A DNA stretch of 64,000 nucleotides from Giesbergeria anulus. GTDB taxonomy: Bacteria; Pseudomonadota; Gammaproteobacteria; Burkholderiales; Burkholderiaceae_C. Below are positions 1 to 64,000 of this stretch, piece after piece. Numbering within the stretch: the stretch's first letter is position 1; each line of letters starts with the position of its first letter. Location of the stretch: NCBI RefSeq assembly GCF_900111115.1, contig NZ_FOGD01000001.1:124001-188000 (forward strand), in the 5' to 3' direction. The position numbers and the translations under genes were made by a program. The notes under the pieces were generated by a model that had not been told where the DNA came from, made no database searches, and saw only the letters and a list, made by a program, of their open reading frames with translations.

Positions 1-1207
1 GCAAATCGACCACCGTGACTAGCTTGCCGCGCAGGTTAAACATGCCGCTGATGTGGCTGGGGGCACCTGGTATGGCCAGTAGATCATGCGGGCATTGGAC
101 GATTTCGCGTACTTCACGCATCGGCAGTGCGAAGGCGGTACCGGCCTTAAACCACAGAAATGACATGCGGCTGGCGGCGCGGTGCTGCCGAACCTGTGCC
201 GTCTGCTGGTGCGTAAACAATGCGCTGTGCTGCCCGGTGATGCGGTTGATCTCATCGAGCTCGAATACGCCTTGGGTAGCAAGCAAAAACACATGGCCCC
301 GCGTGCCAAAGTCGATGCAACCGGCAAACATGGCGGCCCGTTGGCGCGAGAGTACGGGTACAGCCATCACCTGATCGTCAGTGTAGGTGTCGATAGAGTC
401 CACGGTATCGACCAGTAGTCCGATATAGTTTTGTTCGATTTCCAACACAATCACCCGCTGCTCTTGGGCCTCTGGGTTATTGTTTGCTGCCGTGGTAGCC
501 AAACCTAAGAGCCTAGCAAACTGCACTACGGGCACGATGTGCTGGCGGATGTGCAATACGCCCTCGCACAAGGGGTCTTGCACCGGAGATGGCTCAATGC
601 CTGTGGCACGCACGATTTCATGGATACCGCCGATAGGAAACGCCATGGGTATGCCACCAGCACTAAAAGTGATAGCTTTTTTGCGTGCCCGTCGGGCTTT
701 GGCTGCTGCATGGGCCGAGAGGGTATCTTCTGGATGCGGGATGTTGTCGAGCCGGATCAGGCGCTCCAGAGCGAGCACCCGTACCAGTGCATCACCCAGT
801 TTGAGCACGCCAGCCACTACCTGGTGGCTCGATTGGTCTTCATAGGCAAAAAGTGTCAATTCGTCGCCGCGTGGCCGAAGCACATGGCAGGTATCGTCGC
901 AGGTCAAGCCTAGCCGGATACCCAGGTGGTGGATGATGACCACCTTGGCCTGTGGCCCCAGAGGCCGTGGCGTGCCCAACAGGCGGTCGGTGCTTAGCAG
1001 CGGGATGATGCTGCCGCGCAGGTTGAAAATACCCAGACAAAAATCGGGTGCCAAGGGCATGGCGACGATGGTGGCAGGCAGGTGAATCACCTCCTGCACA
1101 TAGCGCACATCCAAGGCGAACTCTTCTTCGCCCAGCAGAAACGAGGCGTAAACTGCGTGCACCGGGGCTGCCCCTGGTGCCAAGGTGGGGGGAGTATCGG
1201 TGCTCAC
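1..1207 (-). CDS. Multi-CheW-domain chemotaxis coupling protein, 3'-truncated by window edge
   Basis: The minus-strand frame stays open from a GTG at 1205-1207 to the left edge, so about 402 residues are visible and the C-terminus is missing. At least three CheW-like SH3-type modules can be read in a row. The first holds LGEEEFALDVRYVQEVI and FNLRGSIIPLL, the second AFPIGGIHEIVRATGIEP and IVPVVQFARLLGL, the third FALPMREVREIVQCPHDLL and GMFNLRGKLVTVVDL. CheW domains couple chemoreceptors to the CheA kinase in the cytoplasm. Classical CheW has one such module, so this is a multi-module scaffold. The GTG start has AAGGA about 6 bases upstream and lies 17 bases after the stop of the chemoreceptor gene, so the two probably form an operon. 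No CheA or CheY receiver domain is visible in the part shown. Confidence 0.85.
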   Translation of the reverse strand, partial: MSTDTPPTLAPGAAPVHAVYASFLLGEEEFALDVRYVQEVIHLPATIVAMPLAPDFCLGIFNLRGSIIPLLSTDRLLGTPRPLGPQAKVVIIHHLGIRLGLTCDDTCHVLRPRGDELTLFAYEDQSSHQVVAGVLKLGDALVRVLALERLIRLDNIPHPEDTLSAHAAAKARRARKKAITFSAGGIPMAFPIGGIHEIVRATGIEPSPVQDPLCEGVLHIRQHIVPVVQFARLLGLATTAANNNPEAQEQRVIVLEIEQNYIGLLVDTVDSIDTYTDDQVMAVPVLSRQRAAMFAGCIDFGTRGHVFLLATQGVFELDEINRITGQHSALFTHQQTAQVRQHRAASRMSFLWFKAGTAFALPMREVREIVQCPHDLLAIPGAPSHISGMFNLRGKLVTVVDL

Positions 1208-1224
1208 TTGGTGTCCTTGGTTGT

Positions 1225-2886
1225 TCAGCCCTTGGCCTGAAACGCTAGGAATGCCTTATGCAGGTTTTGTGCCTCGGCGTTCAGGTCTCGGCAGGCGCTG
1301 TCAATGTTTTCGGCTGCACCAGCGGCAGTTTCGGTCTCTTCGGCAATGTGTTGCACCGAGTCACTGATCATGGTGACGGCACTGAGCTGCTCTTCTGCTG
1401 CGCTAGACACTTCGGCAATCGACTGGCCGGTCTGCCGGATGCCAGTCACGATTTTGCCAAAGGCCTCGCCCGCTTGTTTGGAAACGTCGCTGCCCTGCAC
1501 AATCAGTCTGACTGAGCTGTTGATGAGCTTGGATATTTCTTTGGTGGCTTGGGCCGAACGTTCAGCCAGCTTGCGCACCTCGTCAGCAACCACAGAAAAG
1601 CCCAAACCGTGTTCTCCAGCACGGGCCGCCTCGATGGCCGCATTAAAGGCCAGCAGGTTGGTTTGGCTGGCAATCTCGCTGATCACCTTGATAATCTCCG
1701 ACATATCTTCGGACGATTGGCGCAGTACCTCCATCGTTTCAATCGACTTGCTGATAGCGATAGAGCCTGATTCGGCTTCGGTTTGGGTGCTACGCGCTAC
1801 GCTGTCGGTATTTTTGGCGTTTTGGGCGATGGAGTGGATGGAGGCAGTCAACTCTTCGACTGAGGCGTTCATCTCTTCTGTGGTGGCACACAGGGCCTGG
1901 GCACCAGAAGCTACAGAACCTGATTTTTTCAGGATGGCTTCGGTTTGGCTGGTCAGTTGCTCGGTTAGGGCACCAATCGACCGATCCAGTTCTGCGGCGC
2001 GGTACTTTTCTTCGGTAATGTCTTTGAGGGAGCCGGCTACGCGCAATGGGTTGCCTTGGGTATCGCGCAGCGTGGTGCCACGGGCATGAAACCAACGGTA
2101 TGCGCCCGATTTGGTCTTGAGCTGGTATTCAATGTCGTAAGGAATTTTGCCGCTCTTGTCCATCAAGTGGGCGGAGAAAGCGGCAAAGGTACGATCCTTG
2201 TCATTGGGGTGCAGCAGCGAACCCCAACTGTCGAGCACATTGGGGAAATCGGATTCGTTTTGGTAACCCAGTAGTTTGCGGAATTGGTCTGACCACCAGA
2301 ACGGGGTTTGTGGGCCGATGACGCCATCGGCGGGGTAGAGCATGTCCCACAGGCCCTCACTGGCACTCTGGTTCACTAGATCAAAGCGTACCAAGGCGGT
2401 TTCAAGTTCAGCTGCTTTGCGCTTTTCTTCACTGATGTCGCGCAGCGAGCCGGCTACGCGCAGTGGATGGCCCTCAGCGTCGCGCAGGGTGGTGCCTCGG
2501 GCGCGGAACCAACGGTATGCACCCGATTGGGTCTTGAGCTGGTATTCACGGTCGTAGGGGGTCTTACCACTTTTGTCGAGTAGGTGGGCTGAAAAGGCCG
2601 CAAAGGTGATGTCTTTGTCGTCCGGATGTAAGAGTGAACCCCAACTGTCGAGCACATTGGGGAAATCGGATTCGTTTTGGTAACCCAGTAGTTTGCGGAA
2701 TTGGTCTGACCACCAGAACGGGGTTTGTGGGCCGATGACGCCATCGGCAGGATAGAGCATATCCCACAGGCCCTCACTGGCACTCTGGCTGATCAATTCA
2801 AAGCGTACCAGTACGGCTTCGAGTTGCTCTTGCACGTTGTGGCTTGTTGTTTCAATCACAGCTTGGGAAGTGGGCGTGTCAGTCAT
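1225..2886 (-). CDS. Soluble methyl-accepting chemotaxis protein with tandem PAS domains
   Basis: 553 residues from ATG at 2884-2886, chosen because AAAGGAGA lies just upstream; an in-frame start at 2943 is possible but has no ribosome site. Two PAS sensor domains of the PAS_3 fold lie at about residues 27-165 and 166-305 and are nearly identical ([33 protein letters not shown] in both). A coiled coil and the MCP signalling hairpin follow, with the conserved tip [16 protein letters not shown] and [13 protein letters not shown] at about 402-449. No membrane segment is seen, so it should act as a cytoplasmic receptor that senses a small ligand, redox state or oxygen through PAS and signals through CheA/CheW. 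The downstream multi-CheW gene is its likely partner. No haem or FAD ligand can be assigned from the sequence alone. Confidence 0.93.
2219..2331. repeat. Direct repeat copy 1 (PAS2 of the chemoreceptor gene)
   Basis: This 113-base stretch is identical to 2636-2748, exactly 417 bases (139 codons) away. It encodes the core of the second PAS domain. Similarity continues beyond the perfect block with a few substitutions, so the whole domain is a tandem duplication that is recent or kept alike by gene conversion. Confidence 0.93.
2636..2748. repeat. Direct repeat copy 2 (PAS1 of the chemoreceptor gene)
   Basis: Partner of the repeat at 2219-2331, with no mismatch over 113 bases. It encodes the core of the first PAS domain. 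The repeats are in frame, so unequal recombination between them would remove or add one PAS domain without a frameshift. Confidence 0.93.
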
Positions 2887-3042
2887 CGGTGCGGTCTCCT
2901 TTAATTGTTTCAATACTGAGATAAAAGTTTCTATTCGTAACAATAACCGATTTAACTCTTATGTGCCTTGCCGATGTTGGGCCATGGCTTGGACTTTGCG
3001 TGCAGAGCCAGCCGGTACACGCCAAAAAGCAAAAAGCAAAAA

Positions 3043-3082
3043 GAAAAAAGAAAAAAGCCACTCTGCCCATAGCGGAGTGGCT
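3043..3082 (-). terminator. Rho-independent terminator of the Ala/Pro-rich exported protein gene
   Basis: On the minus strand, stem AGCCACTC/GAGTGGCT (3075-3082 with 3056-3063), extended by a G-T and a G-C pair, is followed by a T-rich tract (3043-3056). It lies 55 bases after the stop of the gene at 3137-3412. Confidence 0.85.
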
Positions 3083-3136
3083 TTGTACTGGGCACTGCCC
3101 CTAGCCAAGCGATTGGCTAGAGAGGCGCCAAACAGC

Positions 3137-3412
3137 TTATTTGCTGGCAGGTGCTGGAGCAGCAGCAGGTGCTGCAGGGGTAGCAGAAGACTCACCAGCT
3201 GCTGGTTGAGCGGGCTTGACCTTGCGGGCAGCCTTCTTGCGGTTGTGCTTTTTCTTTTGGGCTGCGGATGTTGCCTTTTGTGCAGGAGCAGCTTGGGCCG
3301 CAGGAGCAGCTTGCGCGGCGGCGGGAGCCTCAGCCGCAGCAGGAGCCTGCGCAAACGACACAGCAGCAGTGCTCAACAAGGCAGTAGCAAAAACGGTTTT
3401 CAAGAAAGACAT
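3137..3412 (-). CDS. Small exported Ala/Pro/Lys-rich protein, unknown function
   Basis: 91 residues. The N-terminus MSFLKTVFATALLSTAAVSFAQA is a clear Sec signal peptide with probable cleavage after AQA. The mature part is almost only Ala, Pro, Gln and Lys: short AAPAAQ-like repeats, then a basic patch (QKKKHNRKKAARKVKP), then an Ala/Pro tail. It has no recognisable enzyme domain and resembles low-complexity periplasmic proteins and the Lys/Ala-rich tails of histone-like proteins. It ends just before a strong terminator and has its own promoter region to the right, so it is probably a single-gene transcript. Its function cannot be named. Confidence 0.75.
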   Translation of the reverse strand: MSFLKTVFATALLSTAAVSFAQAPAAAEAPAAAQAAPAAQAAPAQKATSAAQKKKHNRKKAARKVKPAQPAAGESSATPAAPAAAPAPASK

Positions 3413-3606
3413 GGCAATATTTCCTTATCAGAAGAGTTCAATGGTGCGGCCTTTCAAAGTGAATTCCGCATGACCTCTCAATGTTTGGGGGCACGAGATC
3501 GTTGACCGGCTGAGAATTTGTTTCAAATTGATACAATTGATTGGCTGCGTTTGGGAACGATGCTTTCTACACTGAAATCTTATTCATCCACTATAGGAGT
3601 CTCGTC

Positions 3607-3813
3607 ATGGATGTATCGCTCACCAACCAAATCGTCAGTACCGCCACCAGCATGAGTCAAGCCAAAACTGCGCAAGACGTCAATGTCAAGGTGCTCAAGA
3701 AAAGCATGGAGTTGCAAGAGTCGGCTGCTGCCACCATGCTGCAAGCCTTACCCCAACCTACCCAACTTGCCACTTCAGGTGCGCTGGGCACTAAGCTCAA
3801 CACCTACGCCTAA
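3607..3813 (+). CDS. YjfB-family putative motility protein
   Basis: 68 residues from ATG at 3607, with AGGAG 8-12 bases upstream. An upstream in-frame TTG at 3541 is unlikely because it has no ribosome site and adds an uncharacteristic leader. The sequence (ISTATSMSQAKTAQDVNVKVLKKSME-type core followed by AATMLQALP) matches the small YjfB-like putative motility family, often found near chemotaxis or flagellar genes in beta- and gammaproteobacteria. It has no signal peptide or membrane segment and is largely helical. The chemoreceptor block to its left supports a motility context. The biochemical role of the family is unknown. Confidence 0.7.
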   Translation: MDVSLTNQIVSTATSMSQAKTAQDVNVKVLKKSMELQESAAATMLQALPQPTQLATSGALGTKLNTYA

Positions 3814-3843
3814 GCGGTGTGGCCCTGCTTTGGCACGCGGGCT

Positions 3844-4659
3844 TTAGTCGTCATAAGGGCGGGCGTGCCAATCGATCGGGTCTTGTTGTAGCACCATATC
3901 GATGTCCAGCTCTAAAACCAGCCCGACCTCGGCAGGAAAAGTCACGGCCAGCTCTTTGTCGTTCATGTCGGCTTCGCGGGCGCGGGCGCGCCAAGCAGCC
4001 AAGTGGATGACGCCAGCCAGTGGTTCGTACACTTGGTTGATAAATGGCGCATCTTGGTAGTTGAGTGCGTCAATCACCTCTTGTGGTAACTGCCAACGCC
4101 GCGCCAGTGCGGCGCTGACCTCGCCGTAGCAATAACCCAACATGCGCAGTTCTAGCTTGCTGCGCCGGATGTCTAGGGGGGGCAGTAAGGCATTGATGGA
4201 GGGCATTTTGTCTGGATGCCCCCAGTGGATGAGCAGTTCACCCAGCCCATGCAGCAAGCCAGCGGTATAGGCGGCTACCGGGTTTTGCCGCACCGTACCA
4301 GCCAAAGAGCGTGCCAGCTTGGCGGTGTTGCGGCTATAGCGCCAAAAATGCTGCAAGTTCATGCCCGGCACCGAGCGCGACGTGGTGCCCAAAGGGGCCG
4401 TTTGTACCAGCGCACGCAAATGGGGCACATCCAGCAATGCCAGCGCTTCTGGAATGCCTGCCAACTGCCCCGACAGCCCAAAATCGGCACGATTGGCCTG
4501 TTCTAGCAGGCGTGCGGCCAGCGCGGGGTCAGTGCCAAACAGTTGATTGATGCGGCGCAGATTGGGCTCGTCGTGCGCCAGCTCGGTCATCAACAAGGCC
4601 ACGGCGCGCGGCAGACTGGGCAGCGCCGGGGACATGTCGAGCAGGGACTCCATGTGCAT
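3844..4659 (-). CDS. HDOD domain-containing signalling protein
   Basis: 271 residues. An HDOD domain fills most of the protein: LPSLPRAVALLMTELA at the start, FGTDPALAARLLEQANRADFG, then YTAGLLHGLGELLIHW and the ALARRWQLPQEVIDALNYQD helix. HDOD is a catalytically dead relative of the HD hydrolases and is used in bacterial signalling, often in chemotaxis, c-di-GMP and stress pathways. The start at 4659 (or the next ATG at 4653) lies 5 bases after the tex stop, so the gene is probably cotranscribed with tex. No receiver or output domain is fused. The partner is unknown. Confidence 0.85.
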   Translation of the reverse strand: MHMESLLDMSPALPSLPRAVALLMTELAHDEPNLRRINQLFGTDPALAARLLEQANRADFGLSGQLAGIPEALALLDVPHLRALVQTAPLGTTSRSVPGMNLQHFWRYSRNTAKLARSLAGTVRQNPVAAYTAGLLHGLGELLIHWGHPDKMPSINALLPPLDIRRSKLELRMLGYCYGEVSAALARRWQLPQEVIDALNYQDAPFINQVYEPLAGVIHLAAWRARAREADMNDKELAVTFPAEVGLVLELDIDMVLQQDPIDWHARPYDD

Positions 4660-4664
4660 GGTGC

Positions 4665-7031
4665 TCAGTGGCCCTTGCGCTGCTGCAATTTGGCAAAGGC
4701 CGAGGCCATTGCCGAGGGTGCGGCGGCTGGTGCTTCTCGGCCACGGGCAGGTTGTTGCTCGCGGCTGGCCCCGGCAAAGCGGTTGTCACGCGGGCCATCG
4801 CGGCGGGCGGGGGCGGCATCGAGCTTCATACTCAGGCTGATGCGCTTGCGCTCTACATCCACTTCTAACACCTTGACCTTGACGATATCGCCGGTTTTGA
4901 CGACTTCGCGGGCATCGGTAACAAACTTGTGCGCCAACTGGCTCACATGCACCAAGCCATCTTGATGCACGCCCAAATCAATAAAAGCGCCAAATTGGGC
5001 CACGTTACTCACGGTGCCCTCTAACACCATGCCTTCGCGCAGGTCTTTGATGTCTTCGACGCCCTCGTTAAAGCGTGCTACTTTAAAGTCTGGGCGTGGG
5101 TCACGACCCGGCTTTTCTAGCTCACCCAGAATATCTTTCACCGTGATAACGCCAAACTGCGCATTGGCAAACAGCTCTGGGCGCAGCGTTTGGAGCATCT
5201 CAGCGCGGCCCATCAGCTCGGCCACGGGTTTGCCGGTCTGGGCGATGATGGCTTGCACCACTGGGTAAGTTTCGGGGTGGACGCCGGTCATGTCCAGCGG
5301 ATTGTCACCGCCCCGAATGCGCAAAAAGCCAGCTGCCTGTTCAAAGGTTTTTGGCCCTAAACCTGCCACTTCAAGCAGTTGTTTGCGATTGCGAAAGGCC
5401 CCGTGCGCCTCGCGCCAGCGCACCACCGCTTTGGCGACGCTGGCGGACAGCCCCGACACCCGCGACAGCAGCGGCACACTGGCGGTGTTCAGATCGACGC
5501 CCACCGAGTTGACGCAATCTTCTACCACCGTGCCTAAGGTGCGAGCCAATTCGCTCTGATTGACGTCGTGCTGGTATTGGCCCACGCCAATGCTTTTAGG
5601 GTCGATTTTGACCAGTTCGGCCAGCGGGTCTTGCAGGCGGCGGGCAATACTGGCCGCGCCGCGCAAACTCACATCGACATCGGGCATTTCTTGGCTGGCG
5701 TATTCGCTGGCTGAATACACCGATGCTCCAGCCTCACTGACGACAATTTTTTGTACACCGGTGATGGCAGGTGTGGCTTTTTCGAGCAGCTTGATGAGGT
5801 CAGCGGCCAGCTTGTCGGTTTCGCGGCTGGCGGTGCCATTGCCAATGGCAATCAGTTGCACGCCATGTTTTTGGCATAACTGGAACAAGGTGTGCAGGGC
5901 TCCATCCCAATCTTTGCGTGGCTCGTGGGGGTATACCGTGTGGGTATCGACCAGCTTGCCTGTGGCATCGACCACTGCCACCTTCACGCCAGTACGGATG
6001 CCGGGGTCTAGCCCCATCACCACCCGTGGCCCAGCCGGGGCGGCCAGCAGCAAATCGCGCAGATTGTCGGCAAACACCTTGATGGCGACTTTTTCCGCTT
6101 CTTCGCGCAAGCGCGAGAACAAATCGCGCTCGGTCGATAGGCTGAGTTTGACGCGCCACGCCCAAGCCACGCATTTGCGGATCAGGTCGTCAGCGGCGCG
6201 GCTGGCGTGGCTCCAGCGCAGGTGCAGGGCGATTTTGCCTTCGGCCAAACTAGGGCGGCCCGGCTCAGGCTCGATGGGTTGCACCAGTTTGGCGTCCAAA
6301 ATTTCCAGCGTTCGGCCCCGAAACACCGCCAACGCCCGGTGCGAAGGCACGCGGCCAATCGGCTCGTCGTAGTCGAAATAATCGCGAAACTTGGCTACTT
6401 CGGGGTCGGTTTCGTTTTTACCCTCGATCTTTTTGCTGCGCAGCAGGCCCTCGGCCCATAGCCATTCGCGCAAGGATTGCACCAGCACGGCATCTTCGGC
6501 CCAGCGCTCCGATAGGATGTCGCGCACGCCATCCAGTACCGCAGGCACGGTAGAAAAATCGGGGCCGGGTTTGCCGTCGTCCAAAGTTTGCGCTGGGCGC
6601 AAAAAAGCCAACGCCTCAGTGGCTGGGTTGAGCGTGGGGTCGGCCAGCAGTTTGTCGGCCAGCGGCTCAATGCCCGCCTCTTTGGCAATCTGGCCCTTGG
6701 TGCGGCGCTTTTGCTTGAACGGCAGGTAGAGGTCTTCTAATTCTTGCTTGGTGGGCGCAGTGGCAATGGCAATGCGCAGGGCATCGGTGAGCTTGCCTTG
6801 TTCATCAATCGCTTTGAGTACCGTGGCGCGCCGGTCTTCTAGCTCGCGCAGATAAGACAGGCGGGCCTCAATCTCACGCAATTGGATGTCGTCCAGCCCC
6901 TGCGTGGCTTCTTTGCGGTAGCGGGCGATAAACGGCACCGTAGCACCGCTGTCGAGCAGCTCGACGGCGGTTTGCACCTGCTGCGCTGTGACGCGGATTT
7001 CTGTGGCAATTTGCCCGATGATTTTTTGCAT
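4665..7031 (-). CDS. tex: Tex-family RNA-binding transcription accessory protein
   Basis: 788 residues when started at ATG 7029-7031 (MQKIIGQIATEIRV), which matches the usual Tex N-terminus; an upstream ATG at 7061 would add ten atypical residues. Order of parts: helical Tex N-domain (ATVPFIARYRKEATQGLDD), YqgF/RNase H-like domain (VVMGLDPGIRTGVKVAVVD), helix-hairpin-helix repeats (VGVDLNTAS, VAGLGPKTFEQAAGFLRI), and an S1 RNA-binding domain at about residues 667-735 (GMVLEGTVSNVAQFGAFID). The tail is basic and low in complexity (ARRDGPRDNRF, ARGREAPAAA). Tex binds nucleic acid and affects transcription and stress or toxin gene expression. Length and domain order are normal. The HDOD gene follows after 5 bases. 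Confidence 0.97.
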   Translation of the reverse strand: MQKIIGQIATEIRVTAQQVQTAVELLDSGATVPFIARYRKEATQGLDDIQLREIEARLSYLRELEDRRATVLKAIDEQGKLTDALRIAIATAPTKQELEDLYLPFKQKRRTKGQIAKEAGIEPLADKLLADPTLNPATEALAFLRPAQTLDDGKPGPDFSTVPAVLDGVRDILSERWAEDAVLVQSLREWLWAEGLLRSKKIEGKNETDPEVAKFRDYFDYDEPIGRVPSHRALAVFRGRTLEILDAKLVQPIEPEPGRPSLAEGKIALHLRWSHASRAADDLIRKCVAWAWRVKLSLSTERDLFSRLREEAEKVAIKVFADNLRDLLLAAPAGPRVVMGLDPGIRTGVKVAVVDATGKLVDTHTVYPHEPRKDWDGALHTLFQLCQKHGVQLIAIGNGTASRETDKLAADLIKLLEKATPAITGVQKIVVSEAGASVYSASEYASQEMPDVDVSLRGAASIARRLQDPLAELVKIDPKSIGVGQYQHDVNQSELARTLGTVVEDCVNSVGVDLNTASVPLLSRVSGLSASVAKAVVRWREAHGAFRNRKQLLEVAGLGPKTFEQAAGFLRIRGGDNPLDMTGVHPETYPVVQAIIAQTGKPVAELMGRAEMLQTLRPELFANAQFGVITVKDILGELEKPGRDPRPDFKVARFNEGVEDIKDLREGMVLEGTVSNVAQFGAFIDLGVHQDGLVHVSQLAHKFVTDAREVVKTGDIVKVKVLEVDVERKRISLSMKLDAAPARRDGPRDNRFAGASREQQPARGREAPAAAPSAMASAFAKLQQRKGH

Positions 7032-7104
7032 GGCTGAAAACAGTGGGCCTTGCGGCAGCAATCAAAAATCGGGCGAGTGTGCCATACCCGGTGCCGTCAG
7101 GCGC

Positions 7105-7713
7105 TTATTTCACCAGTGCCAGCATGTCTTTGAAGGCCGGGTGTTCACAGCTGCCGATCCACTCAAAAGCCACCATTTCGGTGGTAACCAGTTCGGCACC
7201 GGCACCGGCCAGGCGGTCAAACGCGGCATCGCGGTTGCGCTCGGTGCGTGAGCTGCACGCATCTGTGACTACCCAGACCTCAAACTCCTCGGCCAGCAGC
7301 TCTAGCGCGGTTTGCAATAGGCAGACATGGGCTTCACAACCAGCGATCACGATGCTGGGACGCTCAGGTGCCACCGGTTGTGGTGGTTTTTGCAGGTGCC
7401 GGGGCAGGCTGCGCGCATTGCTGCCTTGTTGTGGTTTGGCCGGAGGGCGCAACCAATCGGCCAAGCCATCGGGCACGGCACTGAAGTGCATTTTGTCCAG
7501 CGTTTTACGGCACAGGGCGCGCAGGTCAGCATCGTTGGGGCCGAGGCGGCTGGGGTTTTGTTCTGTGCCCCAAACGGGCACGTCCAGCATCTGGGCCATT
7601 TTGGCCAGACGTACCGCGTTAGCCAGCACCGCTGGGCCTTCGTGGATGGCGGGCATCAGGCGGGTCTGGTAATCCACCAGCACGAGTTGGGATTCAGCAG
7701 CATCCAGCAGCAT
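7105..7713 (-). CDS. Isochorismatase-family cysteine hydrolase
   Basis: 202 residues. The family's Asp-Lys-Cys site can be followed: Asp in LVLVDYQTRLMPAI near residue 14, Lys in LDKMHFSAV, and the nucleophile Cys in VIAGCEAHVCLLQTALEL. It resembles the YcaC/ISOC1-2 branch of the superfamily, whose members hydrolyse amides or have unknown substrates, rather than true isochorismatases of siderophore synthesis. A proline- and arginine-rich insertion (about residues 92-117) precedes the catalytic Cys strand and is unusual. The gene lies 30 bases downstream of the PRPP-synthetase-like gene and could be in its transcript. The substrate is unknown. Confidence 0.85.
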   Translation of the reverse strand: MLLDAAESQLVLVDYQTRLMPAIHEGPAVLANAVRLAKMAQMLDVPVWGTEQNPSRLGPNDADLRALCRKTLDKMHFSAVPDGLADWLRPPAKPQQGSNARSLPRHLQKPPQPVAPERPSIVIAGCEAHVCLLQTALELLAEEFEVWVVTDACSSRTERNRDAAFDRLAGAGAELVTTEMVAFEWIGSCEHPAFKDMLALVK

Positions 7714-7743
7714 AGGGCATTCTTTCTTCAGATCAAAACAGGC

Positions 7744-8679
7744 TCAGATTGTCGCAGCCACTGGCAAGGGCGGCAAAGTCTGCAAGGCATCGGCCAGCGC
7801 TGGGGCCAAGGCCACCGCATTGCTGCTGTGCGGCACGGCATCGGTGCTCCAAAATTGCCCAATACCCGCATCATGTAGGGCCTGTAAAGCGTTAGCATCC
7901 AGCAGGGCATGGGTCACGGCCACATCTACCGAGGCGGCACCAGCGGCGCGCAGCAGCGCCGTCGCTTGGATGAGCGTATGCCCCGTGCTGGCCATGTCGT
8001 CTAATAACACCACCGCCTGCCCGTGCACCGGCACTGGGGGCAAAACAATGCTGACCTGCCGGTCGCCGTGGCGCTCTTTGGTGCAGACGGCATAGTCTAG
8101 GCCGTGGCGGGCCGCCGCTTGGGCCACCCATTGGGCCGATTCTCCATCTGGCCCCATCAACAAAGCGCCGGGGCGCTGTTGCACGATCCAATCGGCCAGC
8201 AGGGGCGCACCACTCAGCAGCACCGTTTGCGCCGCTGGTACGGCTTCGTGCAAGGTAGCCACCCGGTGCAAGTGGGGATCGACGGTGATGATGGCATCAA
8301 ACAGCCCAGCCAAAAAATCCCCCACCACACGCTGGCTGATGGCCTCGCCGGGGTGAAAGGCGATGTCTTGACGCATATAAGCCAGATAGGGGGCCACCAG
8401 CGTTAGGTGCTGCACACCTAGGCGGCGGGCAGTGTGGGCTGCCAACAGCAACTCCACCAGCTTGTCGTTGGGTTGGTGCAGGCCACGCAGCAATACCACG
8501 CGCTGCGGTAACTGGCCTTGGGCATCCACAGGCAACGTCAGTTTGAGTTCCCCATCCGGAAAGTGATGCCGGGCAATGAGGCGCGCTTCTAGCCCGCTGG
8601 CGCTGGCCAGCCGCTCGGCACTGGCGCGCTCATCGTCAAAAAACAGCAACCAGGGGGGTGAAGAGCGCAAGGCTGTCAT
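7744..8679 (-). CDS. Divergent ribose-phosphate pyrophosphokinase (PRPP synthetase) paralogue
   Basis: 311 residues. The Prs fold is recognisable from FPDGELKLTL, LVAPYLAYMRQDIAFHPGE, IITVDPHLHR and the PRPP-binding loop VVLLDDMASTGHTL. Bacterial housekeeping Prs has PYxxYARQD and VDLHA; here these read YLAYMRQD and VDPHLHR, closer to archaeal-type and divergent Prs proteins. The expected reaction is ribose 5-phosphate plus ATP to PRPP plus AMP, but substrate use may differ. It starts 2 bases after the stop of the thymidine/AMP-phosphorylase-like gene, so the two are translationally coupled and probably act on the same ribose phosphate pool. The genome should hold a separate housekeeping prs. 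Confidence 0.85.
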   Translation of the reverse strand: MTALRSSPPWLLFFDDERASAERLASASGLEARLIARHHFPDGELKLTLPVDAQGQLPQRVVLLRGLHQPNDKLVELLLAAHTARRLGVQHLTLVAPYLAYMRQDIAFHPGEAISQRVVGDFLAGLFDAIITVDPHLHRVATLHEAVPAAQTVLLSGAPLLADWIVQQRPGALLMGPDGESAQWVAQAAARHGLDYAVCTKERHGDRQVSIVLPPVPVHGQAVVLLDDMASTGHTLIQATALLRAAGAASVDVAVTHALLDANALQALHDAGIGQFWSTDAVPHSSNAVALAPALADALQTLPPLPVAATI

Positions 8680-8681
8680 TG

Positions 8682-10256
8682 TTAAAACTCTACAAAAACG
8701 CGCGGCAGATCATCAGCAGTGCCTATCCGGTAAGCGCTGACTTTATCGCTGGCCTGCCGGGCAAACTCTAGATCGGCGGGATAACCAGCATACACGCGGT
8801 ACAGCACCTCCCCAGCAGTCACAGCATCGCCCAGTTTGCAGAGCAAATCGACACCCGCACTTTGTACCTTGGGCGCACCGGCCAGACGGGCAATGCGTGC
8901 GATCTGCAAATTGTCGATGCCTGCCACCACCCCGCTCGATGGTGCCAGCACCTCAAAGCTCAATGGCCCCAACGGTGGATGGTTGTGGTCAAAATCTTTG
9001 CCTCCCTGCGCGGCGATGATGTCGCGCATCCGCGCCAAGGCGCGGCCTGAATCCAAAATATCGCGGGCAATGGCATAGCCATCACCCCCCCGGATATCAG
9101 GATCGCATTCAATCAGGCGTCCAGCCAAGCGCAGGGCTTTTTGCCGTAGGTCATTAGGGGCGCGGGGGTCGTTTTCTAGTATGCGCATCACATCGCGGGC
9201 TTCGAGCACTGGGCCAATACCGCTGCCCACCGGCTGGCGGCCATCGGTAATCACTACATCCAAAGACAGTTGTAAGCGCCGCGCCACATACTCAAACAGG
9301 CGGCGCAGGCGCTGGGCCTCTGGCATGGAGCGCACCTTGGCCGTGGGGCCAATCGGAATATCCAGTACTAGATGGGTAGAACCAGCGGCAATCTTTTTGG
9401 ACAAAATGGAGGCCACCATTTGCCCCGGCGAATCAATGGATAACGGGCGCTCCACCGAGATCAACACATCATCGGCAGGCGAGAGCTGGGCTGTGCCGCC
9501 CCAAGCCAAGCAGCCGCGATGGTCGCGCACAATATCAGCCAGTTGCTCCAGCGGCAACTCCACATTGGCCAGCACTTCCATCGTATCGGCGGTGCCCGCT
9601 GGTGAGGTGATGGCGCGCGAAGACGTTTTGGGGCACAACATGCCGTGCGCTGCCACAATCGGCACAATCAGCATGGAGGTGCGGTTGCCCGGAATGCCGC
9701 CAATGCAGTGCTTGTCCACCACGCGAGGCTCATGCCAATCTAGGCGCTGGCCAATAGATACCATCGCATCAGACAAAAAGAACACCTCTTCGCGGTCTAG
9801 CTCATCGCGGTTGCAGGCGACAACAAAGGCCGTGAGTTCGATTTTGGAATAACGGTGCCGGGCAATGTCGCGCACGATGGCATGAAAATCCTCCCGCTCC
9901 AGCCGCTCTCCGGAAATTTTGCGAAACAACGCTCCCATAGATTCGGGCGGCTCGGCCTGTGACACCGTCACGGTATGGCCATTGGTCACCCCCAGTTGCG
10001 CAAATGCATCTTCAGACAGGCCCAGTTCTTGGCAGCCCACAATAGACAAATCATCCACCACATTGAGCGTCGCCAAAATGCGCCGACCATTGGCCCGCAC
10101 CTCGATTTTGGACAGGGCCTGAAAGCCTTCGGCCCGGTAAACAGCGCAATCGCGGTGCAGATAGGCGACGTTTTCACGCCAAGTGTCGATGGCTACGCGG
10201 CGCAGCTCCAGCTCAGACACTGGCGCGGCAGCAGAAGGGGTATTTTCAGCAGACAT
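8682..10256 (-). CDS. Long-form thymidine phosphorylase / AMP phosphorylase-like protein
   Basis: 524 residues from ATG 10254-10256; an upstream in-frame start at 10319 would add an Arg-rich leader. It belongs to the pyrimidine/AMP phosphorylase superfamily: [24 protein letters not shown] is the phosphate/glycine-rich site, [20 protein letters not shown] the conserved helix, and the C-terminal ALxVxVxxGD-like domain includes [17 protein letters not shown]. Length and the extra N-terminal barrel domain ([20 protein letters not shown]) match the long archaeal-type AMPpase/DeoA2 form rather than the roughly 440-residue E. coli DeoA. Archaeal AMPpase converts AMP and phosphate to adenine and ribose 1,5-bisphosphate. 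Coupling to a Prs paralogue suggests nucleotide salvage; the real substrate is not fixed by the sequence. Confidence 0.88.
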
Positions 10257-10384
10257 GGCAGCAAGCCTACACCCAAATTTGCTGCCAGCACATCGGGTCT
10301 GGCTAGGGGGAGCCGGCAAAAGCGAGTGTAGTGGCAGGTTTTTCTGGTTTTGAACGTGCCAAAGGCGTGTTACCCTTCGCGCCC

Positions 10385-11005
10385 ATGTCTAAATGGTTTT
10401 GCATCCTGTTGATTGCTTGCGCCAGCGCCCACGCGGCCCCTGGTGCAGCGCCCGCCGACGACGCAGTACAGGTTTTGAACGACAAAAGCCTGCTTAACCA
10501 AATCGTTGAACTCCAACACAACGTGGCAGAAAAAGCCCAAAGTAAACTCTCTGCGGTTGGACAGAACGTCAGCCAGACGGCTTATCAAGTGGCCGATAGC
10601 ACCGCCGAGCTGGTGATTAGCTCGATGGGCTTTCTGGGCCTGCCTTACCGCCGTGGGGGCAGCAGTGTCGAGACCGGATTTGATTGCAGTGGTTTTGTTC
10701 GCGCCATGTACCAAGAAACGGTAGGTATGTTGTTGCCGCGTCGTGCCCGCGACCAAGCAGCCTCTACCCAAGTGATCGACAAAAAAGAGCTTAAACCCGG
10801 TGACTTGGTGTTTTTTAACACTATGCGCCGTGCTTTCAGCCACGTTGGTATCTACGTAGGCGATGGCAAGTTCATTCATTCGCCCCGCAGTGGCTCTGAA
10901 GTGCGCGTAGAAAACATGCGCGAAAGCTACTGGCTTAAGCGCTTTGATGGCGCACGCCGGGTAGCTGGTACTGATGCCGCTGCTACGCCGCCAAAAAACT
11001 ATTAA
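10385..11005 (+). CDS. Exported NlpC/P60 (C40) cysteine peptidase
   Basis: 206 residues from ATG 10385 ([17 protein letters not shown]), which gives a clean signal peptide; the upstream in-frame start at 10331 would bury it. The mature part has a helical linker and then an NlpC/P60 domain: [21 protein letters not shown] with the catalytic Cys near residue 100, a helix ending [21 protein letters not shown], and the catalytic His in [17 protein letters not shown] near residue 155. Such enzymes cut the peptide stems of peptidoglycan in the periplasm. It is divergent from the phosphorylase gene at 8682-10256. No lipobox is seen, so it is probably soluble. Confidence 0.93.
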
Positions 11006-11099
11006 GTTAAGTTTGGGTGCCCTCAGTGTGTGGCTGCGCTGGGTTAGTACACCCGTTACAGTTGCCTTCTTTATTAAATAAAGTTACAAGGGGTGCTGT

Positions 11100-11351
11100 A
11101 TGCTTTCTATTTTAGGAACGCTTTTTGTCGGTTTGATCGTGGGTCTGATTGCCCGCGCACTTAAGCCCGGTGATGACCGATTAGGCTGGATCATGACCTC
11201 GATACTAGGGGTGGCAGGCTCGTTTTTGGCATCCACAGTGGGTGCATCGCTGGGCTGGTACCGCCCCGGTCAGCCCGCAGGCTGGATAGCCTCGGTGTTG
11301 GGTGCGATGGCCTTGCTGTTCATCTATAGCCTCATCAAGAAAAAAGATTGA
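11100..11351 (+). CDS. GlsB/YeaQ/YmgE-family stress-response membrane protein
   Basis: 83 residues from ATG 11100 behind AAGGGG. It is a small transglycosylase-associated-type membrane protein with three hydrophobic helices: LGTLFVGLIVGLIARALKPG, IMTSILGVAGSFLASTVGA and WIASVLGAMALLFIYSLI. The pattern GLIVGLIAR.L.PG and the glycine-rich second helix are typical of the YeaQ/YmgE family, often induced by stress. The stop overlaps the next gene's ATG by one base (TGATG), so the two are coupled. Confidence 0.85.
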   Translation: MLSILGTLFVGLIVGLIARALKPGDDRLGWIMTSILGVAGSFLASTVGASLGWYRPGQPAGWIASVLGAMALLFIYSLIKKKD

Positions 11352-11866
11352 TGGTGATAAAAAACGCTTTGCCCAGTGCCCACGTACTGGCTGGGGCTGA
11401 TCCTGCCTTGCAGGCAGCAGTGCAGCGCAGTAGGCGCTTGCTGCACCAGCGTGCGCTGATGGCTGCTGTAGCTAGCACGGTGCCGGTGCCCGGTCTCGAT
11501 TGGGCTGTGGATGCAGCGCTGCTGTCGCGCCTGCTGCCGCAAATCAACGCCGAATTTGGCTTAACACCGCCCCAGATTGCCCAGCTTGACCCGCACCAGC
11601 GCGAGCAGGTGCAAAAGGCGGTAGCCATGGTCGGTTCTGCGCTGATTGGCAAGTTGGTGACCCAAGATTTGGTGCTCAAAATGGCCAAAACGGTGGGCCT
11701 GCGCATGGGTGGCAAGCAACTGGCTAAATATGTGCCGCTGGCCGGGCAGGCACTGGCTGCGGCGCTGGGCTATGCCACCCTGCGCTATCTGGGCGAGCAG
11801 CACCTGTGCGATTGCGTACAGGTAGCCAAAACGGCACAGCTTACCCTGCCAGCACCTAAAGCGTGA
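11351..11866 (+). CDS. Conserved hypothetical protein with Gly/Ala-rich amphipathic helices
   Basis: 171 residues from ATG 11351; an in-frame TTG at 11348 is also possible. The segment AAVASTVPVPGLDWAVDAALL resembles the VPxPGxDxxxDxxxL signature of the DUF697/YcjF-type domains that follow GTPase domains, and a second one (KYVPLAGQALAAALGYATLRYLG) has the same character. No GTPase P-loop is present, so if this is a DUF697-like module it stands alone. Two Cys occur near the end (LCDCVQ). It is coupled to the small YeaQ-type membrane protein in front, suggesting membrane association. Function is unknown. Confidence 0.65.
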   Translation: MVIKNALPSAHVLAGADPALQAAVQRSRRLLHQRALMAAVASTVPVPGLDWAVDAALLSRLLPQINAEFGLTPPQIAQLDPHQREQVQKAVAMVGSALIGKLVTQDLVLKMAKTVGLRMGGKQLAKYVPLAGQALAAALGYATLRYLGEQHLCDCVQVAKTAQLTLPAPKA

Positions 11867-11874
11867 GGGCCTTC

Positions 11875-13035
11875 TTAGAACACTGGGTTCTCTCCGGCAG
11901 GAATGTGCGCTGGTGACAATTGCAAAGGCAGCAGCGGCGCAGTGACTGGACTGGCGCAGGTTTGCGGATCACTGAAATAAGCGGCTGGCCCTTGCTGCTC
12001 TAGCCGTTGTAGGTAGCAGGGATAGCGGGCTGCCCAGCCAAAGGCTTGGGTATCGGCCAATAGGCCGGGCACATTAGCCACCTTGATCTCTTGCAGGTGT
12101 AGCTGTTGGCCCGCAGTAGCTTGCAACAGGCCCTCGGTTAGCAGCATGTCAGACAACAGATAGTTAGCATAAGGGGCGGCAATGCCCGTTTGCTGTATGG
12201 TGGCATCTAAGGATGCTGGTGCTAGCCGGTCAATAGCGGTGGCAAGATCGGCCCGCTGTAGCAAGATTGGGTTGTGCTGTGTTGTGGGCAACAACCGCTG
12301 CACAGCGGCTTGTACGCCTTGTGTCACGGGGCGGCTGATGGCCGTTATGCTCACGGGTTCTGGCAGTGCGGCAGGCAGATCGCGCAACTGCTCTTGTAAT
12401 AGTTGGCGCGCTTGGGCCAATTCAGCGGCATTCAAAGGTTGTAATGTGCAGGGAAGGGGCGCTGTAGGGCGCAACTGCTGACACAACACCCGATGCCAAA
12501 ACTTTTGCCCCAATGCTTGACCATAGGCGCTGCGCTCTCCGGCAATTTGAAAGCTACCGCCACCAATGTCTAAAATATGGCTAGTTTGCAGGCGTGCGCC
12601 CAGTTTTTGCCGAGCAGCGGTGTAGCCATAGCCGCCTTCTACCGTTTGGGGAATCACCAACAACGCTACGCCGCTGTCGGCATATATTTGCTTGAGCACT
12701 GATACGGTTTGTGCTGCCGATTGGCTCCACGCCAAGCGCCAAGCGGAGAACCCCCCCGCCATGCGCTGGCAAGCAGGATCTAGTTGGGCTTGTAGGGGCA
12801 ACTGGCGCAGCGCTATGGCTGTGGGGGCAATAATTTCTTGCAGTCCGCGCCCAGCCCACAGGGGGCTGAGGTAGTCAATATCGACATGAGCTGTGGGCGT
12901 GCTGTTAGAGGCACCCACCCGTATACCAGACGAACCGACATCAAAAGCAATGCGGCAGTCCTCAGTGGCATGGGCCGTGATGGCGGCCAGCCCAAGGCTA
13001 CAGGCCCACAAACACGGGCGCAGACGCCGTAGCAT
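11875..13035 (-). CDS. Exported actin-fold phosphatase-like protein (Ppx/GppA or GDA1/CD39 type)
   Basis: 386 residues from ATG 13033-13035; a GTG one codon upstream is the alternative. The N-terminus MLRRLRPCLWACSLGLAAITAHA is a signal peptide, so the protein is predicted to be periplasmic. It carries the ATPase-fold motifs DVGSSGIRVG (phosphate 1) and DIGGGSFQIAG (phosphate 2), the two hallmarks of exopolyphosphatase/guanosine pentaphosphatase and of GDA1/CD39 nucleotidases. Housekeeping Ppx/GppA enzymes are cytoplasmic; an exported relative is unusual and might act on extracellular nucleotides or polyphosphate. The C-terminal helical HD domain of Ppx is missing. The start overlaps the stop of the DUF4337 gene (TGATG), so they share a transcript. 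Substrate unknown. Confidence 0.75.
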   Translation of the reverse strand: MLRRLRPCLWACSLGLAAITAHATEDCRIAFDVGSSGIRVGASNSTPTAHVDIDYLSPLWAGRGLQEIIAPTAIALRQLPLQAQLDPACQRMAGGFSAWRLAWSQSAAQTVSVLKQIYADSGVALLVIPQTVEGGYGYTAARQKLGARLQTSHILDIGGGSFQIAGERSAYGQALGQKFWHRVLCQQLRPTAPLPCTLQPLNAAELAQARQLLQEQLRDLPAALPEPVSITAISRPVTQGVQAAVQRLLPTTQHNPILLQRADLATAIDRLAPASLDATIQQTGIAAPYANYLLSDMLLTEGLLQATAGQQLHLQEIKVANVPGLLADTQAFGWAARYPCYLQRLEQQGPAAYFSDPQTCASPVTAPLLPLQLSPAHIPAGENPVF

Positions 13036-13610
13036 CACAGGTGCAGATAGCCCATAATGCCCGCTGCCAACCCCAAAGCGGTGGAGCCATACACACCCAG
13101 CAGCATCCAGCGCTTGCGTGTCAGCAGTGCGATAGCGGCCAAGGCAATAGCCACTTGCAGCAGCGTTGTGCCCATCGCCCAGCGGCCATGCACATGCATT
13201 TCTAGCTCGCTCTTTTTGTTTGCATCTTCGGCGGCCAGCTCCAACTTCTCAGCCGCGGCCTTGATTTCGACTTTTTCTTGCTGGTACCGGTCTACCGATT
13301 GGCGGAACTTTTCTTTATCTTCGCCGGAGGTCAGTGTGACCGACAGCTCGGCCAGATTTTGCTTGTTGCTCTTGGCTTGGTAGTAATTCCATTGGTTGGA
13401 GGCGGCTGTTTTTTGAATTGACGCCTCGTTCTTGTACAGCAGCGCAGCATTTTGCGAATGCCCACCCATGTAGCCGAACACGGCTCCAATGGTTGAAATA
13501 ATGGCCGTTAGTACCGCCAGGCGCGACGTGAAATCATCGCCGCCATGATGGGCGACGTGCTCAACCTCATGGTCGTGCGGGCCATGAACGTGAAATCCAC
13601 CACCAGACAT
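13035..13610 (-). CDS. DUF4337 membrane protein
   Basis: 191 residues. The N-terminus is rich in His and acidic residues (HVHGPHDHEVEHVAHHGGDD), a possible metal-binding tail. A membrane helix follows (LAVLTAIISTIGAVFGYMGG), then a long charged coiled-coil region with QNAALLYKNEASIQKTAASNQW and the typical DUF4337 core WNYYQAKSNKQ, then two more helices at the end (TTLLQVAIALAAIALLT and MLLGVYGSTALGLAAGIMG). Function of the family is unknown. It is the first gene of a two-gene unit with the exported phosphatase-like protein. Confidence 0.85.
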   Translation of the reverse strand: MSGGGFHVHGPHDHEVEHVAHHGGDDFTSRLAVLTAIISTIGAVFGYMGGHSQNAALLYKNEASIQKTAASNQWNYYQAKSNKQNLAELSVTLTSGEDKEKFRQSVDRYQQEKVEIKAAAEKLELAAEDANKKSELEMHVHGRWAMGTTLLQVAIALAAIALLTRKRWMLLGVYGSTALGLAAGIMGYLHL

Positions 13611-13730
13611 GCAATTTCCTTAGAAACAAGACAGGGCTGGTATGGTAACAAGACCAGCGCACTTGTGTGCAGAAAGCCAATGGTTTGCAGGACAATCAGC
13701 GCCTTTTGTTTGACTTGAAAAGAACCCATC

Positions 13731-14072
13731 ATGGCCTTTGCCGATCACTTGCAACAATTGCCCTCCATCAGCCATCTGGCCGCTTTGGAACTGCTCGACA
13801 GCGCCGGTAACGTGGCCGCCATCATCGAAAACAAACCCGGCAAGGCGGGTTCTTTGGCCGTGTATGCCGCCTTAGCTGCCCAGCATGGCCGGGTGGACGT
13901 GGCTGCTGCCGAGCAAGGGCTGGCGCTGTTTGCCGAACACACCGACGATGCCCGCGCTCATCCGGGCAAGCACCCGAACATCGACCGATTGTTCGCGGTG
14001 GTGGCGTCTGGGCAGGGCTATGCTGTGCGCTTGGTAACGCTTAATCCGGTGCCCGATACACCAGCACTTTGA
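13731..14072 (+). CDS. DUF2322-family protein
   Basis: 113 residues from ATG 13731. A small soluble protein with the pattern LPSISHLAALELLDSAGNV, KPGKAGSLAVYAALA and a strongly conserved-looking end FAEHTDDARAHPGKHPNIDRL. This agrees with my memory of the DUF2322 family of betaproteobacteria; no function is known. Its last 32 bases overlap the end of the convergent methyltransferase gene at 14041, a tail-to-tail overlap of coding sequence. Confidence 0.65.
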   Translation: MAFADHLQQLPSISHLAALELLDSAGNVAAIIENKPGKAGSLAVYAALAAQHGRVDVAAAEQGLALFAEHTDDARAHPGKHPNIDRLFAVVASGQGYAVRLVTLNPVPDTPAL

Positions 14073-14961
14073 GCGCCCGTTCGGGCGCTATGTCGGCAAA
14101 CACCGGCGGATTGGCTACTTGTTCTACTAGCGTCAGTGTTGGAGCCAACTCTTGCATTTGCTCTTGCAAAAACGCTAGGCCTAGTTCTGGTGCATTCAGA
14201 CAAAGCAGTGCATGACCGCCGGGGGCCAGCAGATCAGGCAAGCGGCGCATCAGGCGGGCGTAATCTTTGGTAGCGATAAAACTGCCCTTTTGGTAGCTGG
14301 GTGGATCGACAATTACCAACCCGTAGGGGCCACTGCGGCCAATCTTGCCCCATGAGCTAAAGATGTCATGGCCCAAAAAACTGGCCCCAGCCGTCAGACC
14401 ATTGAGTTGGTGGTTTTGCTGCCCTACGGACAAGGCACCCCGTGCCATGTCCACATTAACCACTTGGGCTGCTCCCGCTTGCAAAGCGACCACAGAAAAA
14501 GCGCAGGTATAGGCAAAAAGATTAAGCACCTTGAGCCTAGGCCGTGCTGTCACATGCGTGCGCACCCAGTGGCGGCCTTCGGCCATGTCTAAAAATAGGC
14601 CGTGGTTCTGCCCCCGCAATATGTGTACCCGAAAGCGGGCACCGTTTTCTGTCACGGTATGGGGTTCGGGCACGCTACCAGCCATGAGGCGAGTGTCGGT
14701 CTGGCCCTCGGCCCGGCACTGGAACACCCAATTGAAGGCTTGGTCAGGGGCCAGTTGCTGCCAGCGCTGCTGTAAAGCGCTGCCCAGCAGGGACAGTACA
14801 TCTTCGACCACCGGCTGAAAACTGGTGAGCACCCAGACGGGTGGATAGGCGTCCAGTGCCCACTGTTCACAACCGGGGTAAAGCCCACCCCGGCCATGAA
14901 AGATACGCTGGGCATCTTGGGGTAAGGGCAGAGTAGCGATGGCATCGAGTAGGGCTTGCAT
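14041..14961 (-). CDS. Class I SAM-dependent methyltransferase, RlmI/RlmK-like
   Basis: 306 residues. Rossmann-type motif I reads LKVLNLFAYTCAFSVVALQAGA, motif II VVNVDMARGALSVG, and the DPPSYQKGSF motif IV fits the N/C5 base methyltransferases related to RlmI and the RlmK half of RlmKL. GQNHGLFLDMAEGRHWV is the segment before motif I that is seen in this group. A PUA domain, as in RlmI, is not evident; the N-terminal 120 residues hold only FHGRGGLYPGCEQWA and a beta-rich part. The likely job is modification of 23S rRNA, but the target base cannot be read from the sequence. The 3' end overlaps the convergent DUF2322 gene. Confidence 0.85.
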   Translation of the reverse strand: MQALLDAIATLPLPQDAQRIFHGRGGLYPGCEQWALDAYPPVWVLTSFQPVVEDVLSLLGSALQQRWQQLAPDQAFNWVFQCRAEGQTDTRLMAGSVPEPHTVTENGARFRVHILRGQNHGLFLDMAEGRHWVRTHVTARPRLKVLNLFAYTCAFSVVALQAGAAQVVNVDMARGALSVGQQNHQLNGLTAGASFLGHDIFSSWGKIGRSGPYGLVIVDPPSYQKGSFIATKDYARLMRRLPDLLAPGGHALLCLNAPELGLAFLQEQMQELAPTLTLVEQVANPPVFADIAPERALKVLVYRAPD

Positions 14962-15278
14962 GGGTGTTGTGCGTAAGGTGGTTGTGGGATCATATCAAAT
15001 GAAACTTACATGAATTTTATCTAACAAATTATTTCAAAATAAACTAAAAAACAAAGTAACAAAACGTATAGAGCTAGCGTATCCACTGTATCTTGTGTCT
15101 ATCAATAACCTGATCAGTAGCGCTAGCTACCTGACAACAGACCGTCCTGCAATCGCAAACTTTGAGCAAGCATGTCGGCGATTACCTTGTGTAAGGCAAA
15201 CACGTTTTTAGACCTCTGCATGGTCAAGCTAGCCCCCGGATATTGTCTAAAATACTCTTTTCCGAAAGGGATTTATTC
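14962..15278. other. 317-bp intergenic region upstream of the cytochrome c gene
   Basis: No coding potential was seen. The left half is AT-rich. A short inverted repeat GTAGC-GCTA-GCTAC lies at 15117-15130. The right end carries a possible -10 element (TAAAAT near 15247) and the ribosome site AAAGGG (about 15265) of the cytochrome gene. No tRNA or riboswitch was recognised. Confidence 0.5.
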
Positions 15279-15947
15279 ATGGTGAAACGCATTCCAGTGG
15301 CTTTGACCACCGCATTGCTTGCAATGTGTGCCTTACAGCCAGTGGCTGCACAGCCGTCTAGGGCCAGAGCTACCGCTGATGTAGATTTAAGTATCCGTCT
15401 AAAAGAGGTTCAGGCTAACCCAACCTTAGAGCAAAACCTGTTCAAACTAGGACGCAAGGTAGCAGGCGTTTGTCTCCACTGCCACGGCGAGGGTGGCAAT
15501 AGTATGAACCCTGACATTCCCAATTTGGCAGGACAAAACCCTGCTTACTTGTTAGAGCAGTTACGTTTGTTTGCTACAGGTCAACGCCGCAATGAGTTCA
15601 TGGAGGGCATGATCAAATCTATGGACAGCGATGAAAAAATTGGCATGGTGTTGTTTTATTCGGCCCAAGCCGTCAAGCACAAACCCGCCACCAATCTGCC
15701 TCTAGTAGACAAAGGCAATGCGGTCTACCAAAAGCAATGCTTGACCTGCCATGGTGCCAATGGCCTAGGCAATGAGAAGATTGCACGTATTGCAGGTCAG
15801 CAGCCGGGGTATTTGCGCAAAATGCTAGACCGCTACCGCACAGCCCAATCTGGCCCATTGGCGCAATCGATCATGACGCCAACGGCGCGCGGCTTGAGCG
15901 ATGCCGATGTGCAAGCCGTAGTAGCGTTTGTTAGCGCTATACCTTAA
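15279..15947 (+). CDS. Diheme c-type cytochrome (cytochrome c4-like)
   Basis: 222 residues from ATG 15279 behind AAAGGG; the in-frame ATG at 15243 would precede the signal peptide. Signal peptide: MVKRIPVALTTALLAMCAL up to VAAQ. Two haem-binding motifs, CLHCH near residue 65 and CLTCH near residue 154, each head a cytochrome c domain, with axial Met candidates in EGMIKSMDSDEK and SIMTPTARGLSD. Two repeated halves with NLAGQNPAYLLEQLR and RIAGQQPGYLRKMLD are typical of the cytochrome c4 family, periplasmic electron carriers to terminal oxidases or other reductases. No oxidase genes lie nearby. It is convergent with the GntR gene. Confidence 0.92.
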   Translation: MVKRIPVALTTALLAMCALQPVAAQPSRARATADVDLSIRLKEVQANPTLEQNLFKLGRKVAGVCLHCHGEGGNSMNPDIPNLAGQNPAYLLEQLRLFATGQRRNEFMEGMIKSMDSDEKIGMVLFYSAQAVKHKPATNLPLVDKGNAVYQKQCLTCHGANGLGNEKIARIAGQQPGYLRKMLDRYRTAQSGPLAQSIMTPTARGLSDADVQAVVAFVSAIP

Positions 15948-15981
15948 CCTTAAAAATTGCCTAGGGGCTGCATCCTTCAGG

Positions 15982-16617
15982 TTAGGTTGCTGCCTCTAGG
16001 CCTTGAGCAAAATGCCTTTGCATGGCCTGCGTGGCAGCGCCAGCATCATGGGCAGTGATGGCCGCCAAAATGGTGCGGTGTTCGCGCAATGAGTCTTCCA
16101 TGCGGCCCTGCTTAAATAAAGAGTTATGCCGGTTGAGCTTCATGACTTTGCGCAAATCGCTCACTACTTGGCTGCGCCAGCGGTTGTCAGCCAAGTCTAA
16201 GACCAACATATGAAACTGCTCATTGAGTGCAAAAAAGCGCTCGCGGTCATGCACTGCCTGCTCTAAACGGGTGTGCAGCTCTTGCAAACTCTGCAACTGG
16301 GCCGCGCTGGCTTGACGCGCCACGACGCCTGCTGCATCGCTTTCCAGCAAACTGAGCAGGTGGTACACATCGCGCAGGTCTTTTTCTGACATCTCGGTCA
16401 CGTAGGCGCCCCGGCGCACCTTCATCGTTACCAGCCCTTCGGCGGCCAACACTTTGAGGGCTTCGCGCAGTGGCGTGCGACTAATGCCAAATTCTTCGGC
16501 AATTTTAAGTTCATCAATCCAGTTGCCAGGCTCTAGTTCGCGGCGAAAAATACGTTGGCGCAGTTGCTCGGCCACTTCTTCGTACAGTGCGCGGGGGGTC
16601 AGGGTGAGATCAGACAT
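15982..16617 (-). CDS. GntR-family regulator, FadR/FCD subfamily
   Basis: 211 residues. The N-terminal winged helix is clear (LYEEVAEQLRQRIFRRELEPG, EEFGISRTPLREALKVLAAEG, VRRGAYVTEMS). The all-helical FCD ligand domain follows, with the metal or ligand His positions in LNEQFHMLVLDLADN and SLREHRTILAAITAHDA. FCD regulators respond to organic or acyl-type acids. It is divergent from the methylmalonyl-CoA mutase operon with 122 bases between the starts, so it is the probable regulator of propionyl-CoA use, though this is inferred from position. The ligand is not known. Confidence 0.92.
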   Translation of the reverse strand: MSDLTLTPRALYEEVAEQLRQRIFRRELEPGNWIDELKIAEEFGISRTPLREALKVLAAEGLVTMKVRRGAYVTEMSEKDLRDVYHLLSLLESDAAGVVARQASAAQLQSLQELHTRLEQAVHDRERFFALNEQFHMLVLDLADNRWRSQVVSDLRKVMKLNRHNSLFKQGRMEDSLREHRTILAAITAHDAGAATQAMQRHFAQGLEAAT

Positions 16618-16645
16618 GAGTGCAATGGTACCGAAAAAAACTATA

Positions 16646-16656
16646 AATTAATAATT
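16646..16656. promoter_or_regulatory. Candidate operator between the GntR gene and the mutase operon
   Basis: A small perfect inverted repeat AATTA-A-TAATT sits in the AT-rich part of the divergent promoter region, 29 bases upstream of the regulator start. GntR/FCD proteins bind short palindromes of this size. The site is short, so chance is possible. Confidence 0.35.
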
Positions 16657-16739
16657 ACGGATGCGGTACACTCACCATCATCGTGCGGGCCTGCGAAGCA
16701 TTGCGAGCGAGCCAGCCACTCTCTTAGCGAACGGAGACC

Positions 16740-18917
16740 ATGCCCATGAGCAGCCCTAACGAAAATTCTGACAACGCCTTCAAAACTGCATCCTTGCAAG
16801 ACTGGCAACGTGCAGCCGCCAAATCTGCCCCCGGTGGCAATGTCGATGCTCTGAATTGGAACACCCCTGACGGCATTGTCGTCAAGCCCCTGTACACGGC
16901 AGAAGATACAGCTAACTTGGCCTACACCAACACGCTGCCCGGCTTTGAGCCTTATGTGCGCGGCCCGCAGGCCACCATGTACGCTGTGCGTCCTTGGACG
17001 ATTCGCCAATACGCTGGTTTTTCTACTGCTGAAGAATCCAATGCTTTCTACCGCAAGGCGCTGGCCGCTGGTGGTCAGGGTGTGTCAGTGGCCTTTGACT
17101 TGGCTACCCACCGTGGTTATGACTCCGACCATCCACGCGTCACGGGGGACGTTGGCAAAGCCGGTGTCGCTATTGACTCGGTAGAAGACATGAAAATTTT
17201 GTTCAACGAAATTCCGTTGGATAAGGTATCGGTGTCTATGACCATGAACGGTGCCGTGCTGCCCGTGCTGGCCGGTTATGTGGTGGCCGCCGAAGAACAG
17301 GGCGTGAGCCAAGATAAGCTCTCCGGAACCATTCAGAACGACATTCTGAAAGAGTTCATGGTGCGCAACACCTATATCTACCCGCCCAAGCCATCGATGA
17401 AAATCATTGGCGACATCATCGAGTACACGGCACAGCACATGCCCAAGTTCAACTCGATCAGTATTTCTGGCTACCACATGCAAGAAGCCGGTGCCAATCA
17501 GGCACTGGAACTGGCTTTTACGCTGGCCGATGGCAAAGAATACGTCAAGACCGCCATCGACAAGGGCATGGACGTGGATGCTTTTGCTGGTCGTCTGTCC
17601 TTCTTCTGGGCCATTGGCATGAACTTCTATTTGGAAGTGGCCAAAATGCGCGCTGCCCGCTTGTTGTGGTGCCGCATCATGAAGGGCTTTAACGCCAAGA
17701 ACCCCAAGAGCTTGATGTTGCGCACGCACTGCCAAACTTCTGGCTGGAGCTTGACCGAGCAAGACCCGTACAACAACATTGTGCGCACCACCATTGAGGC
17801 GATGGCCGCAGTGTTTGGTGGCACGCAAAGCCTGCACACCAACGCGCTCGATGAAGCTATCGCCTTGCCGACCGAGTTTTCCTCGCGCATTGCACGCAAC
17901 ACGCAGCTCATCATCCAAGAAGAAACGCACATCACCAATGTGGTCGATCCTTGGGCCGGTAGTTACATGATGGAAAAGCTGACCCAAGACATGATGGATG
18001 CAGCTTGGAAGATCATTGAAGAAGTCGAAGCCATGGGCGGCATGACCCAAGCCGTCGATTCGGGCTGGGCCAAACTGAAGATTGAAGCCGCCGCCGCTGA
18101 AAAGCAAGCGCGCATTGACTCCGGTAAGGATGTCATTGTGGGCGTGAACAAGTACAAGCTCGCCAAAGAAGACCCAGTAGACATTTTGCAAATTGACAAC
18201 GTCAAGGTGCGCGATGGTCAGATTGAGCGTCTGAACCAGATCAGAGCTACCCGCGACAATGCTGCTGTACAAGCCGCACTGGAGGCACTGACCACTGCGG
18301 CTGAATCCGGCCAAGGCAACTTGCTGGAGCTGTCCATCAACGCTGTGCGCTTGCGTGCCACGGTGGGTGAAGTGTCCGATGCACTGGAAAAGATTTATGG
18401 CCGCCACCGTGCCGATACGCAAAAGGTGACTGGTGTGTACGCTGCTGCCTACGATTCTGCTGAGGGCTGGGACAAGCTGAAAGAAGAAATCAACGCTTTT
18501 GCCGAAGCCGAAGGCCGTCGCCCCCGTGTGATGATTGCCAAACTGGGCCAAGACGGCCACGACCGGGGTGCCAAAGTGGTAGCCACCGCCTTTGCCGATT
18601 TGGGCTTTGACGTGGACATGGGGCCGCTGTTCCAGACTCCCGAAGAATGCGCCCGCCAAGCGATTGAAAACGATGTCCACGCCGTGGGCGTGAGCACCTT
18701 GGCTGCCGGTCACAAAACGCTGGTGCCTGCCATCATCCAAGCGCTGAAAGATCAGGGCGCGGACGACATCATCGTGTTTGTGGGGGGTGTGATTCCGGTA
18801 CAGGATTACGAACACCTGTACGAAGCGGGAGTGAAGGGCATTTATGGCCCCGGTACTCCGATTCCGGCCAGCGCTAAAGACGTGCTGGAACAAATCCGCA
18901 AGGCCCAAGCGGCCTGA
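16740..18917 (+). CDS. mcm: Methylmalonyl-CoA mutase, single-chain B12 enzyme
   Basis: 725 residues from ATG 16740 after GGAG. The substrate-binding TIM-barrel half has the typical [56 protein letters not shown] and [16 protein letters not shown]. The C-terminal cobalamin domain carries the base-off B12 motif [19 protein letters not shown] near residue 602, with GVSTLAAGH and FVGGVIP after it. The enzyme converts (R)-methylmalonyl-CoA to succinyl-CoA. Length matches the single-chain (E. coli ScpA-like) form. It is first in the operon with meaB, pccB, pccA and the epimerase, together a full propionyl-CoA catabolic route. Confidence 0.98.
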
Positions 18918-18919
18918 GT

Positions 18920-19927
18920 TTGGCGGTGTTAGCGTTGCAAGAAGCCTTGTTGCACGGCAATGCGGTGCAACAGCGGCGGGCGATGGCCAAGGCCATCACC
19001 CTACTGGAATCGACTCGCACGGATCACCGTGCGCAAGGCGACGAACTGCTCACTGCCCTGCTACCGCATACTGGCAAAGCGCTGCGCTTGGGTATCAGCG
19101 GTGTGCCGGGAGTGGGAAAATCCACCTTCATTGAAACGCTGGGCTTGTTTTTGATTGCCCAAGGCCACCGCGTGGCCGTGCTGGCGATTGACCCGTCTAG
19201 CAGCGTTTCGGGCGGCTCCATTTTGGGCGATAAAACCCGCATGGAGCAGCTCTCAGTGCAGGAGCGGGCCTATATTCGCCCCAGCCCCAGCAGTGGCACG
19301 CTGGGCGGTGTGGCCGAAAAAACCCGTGAAGCTATGCTGGTCTGCGAAGCCGCTGGTTACGACATCGTCATCATCGAGACCGTGGGCGTGGGCCAGTCCG
19401 AAACGGCAGTCGCCAACATGACCGATATGTTTGTGCTGCTGCAATTGCCCAATGCGGGTGACGACTTGCAGGCTATCAAAAAAGGCGTGATGGAGCTGGC
19501 CGATTTGGTTGTCATCAACAAGGCTGACATTGATAAAAACGCCGCTACCCGCGCCGAGGCCCAGATTACCTCTAGCCTGCGCTTGCTAGGCCAGCACGGC
19601 AACCCCGACCACGCTCACCATAACGAGGCGCTATGGCACCCCAAGGTGGTACAGATCAGCGCATTGCTGGGCCAAGGCGTCGATGGCTTTTGGGCTGCCG
19701 TTGCTGAGTTTCAGCGGTTGCAAACCGCCAATGGCCGCTTGGCGACTCGGCGTGAAAAACAAGCCCTGAGCTGGATGTGGGAACGCATCGACGCCGGGCT
19801 GAAACAGGCATTCCGCCAGCATCCCCAAGTGCAAGGCCTGCTGCCCAGCACGTTGGCCGATGTGGCTGCGGGCCGTTTGGCCCCCTCCACGGCTGCAAGA
19901 AATCTGCTTCTGGCCAATACCCGATAA
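18920..19927 (+). CDS. meaB: MeaB/ArgK-type GTPase chaperone of methylmalonyl-CoA mutase
   Basis: 335 residues from a TTG at 18920, 2 bases after the mutase stop; a GTG at 18926 is the other choice, and neither has a strong ribosome site, so translation is probably coupled to the mutase. G3E-type P-loop GTPase: Walker [13 protein letters not shown] near residue 60, [22 protein letters not shown], the Walker B segment [12 protein letters not shown], and the base-specific motif VINKADID. The C-terminal dimerisation arm is present ([18 protein letters not shown]). MeaB loads and protects the B12 cofactor of the mutase. The name ArgK is a historical misannotation for this family. Confidence 0.96.
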
Positions 19928-19977
19928 ACACCAGAAGCCTTCCTACACCACTCCCCCAATACAACCAAAGGACCGAT

Positions 19978-21510
19978 ATGCACGAAATCCTAGAAAAACT
20001 GGAGCACAAGCGCGAACTTGCCCGCTTGGGCGGCGGCCAGCGCCGCATCGACGCACAACATGCCAAGGGCAAGCTCACCGCGCGTGAACGCCTTGAGTTG
20101 CTGCTCGACGAAGGCACGTTTGAAGAATGGGATATGTTTGTCGAGCACCGCTGTGCCGATTTCGGTATGGCCGAGAACAAAATCCCCGGTGACGGTGTCG
20201 TCACTGGCTACGGCATGATCAATGGCCGTTTGGTGTTTGTGTTCAGCCAAGATTTCACCGTGTTTGGTGGTGCATTGTCTGAGGCCCATGCCGAGAAAAT
20301 CTGCAAGGTCATGGATCAAGCCATGAAGGTCGGTGCTCCGGTCATCGGTCTGAACGATTCGGGCGGTGCCCGGATTCAAGAAGGCGTGGCCAGCTTGGGT
20401 GGTTATGCCGATGTGTTCCAGCGCAATGTGATGGCCTCGGGTGTGATTCCACAGATCAGCATGATCATGGGCCCTTGCGCCGGTGGTGCGGTGTACTCGC
20501 CTGCCATGACCGACTTTATCTGCATGGTCAAGGACAGCAGCTATATGTTCGTGACTGGCCCCGAAGTGGTCAAGACCGTGACGCACGAAGACGTGACCGC
20601 CGAAGAGCTGGGCGGCGCGATTGCCCACAGCACCAAGAGCGGCGTGTCCGATCTGGCGTTTGAGAACGATGTCGAAGCGCTGCTGATGCTGCGCCGCCTG
20701 TACAACTACCTGCCGCTGAACAACCGTGAAAAGCCGCCAGTGCGCCCCAGCAACGATCCGGCAGACCGCGCCGATCTGTCGCTGGATACGCTGATTCCGG
20801 ACAACGCCAACAAGCCCTACGACATGAAGGAGCTGATTGCCAAGGTGGTGGACGATGGCGATTTCTTTGAACTGCAACCTGAATACGCCAAGAACATCCT
20901 GATCGGTTTTGGTCGCATGGAAGGCCAAACCGTCGGTATCGTCGCCAACCAGCCGCTGGTGTTGGCCGGTTGCTTGGACATCAAGAGCAGTATCAAAGCC
21001 GCCCGCTTTGTGCGTTTCTGCGATGCCTTTAATATCCCCGTGATTACCTTTGTGGATGTACCCGGCTTTATGCCCGGTACTGCGCAAGAATACGGCGGCA
21101 TCATCAAGCACGGTGCCAAGTTGCTGTACGCGTACGCTGAATGCACAGTGCCCAAGATCACCATCATTACCCGCAAAGCCTACGGCGGCGCTTATGACGT
21201 GATGAGCTCCAAGCACTTGCGCGGTGACGTCAACCTGTCTTGGCCCAATGCTGAGATTGCGGTGATGGGTGCTAAGGGCGCGGTGGAAATCATCTTCCGC
21301 GAAGACAAAAATGACCCCGTCAAGCTCGCAGCCCGCGAAGCTGAATACAAAGAGCGCTTTGCCAACCCCTTCGTGGCCGGTGCCCGTGGCTTTATTGACG
21401 ATGTGATTTTGCCGCACGAAACCCGCAAGCGCATCTGCCGCAGTTTGGTAATGCTGCGCGACAAGAAGCTCGACAACCCCTGGCGCAAGCACGGGAACAT
21501 TCCGCTGTAA
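19978..21510 (+). CDS. pccB: Propionyl-CoA carboxylase beta subunit (carboxyltransferase)
   Basis: 510 residues from ATG 19978 with AAAGGA upstream. Both crotonase-fold halves are present: [19 protein letters not shown] and [15 protein letters not shown] in the first, [19 protein letters not shown] and [16 protein letters not shown] in the second. The conserved [17 protein letters not shown] links them. This subunit moves carboxyl from carboxybiotin to propionyl-CoA to form (S)-methylmalonyl-CoA. The length equals typical PccB. It sits between meaB and pccA in the operon. Acetyl-CoA carboxylase use cannot be excluded, but the mutase context favours propionyl-CoA. Confidence 0.97.
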
Positions 21511-21537
21511 GTCTGCGCCATCCAGGAGAACGAGAAT

Positions 21538-23583
21538 ATGTTTACCAAGATTCTGATTGCTAACCGTGGCGAAATCGCCTGCCGCGTCATCGCCACTGCC
21601 CGCAAAATGGGCATTAAAACTGTGGCCGTGTATTCTGATGCCGACCGCGAAGCGCGCCACGTCAAGTTGGCCGATGAGGCTGTGCATATTGGCGCTGCCC
21701 CCAGCCGCGAGAGCTACCTGCTGGCTGACAAAATCATCGCTGCTGCCAAGCAAACTGGCGCTCAAGCAATTCACCCCGGCTATGGCTTTTTGAGCGAAAA
21801 CGAAGCCTTTGCCCAGCGTTGCGAAGACGAAGGCATTGCCTTCATCGGCCCCAAGGCGCACTCCATTGCCGCCATGGGCGACAAGATCGCTTCCAAGAAG
21901 CTGGCTCTTGCCGCCAAGGTCAATACCATTCCCGGCTACAACGATGCTATCGCTGGCCCCGAGCAAGCGGTAGAAATCGCCAAGGGCATTGGCTACCCGG
22001 TCATGATTAAGGCTTCGGCAGGCGGCGGCGGTAAGGGCCTGCGCGTGGCTTTCAATGACAAAGAAGCGTTTGAAGGCTTTGCCAGTTGCCAGAACGAAGC
22101 CCGCAACAGCTTTGGCGATGACCGCATCTTCATTGAAAAGTTTGTCCAAGAGCCGCGCCACATTGAAATCCAAGTGCTGGGTGACAGCCACGGCAATGTG
22201 ATTTACCTGAACGAGCGTGAATGCTCGATTCAGCGCCGCCACCAAAAGGTGATTGAAGAAGCGCCTTCGCCCTTCATCTCCGATGCCACGCGCAAGGCGA
22301 TGGGCGAACAAGCGGTGCAATTGGCCAAGGCCGTGAAGTACCAATCGGCTGGTACGGTGGAATTTGTCGTCGGCAAAGACCAAGACTTCTACTTCTTGGA
22401 AATGAACACCCGCTTGCAGGTGGAACACCCTGTGACTGAGTGCATCACTGGCCTCGATTTGGTTGAGCTGATGATCCGCGTTGCTGCTGGTGAATCGTTG
22501 CCCCTGACCCAAGAAGACGTCAAGCGCGACGGTTGGGCCATTGAGTGCCGTATCAACGCCGAAGACCCGTTCCGCAACTTCCTGCCCTCGACAGGCCGTT
22601 TGGTGCGCTTTCAGCCACCCGAAGAGAGTATGTTCCAGTCGGACACCAGCAAAAAGTATGGTGTGCGCGTGGATACCGGCGTCTATGAAGGCGGCGAAAT
22701 CCCGATGTACTACGATTCGATGATCGCCAAGCTCATCGTCCACGGTACCGACCGCAACGATGCCATTGCCAAGATGCGCGCTGCGCTGAATGGTTTTGTC
22801 ATTCGTGGCATCAGCAGCAATATTCCGTTCCAAGCGGCGCTGCTGGCCCATCCTAAGTTTGTCACCGGCCAATTCAACACGGGCTTTATCGCTGAACATT
22901 ACAGCCAAGGCTTCCATGCAGCGGACGTGCCGCATGACGATCCATTGTTCTTGGTGGCGTTGGCTGCTTACATGAACCGCCGTTACCGCGCTCGTGCTTC
23001 GGGCATCAGCGGTCAGTTGGCGGGTCATGAAGTCAAGGTGGGCGAAAAGTTTGTGGTGGCGGTGTTGGGCCACGAAGGTAAAAACGAATACCACCAAGTC
23101 TCTGTGACTGATTTTGAGTCGGCGGGCTCCAGCGCGGTGTCGGTAGATGGTAAGGCTTACCAAATCAGCAGCACCGCGACGCTGGGCCAGATTCGGGTGC
23201 AAGGCCAATGCAATGGCATGGGCTTTACCGCCCAAGTCGAGCGCGGCACGGCCAAGAACCCGCTGGCGCTACGCATTGCGCACAATGGCACGCAGATCGA
23301 AGCGATGGTGCTGTCGCCCCGTGGTGCGCAACTGCACGCCCTGATGCCTTACAAGGCACCACCAGACTTGTCCAAATTCCTGCTCTCGCCCATGCCAGGC
23401 CTGTTGGTGGATGTGGCTGTGCAGCCCGGCCAAGCCGTGCAAGCGGGTGAAAAGCTGGCAGTGATTGAAGCCATGAAAATGGAAAACGTGTTGTTTGCCG
23501 CGCAAGATGGCGTGGTCAGCAAGATCGTGGCCGGTAAGGGCGAATCACTGAGCGTAGACCAAGTGATTATCGAATTTGCCTAA
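21538..23583 (+). CDS. pccA: Propionyl-CoA carboxylase alpha subunit (biotin carboxylase and BCCP)
   Basis: 681 residues from ATG 21538 after AGGAG. The biotin carboxylase half runs from [18 protein letters not shown] through the ATP-grasp loop ([17 protein letters not shown]) and the catalytic [18 protein letters not shown] to the core helix [17 protein letters not shown]-type linker domain follows, then a biotinyl domain with the biotin-accepting Lys in EAMKMENV near residue 644. Biotin is needed here, which links it in function to the biotin operon at 31-37 kb. A clear terminator follows the stop. Length is normal for PccA. Confidence 0.98.
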
Positions 23584-23604
23584 ACCGCACTTTCCAGCTA
23601 TCTC

Positions 23605-23627
23605 AAGGGGCCTTGTGCCCCTTTTTT
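23605..23627 (+). terminator. Rho-independent terminator after pccA
   Basis: Stem AAGGGGC (23605-23611) and GCCCCTT (23617-23623) with the 5-base loop CTTGT, followed by a run of six T. It lies 22 bases after the pccA stop and 23 bases before the epimerase start, so the epimerase may depend on read-through or on its own promoter. Confidence 0.85.
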
Positions 23628-23650
23628 ATCGCAAAATGGGAGACATTCTT

Positions 23651-24124
23651 ATGAACACCACTACTACCCGTCCGTTCAAGGTGCTGGGCATCCAGCAAAT
23701 CGCCATTGGTGGCACCGACAAGCAACGCATGAAAACCCTGTGGGTGGATATGTTCGGCCTCACGCAGACCGGCACCTTCCAGAGTGAGCGCGAAAACGTT
23801 GATGAAGACATCTTGGCGATGGGCCAAGGCCCCTACAAGGTTGAAGTGGACATCATGCAGCCCATGGACATCGAGAAAAAACCCGCCGTCCACACTACGC
23901 CCCTGAACCATATCGGCCTGTGGATTGATGATCTGCCCGTGGCCGTGGAATGGCTCACGGCGCAAGGCGTGCGCTTTGCCCCCGGTGGCATCCGCAAAGG
24001 TGCTGCGGGTTACGACATCACTTTTTTGCACCCCAAGAGCAACGAGCAGTTCCCGATTGCTGGTGAAGGCGTGCTGATTGAGCTGGTGCAAGCCCCTCCC
24101 GAAGTGATTGCCGCGCTGGGTTGA
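23651..24124 (+). CDS. mce: Methylmalonyl-CoA epimerase-like VOC protein
   Basis: 157 residues from ATG 23651 with GGGAGA about 8 bases upstream. A VOC (glyoxalase-fold) protein. The segments [34 protein letters not shown] and [10 protein letters not shown] match the epimerase hallmark (FLHPKS followed by VLIEL). The metal-ligand His of the first half, usually HxG near the start, reads IQQIAIGG here, so one usual metal ligand position looks changed. The enzyme would convert (S)- to (R)-methylmalonyl-CoA, the step missing between the carboxylase and the mutase in this operon. The position strongly supports that role, but the altered first metal site lowers certainty. Confidence 0.75.
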
Positions 24125-24744
24125 TGCAATCACTGCGTCCCCTGCTGGTCTATGCCGCCGCTGGTTGGAGCGGCTTTTTTGTCATGGGTGTAGAACTGCT
24201 GGGCGGGCGCTTGTTGGCCCCGTTTTTTGGCAACAGCATTTTTGTGTGGGGTGGCGTGATTGCCGTGTTTATGGCCTGCTTGTCGGTGGGCTATTTGCTG
24301 GGTGGGCGGTTTTCGCTCCACCAACCCACGCTGTCTAAACTGGGGCTATTGTTGCTGGGTGAGGCAGTGCTGGCTTTGCCCATCATTGCCGTGGGCGATA
24401 CGGTGCTGGAGGCACTGTCGGACGTGGTGTCTGATCCGCGTTATGGCTCGTTGTTGGGGTCTTTGTTGTTGTTTGGTGCGCCCACAGTGCTGTCGGGGAT
24501 GATCTCTCCGTATGCTGTGCGCCTGTTGATTGCAGCGCTGGACAGCTCAGGACTGTCCGCCGGGCGGCTGTATTTTGTCTCGACGCTAGGCTCGGCCACC
24601 GGCACCATTTTGACGTCGTTTTATTTGGTGCTGTACCTTGAAATCAACACCATTTTGTTGTGTTTCATGGGAGTTTCTGCGCTGGTGGGCAGCACCTTGC
24701 TGATAGCCGACCGCGTTGGGCGCGGGCGCAAAGTTCACCCATGA
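24124..24744 (+). CDS. Membrane half of a fused MFS/spermidine-synthase-like system
   Basis: 206 residues from ATG 24124, overlapping the epimerase stop (TGATG). It has six or seven hydrophobic helices and the SpeE-fused membrane domain signature MGVELLGGRLLAPFFGNS, FVWGGVIAVFMACLSVGYLLGG and APTVLSGMISPYAVRL, ending RLYFVSTLGSATGTI. In many bacteria this region is the N-terminal membrane part of one long polyamine-synthase-like protein; here it is a separate gene that overlaps the next one by 4 bases. The transported or modified substrate is unknown. Confidence 0.85.
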   Translation: MQSLRPLLVYAAAGWSGFFVMGVELLGGRLLAPFFGNSIFVWGGVIAVFMACLSVGYLLGGRFSLHQPTLSKLGLLLLGEAVLALPIIAVGDTVLEALSDVVSDPRYGSLLGSLLLFGAPTVLSGMISPYAVRLLIAALDSSGLSAGRLYFVSTLGSATGTILTSFYLVLYLEINTILLCFMGVSALVGSTLLIADRVGRGRKVHP

Positions 24745-25646
24745 TGCCCCAGCAGATGGTTGCTGCCGCTGTGCTGGTGCTGGGTGCCGCAGGCGGCGCT
24801 GTTGCTGGGCAGGACGAAAAATTTCAGCTTACTGACACGGTGTACCAGCAAAAATCTCTCTACCGCAACATTCTGGTGGTGGAGGGGGAGGGTTACCGCT
24901 GCATGAAGTTTGGCCGCTTTCATGCCCGCCAAACTTGCATCCAAATCGGCCAGCCGCAGCGGCTGGTGCTCAATTACACCAAGGGGCTGTTAGCAGCGCT
25001 GTATCTGGCAGAGCAGGCACCGCGCCGGGTATTAATTTTGGGCTTGGGCGGTGGCGTCATGCCGATGGCTTTGCGGATGCTCGATGCCGATATGGAAATT
25101 GACACCGTAGAGCTTGATCCAGCTGTGGTTAAGGTGGCGCAATCCCATTTTTCTTACCAAGAGGATGCCCGGTTACGCACCCATGTGCAAGATGCGCGCG
25201 TTTTTGTGCGCCAACAACAGCGGCGTGGCAACCAGTACGATTTGGTGTTGATAGATGCTTTTGACCGGGATTACATCCCTGAACACCTGCTGACACGCGA
25301 GTTTTTGCAACAGGTGCGCTCGTTGCTCACTCCCACTGGGGTGTTGGCCGCCAACACGTTTGCTGCTGGCGCGCTGGCCCGCCACGAGGCCGCCACTTAC
25401 CAAGCCGTATTTGACCAACTCTACCAGTTAGATATGGACGGCGGCAACCGCATTTTGTTGGCCCGCCGCGATGCTCGTCCCTCTTTGCCTGACGTGCAGC
25501 GCTATGCGCAGGCATGGGATAAGCGGCTGGCCTTGTTTCGTTTGTTGTCTGCTGACCTGCTGCCACGCTTGGCCTTGCAACCCCGTGCCGTAGGGGTTAA
25601 GGTACTCACAGACCAGTATTCCCCCTCTAACCTGCTGTTGCCATAG
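24741..25646 (+). CDS. Spermidine synthase-like (SpeE-fold) protein
   Basis: 301 residues from ATG 24741, which overlaps the stop of the membrane partner (ATGATG). A hydrophobic stretch at the start (VAAAVLVLGAAGGAVAGQ) may be an export signal or membrane anchor. The Rossmann aminopropyltransferase fold follows: LGLGGGVMPMALRML, VELDPAVVKVAQSHF, VLIDAFDRDYIPEHLLT. The polyamine-binding residues of true SpeE are only partly recognisable, and such split proteins often have unknown activity. Together with 24124-24744 it forms one functional unit. Confidence 0.85.
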   Translation: MMPQQMVAAAVLVLGAAGGAVAGQDEKFQLTDTVYQQKSLYRNILVVEGEGYRCMKFGRFHARQTCIQIGQPQRLVLNYTKGLLAALYLAEQAPRRVLILGLGGGVMPMALRMLDADMEIDTVELDPAVVKVAQSHFSYQEDARLRTHVQDARVFVRQQQRRGNQYDLVLIDAFDRDYIPEHLLTREFLQQVRSLLTPTGVLAANTFAAGALARHEAATYQAVFDQLYQLDMDGGNRILLARRDARPSLPDVQRYAQAWDKRLALFRLLSADLLPRLALQPRAVGVKVLTDQYSPSNLLLP

Positions 25647-25647
25647 C

Positions 25648-26544
25648 ATGAACACCACCCAAACGACCAGGCCATCAGGCATTTTCACCCCACTATATCC
25701 CGTGCTTTTTGTGGCCTTGTGGAGTACAGGCTTCATTGGCGCTAAGTTTGGTTTGCCAGATGCAGAGCCACTGACCTTTTTGTGTTGGCGCTATCTGTGC
25801 GTTTTGGTATTGATGGGGGGGGCCGCTTGGTTGATGCGTGCGCCTTGGCCGCGTACCACCATGCAATGGCTACATATTGGGGTTTCAGGGTTGCTGGTGC
25901 ATGGGGTGTATCTCAGCGGTGTGTTTGTGGCCATCAGTCATGGTTTGCCAGCGGGGGTGACTGCTTTGGTGGTGGGATTGCAGCCATTATTGACCGCTCT
26001 GGGGGCTGGTGTGTGGTTGGGTGAGCGGGTACGCACTACCCAATGGATGGGTTTGGGCCTAGGGTTTGTGGGGGTGGGGCTAGTGGTGGCCCACAAGGTG
26101 GTAGCCCATGCCAGTGGTAGCGCAGATTTTCTAACGATGTTGGTGCCCGCTGTTTTTGCCCTGCTGGGTATGACGGCTGGCACCTTGTACCAGAAGCGAT
26201 TCTGTCCGGCATTTGATCTGCGCAGTGGCTCAGTGATCCAATTCCTGCCCTGTTTGATCGTTACGGCACTGGTAGCCCATCAGACTGAAACCACGGTAGT
26301 GCATTGGAGCAGCGACTTTGTTTTTGCACTGGGCTGGTTGGTTTTGGTGCTGTCTGTGGGGGCCATCAGCTTGCTGAATATGCTCATCCGCCGGGGCAGT
26401 GCCGTTAACGTTGCCAGCCTGTTTTACCTCACGCCACCTACTACGGCCCTGATGGCTTGGGCGCTGTTTGGCGAAACCTTGACCGGATTGGCATTGCTCG
26501 GCATGGGCCTGACCGCTTTGGGGGTCTGGCTGGCCCGCAAATGA
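25648..26544 (+). CDS. EamA-family drug/metabolite transporter
   Basis: 298 residues, with ten predicted membrane helices in two EamA repeats. The first starts LYPVLFVALWSTGFIGAKFGLPDAEPLTFLC; the second begins at about residue 160 and ends LTPPTTALMAWALFGETLTG. DMT permeases export or import small metabolites such as amino acids or nucleosides at the inner membrane. The start is one base after the stop of the SpeE-like gene, which suggests cotranscription and perhaps export of a polyamine-like product. The substrate cannot be read from the sequence. Confidence 0.9.
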   Translation: MNTTQTTRPSGIFTPLYPVLFVALWSTGFIGAKFGLPDAEPLTFLCWRYLCVLVLMGGAAWLMRAPWPRTTMQWLHIGVSGLLVHGVYLSGVFVAISHGLPAGVTALVVGLQPLLTALGAGVWLGERVRTTQWMGLGLGFVGVGLVVAHKVVAHASGSADFLTMLVPAVFALLGMTAGTLYQKRFCPAFDLRSGSVIQFLPCLIVTALVAHQTETTVVHWSSDFVFALGWLVLVLSVGAISLLNMLIRRGSAVNVASLFYLTPPTTALMAWALFGETLTGLALLGMGLTALGVWLARK

Positions 26545-26566
26545 AATCTGCGATATCGTCTGAAGC

Positions 26567-26839
26567 ATGAACGATACAACTACCCCCAACAGCCCACCGT
26601 TGCTGACCGAAGAGGAGTTGAGCACACTCCTGCAACGCAAAGCAGCCATCCAAGCCAATCTAAAAGCAGGTGGCGCAGTAGCCGGAACGTGCAGTACCTC
26701 CTCCTCGTCCGTGGCTTGTCCGGGTTGCGGCTGTGGTACTGGCGATAAGGCTCCAGCTACAGAAAAAAGCCGCTTGAGCAAACCCGCACTGGCGGTTTTG
26801 GTGATAGCGGCAGTGGCCTTGCTGCTCTGGGGGGTGTAA
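26567..26839 (+). CDS. Small Cys-containing, C-terminally anchored hypothetical protein
   Basis: 90 residues from ATG 26567, 22 bases after the EamA stop. The N-terminal half is soluble and begins with a Pro/Thr stretch and a charged helix (LTEEELSTLLQRKAAIQANLK). A Cys/Gly motif follows (CSTSSSSVACPGCGCGTG) with four Cys that could bind a metal or cluster. The end is a single membrane helix (KPALAVLVIAAVALLLWGV), so it is probably tail-anchored in the inner membrane. No family was recognised. Confidence 0.6.
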   Translation: MNDTTTPNSPPLLTEEELSTLLQRKAAIQANLKAGGAVAGTCSTSSSSVACPGCGCGTGDKAPATEKSRLSKPALAVLVIAAVALLLWGV

Positions 26840-26865
26840 AGCTCTGCCCCCAGCGCTGCATTTAC

Positions 26866-27060
26866 TCAGGGTTTGTTCAGGGGGCAGGTGTTGATACCGA
26901 GCAGGGTGTAGGCGGGGCAAAAACGAAACACTCCTGTGAGCAGCGGCACCACACCTATCCAACCCCACCAGCCTACGGTGTCAGTGGCGGCTAGGCCAAT
27001 CAATACCAGCCCGACCACGATACGCAAAATTCGATCCACACCACCAATATTGGTTTTCAT
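26866..27060 (-). CDS. YgaP-type (DUF2892) small membrane protein
   Basis: 64 residues. The pattern MKTNIGGVDRILRIVVGLVLIGLA, then WGWIGVVPLLTGVFRFCPAYTLLGINTCP, is the DUF2892 fold of two membrane helices ending in two Cys, as in the membrane part of E. coli YgaP. It is the last of four minus-strand genes that pair DUF2892 proteins with rhodaneses, as if YgaP were split. Confidence 0.88.
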   Translation of the reverse strand: MKTNIGGVDRILRIVVGLVLIGLAATDTVGWWGWIGVVPLLTGVFRFCPAYTLLGINTCPLNKP

Positions 27061-27080
27061 ACTTTTTTCCTTTTAGGACA

Positions 27081-27461
27081 TCAATCAAACGAGGGTTGTT
27101 CTGGCTTGGCTACCGGTTTGCCAGCGCCAGCCCAAGCATCAAAGCCACCGGCAATAGACTGCACATTCAAATAGCCCATCTCTTGCATAGCGCGTGCTGC
27201 CAAAGCGGCCCGGCCACTGGTCTTGCAATACAGCACTACCTTGAGGTCTCGGGACTCCATTGCCGGTGTGCTGCTGAGGCAAAACTCCAGCAAGCCGCGT
27301 GGCATCAAAATGGCCCCAGGCAGATGGCCAGCAGCAAACTCATCGGCCTCGCGCACATCCAGCAGCAGGTCAGCGTCACGGATGGCCTGTTCGGCGGCCT
27401 CTAGGCTCACTTCTTGGATGCTGGTTTTGGCTTGGGCCACCAAATCGTGGGCAGTTTTCAT
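27081..27461 (-). CDS. Rhodanese-domain sulfurtransferase
   Basis: 126 residues. One rhodanese domain: DADLLLDVREADEFAAGHLPGA at the front and the active-site loop VVLYCKTSGRAALAARAM, with the sulfur-accepting Cys in YCKTSGR. It ends with the typical SIAGGFDAWAGAGKPV. The protein would carry a persulfide in the cytoplasm and pass sulfur between thiosulfate, cyanide, glutathione persulfide or proteins. Its cluster of rhodaneses and DUF2892 membrane proteins under a nearby ArsR regulator suggests sulfide or persulfide handling. Confidence 0.93.
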   Translation of the reverse strand: MKTAHDLVAQAKTSIQEVSLEAAEQAIRDADLLLDVREADEFAAGHLPGAILMPRGLLEFCLSSTPAMESRDLKVVLYCKTSGRAALAARAMQEMGYLNVQSIAGGFDAWAGAGKPVAKPEQPSFD

Positions 27462-27509
27462 GAAGAATCCTCAAAATTGGAGAAAAAATTTCTCTGGGCA
27501 TGAAGATGC

Positions 27510-27803
27510 TCAAAGGCGTTGAATAGGACGCCCCAGTTGCAGAGCTACCGTACTCACTCCGCCACCATTGATGGCTTGCGTATATCCCGTCTGTTGCAAC
27601 CATTGCACGGCCATACCGGAGCGGGCACCCGACAAGCAATAGACCACCAGTGGTTTCTCTTTTTCAGGGCACAACGCTGATACTTCTTGCGTTAGGCGGT
27701 CTAAGGGCAGGTTGATGGCTCCCGCCACATGGCCTGCGGCAAACTCACCGGAGGAACGTACATCGAGTAGCACGCCATTTTCTTTATCGATCAGATCACG
27801 CAT
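27510..27803 (-). CDS. Second rhodanese-domain sulfurtransferase
   Basis: 97 residues from ATG 27801-27803, chosen because AGAGG lies upstream; a start at 27845 would overlap the preceding gene. The rhodanese domain has NGVLLDVRSSGEFAAGHVAGA and the active-site loop VVYCLSGARSGMAVQWL with the Cys in YCLSGAR. It differs from the neighbour's loop (YCKTSGR), so the two enzymes probably prefer different partners. Part of the four-gene minus-strand cluster. Confidence 0.9.
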   Translation of the reverse strand: MRDLIDKENGVLLDVRSSGEFAAGHVAGAINLPLDRLTQEVSALCPEKEKPLVVYCLSGARSGMAVQWLQQTGYTQAINGGGVSTVALQLGRPIQRL

Positions 27804-27822
27804 TATTGAAACCTCTTTTGTT

Positions 27823-28032
27823 TTAGCAGCCCGGTTGCACACCAAATTTGCGCAACAGGGTTTCCATCAAGCACCAGCGGGTCAGAGCGCTCTGCAACAG
27901 ATTGGCCCCCACAAACGCCGTAAAAGCCAGCCACCAGTGGCTGACAAACACCGGGCTGCCGGGCACCCCTAGCGCGAGCGATAACAGAATGAATGTACCT
28001 GCCACTAAGCGCACAATTTGCCAAGAAGTCAT
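27823..28032 (-). CDS. DUF2892-type small inner-membrane protein
   Basis: 69 residues, beginning MTSWQIVRLVAGTFILLSLALG and ending LLQSALTRWCLMETLLRKFG. This is the DUF2892 pattern (helix, VSHWWLAFTAFVGANLLQS, then a Cys-containing tail). It is the first gene of the cluster and is followed 19 bases later by the second rhodanese. The promoter should lie in the 28033-28173 region, where an inverted repeat is present. Confidence 0.8.
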   Translation of the reverse strand: MTSWQIVRLVAGTFILLSLALGVPGSPVFVSHWWLAFTAFVGANLLQSALTRWCLMETLLRKFGVQPGC

Positions 28033-28079
28033 GACCTTGCTCCTTCCTATCGAAAACTGAATAACTTAGTAATTATTTA

Positions 28080-28097
28080 ACTAATCATCTAATTAGT
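28080..28097. promoter_or_regulatory. Inverted repeat, probable ArsR-type operator of the rhodanese cluster
   Basis: ACTAAT (28080-28085) and ATTAGT (28092-28097) form a perfect palindrome with a 6-base spacer in an AT-rich stretch between the divergent rhodanese cluster and the ArsR gene. ArsR-family repressors bind AT-rich palindromes of this kind, and position would let one protein control both sides. Confidence 0.6.
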
Positions 28098-28173
28098 CAA
28101 ATACAGTAAGATGTATCTCATCCAGCCGCATGGATCTTGACGTAACCTTGCCGCCTATTTTTTCCCCGCTGCT

Positions 28174-28524
28174 ATGAAGAATCTCCCCCCTGAAGCCCTG
28201 CAACAAGTGGCAAGCTACTTTCATGTGCTGGCCGAGCCTAACCGCCTGCGCATCCTCAATTTTTTGCGGCAAGGCGAGCGCAACGTGGGCGAGTTGGCCC
28301 AACTGTGCAGCTGCACCGCTGCCAACATCTCACGACATCTCTTGCTGATGACCCAGCAAGGGTTGGTGGCCCGTGAAGGCCGAGGCACCAGCGTTTATTA
28401 CCGCATTGCCGATCCTTCGGTCTATGCACTGTGCGATTTGGTCTGTGACAGCATCGCCCGCCAGTTTGAGCGCACCAGCGAGCACCGCCAAGCACTGCTC
28501 AGTCGAACTGGCGTGAGCAGTTAG
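28174..28524 (+). CDS. ArsR-family transcriptional regulator, possibly redox/sulfide-sensing
   Basis: 116 residues. The winged helix is clear: LAEPNRLRILNFLRQGERNVGELAQLCSCTAANISRHLLLM, with the recognition helix CTAANISRHL and wing GLVAREGRGTSVYYRIAD. Cys are found in LCSCT and in the C-terminal helix ALCDLVCDSIA, a layout that reminds of the BigR/SqrR thiol sensors rather than of the metal sites of ArsR or SmtB. It is divergent from the rhodanese/DUF2892 cluster, matching known sulfide-responsive arrangements. That it senses persulfide is an inference from position and Cys pattern. Confidence 0.88.
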   Translation: MKNLPPEALQQVASYFHVLAEPNRLRILNFLRQGERNVGELAQLCSCTAANISRHLLLMTQQGLVAREGRGTSVYYRIADPSVYALCDLVCDSIARQFERTSEHRQALLSRTGVSS

Positions 28525-28577
28525 CGGCGCAGCATTCCAAACGGGCGTCTGGCGTTAGCCCATGCGCCTAGTGTGGC

Positions 28578-29666
28578 TCAGTGGTCACTATCGAGCAACC
28601 GTGCGCCCGGATTGAGCACCGTAGCCTGCGCGCGAAAATACTCCATCACTCTGGCTACACTCTGGTGGCCCGTCATGGCCATGGTGTCGGCCAGTGACAC
28701 GTTCTGTCGCCCAGCTTCAGTGACGAAGCCGGAGCGCAAAGAGTGGGCAGAAAAATCTCCCTCTACGCCAGCTAAGACACAACGCGCCTGCACGATGTCA
28801 CGCACGGCGGCGGGCGATAGGGGGCCGCCCAAGTGCCCGCCCTTGAGTACCCGCCGAAAAATCCGCCCCTCGCTGATGCCACTGACCTGCAACCACGATT
28901 GCAGTGCCTCGCCTGCCACGCCTAAGAGCGGTTTGTGATTTTCTGGCCGAGCGTGGCCGCTTTGGTTGCTTTTAGAGCGGTGCAGGGTATAGACAAACTC
29001 CGTCGGCCCTACGCGTTGCAAAGCGTGCATTTCGGCCTCAGTCACTTCCGAGCGCCGTCGCCCACCGCTGGCCCAAGCAAACAACAGCAGCGCCCGGTCT
29101 CTCTGGCCGCGCAAAGAATCATCACAAGTAGCCAACAGCGCCTCCAACGGGCCTTTGGTGAGCGCAGCCTTTTTGTGTGTCAGTGCCCCACGTTTGGCGT
29201 ACGCCTTGCGCGTGCGCGAGAGCAATTCGCGCACTTGAGCATCTTGGCAAGGGTTGGGCAGGCCGCGCAACTGGTGCGCCTTGGACATCACAGCCATCCG
29301 GTGCGTCAGGGTGGCATAGGCCATCGGGCCAGCTTTGCCTTTGTAGCCCTGCTGGAGCAGTTGGTCTGCCACGGCTGCTGGCAGCTCAGACGCCAAGCCC
29401 TTGGCCGTCATGCGCTGGGCGTGATCTACCACAAATTGAAACACACAGGCCACCGGCAGTGGCAACTGGATACGCCTGCCATAACGCAGGCCGTACCACG
29501 CCGCCCAGTAGCGCAGCGCGGCGCGGTAGCTGGCTACGGTGTTCTGCGATTCGCCCTCGTGCAGCAGGGCATCGATGGCACTCTGGGTGGCATCGTCCAA
29601 GCTAGTGGTTTGCAGCAAACCACTTTCTGGCGCAGTGGAGATTACGTTTTTGGGTTGAGAATTCAT
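28578..29666 (-). CDS. Tyrosine recombinase / phage-type integrase
   Basis: 362 residues. The N-terminal SAM-like core-binding domain (SQNTVASYRAALRYWAAWYG) is followed by the catalytic domain with the full set of residues: Arg in GGRRRSEVTEAEM near 202, HSLRSGFVTEAGR near 310, GHQSV near 333 and the Tyr nucleophile in VMEYFRA near 341. It looks intact. It is divergent from the KfrA-like gene, with no terminase or other phage genes beside it, and the prophage module at 42.9 kb is 13 kb away behind housekeeping genes. Such lone integrases are seen in many betaproteobacterial chromosomes. No flanking direct repeat was recognised. Confidence 0.93.
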   Translation of the reverse strand: MNSQPKNVISTAPESGLLQTTSLDDATQSAIDALLHEGESQNTVASYRAALRYWAAWYGLRYGRRIQLPLPVACVFQFVVDHAQRMTAKGLASELPAAVADQLLQQGYKGKAGPMAYATLTHRMAVMSKAHQLRGLPNPCQDAQVRELLSRTRKAYAKRGALTHKKAALTKGPLEALLATCDDSLRGQRDRALLLFAWASGGRRRSEVTEAEMHALQRVGPTEFVYTLHRSKSNQSGHARPENHKPLLGVAGEALQSWLQVSGISEGRIFRRVLKGGHLGGPLSPAAVRDIVQARCVLAGVEGDFSAHSLRSGFVTEAGRQNVSLADTMAMTGHQSVARVMEYFRAQATVLNPGARLLDSDH

Positions 29667-29720
29667 TTTTATTGTAAAAATTACATTAGATGTATGATAT
29701 ATTATAAATAAGATAAATAA

Positions 29721-29742
29721 AACGTGATAACGTTCCCTTATC
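29721..29742. promoter_or_regulatory. Overlapping inverted repeats in the integrase/KfrA-like divergent promoter
   Basis: AACGT-GATA-ACGTT (29721-29734) overlaps GATAA-N7-TTATC (29726-29742), 26 bases before the KfrA-like start. KfrA-type proteins bind operators in their own promoter, so this is the likely site. The surrounding region is strongly AT-rich. Confidence 0.5.
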
Positions 29743-29767
29743 GTGACTAATTCTAGTGGAGCCCCCT

Positions 29768-30775
29768 ATGACCCTGCCAACCTCGCGTGGAATTCAGTAT
29801 GAAGACGTGGCCCAAGCTGCCGATGCCCTGTTGCTCGATGGCCTGCGCCCGACCATCGAGCGCATCCGCCAGCGCATTGGCCGAGGCTCGCCCAATACCG
29901 TCAGCCCCATGTTGGAGCGCTGGTTTGCCACCTTGGGCCAACGCATTCAGGGTAAAACCAGCGATCCAGCGCGTGACGATGGTTTGCCCCCTGCCCTCTG
30001 GCAAGCAGCGCAAAACTGGTGGAGCCAAGCCTGCCAAGCGGCGCACCAGCAAGCTTCCGATGCCTATGCCGCCGACCATGCAGCTTTGGCCGCACAAGCA
30101 CAGCAGTTGGCGCAAGAAAAAAGCCAACTCGATGCCCGTGAACAAGCTCTCAATGAGCGTCTGCGCGCGATGGAAGAATCACTACAGTTGTGCAGCCAAC
30201 AATTGCAAGAAAGTAACGAGCGCTGGAAGGCCAGTCAGCGCAGTCTGGCGCAGAAGGAAGAAGACATCGCCGCCCAACGCACGGTAATTGGGCAATTGAC
30301 CGCCCAGCAAGCAGCCGTCCAACAACGCCTCGATGTAGTACAAGCCCAAGCTGCCGCAGAGCGCCAAGCCACCGAGGAACGCCACCACAGCCATGAGCGC
30401 CGCTGGATGGCAGAAGTGGATCGAGCGCGTCAGCAGGCCAAACAGGCTGCCCAGCAAACACAAGAGCAAGAGCGCCAATGCGCCAATTTGCAGGCAAAAC
30501 TAGAGCAACAACTGACGTTGCAACAGCAACAGGGGCAGCAGCAGCGGGCGCAACTGGTGGCTTTGCAGCAAGAGTTGGTCAGCGCCCAAGGGCAGGCCGC
30601 GCAGGCTACCTTGTTGTTGGCGCAATTGCAGCAAAGCCAAGCACACCAAGCCAGTGAAGCTGCCCTTGTGGGCCGACAACCCAAACTCCCATCGCGTGTG
30701 CTGCGTCCGGTGCGGCGCAGCCTAGGAAAAAGCCGAGCCGCAGGTGCAACGCCCCCTCATAAAACGCTGAAGTAA
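29768..30775 (+). CDS. KfrA-like coiled-coil DNA-binding protein
   Basis: 335 residues from ATG 29768, with GGAG at 29757-29760. The N-terminal KfrA_N DNA-binding domain reads SRGIQYEDVAQAADALLL, RPTIERIRQRIGRGSPNTV and LERWFATLGQRIQ. A very long coiled coil of Gln/Ala/Glu heptads fills residues 100-300 (for example QLAQEKSQLDAREQALNER). The tail is basic (PSRVLRPVRRSLGKSRAAG). Plasmid KfrA proteins form filaments and help partition or nucleoid-like organisation; chromosomal homologues are often beside integrases, as here. The 3' end overlaps the nitroreductase end by 19 bases. Confidence 0.85.
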   Translation: MTLPTSRGIQYEDVAQAADALLLDGLRPTIERIRQRIGRGSPNTVSPMLERWFATLGQRIQGKTSDPARDDGLPPALWQAAQNWWSQACQAAHQQASDAYAADHAALAAQAQQLAQEKSQLDAREQALNERLRAMEESLQLCSQQLQESNERWKASQRSLAQKEEDIAAQRTVIGQLTAQQAAVQQRLDVVQAQAAAERQATEERHHSHERRWMAEVDRARQQAKQAAQQTQEQERQCANLQAKLEQQLTLQQQQGQQQRAQLVALQQELVSAQGQAAQATLLLAQLQQSQAHQASEAALVGRQPKLPSRVLRPVRRSLGKSRAAGATPPHKTLK

Positions 30776-31422
30776 TCGGCCATGTCCAAGCGTTGGGTGC
30801 GCGTCTGGTTGATAGGGTGTTGCGTGTCTTCTTTGCCCATCGCCAAGCCACACACCACGATTTGATCGTCTGCCAGCCCCAAGCATTTTTTTACCAGTTT
30901 AGGATAACTCGCAAGGGCACCAATGGCGCAGCTTGCCAGCCCTTGGGCCTGTGCCGCCAGCATCACGCTGTGCAGGCACATCCCCAAATCCATGAAGCCA
31001 CCATGGCCCAAATCGCGTTGAATGGTGACCACCAGCGCGACAGGGGCATCGAAAAAACGATAATTTCGCTCAAATTGCGCCGTTCTTGCCTTAGCGTCGC
31101 CCCGCGCCACGCCCAAAGCGCCATACAGTGCTTGTGCTGCGCTTACTTGGCGTTTGCGCAAGTGCATAGGCATGGGCTGAGGAAAGTAGTCGTACTCTTC
31201 TTGCTCACTCACGCCGGTATGAAAAGCCGTACACAGGGCGTTCGATAGATGTGCCCGTTTTTCGCCTTGCAAGTACCAAAAATGCCCCGGTTGCAAATTG
31301 GCACCACTTGGTGCCCAGCGTGCGGTGGTCATAATCTGTTGCACGGTGGCCAAGGCAATGGGGTCGGGCAAAAAAGCACGCACGGAATGGCGCTTACGCA
31401 CCAGATGTTCATAAGTATTCAT
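30757..31422 (-). CDS. Nitroreductase-family FMN oxidoreductase
   Basis: 221 residues. The FMN-binding signature RKRHSVRAFLPDP is at the N-terminus, followed by the TTARWAPSGANLQPGHFW loop and MDLGMCLHSVMLAAQAQGLASC with the SYPKLVKKCLGLADDQ helix. Proteins of this fold reduce nitro groups, quinones or enones with NAD(P)H. It is last in the biotin-linked operon, 25 bases after the thiolase stop. A part in the ligase/thiolase reaction chain, such as a reductive step, can be imagined but is not supported by motifs. Confidence 0.9.
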   Translation of the reverse strand: MNTYEHLVRKRHSVRAFLPDPIALATVQQIMTTARWAPSGANLQPGHFWYLQGEKRAHLSNALCTAFHTGVSEQEEYDYFPQPMPMHLRKRQVSAAQALYGALGVARGDAKARTAQFERNYRFFDAPVALVVTIQRDLGHGGFMDLGMCLHSVMLAAQAQGLASCAIGALASYPKLVKKCLGLADDQIVVCGLAMGKEDTQHPINQTRTQRLDMADYFSVL

Positions 31423-31447
31423 AAAAAATCACGCGGGTATGGATAGC

Positions 31448-32608
31448 TCACCAAGGAGCCAGCAGGGTGGCCGTTCCCAGCCCGCCTGCTCCGGCCACAC
31501 AGGCCACGGCCCGAGCTTGCCGGGGCCTGTCCTTGATTTGACTGAGCGCCCGAACGAGGGCAATAGCACCTGAAGCACCAATAGGATGCCCTCTGGCGAT
31601 TCCACCGCCCTGTTGATTAAGGCACGTGGTAGGAATATCCAGCGCATCACACAAGGCCAGCGCTTGCGCAGCAAATGCATCATGCAACTCCAAGGCACTG
31701 AGTTGCGTAGGGTGCAGTTGGTGGCGTTGGAGCAAGGTTTTGACAGGAGCAATGACGCACAGCATTGGCTCTTCGGGGGCGTTGCCCTGGCTCACGGCAC
31801 CCAACCACCGAGCCTGTGGCTGTAAATGCCATCGTTCACACGCTTTGGGTGTAGCCAATACGATAAAAGCGGCTCCGTCGGCTTTGGGTGAAGTGCCCGC
31901 CACGGACAGGCTACAGTCCAAACCTGTGCCATCTAGGCGTTGCTGCACTGCGGGCATACGGGCCACACGCTGTGGCAGCATCAAGCGGGGGTAAGCATCG
32001 TAGGTTAGTCCTACCACAGGCGCAATTTCTAGGGCCACCCGGTCTGCTGCTTGCACCGCACGATGGTGGCTGTCTATGGCATAGGCGTCTTGTCGCTGGC
32101 GGCTGATGCCTAGGCGCTGGGCGGTGTCGGCAGCGGCTTCGAGCATATCTGGGTCGCGGAAAGGGGGCGGGGCAAATGCAGGCCGCTCATACGGTAGGGC
32201 TGGTTCGTTGGCTTGCCAAGGCCGATGCATACGCAGAGGAGCACGACTCCACGCTTCGGCACCGCCTGCAATCACCACTTGCGCTTGCCCTAAGGCCAGC
32301 ATTCCACAGGCTTGGGTGACAGCATCCAGTCCTGAGCAGCATTGGGTATCGACCGTGATGGCCGGACAGGCCGTGGACAAACCGGCGGCCAGCGCCACCA
32401 TGCGTGCCGGGTTGCCGTTGGCCCCCAAGGCATTGCCCAGCACCAGCGCATCAACGGCATCGACCGGAAGTTGGATTTGCTCCAGCAAATGCCGTAGGAC
32501 GGGGGCGGCCAAGTCATGGATTGCTAATCTGGACAAAGCCCCGCCCACCGGCGCGACGGCGCTGCGCGCCCAGCCAATAATGGGCCAACCGCCACCCGTC
32601 AACGCCAC
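31448..32608 (-). CDS. Thiolase (acetyl-CoA C-acyltransferase), YhfS-like
   Basis: 386 residues from a GTG at 32606-32608, overlapping the ligase stop by 10 bases. Thiolase active-site features: nucleophile Cys in VDTQCCSGLDAVTQA near residue 90, GGGIARGHPIGASGAI near 335, and the second Cys in ACVAGAGGLGTATLL near 370. The usual NEAFA motif is changed to LHDAFAAQAL, as in SCP2-type and some unusual thiolases. It would join or cleave acyl-CoA and acetyl-CoA. The partner genes (acyl-CoA ligase in front, bioY before that) match the order of the B. subtilis yhfU-yhfT-yhfS operon as I remember it, suggesting a biotin-related acyl-CoA function. Confidence 0.92.
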   Translation of the reverse strand: MALTGGGWPIIGWARSAVAPVGGALSRLAIHDLAAPVLRHLLEQIQLPVDAVDALVLGNALGANGNPARMVALAAGLSTACPAITVDTQCCSGLDAVTQACGMLALGQAQVVIAGGAEAWSRAPLRMHRPWQANEPALPYERPAFAPPPFRDPDMLEAAADTAQRLGISRQRQDAYAIDSHHRAVQAADRVALEIAPVVGLTYDAYPRLMLPQRVARMPAVQQRLDGTGLDCSLSVAGTSPKADGAAFIVLATPKACERWHLQPQARWLGAVSQGNAPEEPMLCVIAPVKTLLQRHQLHPTQLSALELHDAFAAQALALCDALDIPTTCLNQQGGGIARGHPIGASGAIALVRALSQIKDRPRQARAVACVAGAGGLGTATLLAPW

Positions 32609-34104
32609 GGCGTGATGCCCTCATCTGTCTTAGGGCCGTTGTCCCATACCAAAGACGTCAGTATTTGTGCAATCCGTGCATGATCCGTCTTGCCATTGCG
32701 CGTTAACGGCCAAGGGCCTTGCCACAGCCACCACTGCCGTGGCGTTTTATAGGGTTCTAGGGTGCGACGACAAAGGCTCACAAGCGCTGCCTTAGCAAAG
32801 CGGGGGGCACCCTCCTTCAGTTGCACCACGGCATGGATACGGTGGCCGCGCAGTCTGTCTGGCAGACCCAGAACGCTAGCATATTCCACCTCGGCTTGCG
32901 TCAGTAGGCAAGACTCTACTTCTTCTGGGAAGACGTTCTTGCCTTGCGTCACGAGCATCCGGTTCTCCCGACCGCACAGGTACAACTGCCCTTGTGCATC
33001 CAGCCAGCCCATATCGCGCACCGACAACCAACCATCATGGCGCATGGCGGCGGTGGGGTCTTGGGTGTGCACATAATCCATAAACAACATGGGGCTGCGC
33101 ACCCAAATGCGCCCTGCTGTGCCGGTGGTATAGGGCGTATCCAGCGGCAAATCGCCAATGCGCAGCTCTACATTGCTAAAAGGTTGGCCCACCACCTGCG
33201 AGTCGTTGGCACCATCGGCGTCTCGCCAAGCGACATAACTGGCTTCCGATGCCCCATAAAACTCGATCAAACGGGCATTGGGAAACAAATGGCGTAAATG
33301 GGGTGTCTGCTCACGCATCCAGCGGGCACCACTGATAAGGATCAAAGTGGTTGCCACAATCGGAGCTTGGCCTTGGCGCTGCGCCACATCGAGCATGAGC
33401 AGCAGTTGGCTGGGCACCGCCAGCAACACCGATGCCTGCCCTTGGGCCAAACTCGCCAACGTGGCCGATGCAGAAAAGCGCTCTTGCACTACCGCCCCCG
33501 CACCCGTCCAGAGACCCATCATGGCAGCAAACAAAAACAACGAATGCGACAAACGGCCCGGAGCTGCTACCGTGCCTGTGGCACACGCGCCAAAATCGGC
33601 CACACTGGTGCGAAAACTCTCCGTCCAAGACAGATGGTTTCTGCGAAAACCCTTGGGCTGGCCCGTGCTGCCTGAGGTAAAACCAATATAACAAGGGGCT
33701 AACGCCGGTGCGATGGCCACCGTTGCCGCCGGTACACGCGCTGGCTTTGGTAGCCCAGTAATGCTTGCCGCCACCGCTGTCAAGATATGTGCGGGCCACG
33801 CCGGATCACCGAGGGCGGCACAGCTGCCCGAAGCGATCACGGCCAAAAACTCGACCAAGGTGTCAAGCACGCCCATCGTGGTGGGCAATAGCACCGTCTC
33901 TGGTAGATTCTGGCTGGCTATTTCCGCCATCCTCAACTGAACCCGTTGATGCAGTTGGGCAAAACTCAATGCCGTGTGTTCATTGCGCAGCGCCACAGCC
34001 TCTGGGCGTTGGTGTGCCCACCTATCGAGGGGGCCATGTAATGTGGCAAACGACTCGTTGAAAAATCCCTCTAAAGCGTGGCATGGGTGCTGGGGCGTTG
34101 CCAT
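32599..34104 (-). CDS. AMP-binding acyl-CoA ligase, YhfT-like
   Basis: 501 residues from ATG 34102-34104, which overlaps the bioY stop (TGATG); an upstream start at 34176 lies inside bioY. ANL-superfamily motifs: A3 IGFTSGSTGQPKGFRRNHL, A5 EFYGASEASYVAW, A7 SVRDMGWLDAQGQLYLCGR, A8 NVFPEEVESCLL, and the catalytic Lys in LTRNGKTDHARI. The enzyme activates a carboxylic acid as acyl-AMP and joins it to CoA. Its place between a biotin transporter gene and a thiolase, as in B. subtilis yhfUTS, makes a biotin-precursor acid such as pimelate a reasonable candidate, but this is an inference; a general fatty acid ligase is possible. Confidence 0.9.
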   Translation of the reverse strand: MATPQHPCHALEGFFNESFATLHGPLDRWAHQRPEAVALRNEHTALSFAQLHQRVQLRMAEIASQNLPETVLLPTTMGVLDTLVEFLAVIASGSCAALGDPAWPAHILTAVAASITGLPKPARVPAATVAIAPALAPCYIGFTSGSTGQPKGFRRNHLSWTESFRTSVADFGACATGTVAAPGRLSHSLFLFAAMMGLWTGAGAVVQERFSASATLASLAQGQASVLLAVPSQLLLMLDVAQRQGQAPIVATTLILISGARWMREQTPHLRHLFPNARLIEFYGASEASYVAWRDADGANDSQVVGQPFSNVELRIGDLPLDTPYTTGTAGRIWVRSPMLFMDYVHTQDPTAAMRHDGWLSVRDMGWLDAQGQLYLCGRENRMLVTQGKNVFPEEVESCLLTQAEVEYASVLGLPDRLRGHRIHAVVQLKEGAPRFAKAALVSLCRRTLEPYKTPRQWWLWQGPWPLTRNGKTDHARIAQILTSLVWDNGPKTDEGITPWR

Positions 34105-34682
34105 CAATGGCCCCCAAAACGCCAGTCTGGCATGGCTTTGGACACGGTATGCACAATCAGGCCACACAGCCCACATTTGACCAAATCACCAGGGACAAAC
34201 GCCAAATCTACCCACACCGCTTTCATGACGTCCATGTGGGCTACCAGTACCAAGCCCGCAATCCCCATCATGTGCAGGACAAAAACCCCACCCACCACAG
34301 CGGCTACAAAGGCACTGACGCCTGTTTGCCGGGGGGTGGCGTGTGGCAGCCACCGCATGACCAGCCCTGTGACCAGCGCTGCCACCGGGTAGCCCAGCAA
34401 ATAACCGGCTGATGGTGCCATGAACACGCCTATGCCCCCTCGCCCCCCTGCCAGCAGAGGCAGCCCCACCGCTACGGCCAACAGAAACAGGGCTATAGAT
34501 TGAAAGCCCCGCCGGGCACCCAGCAAACAGCCCGCCAGCATAGTGGCTAAAGATTGCAGGGTGATTGGTACGCCAAAAGGCAGATCAATTTTAGGGATCA
34601 GGCCCATCACAGCCATCAAGGCGGCAAATAAGGCAACCAAGGTAAAGGAATGAGATTCTTTACGGCTAATAGAGTAGTTCAT
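34104..34682 (-). CDS. bioY: BioY biotin-binding S component of an ECF transporter
   Basis: 192 residues from ATG 34680-34682; a longer frame to 34928 runs into bioN. The BioY fold shows six membrane helices, with LIPKIDLPFGVPITLQSLATMLAGCLLGARRG as the typical biotin-binding front and GAPSAGYLLGYPVAALV-like core (MAPSAGYLLGYPVAALVTG). The C-terminal helix is VDLAFVPGDLVKCGLCGLIVH. BioY binds biotin with very high affinity and uses EcfT/EcfA for uptake. The gene is 29 bases after bioN and is followed by the acyl-CoA ligase with one-base overlap. Confidence 0.95.
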   Translation of the reverse strand: MNYSISRKESHSFTLVALFAALMAVMGLIPKIDLPFGVPITLQSLATMLAGCLLGARRGFQSIALFLLAVAVGLPLLAGGRGGIGVFMAPSAGYLLGYPVAALVTGLVMRWLPHATPRQTGVSAFVAAVVGGVFVLHMMGIAGLVLVAHMDVMKAVWVDLAFVPGDLVKCGLCGLIVHTVSKAMPDWRFGGH

Positions 34683-34711
34683 GTGATTTATCCAAGTGCA
34701 GAGCAGACAAT

Positions 34712-35305
34712 TTAGGGGCCGAGACGGAGAAAAAGCGCGTCGGCGACACGCCGGGAGGTTTGGAGCAGTTGCACAATCAACGGTGCCAGCAGGTGCCGTC
34801 CGCCAGATTGGCCTGTGCGCAGGCGGTAGGTTTGATCGAGCTTGTTCCACTGAACAAAAAAGTGCTCGGTAAAACGCAGCATCAGCGCCAATTGCAAAGA
34901 AATTCGTTCTGGGCGCAGCCCTAGCCATTGCACAGGCCGCAGCAGCTGTTCAAGAACATCAATCAAGTCACTGCTGCGGGTGGTCACGGTCAGGGCCATA
35001 CCAAGGCAAGCCGCACAGGCTAGGCGCAAAGCGCTGGTCACGCCCACTTCCCAGTGGCCCCAGAAGGCATGGAAACCTGTAATTAGCAGCGCAGCCAGCG
35101 CCAGCGATGTCAGCAAACTCCGTATTGCACGCATAGCCTGCCAGATGCTGCATGACAACCCCACGCAAAACAAAGCGGCTACGGCCAGCGGCACGAGTCC
35201 ATCCACCCAGAAAATCCCAGAGCCAAGAATTGCCATGCTCCAGAGCTTGACACTTGCCGACCAGCGGTGCAGCCAAGTGAGGTGTTCGCTGTACAAACTG
35301 CCCAT
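34712..35305 (-). CDS. bioN: BioN / EcfT transmembrane component of the biotin ECF transporter
   Basis: 197 residues, with several hydrophobic helices (LVPLAVAALFCVGLSCSIW, SLLTSLALAALLITGF). The coupling region of EcfT includes the two Ala-Arg-Gly-type motifs; here LRTGQSGGRHLLAPLIVQLLQTSRRVADALFLRLGP at the end carries the conserved coupling helices in a variant form. It starts one base after the stop of the ATPase gene. Together with BioM and BioY it forms a complete dedicated biotin transporter. Confidence 0.88.
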   Translation of the reverse strand: MGSLYSEHLTWLHRWSASVKLWSMAILGSGIFWVDGLVPLAVAALFCVGLSCSIWQAMRAIRSLLTSLALAALLITGFHAFWGHWEVGVTSALRLACAACLGMALTVTTRSSDLIDVLEQLLRPVQWLGLRPERISLQLALMLRFTEHFFVQWNKLDQTYRLRTGQSGGRHLLAPLIVQLLQTSRRVADALFLRLGP

Positions 35306-35306
35306 C

Positions 35307-36056
35307 TCATGCGCTCCTTGGGCTGCTTAAACCCCATGCGGGCGCTTGTGCGCGCACGGCAGCTTCGTAGGCATGGCATACCTCACTTCCCGGCCCGTCA
35401 GCGCGAATGCGTCCAGCTTCCAGCCAGATCACCCGCTCAAAACCACGCACATGGTCTAGCGCATGGGTAGATACGATGACTTGCTGCGCACAGGTATCAA
35501 TAGCGTGGGCTAACGCGATCTGGCCCGGCAAATCTAGGCTGGCAAAAGGCTCATCCAGTAACAAGACCTGTGGCTGGGCCAGCAGCATCGCCAGCCAACA
35601 CACCCATTGCCGTTGGCCCTGACTCAAACTGCCAATGGCACGCGAGGCCCAGTGCTCAAGCCCGTAAGTTGCCAGAAAAGCATGGCTACTTTGTCGCGCT
35701 GCCTTGCGATCTAAGCTAGACAAGGTTTGCAGGCTCAGTGCCAGCTCTTCTTCTACGGTCGGAAAAATGATTTGGTCTTCGGGGTTCTGGAACATCATGC
35801 CCACCAGTCGGGCGCGGGGCATGGTTGGCTTCTGGGCGTAAATGTCTTGCCCTTTCACCAGAACCTGCCCCACATTGGGCGTTTCTAACCCACACAGCAG
35901 CCGCAATAGACTGGTCTTGCCAGCGCCGTTGTGGCCGATGAGGCCAATCCGAGGTTGTCGTAGGTCTATATCCAGACCCTGAAACACTGTGCTGGCACCA
36001 CGGGTCAGGGTGACAGCTTTGACGGCACAGCCCATGCAATCGTCTGGCGCTACCAT
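35307..36056 (-). CDS. bioM: BioM / EcfA ATPase of the biotin ECF transporter
   Basis: 249 residues from ATG 36054-36056; a start at 36128 would lie inside bioB. ABC ATPase motifs: Walker A GHNGAGKTSLL, Q-loop MMFQNPEDQIIFPTV (the typical EcfA form), signature LSQGQRQW, Walker B VLLLDEPFASLD, and the switch His in STHALDH. It gives energy for biotin uptake with BioN and BioY. It follows bioB by 7 bases. A bioMN pair with bioY is the classical proteobacterial arrangement. Confidence 0.96.
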   Translation of the reverse strand: MVAPDDCMGCAVKAVTLTRGASTVFQGLDIDLRQPRIGLIGHNGAGKTSLLRLLCGLETPNVGQVLVKGQDIYAQKPTMPRARLVGMMFQNPEDQIIFPTVEEELALSLQTLSSLDRKAARQSSHAFLATYGLEHWASRAIGSLSQGQRQWVCWLAMLLAQPQVLLLDEPFASLDLPGQIALAHAIDTCAQQVIVSTHALDHVRGFERVIWLEAGRIRADGPGSEVCHAYEAAVRAQAPAWGLSSPRSA

Positions 36057-36063
36057 GCTGCGC

Positions 36064-37101
36064 TCAGGCAGGGGTCGTGGTTTTGCACGGTACCAGTCCC
36101 AGTTTGGTGAGCAGGGCCGCATCGGCATCCGCGTCGGGGTTGCCCGTCACCAGCAGTTTGTCGCCATAAAAAATAGAGTTGGCACCGGCCAAAAAACACA
36201 GGGCTTGCACCGCATCGCCCAGTTGTTTTCTGCCCGCAGACAGACGGATGCGTGCTTTGGGCATCGTGATGCGGCAGACGGCAATCACGCGGACAAAATC
36301 GAAAGGGTCTATAGGATCACTGTCGGCCAAAGGGGTGCCGGGCACCCGTACCAAGCTGTTGATTGGCACAGACTCAGGGTATGACGGTTGCAGGTTAGCC
36401 AGTTGTGCAATCAGCCCTGCCCGATGCACAGGCGTCTCACCCATGCCCACAATGCCACCACAACAGACGCTGATGCCTGCTTGGCGCACTGCAGACAAGG
36501 TATGCAACCGGTCTTGGTACGCACGGGTTGATACCACTTCTTGGTAGTAATCGGGTGCAGTATCCAGATTGTGGTTGTAGTAGTCTAGGCCCGCTGCCTT
36601 GAGGGCTTGTGCTTGGTGCGCGTCCAGCATTCCCAGCGTGGCACAGGCCTGCATACCCAAGCCCTTGACGGTGCGGATGAGTTCCGCCATTTTCTCGATG
36701 TCTCGGTCTTTGGGAGCGCGCCAAGCGGCCCCCATGCAAAAGCGCGTCGCCCCTGCCTCCCGTGCTGCTAGTGCCGCCTGATGGACTTCTGCTGGAGCCA
36801 TGAGCTTCTCGGCCTGCACCTCTGTCTCGAATGCAGCAGACTGCGGGCAATAACCGCAGTTTTCTGGGCAACCCCCGGTCTTCACCGACAACAAGGTGGC
36901 CAACTCCACCTCTCCCGCAGGCCAATGGGCATGGTGTACCTGCTGTGCCTGCCACATCAATTCATGAAATGGCAGCTCTAGCAAGGCTTGGATTTGCTCC
37001 AGTGTCCATGCCAGTTCGTGGTTACTACCAACCAGCGCGGTGTCGCTGCGGCGATGGATATGCACCGGGCGTACCGGCTGTTCTTGTACCTGCTGCGTCA
37101 T
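36064..37101 (-). CDS. bioB: Biotin synthase
   Basis: 345 residues with AAGGGG ahead of ATG 37101. Radical SAM motif [12 protein letters not shown] near residue 77 carries the Cys triad (CxxxCxxC) for the 4Fe-4S cluster. The 2Fe-2S and substrate ligands are seen in [49 protein letters not shown] and RLSAGRKQL. BioB inserts sulfur into dethiobiotin to make biotin. It heads a seven-gene operon with the biotin transporter. Other biotin genes (bioFAD) are not in this window. Length and motifs are normal. Confidence 0.98.
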
Positions 37102-37212
37102 GGATATGCCCCTTAAAACCGGCAGTCACATCTGCCGTGGGGCGCGATTCTATGCAGCATTTGCCAGATATGGGAAGGCTTCAGCGCAAAATAAACAGAT
37201 GAAAAGAGATGG

Positions 37213-37256
37213 CTGCAAATGACTGCAAATTCAGCAAAAGATAAGAGAAGATAACT
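37213..37256. promoter_or_regulatory. Direct repeats upstream of bioB
   Basis: CTGCAAAT occurs at 37213-37220 and 37223-37230 with a 10-base period, followed by two GATAA copies (37240-37244 and 37250-37254). Both are in the 283-base gap between the LysR gene and bioB. They are possible binding sites of a biotin regulator, but neither a BirA nor a BioR consensus palindrome could be matched with confidence. Confidence 0.35.
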
Positions 37257-37384
37257 GGATTTATGCCGTATTGCCTGTGGGTAAGCCACACCAAAAAATG
37301 GCTGTAACGAACATGCTGCCATTTGTTGCTAAATCACTGCTATCTCCCAATCTGCTGATTTGAGAAGCCAGAAGATAAGCGAAG

Positions 37385-38266
37385 TTACCTTCTGGTATGG
37401 GCCAGCAGTTGCTGCACCAAGGGGTGTTGCCGCCCCCGGCGGCCATAAATAGCGTGGATTTCTTCATGAATGTCTTCGCAGTGGCCCAACAACAGCAAAC
37501 CGGGCATCAGGCCAATGTCATCGGCACCAAACCGGCTTACCGGAAAAACCCCCAAGCCACGCGCAGCAAACACCGTCATGAGTGCGCTGTCCTCAAACTC
37601 CCCAACCACTTGGGGTCTCAAGCCCTGCTCGTCGAACCAGCGCTCTAGGCTGGTACGCAGCACCGAATGGGTGGTGGGCAAGAGCACCGGCACGTGCTCT
37701 AGCACTGCAGGAAATTGGGTGATGTCGGTAGCCTGTACCAAGTTGGCAGGGCCATACCAGTCCACTGGGGACGACACCATGCGTTCACTGCTCAGGCGTA
37801 GGTTGGGGTTGGGTGGAGCTGCCTGCCCGGCCAGCACCAAATCGAGGTGGTGCTGGGCCAATTCACTTTGCAACTGCTCAAACTCGCCTTCATGGCACAC
37901 CAGCCGCAACGCGCCCGTGTTCAGTACTGGCACCAACAGGGCGTGGGCTGCCAGCTTAGAAATGCCATCGGACAACCCGACGGCCAGTCGGATCACGGAG
38001 CCAGAACTGGCTTGGCGCACTTCTTCTTCTAGCTGGTGGCCAAGCTGGAAGATATCTTCTGCCCGCGCAAAGACGGTCTTGCCCACCTCGGTCAAGGCCA
38101 CGCCACGACCGGCGGGCTTGAGCAGTTGCTGCCCCAGCGATTTTTCTAATTCGCGCACTTGCACGCTGATGGTTTGGATAGCCATGTCCAGCCGTTCAGA
38201 GGCACGGGCAAAGCCGCCTTCCTTGGCAACGATCCAGAAATAGTGCAGATGGCGGTAGTTGAGCAT
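37385..38266 (-). CDS. LysR-family regulator, NhaR type
   Basis: 293 residues. The start MLNYRHLHYFWIVAKEGGFARASERLDMAIQTISVQVRELEK has the NhaR-like helix-turn-helix with HYFW in place of the usual LRxF. The effector domain follows (IRLAVGLSDGISKLAAHALLVPV). Members of this subgroup react to sodium or pH (NhaR) or control biofilm matrix genes. It is divergent from the TerC gene, with a perfect palindrome 9 bases from its ATG, and likely regulates itself and terC. The inducer is unknown. Confidence 0.93.
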   Translation of the reverse strand: MLNYRHLHYFWIVAKEGGFARASERLDMAIQTISVQVRELEKSLGQQLLKPAGRGVALTEVGKTVFARAEDIFQLGHQLEEEVRQASSGSVIRLAVGLSDGISKLAAHALLVPVLNTGALRLVCHEGEFEQLQSELAQHHLDLVLAGQAAPPNPNLRLSSERMVSSPVDWYGPANLVQATDITQFPAVLEHVPVLLPTTHSVLRTSLERWFDEQGLRPQVVGEFEDSALMTVFAARGLGVFPVSRFGADDIGLMPGLLLLGHCEDIHEEIHAIYGRRGRQHPLVQQLLAHTRR

Positions 38267-38274
38267 AGGAGAAC

Positions 38275-38293
38275 AGTTCGGTTTTTCCGAACT
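38275..38293. promoter_or_regulatory. Palindromic LysR-type binding site in front of the NhaR-like gene
   Basis: AGTTCGG (38275-38281) and CCGAACT (38287-38293) form a perfect 7-base inverted repeat with a 5-base T spacer. It lies between the divergent LysR and terC genes, where such regulators normally bind. Confidence 0.65.
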
Positions 38294-38395
38294 AAAAATA
38301 AATTTATATCTGCTTTATTAGAAACCAAAGTTCTTGAATAATCCATCAGCATAAGTTTTTCTCTTCAACCCAAACAATCAACAAGGAACAACACA

Positions 38396-39376
38396 ATGGA
38401 AAACATCGGTACTTGGTGGATGTGGGCGGGGTTCTTCACCATCGTCCTTGTCATGCTGGCCATCGACCTGTTTGTGGTCGGTGGCGGCAAGCAGCACCGC
38501 GTCTCTTTTAAAGAAGCGGCCACTTGGTCGGGCATCTGGGTCAGCGTCTCCATGCTCTTTGCCGCGCTCTTGTGGTGGTATCTTGACAGTACTGCCGGGC
38601 GCGAGATTGCCAACGAAAAAGCCCTGGCGTTTGTCACCGGCTACCTGATTGAGAAATCGCTGGCAGTCGATAACGTCTTTGTTTGGCTGATGCTGTTTAG
38701 CTTCTTTGCGATCCCGCTAGAGTTGCAAAAGCGGGTATTGGTGCTAGGCGTGCTGGGTGCCATTGTGTTGCGCACCATCATGATCTTTGCTGGTGTCTGG
38801 CTCATCACGCAGTTTCATTGGCTACTCTATGTTTTCGGGGCGTTCCTGTTGGTCACCGGTATCAAGATGTGGTGGTTTGCCGACAAGGAGCCAGACTTGG
38901 CTGGCAATCCGGTCATCCGCTGGATTCGTCGCCACGTGAAAGTCACGGACGAGCTGCATGGCGAGCGCTTCTTTGTCCAAAAGCAAGTGTGTGGCCCGCA
39001 TGGTGATGTGCGCTGGGTACGCTATGTCACGCCGCTGTTTTTGGTGCTGGTGCTGGTGGAATTGAGCGATGTCATCTTTGCGGTCGATTCCATCCCTGCT
39101 ATTTTTGCCATCACCACTGACCCGTTCATCGTCTTGACATCGAACATATTTGCCATCTTGGGCTTGCGCGCCATGTATTTCTTGCTGGCAGACATGGCTG
39201 ACCGCTTCTCGCTGCTCAAGTATGGGTTGGCGCTGGTGCTGATGTTCATTGGTGTGAAGATGATGCTGATGGACATCTACAAGATTCCTGTGGGCGTGTC
39301 GCTGGGGGTCGTGGCAGCCATCATCGCTACCTCGGTGGTGTTGTCCCTAAAAAAGGATGCTCACAGCTCCCATTAA
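38396..39376 (+). CDS. TerC-family integral membrane protein (Alx-like)
   Basis: 326 residues with nine predicted membrane helices. Family hallmarks: [37 protein letters not shown] and [18 protein letters not shown], with the conserved acidic residues in the helices. TerC/Alx proteins take part in manganese homeostasis or alkaline and tellurite stress at the inner membrane. The yybP-ykoY Mn riboswitch that precedes alx in E. coli was not recognised in the 129-base leader. Control by the divergent LysR gene is likely. Confidence 0.95.
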
Positions 39377-39391
39377 GGTGATCTGGCACGC

Positions 39392-39414
39392 GGGGGAGCA
39401 AAATTTGCTCCCCC
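39392..39414. other. 23-bp perfect palindrome after terC
   Basis: Arms GGGGGAGCAAA and TTTGCTCCCCC with a single central A. The stem is strong, but neither strand has a T run after it, so a classical terminator is doubtful. It lies 16 bases after the terC stop and 54 bases before the PAS-GGDEF start. It could stabilise or process the mRNA. Confidence 0.7.
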
Positions 39415-39467
39415 AATGTGTAAATATATGTACCATCCTCTACAAGCACCTTGTTGAGGAACAGCAT

Positions 39468-41174
39468 TTGACTACCGAGAAATCTCTTTCTCCAACCCAA
39501 TTACGTCGTCTAGGGCTAGCTCTCCTGACTGACCATATCAAGGTGGTGGCATTTATCAAAGATTGCCAAGGGCGCTATGTATGGATGAATCCCTACGGCT
39601 TGCGCTTGTTTGAGACCTCCCTCAATACGCTAATGGGGCGTACATTGCAAGATTTGGTAGGCACGGCCCAAGCCAAAGACTGCGCAGCAGCCGAGCTACA
39701 GGTGCTGCGTTCGGGCCAAGTCCAGCAACGAGTAGAGCATCTGGTGCTGCGCAGCACCAACGAGCGGCGCAGTTTTCGTACCACGCGCGTACCTATCGAG
39801 CACGAGGGCACGGTGGTAGGCATTTGTGGTTACTCCCAAGAAATCACCCACGATCTGGCCCATACGGCCAGTTTGCTCGACAGCAAAAGCCTCCTTGATG
39901 ACATTCTTAACCAGCTCCCCGCGCTGATTTACATCAAAGACCTCAATGGGGCGTATCTTTATGCCAATCAGATGACGCTCCAAAGTCTGGAGCACACCTT
40001 GGGTGAGGTGATTGGTAAAACTGACTTTGAACTGGTGGATGCCACTACTGCCAAAAGCTTTCGTGCTGTAGATCAGGCCGTGCTGGCGAGCGGTCAAAGG
40101 CTAGAGCGCGAAGAGACGCTGACCCTAAGCAACGGTAGCCATAAGCGCTATTTGTCATTGAAGCAGCCATTAGAATTTCCTGAAAAAACCAGGGTCTTGC
40201 TGGGGTTCTCCACAGATATTACCAATATCAAACGTACCCAAGATGCCCTAGCCCAGTCCGAAGCCCGGTTTCGGACGCTGTTCGAAGCCAGTAGTGAGGC
40301 TGTGGTGTTGATGACCAGCGAGCGTCTTATCGATTGCAATCTGGCCGCCTTACATTTATTTGGGCTGGCGAGCAAAGATGATTTCTTGAACTGCACACTA
40401 GGCGACCTTGCTCCAGAAAAGCAACCGTGTGGCACTGATTCAACCGAGCAGGCAAAGAAAATTATTGCCACCACCTTAGCGCACCACAGCTATCGCACCG
40501 AAATTACCATCCAGCGTTGGGATACCGCAGAGCTAGTGCCAGTGGAAATTGTGGCTACTTCATTGCAAATTGACCAAGAGCCATTATTAATGGTGACGCT
40601 GCGCGATTTTTCTGCACACCGTAAAGAAATAGCGATGATGGAGCGGCTGGCGCTGTACGATCCATTGACCGATCTGCCTAACCGAAAGCTATTAAAAGAC
40701 CGATTACAGTTAGCGTTGTCTTCAGTGCAACGCCAACAGCGTCACGCAGCACTGATGTTTTTGGATTTAGACAATTTCAAACCATTAAATGATCAATTTG
40801 GCCATCAAGCGGGTGATTTGTTGCTGCGTGAAGTGGGTGGCAGGCTCAAGCGCCATTTGCGAGCCGAAGACACAGTAGCCCGCCAAGGTGGCGATGAGTT
40901 TATTGTGCTGCTGGTGGATTTGGATGAATCACGTCTGCGGGCCGAGTTGCATGCGCTCAAGGTGGCAGAAAAATTACGCCATGAGCTACAGAATCCTTAT
41001 CTCATTCAATTGCAGACTGGTAAAACTGTGGAGCACCATTGCAGCAGTAGCATTGGCGTGACCATCTTTGGCCCTGGTGAAACCAACATGGATGACGTCC
41101 TCAGGCGGGCAGACTATGCTATGTACCGGGCCAAGGCCAAGGGACGCAACTGTGTGCGCCTGAACGTTGCATGA
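39468..41174 (+). CDS. Sensor diguanylate cyclase, PAS-PAS-PAS-GGDEF
   Basis: 568 residues from TTG 39468, chosen because GAGGAA lies about 7 bases upstream; the frame is open back to 39357 but that part overlaps terC and has no ribosome site. Three PAS domains: about 14-135 (VVAFIKDCQGRYVWMNPYG), about 145-260 (LPALIYIKDLNGAYLYANQM) and about 270-390 (FRTLFEASSEAVVLMTSER). The GGDEF domain starts at LALYDPLTDLPNRKLLKDRL, and the active site RQGGDEFIVLLVD near residue 474 is intact, so cyclic-di-GMP synthesis is expected. No RxxD inhibitory site is evident. No membrane helix, so it is cytoplasmic. Confidence 0.92.
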   Translation: MTTEKSLSPTQLRRLGLALLTDHIKVVAFIKDCQGRYVWMNPYGLRLFETSLNTLMGRTLQDLVGTAQAKDCAAAELQVLRSGQVQQRVEHLVLRSTNERRSFRTTRVPIEHEGTVVGICGYSQEITHDLAHTASLLDSKSLLDDILNQLPALIYIKDLNGAYLYANQMTLQSLEHTLGEVIGKTDFELVDATTAKSFRAVDQAVLASGQRLEREETLTLSNGSHKRYLSLKQPLEFPEKTRVLLGFSTDITNIKRTQDALAQSEARFRTLFEASSEAVVLMTSERLIDCNLAALHLFGLASKDDFLNCTLGDLAPEKQPCGTDSTEQAKKIIATTLAHHSYRTEITIQRWDTAELVPVEIVATSLQIDQEPLLMVTLRDFSAHRKEIAMMERLALYDPLTDLPNRKLLKDRLQLALSSVQRQQRHAALMFLDLDNFKPLNDQFGHQAGDLLLREVGGRLKRHLRAEDTVARQGGDEFIVLLVDLDESRLRAELHALKVAEKLRHELQNPYLIQLQTGKTVEHHCSSSIGVTIFGPGETNMDDVLRRADYAMYRAKAKGRNCVRLNVA

Positions 41175-41194
41175 TTTTTACAAGGAGAGAGACA

Positions 41195-41431
41195 ATGGAA
41201 ATTAATCCCCACGATCTAAGAAATCTTTTTGCCCAGTTGGGCCTAGCCAATCAAGAAAAGGATGTCGATGATTTCATCCGCCTGCACCGCTTAGATGCTG
41301 GACTTTCGATTTTTGAGGCCCCATTTTGGAATAATTCTCAAGCAGAATTTTTGCAGCAATCTTTGGCGGACGACTCCGATTGGTGCGAGGCTATTGACGA
41401 ATTGTCCACCAGACTATCATCAGTCGTCTAA
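41195..41431 (+). CDS. DUF2789-family small protein
   Basis: 78 residues from ATG 41195 after AAGGAGAG. Typical of the family: LRNLFAQLGLANQEKDVDDFI and EAPFWNNSQAEFLQQSLADDSDW. It is a small helical protein of unknown function, common in betaproteobacteria. It lies 20 bases after the diguanylate cyclase, so it is probably cotranscribed. Its stop abuts the stop of the convergent CheW-CZB gene. Confidence 0.8.
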   Translation: MEINPHDLRNLFAQLGLANQEKDVDDFIRLHRLDAGLSIFEAPFWNNSQAEFLQQSLADDSDWCEAIDELSTRLSSVV

Positions 41432-42208
41432 TCAACGATAAAAAATATTTATATCCAGAAGAGGGGCGATGGTTTGATTTTCTAGCACCAGCAATGCAGA
41501 AATAGAACCCAAAGCCCCCATTTTGGCACTAGAGGTATTTTGCTTGATGGAGTGGAGCGGTACCTTGATGATGTCAATCACACTATCTACTCCTAAGGCT
41601 AGCTCTTGCCCGCCTTGTGTGCTGATGAGTGCGACTCGACGCTGCAGATTGTGTACCAGCGTGGCTGTAAAATCAAATAACTCTAGCAACCGCTTCAGGG
41701 TGGTGTCCTTGCTTTCTTGTAATTTTGTCAAGGCATCGTCTTTTTTTCCGGATTCGGCCATACCTAGGAGCCGATCAGCCAGTTGATGTACCATGGTATG
41801 TGGGTGCTCAAACTGCGATAAAAACACTGAGAGTTGTAAGTTTTCAGTTTTATAGTTGTAAAACCATTTGCCAAAGGCACATTCGCGGTGGTTGCGAGCC
41901 TTAGAGAAGGTGCTTCCAGTACGAATAGAATCTTCCAGTGCCCCAATCCAGTCCAGATGGTCTTGGCACCTTTGTGGCAACATCGCTTTAATCTGCACAT
42001 ACTCGGTGTAGCAGGATTCGAGCAAAAAATGATCCCACAAAGAAACGTAAGGCACGGGCATGCCCGCAAAGACCAAATGGCTCTCGGTATGCGTGCCCTG
42101 CGCTACAAAATCTGGTGGTATGGCTGCTACATGACGAATATGCTCCAAAGGCACACCAAAGGTGCGCGAGCCTATGCTTATCAAAAGAACATCCAGACCA
42201 TCAGACAT
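41432..42208 (-). CDS. CheW-like protein with an inserted zinc-binding CZB domain
   Basis: 258 residues from ATG 42206-42208; the frame extends upstream to 42262 without a ribosome site. The first half of a CheW fold (VLLISIGSRTFGVPLEHIRHV, PVPYVSLWDHFLLES) is interrupted at about residue 78 by a CZB domain with its zinc ligands: His in DHLDWIGALEDSI, Cys in ECAFGKWFYNY and two His in HPHTMVHQLADRLL. The second half of CheW resumes near residue 195 (RRVALISTQGGQELALGVDSVIDI, ENQTIAPLLDIN). CZB domains usually sit at the end of soluble chemoreceptors or on GGDEF proteins and sense zinc or hypochlorous acid. Here one could make CheW coupling, or the adjacent diguanylate cyclase, respond to zinc or oxidants. 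Confidence 0.85.
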   Translation of the reverse strand: MSDGLDVLLISIGSRTFGVPLEHIRHVAAIPPDFVAQGTHTESHLVFAGMPVPYVSLWDHFLLESCYTEYVQIKAMLPQRCQDHLDWIGALEDSIRTGSTFSKARNHRECAFGKWFYNYKTENLQLSVFLSQFEHPHTMVHQLADRLLGMAESGKKDDALTKLQESKDTTLKRLLELFDFTATLVHNLQRRVALISTQGGQELALGVDSVIDIIKVPLHSIKQNTSSAKMGALGSISALLVLENQTIAPLLDINIFYR

Positions 42209-42385
42209 TGCATTATTTCTCAGGTTGACACCCAACAGCCACAGCGCGAAGGCACCATGCACATACGATCAGAGCTACCCTATAGCAAGTTCATGACACA
42301 TTGGAGGAAAATGATGGCTGCCCCCGTGACGCCGTTTTGGCCTTCGTCCCGGTTGGCTCTCTAGACTACCGGCACAATCGACCCC

Positions 42386-42838
42386 ATGCGAATCCTCCAC
42401 ACTATGCTCCGCGTTGGCAACCTCCAACGCTCGATTGATTTCTATACCCAAGTGCTGGGTATGCAGTTGCTGCGCACCTCTGAGAACCCGCAGTACCAGT
42501 ACTCGCTGGCTTTTTTGGGTTTCGCCGGCGGCAACCCGGCCCAAGCTGAGATTGAGTTGACCTACAACTGGGGTACCGAACAGTACGACCACGGCAATGC
42601 CTATGGGCACATTGCCATTGGCGTACCAGATGCCTATGCTGCCTGCGAAAAAATCAAGGCTGCCGGGGGCAACGTTACCCGCGAAGCTGGGCCAGTCAAA
42701 GGGGGAGCTACGGTGATTGCCTTTGTGACCGACCCTGATGGCTACAAAATCGAACTCATACAAGTAAAATCAATAACTTGCAACGACGACCGCCAGTCTG
42801 AAGACAAATCGGGATACGACCCACTGCGCGCTGCATAA
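42386..42838 (+). CDS. gloA: Lactoylglutathione lyase (glyoxalase I)
   Basis: 150 residues. The metal ligands of the GlxI fold are visible: His in [19 protein letters not shown], Glu in [10 protein letters not shown], His in [10 protein letters not shown] and Glu in GYKIELIQ. It turns the hemithioacetal of methylglyoxal and glutathione into lactoylglutathione. After IELIQ the protein goes on for about 23 polar residues ([19 protein letters not shown] and on), longer than the usual short tail. The phage genes begin right after this gene, so the end may have been altered by an insertion; this is only a possibility. Confidence 0.93.
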
Positions 42839-42843
42839 AACCA

Positions 42844-42871
42844 CCCATCACCATGATGTGATGGTGATGGG
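42844..42871. terminator. Hairpin between gloA and the phage module
   Basis: CCCATCACCAT and ATGGTGATGGG form a perfect 11-base stem with a 6-base loop between the convergent gloA and giant phage gene. On the minus strand it is followed by TGGTTTT, weak for a terminator; on the plus strand no T run follows. It may serve both sides. Confidence 0.55.
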
Positions 42872-42895
42872 CAGAGCCTCGCAACGCACCGACCC

Positions 42896-45800
42896 TTATT
42901 GCAGCTTCTTGCTCAACTTTTGCATCACATCGCGCTTCTTCTCTGCTTCCTGCTGCACCTGCGCCTGGTACTCATCGCGGCTAATCCGCTGGGTCTGGTA
43001 CTGACGCCGCAGCTGGGAGATATTCAGGTCAATCTCGCGCGCCTTGGCCTCAGCCTCCTTGATAAGATTGCGCCGCAGCACATCAGCCGGATAGCTCCCC
43101 AACTTCACCCCAGCCGATGAAGCAATGGCCTGCGCTACCGACTGCTCACGACTAAAGCCATCAGTGCGGCCATGCTTAGCATCGATGACCGAAGACCATG
43201 CGTATGTCTGTCCAGCATTCTTGACCCCCGACGCCTCCTCTAGTGCCCAGCCAACCGGATTGGGTAAGAGCAAATTGGGTGCAAACGCCTTATAAAAGTA
43301 GTCTGCCAACTTAGCGGTCTTCTGGGCAACACTATCCGTCTCCTGTGTGATTGGCTTGCCGGTGAAGCTCGTCTTGTTCAACACCACTTCAAACAACATG
43401 GCCAATGGCCCCGTAGGCATCAACCCCGGCAACATCGGAATGGCTGAATGCCCTTGGCCGACATCAAACACATCACCCACCGGTATCCAGCGCCGAATGT
43501 CCAAATAAACGGGCGAGTCGTGGGCGTCATTCCACGGCATACGAATCAGCTTGGGCACCATGCCCCAAATAGCACCCGCCTTCTCTTCTGGTAGCAGCTT
43601 GCGCTCCTTGTCATCATCGCCACCAGCCAGCATGTTCCCTAGCGCGTTCAGCCCACCGGCCAGCGCCATGAGCTTGAGCAGCTTGTGCGGCTTTTTGGCG
43701 GCAATCTCTGCCAGCATCGGCACTGCCCGATAAGTGAACGCCAAAAATGGCCACCCCGACTGGCGCATGGCACTGATCCATGGCGCATTGATGCTGTAAT
43801 CCAAAAACGATTTGCGCGCTACCTTGCCAGCGGCCATGTCATCTAAGCCATCCTCCTTGGCCTTGAGCCATGCTGCCAGCCGAAACACATCATCCTCAGC
43901 TTGGTAGATGTCAATCATCGCCTTAGCCGCTTTACCCATCCCCTTGCCCGGTTTGCTGGCCACAGCAGCAGCCCAGCTATCGGAAAATCTGCCATGACTA
44001 GCGTGTTGTAGCGCTGCCATCACGCCTATTTGCGCCTGCATACCGCCGCCATCGTCTTGCCCAAGCTCCTTCTCCAGCGCCGCCAGCAGCGGCTCCAACT
44101 GCTCGTTGGCAATCTCTTGGGTGGCCCACGATCCGGTATCACCACCACTGTCCTGATACCGATTCAGCACCTCCTGTGCCGCCTCACGGTCAGTAATGCC
44201 GCCTGTTTTTTGGCTAGTAGAAAGCAAAATGCGCAAGGCTTTGGTCACATGGCCGGCCCCCACATCATGCCAATCAGCCATCACAAAGTTAGACATGACA
44301 TTGTTCATGTGCACGCTGGGCGACAGTGCCGTCTTGCTGGTTTTCCACAGCGACAACACTTTGGCATAAGTCTCACCAAACGGCTTGAAGCGCCCACCAG
44401 CAACCACTTGACGGACATCATTCCAAATCGGGCCAGGAAGATAATGGTTGGCCAACTTGCCATACTTGAGCACCTCTGTGCCGGGTATCTTCACATCTGG
44501 AACCCTCACCCATTCATTGGTGGCAAAAGTGTCACGCATCCGCTCAGAGGCATCCACTACAGTGCCATCTACCTGATCACCGTCTTTCTTGCCATAGTTT
44601 TGGGCCATCCACTCCAAATAGCGTCCCACCTCCACATCGTGGATCATCATCTGGAGCGTCTTGGCAATGGCAAACCGGGCCTCGTCAATTTCCCCCATCT
44701 GGGTGCGCTCATTCTTGGTAAAGTCGCGCCACAGCACCACCTTCCCTGCTTGGGTGTCGCGCACTTCCCATGTTCCTGCCTGCGACCAGTCACTAAGCTT
44801 GTCGCTGTACTTGCTGGGGACAGGTTCGCCAGCAGGCCAGTACACCACCTCCTGTAACTTGCCCGGTTGCTTACTCTCCATGCCCGGCAAAGGCTCTATC
44901 CCTTCACCTGACGGCGCGCGCCGCTCTAGGCGGATGAACTTCTGCCCCTTCAGAGATGTATCGACTTTGTAGGGCACCACCTTGCGCCCCCACCATTCAG
45001 GAGCGACATTGCGTATCTCAGCCATAGAGGCAAATTCGCTCAGGCCCCGGCCTTGATATTGCTCCCCTAAAACCGCAATAGCCCGTGAGCGCACGGCTTT
45101 CTCCTCGGCGCTCAGGCCCAAGGTGTACTTTTCATAGGATCGATGCAGGTAGGCGAACTTATGCCGCTCGTACGCCTCTGGGGACAACTGCCCAAGGCGC
45201 ACCGCCTCACGGCTTAGCTTGTCGATCATTTGCTGCACTTCTTTGAGCACCTTGACCGACTCTTGGGGCAGCCCCTGCATCACGGAGTCATAAGCGGCCG
45301 CGTCAGCCCCCTCCTTCATATTCATCCACTCATAGGCCACCCGGCTCTCAGCCCGCGTCAAGGTGGCCAGCTTTTCGACGAGGGCACCTGTCTTACGCAG
45401 CTGCACCCGCTGGCGGCCTTGGAGTAAAGCGCGCTGGTCAATCACCGCTTCAGGTACCCCGTAATCTGAAACGACACCCGCCTTAACCCGCTCAGGAATC
45501 AGGCGCTCCAGCAGGACAGCCGCCTTGTCGTAAACATTGCGAGTCACCCGCTCAACACCGGTGGTGCGGGTAATGGCATGGGCTACCCTATCTAAGGGCG
45601 CGGCGCGGCCCACAGGCTTGCCAATCAGTTTATCGGCACGCTCAGCAGCTGTTGTGGGTGCGGGGGCCTCGGGGGAACTGCGACTTAGGCGGGAACCGGA
45701 GCTTGGTGAATCCGCGCGTTGGGGAATATTTTTTGAAGCGAGGCGATCGATTCGCGCTTGTTTTGCTGTAACGACTCGAGTTCGGAGCTCGTCAGCCGAT

Positions 45801-48800
45801 CGGAAGCCAATGAGGTACTGGGCTTCTGCGGCGGTAAGCTGCTGGGGGCCAAAGCCGAAGAGTTCGCGGATGACTTCTCCATGACGGGCCTCCAGTTGGT
45901 TGACGGTTTTGCGATCAGCTTGAATTTTACCCCCACGCATGGCATTGACCAACACCACGGAGCCAGCCACATCACCACCACTGCTTTGAATATAGGCTGC
46001 CAAATCGGCCAAAGTGCTACCCATGGTGGTGACGTCATCCACCAGCACATAGCGTCGGCCAGGCTCAACATAACCTGAAAACTCAGCACGGGCCAGCAAG
46101 CGCTCCATCGCGCCTGCCCCAGTGTGAAATGCACGGTTGGCCTGTGTAAGGCTGGTATCCACTTGTGCCCCCAAATGGTCGGCATACATCATGGCCAAGG
46201 CATTAGGGATTTGGTTGCGCCCTGTGGCCTCTTCGGCATGAACAGGAACAAACACCACATCCGATCCAAACTTTTCATGGGCCGATTGCAAATCTTCTGG
46301 CTTCACAAGATCCTGCACCAGCGCGGCGGCAGCCATGAGGTCACCTCCCTTGGCTGCCTTGTAATCTGGGTGCGCCTTCATAGGAATATCATTTTTGAAG
46401 GTGCCAATCACCGTGGCACTGCCTTCATTAAATGCTTTGCCCCCATGCGCCCGAGAGAGTGCAATGGGTGCAGACGTGCTCGCAGCAGACTCTTTCAGCC
46501 GAGACAAGCGCGTGGCCCCCACATACCCTGATGGCTGCCCGTCGCGCTGGCCCGCCACATAATCGCGTGCAGCGCGCACCAGATCGGCTACAAACCAGTC
46601 AGCCTGTTGCTGCTCATCCAAAGAGCCATTCAGCCAAGTAGTGAGGCGGTCGGCCAGCTTCTCATAGCCACGGCGATCAAGAAAATCCCGCACCTTTAGC
46701 ACTACCTTGCGCCAGCCCTTGAGCTGGGCCAGTTCCTTGGTCGGAATGTCAACAATCACCTCTTCCGTGGCTTCAGCATCTGAAAGACGGCCCCGCTCTT
46801 GCAGTTTGGAGGCCTGTTTTCGTACACTGGCGTTGTGGACCCAGACCATTTGCATGGCGGACTTCAAGCCATCCGCACCCAGTACGGCCCGTAACCCAAA
46901 GTGGGCCGCTTCATGCTCTGCCAGCACATGCTCAGCCTGCTCAAGACTTTGCAGGCCAGACCCGAACAGGTAGAACTCACCTTCGTGCATCGCCCCCTGA
47001 ACGTCATACCAGGCATCTTGCCGGTTGATGTATTCCATCAGGCTGTAAGGTGCGCTGGATGGGTCAGCCAACACATTCACCTTGGGCATATTCGGCATCT
47101 TGGCCTTCAGCCGATCAGCCAAGGCTTGCAGATCCTGCAATGGGACGCCAGACACACCATCGACAGAACCGGCGACGCCTATAGCCAACCGTGTGTCAGA
47201 TCCTAGGGGCGCTTCTACTGATTCTCTGTTGCCATCGACTGTGGTTTGGCCTTCTGCTGCTCCCGGCTGTCCTGCTGTGGCATCGGGTCTGGTAGCTGCA
47301 TCGCCTTCAGGGCTGCCATCAAAGCCCTGCGTATCCGTGGATTGCTGTCCACCTTGTCCATCAGAGAACGAACTTTCTCTATCGACTCTCCGCTGGGGGT
47401 CTTGGTTAGGGTTGTCATTTGGCGCTACCTCTCTGGCTTGTGTCAGTAAATCGGATCGTGATGGTGCAGGCCCCGCATCGCCAAGGATTGACGATTGCCG
47501 TGGGTCTCCAACCTGCTCCAGCGCCTCGTAATAGCGCTGGAAAAACTCTGCAATGCGGCGTGGGCTGCGCGTGTTATCTGCCAAAAACTGCATGAGTTCT
47601 GCTGTCTCTGGCGAGTACTTCTGCCCCGTCAAATCGGTCTGCGCCAACTCCTGCGCCACCGTCCAACCCTTATCGCGCAAGGCAGATAAGCCCTCCACCG
47701 CCTGCACCAAGTCGGGTGCAATGTCCCCCTGATGCAAGGCCCCTGCCTCCATACGCTCACGCGCAGATGCAATGGTCGGTGCTACTCGCAGCAGAGCCTT
47801 GCTGATATTGAGCAAGTTGTTGTCCATGCTCTCGGTCATCCGGCGCAAGGTGGGCGAATCCCCATACGCCTTGGCCAGCACTGCATTCTGAATGCGCCGG
47901 TACCCAGCAGCGGACAAACGCCCATCGGCCTCCATCATCTCGCTTTGTTCCGTGATGGGTAACGTGCTCCTGAACTGGCGAATGAAGTCACGGCTGTTAG
48001 AAAAATCGCCATCCTCCGTGGGGTTGAGACCCTCTAGGCTATTGAGCCGGGCAGCATCCGCTTTGGCCTGCTCGCTGGGGCTCATGCGCTGCACCGTGCT
48101 GGCATTGGCTTGGCGTGCAAACTCAGCCCGGTTGACGGGCGTGGAGCGCACCCGCACCAATACCGGCTTGGGCGTCACATCCACTGTGGCCGGATCAATA
48201 CCAAACTGGGCAGCCTTGTCTCGCAGAAATGCTTTGTAGTTCTCGGCCTTCTGGCCGTTAGCTTGGTGGTATACGCGCTTCAGGGCAATCATTCGGGCAT
48301 TGCCAGACTCCACCAATCCATCTGCCCCCACAATCGGCGCACCCGTGGCAGCGTCCGCAGATGCCCCCAGCCGTGCTGGGTCTAACTTTTGCACAATGCC
48401 CGACACCTGTAATTCACTGGCACGTCGGCTGCGGTCGCGTGGCTGTAACTCTTGTGGGTACAGCGGATTGGGCCACGAGCCCTCAATATGGGATGTGATC
48501 AGATCGTCTGCACTCATCAGCGCATAGACACCATCGAGCTTCACACCCGATTCGGTACTAAAAGAGGTGGGTGCTCCCTTGGCCGCTTGTGGCCATGTCG
48601 CTGCAATTTGGTTACGTTCTTGCTCCAGCATAGCCGCCTTGGCTGCCAACTCTTGGCGTGACTGGTCAAAAGCGGGGCCATAGCCGTTTTCTGGAGTCTC
48701 ATCCTGCAACCGCTCCCGAACACTCATCAACTCGGCATCCAATTCCACCGCCCGATCCAATGCGGTCAAAGCCACAGGCTGCTTGAGGGCCTTTTCTGCA

Positions 48801-51082
48801 GCTTCCGCAGAGGCCTGCGCTTGCGCCTCAGGATTCTGTGCAGGCGGCTCAGAATTTGGCCCAAGGGTTCCAGAATCCTGCGCTTGCGTTTCAGGCGCAG
48901 CCTCTGGTGCGGGTGCGATCTGCGCTTCAATAGCCTGCATGGCCTGTTCCCGCACTTTAGGCGGTTGCTGTGGGTTTTTGGCAGTGTTCAGCAGCGTAAT
49001 CAGTTCCTGCACTGCCTGAGGGCCACCATCTACCTGACGCAGCGTATCCAGCAACCCACCGCCATCCTTGCCACCACGAACCAGATTCTCTGCTTCTGCA
49101 ATGCGCTGGGCTAATGTCTTCGGTGCGATGGTGGCAGGTGCAGTATCGGGGGCTAGCGTGGCATCCGGCGCTGATGTCCGAGCATCTGAACTTGGGGCGC
49201 GCCCATCACCCAGCACCTGCTTGCCATAAGCAAAGCCGTGCATCCCCCCGCCCATTGCCAAACCAGCCGCAGCATTTTGGGCAATAGCACCCCCCACATC
49301 CAGCTTGGCAGAGGGATCTGCCTGCACCACGGCACCATGCTGCACCGTATCCTCCGGTACGCCTTGGATCACCTCCTCCACCGTGTCTTGGCCAGCCCGC
49401 TTAGCCAGCTCCTTGCCGGTCAAGCGCTCGACACCGGCCACCGTTTTAGCCGTGGCATCGCCACCGAATATCTTGTTCGTGATGCCTGTCCCTAGGCCTG
49501 TGACCACCACCGAGGGCAGTGCTGCCTGGTCGGCCAACTCATTGGCCAGCCGTTCACGGGCCTTATACGGATTCTTGACCTCCGCCATCAGCTCTTTGTA
49601 CCGATCTGAGGATGCGGCGAGCTTATCCAGCGGCATCCCCATCACCTGCTGATAAATCCCCTCCGAGGCATTCATGCCCGATGAGGCTGCCTCTGACAAA
49701 AGGCCAGCGCTAGAAGCCCTAGCCACGGCCTGCTGTTGCAGCGGTGCCATTGCTGCGGCGGCCGCTTCGGCCTGTGCTGCTGCCGTTCCACCCGCTTTGG
49801 CTATGCCCGCTGCAGCCGCATCACCAGCATTGGTCGCTGCCGCCAGTTTGCCACCGGCGGCCAAACGCGCCATACCCACGCCCATCAGCATATCGGGCAC
49901 CGAGCGGGCCATCGTGTGGGTGAAGGCCATCGGGTTGTCTGCAATGGCTTTCAGGTTGCCCACAAACCCCTCGGCTTGTGCCGTCGCCTGCTGTTGTCGC
50001 AACAGTTCAGGGTTTGTGGCCGCATCCGCTGCCATGATGGCTTGGGTGCGACTGCGGGCATCCTCTTGCAGGCCTAAGCCCATCCGGGCCATCATGGTCA
50101 TGGGGTTGGCCCAGCCCCCATCTTCGCCCACCTTGGCGTTTTCTAGGCGTTGTTCAGCGGCAAACTGCGATGCCATCTGTGCAGTCTGCTGGATATCTGG
50201 GTTCGCCTTGGCATCCATGCCTTCCAGCTTATTGGCCAGCCATGTCATGCCCTGGTCGGCCAGTGCAGCAGCCCCCGTCACACCCGCCAAAGCGTTAGCC
50301 GCCGGTGCCTGCAAGAACTTGCCAATGCCGCCTTGGATGCCCAAAACGCCGGTACCAATGCCACTCGACACTGCACCGGCATAGTCCCCAGCCTTCTGTA
50401 GCGCAGTCCCTGGCATGGGTGCCTTCGGGTCAATGCCGGCCTCCGCAAACAGGTCTCGCCCACCACCATCCCACGGCGCTTTGGGATCAATACCCGCCTC
50501 AGCAAACAGATCGCGCCCACCAGCCGGGCGGTTGCGATCAATCCCCAACTGGGCAAACACGTCGCGCCCCGCAGTGCCCGGTGCTTGCTGCGAGGAACCA
50601 CCCGACAAATCAGAACCACCCTGCGCCGTGCCAATCGTGCGTGTCAACTTGTTCACGTAGGCGGGGTCAGTGGCATAGCCCCCAGCTTTTAAGGCCTGTG
50701 CAAACTCTTGCGGCGTTTCAGCTACCCGCGCATCGGGGTATTTGCGATCCAGCAGCCGCACCAGATCCCGAGTCGACTCCTCATAGTCAGTGTATTGGCG
50801 GTAACGATGATTCGATCCCTCCGCCTTGTCAGTGGCCCGGATGCCTGTTCCATCCTTGGAAAAATCCTTGATGTTGAACAGATTGTGGGTGTCCACCCCA
50901 TCACCTTTGATCGTTGCAGCCCCGCCACGGGTTTCCAGCTTGGCCAGCCCCAGCAAAAAATCAGAGCTGTAGCCCGTCTCCTGCGCCACCTTCTTGATGG
51001 CATCTTCCGGGGAGAGCTTGGTATCACCCCCATCAGACCCCCTGACCTCAATCCCCAACTCAGCAAACAAGTCCCGTGCCAT
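42896..51082 (-). CDS. Giant multidomain phage virion (polyvalent-type) protein
   Basis: 2728 residues from ATG 51080-51082 with AAAGG upstream. In order: GH73-like peptidoglycan hydrolase at about 15-150 (LLGLAKLETRGG, THNLFNIKDFS, YATDPAYVNKLTRTIG); short RDLFAEAGID repeats at 172-222; an Ala/Gln-rich middle; a ddrB-type ParB-like domain near 860-1000 (GLVESGNARMIALKRVYHQ); a zincin-like HEAAH near 1390 (LAEHEAAHFGLRAV); a phosphoribosyltransferase-like domain at about 1560-1750 (RYVLVDDVTTMGSTLADLA); then a long C-terminal region with WPFLAFTYRAVPMLAEIAA and a Lys-rich coiled-coil end. Known families with such mixes are the polyvalent proteins of phages and conjugative elements, injected with the DNA and thought to protect it or act on the host. 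A role in cell-wall passage at ejection follows from the GH73 part. It is one intact frame of 8.2 kb. Confidence 0.88.
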   Translation of the reverse strand: MARDLFAELGIEVRGSDGGDTKLSPEDAIKKVAQETGYSSDFLLGLAKLETRGGAATIKGDGVDTHNLFNIKDFSKDGTGIRATDKAEGSNHRYRQYTDYEESTRDLVRLLDRKYPDARVAETPQEFAQALKAGGYATDPAYVNKLTRTIGTAQGGSDLSGGSSQQAPGTAGRDVFAQLGIDRNRPAGGRDLFAEAGIDPKAPWDGGGRDLFAEAGIDPKAPMPGTALQKAGDYAGAVSSGIGTGVLGIQGGIGKFLQAPAANALAGVTGAAALADQGMTWLANKLEGMDAKANPDIQQTAQMASQFAAEQRLENAKVGEDGGWANPMTMMARMGLGLQEDARSRTQAIMAADAATNPELLRQQQATAQAEGFVGNLKAIADNPMAFTHTMARSVPDMLMGVGMARLAAGGKLAAATNAGDAAAAGIAKAGGTAAAQAEAAAAAMAPLQQQAVARASSAGLLSEAASSGMNASEGIYQQVMGMPLDKLAASSDRYKELMAEVKNPYKARERLANELADQAALPSVVVTGLGTGITNKIFGGDATAKTVAGVERLTGKELAKRAGQDTVEEVIQGVPEDTVQHGAVVQADPSAKLDVGGAIAQNAAAGLAMGGGMHGFAYGKQVLGDGRAPSSDARTSAPDATLAPDTAPATIAPKTLAQRIAEAENLVRGGKDGGGLLDTLRQVDGGPQAVQELITLLNTAKNPQQPPKVREQAMQAIEAQIAPAPEAAPETQAQDSGTLGPNSEPPAQNPEAQAQASAEAAEKALKQPVALTALDRAVELDAELMSVRERLQDETPENGYGPAFDQSRQELAAKAAMLEQERNQIAATWPQAAKGAPTSFSTESGVKLDGVYALMSADDLITSHIEGSWPNPLYPQELQPRDRSRRASELQVSGIVQKLDPARLGASADAATGAPIVGADGLVESGNARMIALKRVYHQANGQKAENYKAFLRDKAAQFGIDPATVDVTPKPVLVRVRSTPVNRAEFARQANASTVQRMSPSEQAKADAARLNSLEGLNPTEDGDFSNSRDFIRQFRSTLPITEQSEMMEADGRLSAAGYRRIQNAVLAKAYGDSPTLRRMTESMDNNLLNISKALLRVAPTIASARERMEAGALHQGDIAPDLVQAVEGLSALRDKGWTVAQELAQTDLTGQKYSPETAELMQFLADNTRSPRRIAEFFQRYYEALEQVGDPRQSSILGDAGPAPSRSDLLTQAREVAPNDNPNQDPQRRVDRESSFSDGQGGQQSTDTQGFDGSPEGDAATRPDATAGQPGAAEGQTTVDGNRESVEAPLGSDTRLAIGVAGSVDGVSGVPLQDLQALADRLKAKMPNMPKVNVLADPSSAPYSLMEYINRQDAWYDVQGAMHEGEFYLFGSGLQSLEQAEHVLAEHEAAHFGLRAVLGADGLKSAMQMVWVHNASVRKQASKLQERGRLSDAEATEEVIVDIPTKELAQLKGWRKVVLKVRDFLDRRGYEKLADRLTTWLNGSLDEQQQADWFVADLVRAARDYVAGQRDGQPSGYVGATRLSRLKESAASTSAPIALSRAHGGKAFNEGSATVIGTFKNDIPMKAHPDYKAAKGGDLMAAAALVQDLVKPEDLQSAHEKFGSDVVFVPVHAEEATGRNQIPNALAMMYADHLGAQVDTSLTQANRAFHTGAGAMERLLARAEFSGYVEPGRRYVLVDDVTTMGSTLADLAAYIQSSGGDVAGSVVLVNAMRGGKIQADRKTVNQLEARHGEVIRELFGFGPQQLTAAEAQYLIGFRSADELRTRVVTAKQARIDRLASKNIPQRADSPSSGSRLSRSSPEAPAPTTAAERADKLIGKPVGRAAPLDRVAHAITRTTGVERVTRNVYDKAAVLLERLIPERVKAGVVSDYGVPEAVIDQRALLQGRQRVQLRKTGALVEKLATLTRAESRVAYEWMNMKEGADAAAYDSVMQGLPQESVKVLKEVQQMIDKLSREAVRLGQLSPEAYERHKFAYLHRSYEKYTLGLSAEEKAVRSRAIAVLGEQYQGRGLSEFASMAEIRNVAPEWWGRKVVPYKVDTSLKGQKFIRLERRAPSGEGIEPLPGMESKQPGKLQEVVYWPAGEPVPSKYSDKLSDWSQAGTWEVRDTQAGKVVLWRDFTKNERTQMGEIDEARFAIAKTLQMMIHDVEVGRYLEWMAQNYGKKDGDQVDGTVVDASERMRDTFATNEWVRVPDVKIPGTEVLKYGKLANHYLPGPIWNDVRQVVAGGRFKPFGETYAKVLSLWKTSKTALSPSVHMNNVMSNFVMADWHDVGAGHVTKALRILLSTSQKTGGITDREAAQEVLNRYQDSGGDTGSWATQEIANEQLEPLLAALEKELGQDDGGGMQAQIGVMAALQHASHGRFSDSWAAAVASKPGKGMGKAAKAMIDIYQAEDDVFRLAAWLKAKEDGLDDMAAGKVARKSFLDYSINAPWISAMRQSGWPFLAFTYRAVPMLAEIAAKKPHKLLKLMALAGGLNALGNMLAGGDDDKERKLLPEEKAGAIWGMVPKLIRMPWNDAHDSPVYLDIRRWIPVGDVFDVGQGHSAIPMLPGLMPTGPLAMLFEVVLNKTSFTGKPITQETDSVAQKTAKLADYFYKAFAPNLLLPNPVGWALEEASGVKNAGQTYAWSSVIDAKHGRTDGFSREQSVAQAIASSAGVKLGSYPADVLRRNLIKEAEAKAREIDLNISQLRRQYQTQRISRDEYQAQVQQEAEKKRDVMQKLSKKLQ
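50417..50569 (-). repeat. Internal repeats encoding RDLFAEAGID motifs
   Basis: Three tandem 15-20-residue units in the giant protein read GRDVFAQLGIDRNRPAG, GRDLFAEAGIDPKAPWDG and GRDLFAEAGIDPKAPMPG. A fourth copy, ARDLFAELGIEV, is the very N-terminus of the same protein. The conserved core is RDxFAxxGI followed by Asp or Glu. Confidence 0.88.
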
Positions 51083-51151
51083 AACAAACCTTTGGTTGAA
51101 CCTTCAAAGGCTGCCATGCTTGGTGGCTGTCCTTGCGCCTCGTTGAACAAG

Positions 51152-51173
51152 AAAAAGCCCGCACGGGGCGGGC
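51152..51173 (-). terminator. Rho-independent terminator after the AntA antirepressor gene
   Basis: On the minus strand, GCCCGC and GCGGGC (51157-51162 with 51168-51173) form a stem with a 5-base loop, followed by five T (51152-51156). It separates the AntA transcript from the giant virion gene, which then needs its own promoter in the next 70 bases or read-through. Confidence 0.85.
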
Positions 51174-51193
51174 CGGGGGGTTAAACGGGGCGC

Positions 51194-51943
51194 TTAGTGG
51201 GCTAGGCCCAATTGCTGGTCGATGCCACCGAGGGCTTGATGCGCTTTGGTTTGGATGTAGCGCAGCATGTCCCGCACAGCCCCTAGTTCTTGGTGGTAGT
51301 GGTGCGCCAAGCAATTGCCTAGCGCGGCTTTACCCAATACGCCTTTGATGACTTCGTTATCCGGGTCATTCAAGTGGGCGGCATTGGTGTTCCAAGCCAC
51401 CCGGCGCTCTAAGTGGGCGCGAATCAGTGGATAAGCTTCGCCCACCAAGCGCCCGGCGGTTTGGTCAATCAGTGTGTGCTGGGCAGCCGTCAGGGGCTTG
51501 GGGTCACATTGGCCGGACAGCAGTAGGGCGGCTACGTTGATGCTGTCGCCGTGAGGTTGGTAGGTAGCAGTTGCCTTTAGCGCCTGACGTTCGCAAGCAA
51601 TGAAGTAGCGCCGGGCTTCGCGGCCCTTGGCGTTGTTCTCCACCATACTCAACTCTTTGGCCATGTCGAGGGTCAGGTGGTAGTCGGTCAGTTTTTGCGC
51701 CCGTGCTTTTGAGCTCACCAAATCGGGGGAGCTCAAATTCTCTACCGTGATGAAGTCCTCGTTTACAACAAAGCCGAACTTGGCGATGCGGCCCTTGATC
51801 CAAGTCGTGAAATCCCGCTTCACGCTCATGAAGCTATGCAGAGCGCGAGCGCAGCAAAGCTGAATCACTTCACCGCCGATGGTGTCGTTAAAAACTGGGA
51901 TGAGTGCAGCGTTGCTGCCGGTAGTTTGGATAGAATGGCTCAT
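51194..51943 (-). CDS. AntA/AntB-family phage antirepressor
   Basis: 249 residues. The AntA/AntB domain is at the N-terminus: ARALHSFMSVKRDFTTWIK, KFGFVVNEDFITVENLSS, YHLTLDMAKELSMVENNAKGREARRYFIACER. The last segment is a very typical end of this domain family. The C-terminal half (about 130-249) has no recognised domain and a His-rich stretch (NCLAHHYHQELG). Antirepressors of this type bind the main phage repressor and inactivate it, so lytic genes switch on. It follows the ORF6N gene and an 85-base gap, and is closed by a terminator. Confidence 0.9.
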   Translation of the reverse strand: MSHSIQTTGSNAALIPVFNDTIGGEVIQLCCARALHSFMSVKRDFTTWIKGRIAKFGFVVNEDFITVENLSSPDLVSSKARAQKLTDYHLTLDMAKELSMVENNAKGREARRYFIACERQALKATATYQPHGDSINVAALLLSGQCDPKPLTAAQHTLIDQTAGRLVGEAYPLIRAHLERRVAWNTNAAHLNDPDNEVIKGVLGKAALGNCLAHHYHQELGAVRDMLRYIQTKAHQALGGIDQQLGLAH

Positions 51944-51976
51944 GTTGATACCTTTTTGTTTCGGTTGTTGACAATC

Positions 51977-52015
51977 AAAGCCTCAGCGGGTCTAAGCGCT
52001 GGGGCTTTTTTCTTT
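51977..52015 (+). terminator. Strong plus-strand terminator in the AntA/ORF6N gap
   Basis: AAAGCCTCAGCG (51977-51988) pairs with CGCTGGGGCTTT (51997-52008) over 12 base pairs with one G-T pair and an 8-base loop, followed by TTTTTTCTTT. The T run is on the plus strand only, while both neighbouring genes are on the minus strand. No plus-strand gene ends here. Confidence 0.8.
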
Positions 52016-52028
52016 GCGCTGTTGCGGC

Positions 52029-52706
52029 TCATGAGAACAACAGCTTTTCCACCATGTCAAGTTGCGGCGGCGTGCCGTGCAGTTTTGCTTGGTTGCTGGT
52101 GATGCGCTGCCAGTCGTTGCGCGTGTCCTGACCAAGGGCGAAGCGGTCGCAGAAGTCAGCCACTTCAGCGGTTTGCTCCTTGGACATATCTTTGAAACAG
52201 TACGACCCCGCGAACAGGTTTAGCAGCGTATAGACCTTGTTGAACATCAAGTGGTGCTTAACCACGGTGTCGATGGCAAAGTGGTACAGCGGCAGGCGGT
52301 CGTGCTTAGTGCTGCGCTCGTGGCCATCGACCACTGGGGCGCGGGTCAGCATCTGGGCAAAGTAGCTATCCTCCATCTGCTCGAACACATCCCAAGCCTG
52401 ATCCGTTTCCAACATCTTGGCGTGACGGGCAGCGCCGCGTTCTGTCCAAAGGATGAGGTGTGCTGCTCGTTTGGCAACCAACCCAACAATATTGGGTTGG
52501 TTCTTGAACTCCTTCAAGTCATCGTTTTGCAGCTTGATGAAGTGCTTCCCTTCCTCAAACCGGTTGCGGTTGTTTTCAAAGTTGACACTCAGATTTTTCT
52601 CTGTGCATCCGTAAAGTTCAGCGAGTTGTTGCGTAGTGCAAACGCGCTGCCCCTTGTAGCCGATAACGGGCGTGGCGATGGTGCCAATGGTGATGGTGTG
52701 GGTCAT
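52029..52706 (-). CDS. ORF6N-domain phage antirepressor
   Basis: 225 residues from ATG 52704-52706; a longer reading to 52784 overlaps the Arc-like gene and is rejected. The ORF6N domain (about 10-100) shows GYKGQRVCTTQQLAELYGCT, NLSVNFENNRNRFEEGKHFIKL and LILWTERGAARHAKMLETDQ. The C-terminal part resembles antirepressor effector halves and is helical (DTVVKHHLMFNKVYTLLN). ORF6N occurs in phage proteins that take part in repressor inactivation. It lies 28 bases after the Arc-like gene, in the place that Ant has in P22 after Arc. Confidence 0.9.
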   Translation of the reverse strand: MTHTITIGTIATPVIGYKGQRVCTTQQLAELYGCTEKNLSVNFENNRNRFEEGKHFIKLQNDDLKEFKNQPNIVGLVAKRAAHLILWTERGAARHAKMLETDQAWDVFEQMEDSYFAQMLTRAPVVDGHERSTKHDRLPLYHFAIDTVVKHHLMFNKVYTLLNLFAGSYCFKDMSKEQTAEVADFCDRFALGQDTRNDWQRITSNQAKLHGTPPQLDMVEKLLFS

Positions 52707-52734
52707 GTTTTGTGGTGTATTTGTGGTTTTTTTC

Positions 52735-52902
52735 TTAGGCTTGCTTTGCACCACAAACCTCCTGCTTTTCCTTGACCTGCCCAATCAGCTTGTTCACAAT
52801 CCATGTAACGGAGCGTTCTTGCTGCTGCGCGGCCTTCTTGAGCCATGCGTGGACTTCCTTATCAATGCGAATCTTCATTTGCACATCAGTAGAGTGGTTC
52901 AT
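52735..52902 (-). CDS. Arc-like ribbon-helix-helix repressor
   Basis: 55 residues from ATG 52900-52902 with GAGG 9 to 6 bases upstream, close to the 53 residues of P22 Arc. The ribbon strand VQMKIRIDKEVHAWLKK is followed by helix A (VHAWLKKAAQQQERS) and helix B (VTWIVNKLIGQVKEK), the MetJ/Arc fold. The strand QMKIRI would contact DNA. It is the first gene of the antirepressor transcript and is divergent from an Mnt-like gene across a palindrome. In P22, Arc turns down its own transcript; the same role is proposed here. Confidence 0.88.
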   Translation of the reverse strand: MNHSTDVQMKIRIDKEVHAWLKKAAQQQERSVTWIVNKLIGQVKEKQEVCGAKQA

Positions 52903-52917
52903 TTGATACCTCAAAAA

Positions 52918-52938
52918 AATAGACCACCGTGGTCTATT
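52918..52938. promoter_or_regulatory. Mnt-type operator palindrome in the divergent immI-like promoter
   Basis: Ten-base arms AATAGACCAC (52918-52927) and GTGGTCTATT (52929-52938) around one central C are a perfect inverted repeat. A minus-strand -10-like CATAAT at 52945-52950, preceded by TG, would place the antirepressor transcript start on the palindrome. The core CCACCGTGG differs in one base from the CCACGGTGG core of the P22 Mnt operator as I remember it. A weaker related sequence with GTGG lies near 52979-52999, next to the Mnt-like start. Confidence 0.85.
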
Positions 52939-53008
52939 GGTTTGATTATGCACCACTTAGGTTTATCTCTAAAAGACCCCATGATCTACTGTGGCTTATC
53001 ATTCGTAC

Positions 53009-53506
53009 ATGAGCCGTGAAGACCCACAAATGAAGATTCGGCTGCCTGCCGAACTAAAAGACCACATCGAAGCCTCTGCCAAGCAGCTTGGCCGCAGCAT
53101 GAACTCTGAAATTGTTGCTCGCCTGAAGGCAACGATTCTTGGCTACATTGATGTGGATGGATCCAAAGACCTCGGTGCCAAGGAGATTGAGCGCCTGACA
53201 AAGGAGTTGAGCGATCTTCGTGGTGCCTCTACTGAATCGCTTGGAAAGCTATCGTCAAGCATCCAGTTTCTTGTAGGCGAGGTTGCTGAGAACAAAAAAA
53301 TTAGCTTTGAAGATGCTCTTTTGCTGTGCGTTGCACGGGGGTCAGCTATGACTACGGGGGTACCGGCTGTTGTGTTTCAATTTCAGCAAGGAACTACCAT
53401 TTCCGAAATGCAGGCCACCCTTAGGGAGGCAAGCGAACTATTGCCAGCCGATTGCCTGTTAGGCGTTGAGCAGGTACCGGAAGTCATAACCAGAGCATTA
53501 AAGTAG
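53009..53506 (+). CDS. Mnt-like ribbon-helix-helix repressor with a long C-terminal domain
   Basis: 165 residues from ATG 53009; a GTG at 52991 is the other option. The first 50 residues are strikingly close to P22 Mnt: MSREDPQMKIRLPAELKDH and LGRSMNSEIVARLK, with the RxDP, MKIRLP and GRSMNSE parts in common as I remember Mnt. After the RHH domain comes a helical, charged segment (KEIERLTKELSDLRGASTES) and then a distinct C-terminal part (SFEDALLLCVARGSAMTTG, FQFQQGTTISEMQATL). P22 Mnt has only 82 residues, so this tail is new and may add oligomerisation or a sensor function. The gene is divergent from the Arc-like gene and leads into the HicB/HicA-like pair. Confidence 0.9.
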   Translation: MSREDPQMKIRLPAELKDHIEASAKQLGRSMNSEIVARLKATILGYIDVDGSKDLGAKEIERLTKELSDLRGASTESLGKLSSSIQFLVGEVAENKKISFEDALLLCVARGSAMTTGVPAVVFQFQQGTTISEMQATLREASELLPADCLLGVEQVPEVITRALK

Positions 53507-53632
53507 CCCCCCAGTAGGTTTTGCATTCCCATCCGGCCAGCGTGACGGGCTGCACTGCGTTTTGTTCAGGTAGTAGCAGTGGCTGACCGAGCTGGGTTAG
53601 CACAGTCTTTCGGGGGGTGTGATAATGGCCCG

Positions 53633-54283
53633 ATGAGCTTTTTTGTTGCCAGTTTTGGTGAGTTGCCTGTGCGCTTTGTGCTGCGCAGTGGTGATTTGTT
53701 TGTCTCCAAAGATGACCTGTTCGCAGCCATCACTTCTTGCTTTACGCCGCGCATTCAGGCGCTGGGGGTGCAGTTCATTGAGCACGGGCTTTCCTTGTTA
53801 AGTGACAGCCACGACAAGCGCGCCGCAGTGATGGGCGACAGTGAGATTGGCCCGGCGGTTCATTTCCATGCAGCGGGCAGTCTGCTGCACTCTCTGAGCG
53901 ACTTGACGGACGTGGACAGCGATGATTTGCGCGAATCCAGCTTTCGCGTAAGCACTTTGCTGCGCTGGTATTCCGCTGCCACAGCCCGTGCCGATGAACA
54001 CTTTGGAAGAACCGTGGTCGATCTGTTGGGCTCTGTAAAAAAACGCCTTGATCGACTGAACCCTCCGCTTACGGTAGAGGTCACTTTCAGCGATGGGTAC
54101 TACACGGCAGAATGCGACGCGCTGAACCTGGTCACGGAGGCCAAGACGCTAGACGAGTTGACGGAACGCACTTGGCTGTTGGTGCCTGACTTGATCGAGT
54201 TGAACGATCTGCCGATGGATGCCGATTCTGTCCGGCTTCGGTTTGACTTGGTGCAATCCGCCCAGCAGCGCGTTGCACTCTGA
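53633..54283 (+). CDS. HicB/DUF1902-like antitoxin with an antirepressor-like N-terminal domain
   Basis: 216 residues from ATG 53633 (no strong ribosome site; a GTG at 53579 gives 18 more residues). The C-terminal part (about 140-190) reads LTVEVTFSDGYYTAECDALNLVTEAKTLDE and LVPDLIELNDLP, the partial RNase H-like HicB/DUF1902 fold that binds HicA toxins. The N-terminal 60 residues (LPVRFVLRSGDLFVSKDDLFAAITS) recall the BRO/antirepressor start in which a strand pair precedes FVAKDV. A middle part has no recognised domain. It is followed 3 bases later by the HicA-like gene. Fusion of an antirepressor-like part to an antitoxin is unusual; the N-terminal assignment is tentative. Confidence 0.75.
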   Translation: MSFFVASFGELPVRFVLRSGDLFVSKDDLFAAITSCFTPRIQALGVQFIEHGLSLLSDSHDKRAAVMGDSEIGPAVHFHAAGSLLHSLSDLTDVDSDDLRESSFRVSTLLRWYSAATARADEHFGRTVVDLLGSVKKRLDRLNPPLTVEVTFSDGYYTAECDALNLVTEAKTLDELTERTWLLVPDLIELNDLPMDADSVRLRFDLVQSAQQRVAL

Positions 54284-54286
54284 GCG

Positions 54287-54484
54287 ATGGGTTCCGGCTT
54301 TTACCCGCAACTGCGGGCGCTGCTATTGCAACATGGCTGCGTGATGATCCGACAGGGCAAGGGTAGCCATGAATTTTGGGAAAGCCCCATTAACGGCGCA
54401 CGCTTTCCTGTAGCAGTGACGGTAAACACCCGCAACACAGCCAATGCCATTTTGAAGCAAGCAGGCATCAAGGCAAAGCTCTGA
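54287..54484 (+). CDS. hicA: HicA-like mRNA interferase toxin
   Basis: 65 residues, from ATG 54287, 3 bases after the antitoxin stop. The dsRBD-like HicA fold is clear: YPQLRALLLQHGCVMIRQGKGSHEFWESP, with the catalytic His in GKGSHEFW, then FPVAVTVNTRNTANAILKQAGI. HicA cuts mRNA and blocks translation. In the usual hicAB order the toxin comes first; here the antitoxin gene is first. It ends 10 bases before the stop of the convergent structural gene. Confidence 0.88.
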   Translation: MGSGFYPQLRALLLQHGCVMIRQGKGSHEFWESPINGARFPVAVTVNTRNTANAILKQAGIKAKL

Positions 54485-54494
54485 TAGTGCAGGC

Positions 54495-56054
54495 TCACAT
54501 CCCCAATCTCCGCTTAACTTCGTCCTCAGACACGCCCCACAGCCTAGCGGTATTTGCAATAGCTTGCGGTGTTACATCTTTGAGCGGTTGACCAATGGTG
54601 TTGGAGATCGGTTTGCCGGTGCTTGGCTTGCCCCCACTGGCAGGAGCAGGCGCAGCCCCCGGTGCTGATGCTGCACCACCCCTGACCTGCTTCATCCAGC
54701 CATCGCCATAAACATTCAGCATGATCTTGTCCACCTCCTCAGGGGTTCGGCCCAAACCGCCTTCACCCTTGGAGATCAGTAGGTCGGTGTAGAAATCCCG
54801 GGCTGACTTCGATTTTCTCGTCAGCGCCATTTCATACCCAGACTTCAGATCAGGCACCACGCCCAAACGTACCAACTCCTGTGCGTGCTTCAGTTCGGGT
54901 GATGAGTTTTTCGCATCTCTCAGGGCATTCTGCTGAGTTTGGAGCGCCTTGTACTCTGGGCTGTCTGGGTCATGCTTGGCCTTCTCGATACTGATACTGG
55001 CATCCAGCGCCGCGACATCATAGACTGGCTTCTTGGCATCAAATTCCCGCTGCTCCAAGTTCTGTTTGGCAGCAGATATACCATCCGCAGCACGGGTATG
55101 CCGGATAGCTTCGTTTTTAGCCGCCGCATCGTTATTGTTGACCACCACGCTCTTTTGCAGCTCATTGCCCCGTTGGATACGTTCGGCAACCTCTTTGTCG
55201 ATTAAGGTCAGGTTCTTATAGCCCCGTTCATAGTTGCCATTCTCCATGTCTTGCAAAGCGGCCACCATCACCCCCAACTGGTGCGGGGCCAAGCGCACCT
55301 CCCGCCCTGTGTCCTTGATCTTCAAGGTGGTTACGCCGTATTTTTGGTCAAAGTCTGCCGCCAATTCTCCATAGTTATTGTTCTCGGTCAGTCGCTTGGC
55401 CAAGTCCGTGCCAAACTGCGGATTGTTTTTTATCGTGTGCATGGTGACGCCCACCATCTTGGCGTAGGAAAAATCTGAATTCAGCGCCTCCATTTTCGCG
55501 CCTAATCCATCCATAGCCACGACATCGCGCTTCGCCGCAGCAGCCTCTGCCAGGATCTGTAAACGGGCGCGTTCACGTTCATACCGCTTCTGAATCGGGC
55601 CAATCGCCGGATGCTGCTTAGGGGCTTCAGGGGCTTCAATGACACCAGCAGCCCCCTGCTGCGGCTCCGAGGGAGGGGTCAGGATGTTGTTCGTTGCTGG
55701 ATTGGACTGCGCATCTTCCACCGGATTGGCTTGTACTGGAGATTGCGCTGGCGCACTGCCACCACCTTGCCCATCGGCAGGGGCAGGCTTGTTCTGCGCG
55801 CTAAAACCAATCCCATTGGGGGTGTTGAACTGCTGCAAAAAAGAAACCTCTTTGCCGTCGTCTGCCTCCAGTGGGCCGCCATACAGTTTCGATGCCTTCT
55901 GCATGGCACCGTCCAGCGCCCGATTGCGCATCTGCTCATCTTCAAATCTGATGCGCTCCCGTTTGTCGATCTCCTCCTGACGGTTACTGGAGATTGCGTG
56001 CTCGTACATGGTGGTGCCGCGATTGATGGCAGCAGGGTCTAAATAAAAGGCCAT
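54495..56054 (-). CDS. Phage structural (putative internal/ejection) protein
   Basis: 519 residues, starting MAFYLDPAAINRGTTMYEHA. The protein is highly charged with long helices and a Pro/Gln/Ala-rich linker (about 88-150, for example GGGSAPAQSPVQANPVEDA). A coiled-coil-like section holds RYERERARLQILAEAAAAK and ERGYKNLTLIDKEVAERIQ. The end is Pro/Ala-rich. No known domain was recognised. Its position among tail and internal virion genes and its composition suggest a protein packaged in the virion and ejected with DNA, as for T7 and P22 internal proteins. It is the gene to the right of the immI-like locus, as P22 gene 16 is. Confidence 0.65.
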   Translation of the reverse strand: MAFYLDPAAINRGTTMYEHAISSNRQEEIDKRERIRFEDEQMRNRALDGAMQKASKLYGGPLEADDGKEVSFLQQFNTPNGIGFSAQNKPAPADGQGGGSAPAQSPVQANPVEDAQSNPATNNILTPPSEPQQGAAGVIEAPEAPKQHPAIGPIQKRYERERARLQILAEAAAAKRDVVAMDGLGAKMEALNSDFSYAKMVGVTMHTIKNNPQFGTDLAKRLTENNNYGELAADFDQKYGVTTLKIKDTGREVRLAPHQLGVMVAALQDMENGNYERGYKNLTLIDKEVAERIQRGNELQKSVVVNNNDAAAKNEAIRHTRAADGISAAKQNLEQREFDAKKPVYDVAALDASISIEKAKHDPDSPEYKALQTQQNALRDAKNSSPELKHAQELVRLGVVPDLKSGYEMALTRKSKSARDFYTDLLISKGEGGLGRTPEEVDKIMLNVYGDGWMKQVRGGAASAPGAAPAPASGGKPSTGKPISNTIGQPLKDVTPQAIANTARLWGVSEDEVKRRLGM

Positions 56055-56074
56055 AACAGTTATTCCTCAGAAAT

Positions 56075-57001
56075 TCAGAATGCGCTTATCAATTCTTCGG
56101 TGGACAGACCCAGACTCTCATTGCTTGAGAGAAAGTCCCAAAAATCCCCACCAGTGCCCAACAAATTCGACATACCGTTCAAGCCGTTCTTGGCAAAGTA
56201 GGAGGTGGCCGCACTGCCCAAGATGCCCAGTCCGGTCGATGCCACCTGACTAGGTAGGCTGCTTTGCCCCTTCAACACATCGAGCTTGGCTTGATTGAGC
56301 GTATTGCCGGTGTTGATCTCGTGCATCCGTGCGGCCAGCGACCCCAAGCCCAACTGGTAGTCATTAGCCGTCTTGGTTGCATTGGTTTGGGCATTGAGCG
56401 CACTGGCCGAAGCATTGGAACCCGCAGCGGCAGCACTGGCCATAGAGGCATCAGCCTGCATCTTTCTTGCCGCAGCACCAGCCCCCATGTCTGCACCGGC
56501 CAGCCCCACCTTGCCCAGCTCGCTGCCCATCTGCAAATACTTGGTACCCAACTCACCGGTCTTGAGGCCCATCGTATTGATCGCCCCAATGCCCTGTACC
56601 CATTCGCCCCGTGCCTTTTGGTCACTGTCCATGGCAGCAGCAGACTGGCCCAAGGCAGTTTGGGCTGCCGTCTGGCTTTGCATCTTGGCCATCAGGGCTG
56701 GATTAGCCATGCCCATCGATGCCATGCGCCGCTCCATCTGGCCCAGCTGCTGATCTGATGCCTGCTGTACCCCGGCAACGGCCCGGCCCCGCTGCTGCGC
56801 CTTATAGGCATCAGACCCCAGCATGTCCACATGCTGCATGAACTTTTTGTCATAAGGCTGGTAGTCATTAGCGTAGGACTCCCCCAGCTTCATGCCCAAG
56901 CCATTGGCAGCCTCCATCCCCTGAGTCGCCATACCAGCCATATTGCGACCGTACTTGTCTGCAAACACCTCTGGTGCCGCATCAGCAAAACCGATTCCCA
57001 T
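56075..57001 (-). CDS. Phage protein, Ala/Met/Gln-rich, probable internal virion component
   Basis: 308 residues from ATG 56999-57001, with GGGGG 7 bases upstream; a TTG at 57019 overlaps the preceding stop and is the other choice. It is a low-complexity helical protein (ARKMQADASMASAAAAGSN, AQTALGQSAAAMDSDQKAR) with many Met and Gly, ending in a short hydrophobic part (GLGILGSAATSYFAKNGL). Proteins of this look and place occur next to internal or ejection proteins of podoviruses. No family could be named. Confidence 0.65.
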   Translation of the reverse strand: MGIGFADAAPEVFADKYGRNMAGMATQGMEAANGLGMKLGESYANDYQPYDKKFMQHVDMLGSDAYKAQQRGRAVAGVQQASDQQLGQMERRMASMGMANPALMAKMQSQTAAQTALGQSAAAMDSDQKARGEWVQGIGAINTMGLKTGELGTKYLQMGSELGKVGLAGADMGAGAAARKMQADASMASAAAAGSNASASALNAQTNATKTANDYQLGLGSLAARMHEINTGNTLNQAKLDVLKGQSSLPSQVASTGLGILGSAATSYFAKNGLNGMSNLLGTGGDFWDFLSSNESLGLSTEELISAF

Positions 57002-57015
57002 AGATACCCCCGTTT

Positions 57016-58269
57016 TCAAATGGAGCCGAGGGTCTTACCCTTGGCAATCAAACTGTTCATAAACCCAGTGCCCGAGCCACCCTGACCACGAAACAGGCCA
57101 TCTAAGAAACCTTGCTCAGAAGAAGATGGGGTAGATGTGGGCGCTGTGGTTTGCAAGGTCGGTGGGGCCAGTGCTGTAGCTGTTGAGTCCGCAGGGCCTG
57201 CACCGCTAGGCGTGCGATCCGTGATGCCGTCCACCACCATCTTGGTGCCCATCCTTGCAAAGGGTGCTGCCCCCGCAAAGCTCGACCCCGCCACACTAGA
57301 ACCCACCCCTCCTACCAAGCCGCCGGTCAGCATCCCCTTGCCCACGTCGCCGCCCGTCAGCGCACTCATAGTTCCACCTGTTAAAGCACCAGCGGCTGCA
57401 GCAGAACCAAAGGCACCCAAAGCAGGCACCGCAGACTGAATACCAGCGGCCAAGGCAGAACTGGCTCCAGCTGTAAAGGGCGCTAAAAGAATAGGCAAGG
57501 CTGGAAGAACAGCATCCTTAAAGAAACCCTGGCTATTCTCTGGAGCGTCATACACCTGTGCGTCACCTTGGGGCACCAACTTATCCCCATTGCGCATATA
57601 CAAAGAGCGCACTGCTTTTTGCCCGGTGTTGCCGGTCTGGCCCGGCAAGCCCTGCGCCATGCCCCCCACCAAATACACGTCCTTGTAGCGTTCATCAATG
57701 GCGTCATACAGCCGATTGGCATCCAATACCTGTTGGTCTGGGGTCACCACCGCTTTGCTGCCTTGGCCTGTTGTGCTGCCTGCCACCGTGTTGTAGTACG
57801 AGGAAACATCCATGCCCAACTGCTGGGCCATCTCTGTCAACTGCTTCTGGTACTCCTTGTAGTCTGATGCCCATCGGTCTGGGTTAGGGCCACCCGACCA
57901 TTCCCCGTTGCCATACACCGGCGCTTGGGAAGACATCCGGTCAAGCCCTGTAGCCGCAGCCCCCCGCTTGATGAACGAACCAACCATGTTGCCACCCAAA
58001 TCCCATTTCCATGTGGAGCGATCCATGCCATCGGTATTTACCTCCGATGTGCTCCAGCCTGTGCCGGGCGGCCCATTCTGGCTTGGGCGTTCACTTTGTT
58101 GCTTAAAAAGATCATCCGCCCAATTGGCATCCAGTTCCGGAACCAAACTGCGCTGCGCAGCTAAACCGGCCGCACCCGCCCCACTGGCACTAGGACGGGT
58201 GCCAACGATGCTGGATGCCAACGGGGAGCCATTGAATAAGCTGCCCAGAAAATCAAGTTCTGCGGTCAT
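57016..58269 (-). CDS. Phage protein with Gly/Ala-rich hydrophobic C-terminal segment
   Basis: 417 residues from ATG 58267-58269; the frame opens further upstream into the preceding gene. The N-terminal half is soluble (DANWADDLFKQQSERPSQN, WASDYKEYQKQLTEMAQQL). The C-terminal half has a glycine-zipper-like hydrophobic stretch (AGASSALAAGIQSAVPALG, GALTGGTMSALTGGDVGKG). Such stretches are common in phage ejection and tape-like proteins that enter the membrane. The stop is overlapped by the next gene's alternative TTG. No family was recognised. Confidence 0.65.
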   Translation of the reverse strand: MTAELDFLGSLFNGSPLASSIVGTRPSASGAGAAGLAAQRSLVPELDANWADDLFKQQSERPSQNGPPGTGWSTSEVNTDGMDRSTWKWDLGGNMVGSFIKRGAAATGLDRMSSQAPVYGNGEWSGGPNPDRWASDYKEYQKQLTEMAQQLGMDVSSYYNTVAGSTTGQGSKAVVTPDQQVLDANRLYDAIDERYKDVYLVGGMAQGLPGQTGNTGQKAVRSLYMRNGDKLVPQGDAQVYDAPENSQGFFKDAVLPALPILLAPFTAGASSALAAGIQSAVPALGAFGSAAAAGALTGGTMSALTGGDVGKGMLTGGLVGGVGSSVAGSSFAGAAPFARMGTKMVVDGITDRTPSGAGPADSTATALAPPTLQTTAPTSTPSSSEQGFLDGLFRGQGGSGTGFMNSLIAKGKTLGSI

Positions 58270-58273
58270 CTGG

Positions 58274-58603
58274 TCATGCTGCCATGCTTGTTGGGGCCGC
58301 TGCGTCGCGCTCCAGTGCTGCCTGCATGTAGATGCTGTAGAGCAACTGGTACACATGGGCGTGGGTACTGGTCTGACCCGTCAACTCGCCAGTCTGTGGG
58401 TCGCGCAGTGCAACAGTGCTATCCGGCTTGAACTCCAACCCCAGCAGGCCAGAAAATTGCTCGCTGGTGACACCGCCGACACTGGTGCAGTGTGTTTCCT
58501 GAAAAGTAGCCCGTGCTGCGCCGTTGAGAGGGTTCTCAATGGTGACTGCCTTGCAGCGCACCCAAGTGGTGCCGGTGGCAATTTGCTCTTTGTAATTTGC
58601 CAT
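58274..58603 (-). CDS. Small phage protein of unknown function
   Basis: 109 residues from ATG 58601-58603 with AAGGAAAA upstream. It starts MANYKEQIATGTTWVRCKAV. The middle part carries FQETHCTSVGGVTSEQFSG and the end THAHVYQLLYSIYMQAALE. Two Cys and a beta-rich N-terminus suggest a small globular tail or assembly protein. It lies directly after the tail fibre gene, where chaperones or attachment proteins are sometimes found, but there is no motif to support either. Confidence 0.7.
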   Translation of the reverse strand: MANYKEQIATGTTWVRCKAVTIENPLNGAARATFQETHCTSVGGVTSEQFSGLLGLEFKPDSTVALRDPQTGELTGQTSTHAHVYQLLYSIYMQAALERDAAAPTSMAA

Positions 58604-58613
58604 TGGTTTTTCC

Positions 58614-60374
58614 TTATAAATAAATTGGAATCCAGTAATAATTACCGCCAGCCACAATTTGGGCGTACCCAGCCAAGTTGAGCGGGCCTGACGTTGTTGC
58701 GCCTGTGTATCTGATGCAGTTTCCGGTATTGGTGGTGATCTCATCGGACACGCTGGCGGGAGATGGCGGCACATATCCCAGCGCGCTTGTGATGTCGCTC
58801 TTTGCCAAAGAAGAAAATGGCTTAACCCATTGACCAATGCCATTCAAGAAATAATTCTGAAGCCCATTGGGCCTTTGCACAAGAATGCCAGACCAAGAAA
58901 TTACGCCGCTGCCACTCAGCGATATATCAACAGATTGCCCATAGAAGACGCCTCCATAGGAATTAGCACCGGTGGCCGTACCAACAATACCGGCACATGT
59001 ATTGCCTTGCCCAACCGCCTCACCGATGATCCCTACGGATAATGCCGAAGAGCCCATCGCTTTACCGTAATGTCCAGCGTAGAGTCGAGCACTGTCGTTA
59101 CCAACCGCAATGGATCTGGATGGGCTCATGCCACCATAACTGCTAAATCCGCCAAAGGGGTTGGCGGCATAAACCGTGAAGACAGCTGCATCTGCCCAAA
59201 TTCCGCTACCGTAAAGCGCTGTCACATCAAGGCCACCGCGTATTTGCACATTGGCATCCATGTAGATACGACTGCCGCCCGAAGGTAGGTTCTCCACCCC
59301 AAACGGCACACTACCCGCTGGTGGCACTGTGGTCATGCCCCCGCTGTAGCCTGGGGCCACGATGGCAAACTTATCGGCGGCCATGATGATGGCACTGGTG
59401 GCATTGCCTGCACCATTGTCTGTGGCGGCCAGCCCAATGCCTGCCCACGCCCCACCGGCGGTGACCTTGACCGTGTACCGTGCTTCGTACCCGGCAACTT
59501 TGCTGGCCGTGGCCGAACTCTGGGTTTTTACTGCCGCAAAATCCCCGTTGTCGAGCCGGGCCTGCACCTGATTGATCGAAGTGGCATTGGCTAAGTCTGC
59601 GTTGGCTCGCGCCGTCTGCTCGTTCGAGATAGCCGATTCCGCCGTGCCCACCCGTGTTTGCAGAGTCGTCACGCTGCTGGCAATGGCCGTGGTCTTGGTC
59701 ACTTCGGTGCTCAGGGACTGCTCCAGCGTGGCAATGTTTTTCCCCAGACTGACCCCTAGCTGTGTCACCTGCCCGGCAATGGCCCGGTCGGCATCCGCAT
59801 AGGCAAACGACAGTTGTCGCACCCCTGCCGCAGCCTCTCCCATTGCAGCCGTGATTTCTTCCAGCTGGCGCGCAAACCGGGCCGCCCCGTCCTTGACGAT
59901 GGTTTCCACCTTGGTGATGTCGGTACCACGGCGCGATGCTTCTTCGGCAATGCTTGTCAGCAGCTCACGGCGCAGCTGCTCTGGCACCCAGTTAAAGCGT
60001 GAGGGATCACGCACATCCTGCCACTTGAGTGGTGCCATCAAGTCCTTGAACAGCGCGGTCTCCGTGATCGCCTTGGCAAAGGCATCCATGTCGGCCCGCT
60101 CTATGGCCTTGGTTGCAGCTGCATCCACCAAAGGTGCAGCAGCGGCAGCAGCCCCACCGGGGCGCACGGTGATACCGCCACCCCGGCTATTGGCCATCAG
60201 TACATTCACATCGAACCCAATGGCTTGCAGGTCACGCAGCGTCAAGGCACGGTTGAGCGGATCACCACGGGCACCATGCAGCACCTCAAGTTGCTCCAGC
60301 ACCCCATCGGCCCAGCGGTTGACCTGTGCGTCTTGAGTGCGCAGCGGCATCAGCCCGGTTTTGCGCACACTCAT
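58614..60374 (-). CDS. Phage tail fibre / tip protein with a J-protein (DUF1983-like) segment
   Basis: 586 residues from ATG 60372-60374. The N-terminal part is a Gly/Ala-rich head and helices (AERADMDAFAKAITETALFK and similar). A coiled coil lies at about 205-270 (TTLQTRVGTAESAISNEQTAR). The segment KVAGYEARYTVKVTAGGAW followed by IIMAADKFAIVAPG at about 290-340 matches the DUF1983-type domain found near the end of lambda J-like tail tip proteins. The C-terminal part is Gly/Ser/Tyr-rich beta structure (FGGFSSYGGMSPSRSIAVG), as in fibre tips. It probably contacts the host cell. It overlaps the previous gene by 4 bases (ATGA). Confidence 0.78.
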   Translation of the reverse strand: MSVRKTGLMPLRTQDAQVNRWADGVLEQLEVLHGARGDPLNRALTLRDLQAIGFDVNVLMANSRGGGITVRPGGAAAAAAPLVDAAATKAIERADMDAFAKAITETALFKDLMAPLKWQDVRDPSRFNWVPEQLRRELLTSIAEEASRRGTDITKVETIVKDGAARFARQLEEITAAMGEAAAGVRQLSFAYADADRAIAGQVTQLGVSLGKNIATLEQSLSTEVTKTTAIASSVTTLQTRVGTAESAISNEQTARANADLANATSINQVQARLDNGDFAAVKTQSSATASKVAGYEARYTVKVTAGGAWAGIGLAATDNGAGNATSAIIMAADKFAIVAPGYSGGMTTVPPAGSVPFGVENLPSGGSRIYMDANVQIRGGLDVTALYGSGIWADAAVFTVYAANPFGGFSSYGGMSPSRSIAVGNDSARLYAGHYGKAMGSSALSVGIIGEAVGQGNTCAGIVGTATGANSYGGVFYGQSVDISLSGSGVISWSGILVQRPNGLQNYFLNGIGQWVKPFSSLAKSDITSALGYVPPSPASVSDEITTNTGNCIRYTGATTSGPLNLAGYAQIVAGGNYYWIPIYL

Positions 60375-63300
60375 GGCACGGCCTGCAATTCAGCGGTGGA
60401 CGACGCCAGCGTCACGCCAGTGATGCGCGCACGGGACTGCACCTCCACCTCATACTCCAGATACCGGCCCGCAGGCATCCGCACCGGCAAGGTGTTGGTC
60501 ACCGTGTAGTGGCCCACCGCCGGGGTCAGCGCTACCTCCACCTCGGTGCCATCGGGTCGGATGGCGTAGCCAAACACCCGCACCGTGGCCGGTTCGGTAG
60601 CGCTTTGCTCGCCCAGCACCCGCAGCCAGCCAAACCCGGTATAGGTCTCCAGCGTCAGGTGCTTGCTGCGAAAGCTGGCCAACCGACGCCGGGTGGTATC
60701 GGTGAACAGCTTGACCGCTTGGCGCGTGCTAGCCAACACCCCATAGAGGGTATCGGTGCTGCGATCAGCATAGATGGCCGACAGCTCGCGCACCGGCGGA
60801 TTGGCATTGCCCAGATGCACGTTGACCAGCTTGCCCGTCTGCAAGTGCATGGCCGACAACCACATCGCCCCATTGGCCTCTGGGTGTCCATAGAGGAAGT
60901 ACAGCACCCCGTCATGCTCTGCACACTGCATATCGCGCACATGGATCAGATCAATATCTGCCCACGCCACCTTGCCCGTGGGGGCGGGCAGGAACACCTG
61001 TATCCCTGTGGGCGAGGCCAGACACAGGCCATCGGGCGAAGCAAAGATCACCCCGCCATCCACCGGGCAGATTGAGCGGGCCGACACGCACGCCTGATTG
61101 CTGCGCGTGTCCTCCTTGCTCATACTGGCCGGTTCTGGGCCAGACAGATACCAAGGCCCGGTCTCCGTCAACACCACCAAGGTCTGGCCGAACACCCCCA
61201 GCCCCACAATCGGGTATTGGAAGGTGTGGGTGTACTCGGACGGCCAAGCATAGGGCCGGAACACCTCCGAGAAATACACCGTCTTGTCGATGAACCCGGC
61301 CATGAACCCGTTGGGCAGGGCGCAAATGCCTTGCAGGTACTTGCCATTGACCACCGGGGGCGGCTCCCAAGTCATGCTGGCCAAGGATTCGAGCAGGGCT
61401 GCATTGCTTTTCTTGTCCGTTACCGGGTTGTCTGTCAGTGCTTTCTCAAACACCAGCTGGAAGGCACTGGCTTGGCTGCCCGAGTTGCTGCGGTACAACC
61501 GCCACTTGGCATAGCCATAGTTGGTGATTTCTGTGGGCGTGGGCATGGTGGCCTGCACCAGCACCTCGTCATTGCCATCGAGCTCCAGCAGCTCAAACTC
61601 GGCATCGGTGTTGCCATTGCCCGGCAGGTACGGCATGGACTCCTCGCCCCAGTTGTTGACCAGCGTCCATGTGTAGGCGCGGGTCTCCGTCAGCTCAACG
61701 CCACTCAAATCCCCGTGGCGCTCCACCACCTGAATACTGGTCAGATACTCCAATGCCGCACTGCGCACCCCGTTGATCGCTTCGGCATAGACAGCCATCA
61801 CATCAGCATGGGCTGTCTCCAATAAATCACAAGCCCCCACCACAGCGGCGGCTGTCAACCGGCCACCAGCATTTGTCAGCAGCCCAGACCCGCTGCTATC
61901 AACCAGATCACCGAATGCCTCTGGGGTTGTAGCGTTATAGACCGCACGCAGGACGGGGGTGAAATCCAAGCTCAAGGCGGCTTGATAGACAGCAGCCTGC
62001 TTGCCTGCCTCGGATGCACTGGCGGCCTTGTACAGCACCCGCTTTTGGGCATCCAGCAGCGCCTTGGCACTTGAGATGGGGCGAGTAGTGACTTGGCTGG
62101 CCCCGCCGGTCAACTCCTGTTTCACAGCAGCAATGATGGCTGCCACAGCAGTGGCCCGGTTGCTCGAATACAGCGTCAACGCATCGCCCGATTCCACTAG
62201 GGCTTTAGCGGGGTCAGCCACCGCCCCCAGAGCAGACTGCATCAAGTCGTACACCGTACCGGCAAATGCCGTGTAGGCCGCATTGATACGATCTGTAGCA
62301 GCACTGCTATTCAAGACGGCGGTGATGTTGCTGATCGTCGTTTCTCCAGCCTTGCCATCGAGCAAGTTGGTCAAGACAGCGTAGCGGAAATTAAACCGAG
62401 CAACGGCTTGGGCCAAGTCGGTGCTCTTGGCAATGTCGAACTTCTCTGCCACCTTATCCAGCATGGTATTGAGTTCGCGGGCCGATAGCAGCGGCTCATC
62501 AAGCAACCCCGGCTTGGTGATTTCCAACAGCGCATCCCATACCGCACCAGTACGAGCAAAGGTGTATGTGGGATAGAACGCTTTGAACACGATGGCCGCA
62601 CACTTCGTACTGCCCAAGGTGTGGCCCCACATAGTGGTCGATGGCAGTGCACTGCTGATCCACGGTACATTGACCAGATCAGCCATCAGCGCACGAGCTT
62701 GGGGCAAACTCACTGCTAGGAACGGATCAAGCCCGCCATCGGGTGCTGTGCCAAACACCCGCGCCTGATATGCTTTATTTCCTTCGTCGGCCATGCCTAG
62801 GCTGTAGCCTGCCGTGCCTGATGTGTGGCAATCGAGATAGCCGGGCCGTGCAGCGCTGGCGTGCTGGCCCTGCCACTGCGCCACCAACAGCTTTTCCATG
62901 CCAGCCCACAACTCATAGGCCACGGCATCAAAAGCTGGGCCGATATTGCTGGCGGTCAGTGGGTCTTTTTTAACCACGGTTAGCTTGAGCTTGACCGTGG
63001 GTGGCGGCACACCCAGCAAGCGCCCGTCACCATAGTCGTTTTCACGCCAAAACACCGATGGCTTGGATGTGGCAGTGCCGTCACCCGTGACATAAATGCG
63101 CTGCTTGGGCACGCTGCTGCCGTCGGTATCTGGTGCCAGCGCGCGCGCTACGTTCATCACCGTAGTGGTGCCGAACAGCGTCTTGGTATCGGTCTTGTAG
63201 CGCACCATCGACTTGACCGGCCCAGTGCCAAAAACCTCAATGACCTCTGGCGCACTATCCTCTTGCAGCGGCGTGAAGGTCTGCACCAATGGGGACAGGT

Positions 63301-63394
63301 TATCTACCCGCTGACCGGCATCCATCGGCAAATCGCGCTTGGCTACGCCCATCTTCATGCCGCCGAACTGGTTGATATGGATGATGCCCATCAT
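60371..63394 (-). CDS. Large phage tail protein, beta-propeller-like
   Basis: 1007 residues from ATG 63392-63394, overlapping the spanin stop by 4 bases. The N-terminal half has mixed structure and a helical, Ala-rich middle (DLMQSALGAVADPAKALVE). The C-terminal half is a row of beta segments with NGFMAGFIDKTVYFSEVFR, PYAWPSEYTHTFQYPIVGL, LTETGPWYLSGPEPASMSK and VDGGVIFASPDGLCLASP, a pattern like the nozzle or tail-stabilising proteins of short-tailed phages. It probably forms part of the tail under the portal. No enzyme motif was seen. Confidence 0.75.
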   Translation of the reverse strand: MMGIIHINQFGGMKMGVAKRDLPMDAGQRVDNLSPLVQTFTPLQEDSAPEVIEVFGTGPVKSMVRYKTDTKTLFGTTTVMNVARALAPDTDGSSVPKQRIYVTGDGTATSKPSVFWRENDYGDGRLLGVPPPTVKLKLTVVKKDPLTASNIGPAFDAVAYELWAGMEKLLVAQWQGQHASAARPGYLDCHTSGTAGYSLGMADEGNKAYQARVFGTAPDGGLDPFLAVSLPQARALMADLVNVPWISSALPSTTMWGHTLGSTKCAAIVFKAFYPTYTFARTGAVWDALLEITKPGLLDEPLLSARELNTMLDKVAEKFDIAKSTDLAQAVARFNFRYAVLTNLLDGKAGETTISNITAVLNSSAATDRINAAYTAFAGTVYDLMQSALGAVADPAKALVESGDALTLYSSNRATAVAAIIAAVKQELTGGASQVTTRPISSAKALLDAQKRVLYKAASASEAGKQAAVYQAALSLDFTPVLRAVYNATTPEAFGDLVDSSGSGLLTNAGGRLTAAAVVGACDLLETAHADVMAVYAEAINGVRSAALEYLTSIQVVERHGDLSGVELTETRAYTWTLVNNWGEESMPYLPGNGNTDAEFELLELDGNDEVLVQATMPTPTEITNYGYAKWRLYRSNSGSQASAFQLVFEKALTDNPVTDKKSNAALLESLASMTWEPPPVVNGKYLQGICALPNGFMAGFIDKTVYFSEVFRPYAWPSEYTHTFQYPIVGLGVFGQTLVVLTETGPWYLSGPEPASMSKEDTRSNQACVSARSICPVDGGVIFASPDGLCLASPTGIQVFLPAPTGKVAWADIDLIHVRDMQCAEHDGVLYFLYGHPEANGAMWLSAMHLQTGKLVNVHLGNANPPVRELSAIYADRSTDTLYGVLASTRQAVKLFTDTTRRRLASFRSKHLTLETYTGFGWLRVLGEQSATEPATVRVFGYAIRPDGTEVEVALTPAVGHYTVTNTLPVRMPAGRYLEYEVEVQSRARITGVTLASSTAELQAVP

Positions 63395-63864
63395 TGCCCC
63401 CGACTTGCTGTTACGGCTGCGTCGTGAGTGCCTTCACACCCCAATCCTCTGGCACGCGCTTCGTCAAACGCTGCCGCCAATTCTCCCGCTGCATCGTCAG
63501 CCCGGCTGAACAGGTCGGAGAGCACCACGATGGCGCTGTCGTCTGGCGCGCACTGTTCGGTAGCGGCGGTAACTCGGGTGCGATGGGCGTCGATAAAGTG
63601 GGCGAGGTCGCGGCGCAACCCGACAGCCACATCACGGGCACGATCAGCATCAGTATGAGCCACTTGGAGAGCGGCCCGCGTTTGGGCATCTTGTTGTTCA
63701 GAATCATGGCGGTATTGGGTTTCGAGGTTCTTTTTTTGTGCCCAGCCCAGCTCCTGCTGTAGTTCCAGTGTGGCAACTTGGTCTTGGGCTTGATGTAGCT
63801 GTGCTGTCTGCAGCCAAAGCAGCAGGGCCAGCGCCAGTGAAACTAGGGGCCAAACGGGGGTCAT
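63391..63864 (-). CDS. Rz: Phage i-spanin (Rz-like)
   Basis: 157 residues from ATG 63862-63864. The N-terminal signal anchor is WPLVSLALALLLWLQTA, followed by a long periplasmic coiled coil (QDQVATLELQQELGWAQKK, RDVAVGLRRDLAHFIDA) and the typical Rz end (ADDAAGELAAAFDEARARGLGCEG). i-spanins sit in the inner membrane and, with the o-spanin, fuse the membranes in the last step of lysis. The start overlaps the previous gene's stop (ATGA). The second spanin is nested in this gene in another frame. Confidence 0.85.
   Translation of the reverse strand: MTPVWPLVSLALALLLWLQTAQLHQAQDQVATLELQQELGWAQKKNLETQYRHDSEQQDAQTRAALQVAHTDADRARDVAVGLRRDLAHFIDAHRTRVTAATEQCAPDDSAIVVLSDLFSRADDAAGELAAAFDEARARGLGCEGTHDAAVTASRGQ
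63411..63689 (-). CDS. Rz1: Phage o-spanin lipoprotein (Rz1-like), nested in Rz in another frame
   Basis: 92 residues from ATG 63687-63689, read in a different frame inside the Rz-like gene. It begins with a lipoprotein signal (KWLILMLIVPVMWLSGC) whose lipobox LSGC gives Cys as the new N-terminus, and goes on with the Pro-rich stretch SPTLSTPIAPELPPLPNS that is usual for Rz1. A frame this long with a lipobox at the right spot inside Rz is unlikely to be chance. The downstream half (about 50 residues) is longer than in lambda Rz1 and may be unstructured. Anchored in the outer membrane, it would join Rz across the periplasm. Confidence 0.8.
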   Translation of the reverse strand: MPKRGPLSKWLILMLIVPVMWLSGCAATSPTLSTPIAPELPPLPNSARQTTAPSWCSPTCSAGLTMQRENWRQRLTKRVPEDWGVKALTTQP

Positions 63865-64000
63865 TGGGCCTCCATGCACCGCTGGTAGCGGTCTTGTGCG
63901 CGCAGCCACACGCCACGGCAACGGTTGAGCGAGTCTTTGCAGTCCTTGCCTGTGGCGCGACGCGAGTCGAGGTTCAGGTATGCCTCGCACGAAGCCACAT
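63861..64000 (-). CDS. Phage gene of the lysis region, 5' end outside the window
   Basis: The last 46 codons of a minus-strand gene that begins beyond the right edge. Visible parts are ASCEAYLNLDSRRATGKD and RCRGVWLRAQDRYQRCMEAQ. It ends in TGA overlapping the Rz start (ATGA). From its place it should belong to the lysis cassette, such as an endolysin or holin, but no motif can be recognised in this end piece. Four Cys in 46 residues are unusual for an endolysin tail. Confidence 0.6.
   Translation of the reverse strand, partial: VASCEAYLNLDSRRATGKDCKDSLNRCRGVWLRAQDRYQRCMEAQ

Follow-up and report, generated by a model that had tools for sequence, protein, structure and literature searches.

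A P22 immI-type antirepressor cassette with a predicted sar-like antisense RNA in a Bcep22/DC1-like prophage of Giesbergeria anulus

The locus at 51.2-54.5 kb of the 64,000-nucleotide stretch of Giesbergeria anulus DNA analysed here (the window) is very probably an 'ant moron' of the P22 immI type that has entered a prophage's late operon and is controlled in the manner proposed below. The host of this locus, denoted cassette 1, is a Bcep22/DC1-like podoviral prophage, and the P22 immI region with which it is compared is a textbook gene-control system. The sequence itself shows the genes, their order, the operators, the conservation of RNA structure and the empty sites in a related phage. The system is of a known type in a new form, with two immI cassettes and three antirepressors in a single prophage. 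The coordinates and strands of all the genes named in the original prediction for 51194..54484 were confirmed, and its reading of the locus as P22 immI-like is supported by an operator palindrome and a sar-like RNA, neither of which it had mentioned.

Genes of cassette 1 and their prophage setting

51194..51943, minus strand: antA, AntA-domain antirepressor gene (249 aa), second in the operon (PF08346, 80.6 bits, E 1.3e-22; cut-off 27 bits)
52029..52706, minus strand: ORF6N-domain antirepressor gene, first in the operon (PF10543, 79.4 bits; cut-off 27.8)
52735..52902, minus strand: arc, gene of an Arc-size ribbon-helix-helix (RHH) protein of 55 aa (PHROG 3180; predicted RHH fold)
53009..53506, plus strand: mnt, gene of a Mnt-like RHH repressor of 165 aa, divergent from arc (PF03869 Arc, 44.9 bits; cut-off 20.4 bits)
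53633..54283, plus strand: HicB-like gene with a C-terminal DUF1902 domain (PF08972, 29.3 bits; cut-off 22)
54287..54484, plus strand: HicA-like toxin gene, 65 aa (PF07927 HicA_toxin, 35.1 bits; cut-off 27)
54495..56054, minus strand: late gene of 519 aa flanking cassette 1 upstream, in a place matching DC1 gp66 beside the giant gene
42896..51082, minus strand: giant virion gene, 2728 aa, on the downstream side, with PF01832 glucosaminidase and PF18763 ddrB-ParB domains
42740..42756, no strand: candidate att repeat, a 17-bp direct repeat with its other copy at C14:224011-224027, from an exact-match comparison of both prophage ends

As predicted, the Arc-size RHH gene leads into the ORF6N and AntA genes on the minus strand, and the Mnt-like gene diverges from it on the plus strand. 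The statement that the first 50 residues of the latter protein are very close to P22 Mnt was overstated, the identity being 32.9% over 70 residues. The Mnt-like protein gave tblastn matches in 45 of 50,697 phage records, with Salmonella phages accounting for 29; the best 20 of the 45 were mostly P22-group phages, several with a Mnt label, and the best Mnt-labelled P22-group match among those listed showed 41.7% identity over residues 5-76. A match to PDB 1mnt was also observed (22.6 bits, E 8e-4). The 55-aa form of Arc matched PHROG 3180 'Arc-like repressor' (3e-9), with a HicB-like PHROG also among the matches, and in its 73-aa frame the protein stayed below every Pfam cut-off (best HicB, 15.8 bits; cut-off 21). 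The predicted fold of Arc (pLDDT 78.9, pTM 0.51) had RHH proteins at the head of its Foldseek list, led by the antitoxin CopASO and followed by P22 Arc structures, although none of the 116 matches reached E 0.001.

The ORF6N frame begins at an ATG at 52706, or possibly at a GTG at 52754 that would overlap arc. Its product is 63%, 66% and 75% identical to the products of ORF6N genes that adjoin mnt-arc pairs in L116, L115 and L122, respectively, and AntA matches PHROG 5817 anti-repressor Ant (4.2e-47). The extension of the layout by a second antirepressor and a HicB/HicA-like pair was likewise borne out, as AntA, HicA_toxin and DUF1902 all score above their cut-offs. The HicA-like translation contains a G-S-H motif, which we take to be the HicA toxin motif. 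For the HicB-like protein, the only family match was DUF1902, in the C-terminal part; five plasmid matches cover residues 145-216 only, no relatives of the N-terminal part were found, and the gene was present in one of 200 family genomes, its own. A single-sequence structure model of this protein was discarded (pLDDT 39.3).

The late (virion) operon around cassette 1 is recognized from synteny with Burkholderia phage DC1 (Lessievirus), whose portal, scaffold-like, internal virion, 314-aa and giant genes are related to those of the prophage and arranged alike; the giant gene resembles giant gp67 of DC1 over 153 residues (E 6e-6). Cassette 1 lies between the giant gene and the 519-aa gene, the latter of which matched no Pfam or PHROG family above cut-off. 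Relatives of this gene were absent from 50,697 phage records, and it was found in one of 399 genomes (its own) and, in IMG/VR, in its own prophage only. DC1, POI1126 and PBC5 were therefore chosen for the empty-site comparison. Unlike the prophage, DC1 has no cassette 1, gp66 and gp67 being separated by 81 bp, and since the 519-aa gene is without detectable relatives this correspondence is positional only. A site in common with L116 was considered for cassette 1 and dropped, the giant, 519-aa and 314-aa proteins having no match there.

A second, complete cassette (cassette 2) lies outside the window in the same prophage, between portal and scaffold, with the order mnt2-arc2-sar2-ant; its ant belongs to the P22_AR_N type (142.7 bits), and its sar2 is predicted on the plus strand at about L005:15145-15219. 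DC1 differs here as well, with 7 bp between portal and gp44 and no cassette.

Operator, promoter and sar-like RNA

52918..52938, no strand: operator, a 21-bp perfect odd palindrome AATAGACCACCGTGGTCTATT with 10-bp arms
52945..52973, minus strand: candidate P_ant promoter, TTTAGA - 17 - CATAAT, 9/12 (promoter scan; position relative to the operator)
51944..52010, plus strand: sar1, predicted antisense RNA of ~67 nt over the antA ribosome binding site (covariance model R2)
51977..52008, plus strand: sar1 terminator hairpin, 12-bp stem with T-rich tail (terminator scan, fold, covariation)
51931..51936, plus strand: candidate sar1 -10 box TAGAAT within the first antA codons (conserved offset; -35 poor)

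The operator palindrome carries the P22 Mnt-operator core CAC-S-GTG, and its centre lies 17 nt past the predicted P_ant -10 box (15 nt in P22), so the predicted operator-promoter layout of cassette 1 is that of the P22 Mnt operator. Arms like those of the operator occurred in none of 5000 random 116-nt prophage windows when the two mnt-arc intergenic regions were left out, and with the operator region still included 9 of 5000 windows had arms of at least 10. A CACNGTG core was present in 9 of 17 mnt-arc intergenic regions, including that of P22, and among the mnt-arc pairs compared the operator flanks tend to track the Mnt beta-strand. Cassette 1 contains a single clean operator. Its next-best stretch against ACCACNGTGGT scores 8/10, a value reached or exceeded at 54 prophage positions. 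The promoter scan returned four candidates in the cassette 1 region, close to the shuffled value (1.9 ± 1.4).

A sar-like RNA over the antA start is predicted primarily from model R2, whose training set contained neither sar1, sar2 nor P22 sar (neither the own genome nor P22). R2 scored sar2 at 70.3 bits, sar1 at 51.2 bits (51937-52019; E 4.7e-7 for the whole genome) and P22 sar at 38.4 bits, and the next independent match in the own genome had E 0.43; these values are to be read with the training leaders having been picked with knowledge of the own ones, and with the stem taken from a fold that included the own and P22 leaders. In the sar stem 94.6% of cells are paired and 25 cells are altered on both sides (7.8 in shuffles), neither value being reached in 500 shuffles. 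Stem pairs with a double change were not clearly above shuffles (6 compared with 4.5; 81/500). In all 11 leaders the antisense strand gave the better fold of the two, chiefly because positions that form C-A mismatches in the sense strand form G-U pairs in the antisense strand (18 G-U cells compared with 1). Past the hairpin the antisense strand is T-rich in most leaders, weakly so in P22 and L121; the terminator scan counted 7 in the whole region, close to the mean of 5.4 in shuffles. Of the 11 leaders, 7 share TAGAAT at an identical offset, though these 7 are not fully independent, L117 and L119 being near relatives; P22 has TATACT. The Ser codon at this -10 position is TCT in 7/7, as against 12.9% of Ser codons in the 12 genes examined.

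In size, position, hairpin terminator and strand the predicted RNA resembles Rfam RF00262 sar, unlike which the own leaders stay below threshold: on sar1 the family gave a full-length match of 15.9 bits (gathering 43; P22 itself, 97.8), three unrelated families scored 0.3-3.2 bits above it on the same stretch, and the cassette 2 leader gave no match. A scan of 51000-54700 at the E-value threshold likewise returned nothing at gathering level. Pairwise similarity of the two own leaders to that of P22 was weak, 338 and 49 of 2000 shuffles being as good. The exact motif TTGACAATCAANGCCYC occurred in 42 stretches of IMG/VR, two being the own cassettes and the other 40 judged by eye to be chance; the shorter motif TTGACAATCAA was no commoner than chance in the window or L005, and a stricter pattern found nothing beyond the two own sites in 399 order genomes. 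The R1 family scan gave 17 matches: the two own leaders, L132 (training locus L014 again) and 14 others, six of them full-length. Three of these (L133, L134, L140) adjoin an RHH pair and coincide with the start of an antirepressor gene, two (L135, L136) lie beside a single RHH gene with a short or broken ant frame, and one (L139) has neither RHH gene nor antirepressor frame. The eight partial matches cover the terminator part only and were counted as chance.

Proposed control and alternative readings

We infer transcription, repression, antisense control, antirepressor targets and the separateness of the switches as follows. In the lysogen, Mnt on the 52918-52938 operator would keep P_ant off; upon infection or induction, P_ant would give an arc-orf6N-antA message, after which Arc would turn P_ant off and the sar-like RNA, by pairing with the antA start, would limit AntA translation. 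ORF6N and AntA would act against one or more phage repressors, the probable targets being the S24-type repressor encoded in the same prophage (C14:212081-212890) and/or repressors of competing phages. HicBA, running in the same direction behind mnt, may be a prophage-expressed accessory in place of P22 sieA. Cassette 2 would have been acquired independently, with a switch of its own.

It is unlikely that no antisense RNA exists and that the hairpin is instead a cis-acting structure of the ant mRNA (attenuator or translation control), with TAGAAT reflecting a conserved N-terminal peptide. Stem covariation fits either strand, a (D/N/H)S(T/I)-like peptide is conserved at the ant start and the sar1 -35 is poor, but the strand preference of folding, the T-rich stretches and the TCT codon bias described above all point to the antisense strand, and R2 ties the leaders to the known P22 sar. 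About equally unlikely is that cassettes 1 and 2 form one redundant switch of common regulatory specificity, arising by recent duplication. The two own leaders are clearly related (score 50 compared with 16.3 ± 2.5 shuffled; 0/2000), whereas Mnt1 and Mnt2 are 43.9% identical over 41 residues only and Mnt2 is nearer to the Mnt of another phage, L112 (72% over 58 residues). Moreover, by computation each sar RNA pairs with its own target at more than double the strength (-131 compared with -60, and -146 compared with -52 kcal/mol), and the operator flanks are GACCAC in cassette 1 and AGTCAC in cassette 2; the two switches are therefore predicted to be separate.

A decayed moron with functionless remnants is very improbable: degraded ant morons have been described in a 2008 comparison (PMC2629481), and ant frames are short or broken in L135 and L136, yet cassette 1 has six open genes and a perfect operator palindrome, and in neither cassette is the RNA stem disrupted. 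Least probable is a toxin-antitoxin or addiction module made of the RHH pair and HicB/HicA, with the antirepressor genes as passengers. HicA and DUF1902 exceed their Pfam cut-offs, RHH folds are common in antitoxins, and the CopASO and HicB-like PHROG matches of Arc would fit such a module. Against it, divergent RHH pairs accompany antirepressors in relatives such as L012, L014, L103, L112, L113, L115-L120, L121, L122, L133, L134 and L140, and no HicA or HicB-like tblastn match was obtained in 145 non-own locus records (a count that takes in alignment rows), some with short flanks.

Returning to two immI-type switches, the antirepressor domains are swapped among the cassettes of the relatives. 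We tentatively propose, as a plausible extension, that the two are independently acquired and insulated from each other, with three antirepressor domain types and each with its own Mnt-Arc operator code and sar, and that the sar leader and first ant codons act as a regulatory socket of ancient origin, in which recombination exchanges one antirepressor domain (P22_AR_N, AntA, Bro-N, Rha) for another. If so, phages could switch antirepressor targets without rebuilding the control.

Relation to known systems

Cassette 1 has two divergent RHH repressor genes, an antirepressor gene directly behind arc, on sequence grounds an operator of the Mnt kind a short way past the P_ant -10 box, and a predicted antisense RNA over an ant start. 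As its antirepressors are ORF6N and AntA and not of the P22 Ant family (P22_AR_N), it is filed as immI-type and not as a strict P22 immI member. With P22 immI (NC_002371, X01916) it shares mnt divergent from arc-ant, the operator just past the P_ant -10, the antisense RNA on the ant start with its own promoter inside ant (predicted here), the late-operon location and accessory genes behind mnt. It differs in having two antirepressors in place of the single Ant, with the sar-like RNA between them, a HicBA-like pair instead of sieA, and a second cassette elsewhere in the same prophage.

The 'ant morons' of P22-like phages are likewise variable cassettes among late genes with interchangeable members, but in the 16 P22-like phages of the 2008 comparison they occupy, where present, one site, between 16 and 9 (PMC2629481). 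That comparison also raises the questions of why the ant moron has a single place in P22-like phages and of whether its insertion was a single event. The prophage described here has two cassettes at two other sites in a different podovirus type. Since the two cassettes are different and a related phage has nothing inserted at either late-gene site, insertion may have happened repeatedly at other places, and the results suggest that the immI-type switch is a movable cassette ranging well beyond Salmonella phages. The covariance model offers a route to sar-like RNAs below Rfam's threshold, and the Mnt-operator pairs form a natural series for how an RHH strand reads DNA.

A Sar RNA homolog of Mycobacterium mucogenicum, with reported expression, is similar in lying in a phage region outside P22-like phages and in its low sar homology; unlike sar1 it is flanked by two genes of unknown function and not by an antirepressor gene, and its own function is given as unknown (PMC6582537). 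As far as searched, the original prediction that no described betaproteobacterial prophage has this combination applies to the precise set of genes alone. A Comamonas MAG and an Acidovorax contig also carry mnt-arc-antirepressor cassettes, and a similar order is in print for phi437 of Paraburkholderia terrae BS437, whose table rows run Arc (-), Arc (+), antirepressor (+), Roi (+), with neither an immI interpretation nor the ORF6N-AntA-HicBA set in the available part of that paper (PMC5567305). As far as searched, the literature on immI concerns mainly P22-like enterobacterial phages.

A predicted immunity locus of the P22 immI type

The 3.42 Mb genome carrying the window (33 contigs) contains a prophage matching a 56,939-base IMG/VR record, equal in span to 166896-223834 of the contig (C14) and running from the giant gene to an integrase-like gene. 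The genes named in the original prediction were all recovered in the window by ORF reading and by Pfam and PHROG scans, and the P22 immI-like locus that it had proposed (cassette 1) was confirmed as the correct kind. The elements first needed here are:

Window 42740-42756 and C14 224011-224027: direct repeat of 17 bp at both ends of the prophage, candidate att site
Window 52735-52902, minus strand: Arc-size gene (PHROG 'Arc-like repressor', 3e-9; predicted ribbon-helix-helix (RHH) fold)
Window 53009-53506, plus strand: mnt-like gene (Pfam Arc-family RHH domain, above cut-off)

In a tblastn search of 50,697 phage records the Mnt-like protein matched 45, including 29 Salmonella phages, and P22-group phages formed the majority among the 20 matches listed. 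For the Arc-size protein no Pfam family reached the cut-off, and its predicted fold gave no structure match at E 0.001 or better. A divergent RHH pair was present in many relatives, as searched with a profile of 13 Mnt and Arc sequences from P22, both G. anulus cassettes and four relatives. Six of nine relative loci came from Comamonas, Acidovorax, Delftia and Burkholderiaceae contigs, which agrees with the 'betaproteobacterial' label of the original prediction, and the other three from Clostridium and Selenomonas-type records.

The HicBA-like pair follows mnt and has the same orientation, at the position taken in P22 by orf59a and sieA, and from this position we infer a prophage-expressed accessory. 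HicA scored above the Pfam cut-off; DUF1902 is confined to the last third of the HicB-like protein, and searches of plasmids and of 200 family genomes found no relatives of its N-terminal part. With a double antirepressor operon, a HicBA-like pair replacing sieA and a second cassette in one prophage, the locus is a new form of a known type, with a putative function. Two immI cassettes in one prophage were not found described in the open-licence PMC papers searched. Statements on the P22 mechanism are based on PMC2629481 (the 'ant moron' paper), a P22 immI deletion study (PMC11016777) and the P22 record; the literature covered also included papers on the phi437 prophage (PMC5567305), a Gifsy antirepressor (PMC3121763) and Wolbachia (PMC12558409). 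Separately, a 2728-aa virion protein (window 42896-51082) shows glucosaminidase and ddrB-ParB matches, and a phosphoribosyltransferase match below the cut-off.

A second cassette and empty sites in related phages

The second cassette lies outside the window:

C14 201164-202856 (14164-15856 of L005, the own-prophage stretch): RHH gene (plus strand), divergent RHH gene (minus strand), sar-like leader and antirepressor

Its antirepressor carries a P22_AR_N domain (142.7 bits). A P22-type portal gene flanks the cassette on one side; on the other stand two orphan genes and then a scaffold-like gene. The orphans are L005 12849-13304 (plus strand), with no PHROG match, and 13421-13972 (minus strand), with no Pfam or PHROG match. 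It does not look like a recent copy of cassette 1: identity between Mnt1 and Mnt2 is 43.9% over 41 residues, against 72% over 58 residues between Mnt2 and the Mnt of L112 (L numbers denote loci under comparison).

The portal of Burkholderia phage DC1 shows 42% identity to the one here, and DC1 also gave matches for the scaffold-like and internal virion genes and, weakly, for the 314-aa (3e-6) and giant (6e-6) genes. In DC1 the gap between portal and gp44 is 7 bp and that between gp66 and the giant gp67 is 81 bp, while the gene after the portal follows 49 bp on in POI1126 and 18 bp on in PBC5. Given these tight gaps, both cassettes look like insertions; for cassette 1 the empty site is positional, because no relative of the 519-aa gene could be detected.

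Candidate operators between mnt and arc

The region between mnt and arc of cassette 1 contains:

Window 52918-52938: candidate operator, an odd palindrome whose 10-bp arms match perfectly

Arms of 10 bp occurred in 0 of 5000 random 116-nt prophage windows (both mnt-arc intergenic regions excluded), and the palindrome shares its core, CAC-S-GTG, with the annotated P22 Mnt operator. Among 17 regions between mnt and arc, CACNGTG was found in nine (P22, both own cassettes, L011, L012, L015, L112, L120 and L121) and is missing from eight, some of which have other palindromes. The intergenic region of cassette 2 holds three GTCAC-N-GTGAC palindromes; three CACNGTG per window were seen in 0 of 5000 background windows.

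Placement relative to promoter candidates covered eight of the nine CACNGTG regions (L121 left out). In 8/8 a palindrome centre follows a -10 end at a distance of 14-19 nt, the L011 promoter being poor (5/12), the L112 value using the second-best candidate and cassette 2 giving this spacing with only one of two tied candidates. A second site stands at -10 to -12 in cassette 2, L011, L015, L112 and L120, which is the place of the Arc operator in P22.

The Mnt strand REDPQ-x-K-x-R (Mnt1, L120, L011 and L012) co-occurs with CCAC-N-GTGG sites, except that the start-proximal site of L012 is GATCAC-N-GTGATC. Likewise, the strand GRESDKFMLRF common to Mnt2 and L112 co-occurs with GTCAC-N-GTGAC sites. 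L014 has a strand similar to the former, TDPQYKLR, yet lacks CACNGTG.

Predicted sar-like antisense RNAs and exchanged antirepressors

In the P22 record, sar (70 nt) stands immediately before the ant start, with its terminator toward arc and its promoter within ant. The plus strand of the cassette 1 antA leader has the same layout:

Window 51931-51936, plus strand: TAGAAT
Window 51943, minus strand: antA start
Window 51977-52008, plus strand: terminator hairpin

Eleven leaders were aligned in the antisense direction (the own two, P22, L012, L014, L103, L112, L113, L117, L119 and L121), selected for a visible hairpin of this kind and for their place ahead of an antirepressor that follows an RHH gene; L011, L015, L019, L020, L026, L120 and the ORF6N-first L115 and L116 were inspected and left out. 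In the 12-bp stem 94.6% of cells are paired, falling to 36-61% when the partner is slid. Cells changed on both sides numbered 25, against 7.8 in shuffled alignments (0/500), while stem pairs with a double change showed no clear excess (6 versus 4.5; 81/500). The antisense strand outfolds the sense strand in 11/11 leaders, and the pair table counts 18 G-U cells on the antisense strand versus one when read on the sense strand, an excess that points to the predicted antisense RNA as the structured molecule.

Covariance model R2 was built from eight leaders (alignment A3), the own and P22 leaders left out. On 110,701 bases it gave 70.3 bits for cassette 2, 51.2 for cassette 1 and 38.4 for P22 sar (E 7e-6), a partly blind test in that the eight were picked knowing the own leaders and the stem was folded on all 11. 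In a search of the complete own genome, E was 4.9e-11 and 4.7e-7 for the cassettes and 0.43 for the next match. The Rfam sar model scored 97.8 bits on P22 and 15.9 on cassette 1, where three unrelated Rfam families outscore it, and gave no match on cassette 2. Pairwise leader alignment related the own cassettes to each other (0/2000 shuffles), and neither convincingly to P22. With model R1, only L103 among 39 IMG/VR AntA control loci (L072-L110) exceeded 30 bits, being an R1 training member and the sole locus of the 39 where two RHH genes diverge. R1 matched in 16 of 299 family genomes.

Sar-like leaders precede antirepressors of several types: P22_AR_N (own cassette 2, L014, L112, L117 and L133), AntA (own cassette 1, L103 and L140), Bro-N (L012 and L134) and Rha (L121). 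In L117-L119 the N-terminal part resembles own Ant2 (46-55%) and the C-terminal part is 70-76% identical to own ORF6N; in L140 the AntA part is 63% identical to own AntA and the C-terminal part 43% to own Ant2. Where ORF6N directly follows arc (L115, L116 and L122) it starts at the arc stop, leaving no room for sar, so that sar of cassette 1 is placed before AntA. In a Comamonas MAG (L121, 4270-5675), Rha-type and then ORF6N antirepressors follow one mnt-arc pair, with a sar-like leader. The open-licence PMC papers searched yielded no description of sar-like leaders ahead of other antirepressor types. Sar-like RNAs in themselves had already been noted beyond P22-like phages: a mycobacterial genomics paper (PMC6582537) reports an expressed Sar RNA homolog, its function given as unknown, for a Mycobacterium mucogenicum phage region.

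Weaker sar-model matches occur behind the antirepressor at L119 2824-2908 (34.1 bits), L117 2824-2863 (27.4), L122 5835-5919 (27.2) and L115 3192-3230 (19.1). A small gene without assigned function (MNATAKPRARKA...) comes next in L115 and L117, so sar leaders may also be attached to genes other than antirepressors. A small secreted-looking protein family (ADYATCLLDK...), for which an exclusion function would be a guess, was also seen in two phages, close to their mnt-arc cassettes (L116 327-677 and L117 3289-3981).
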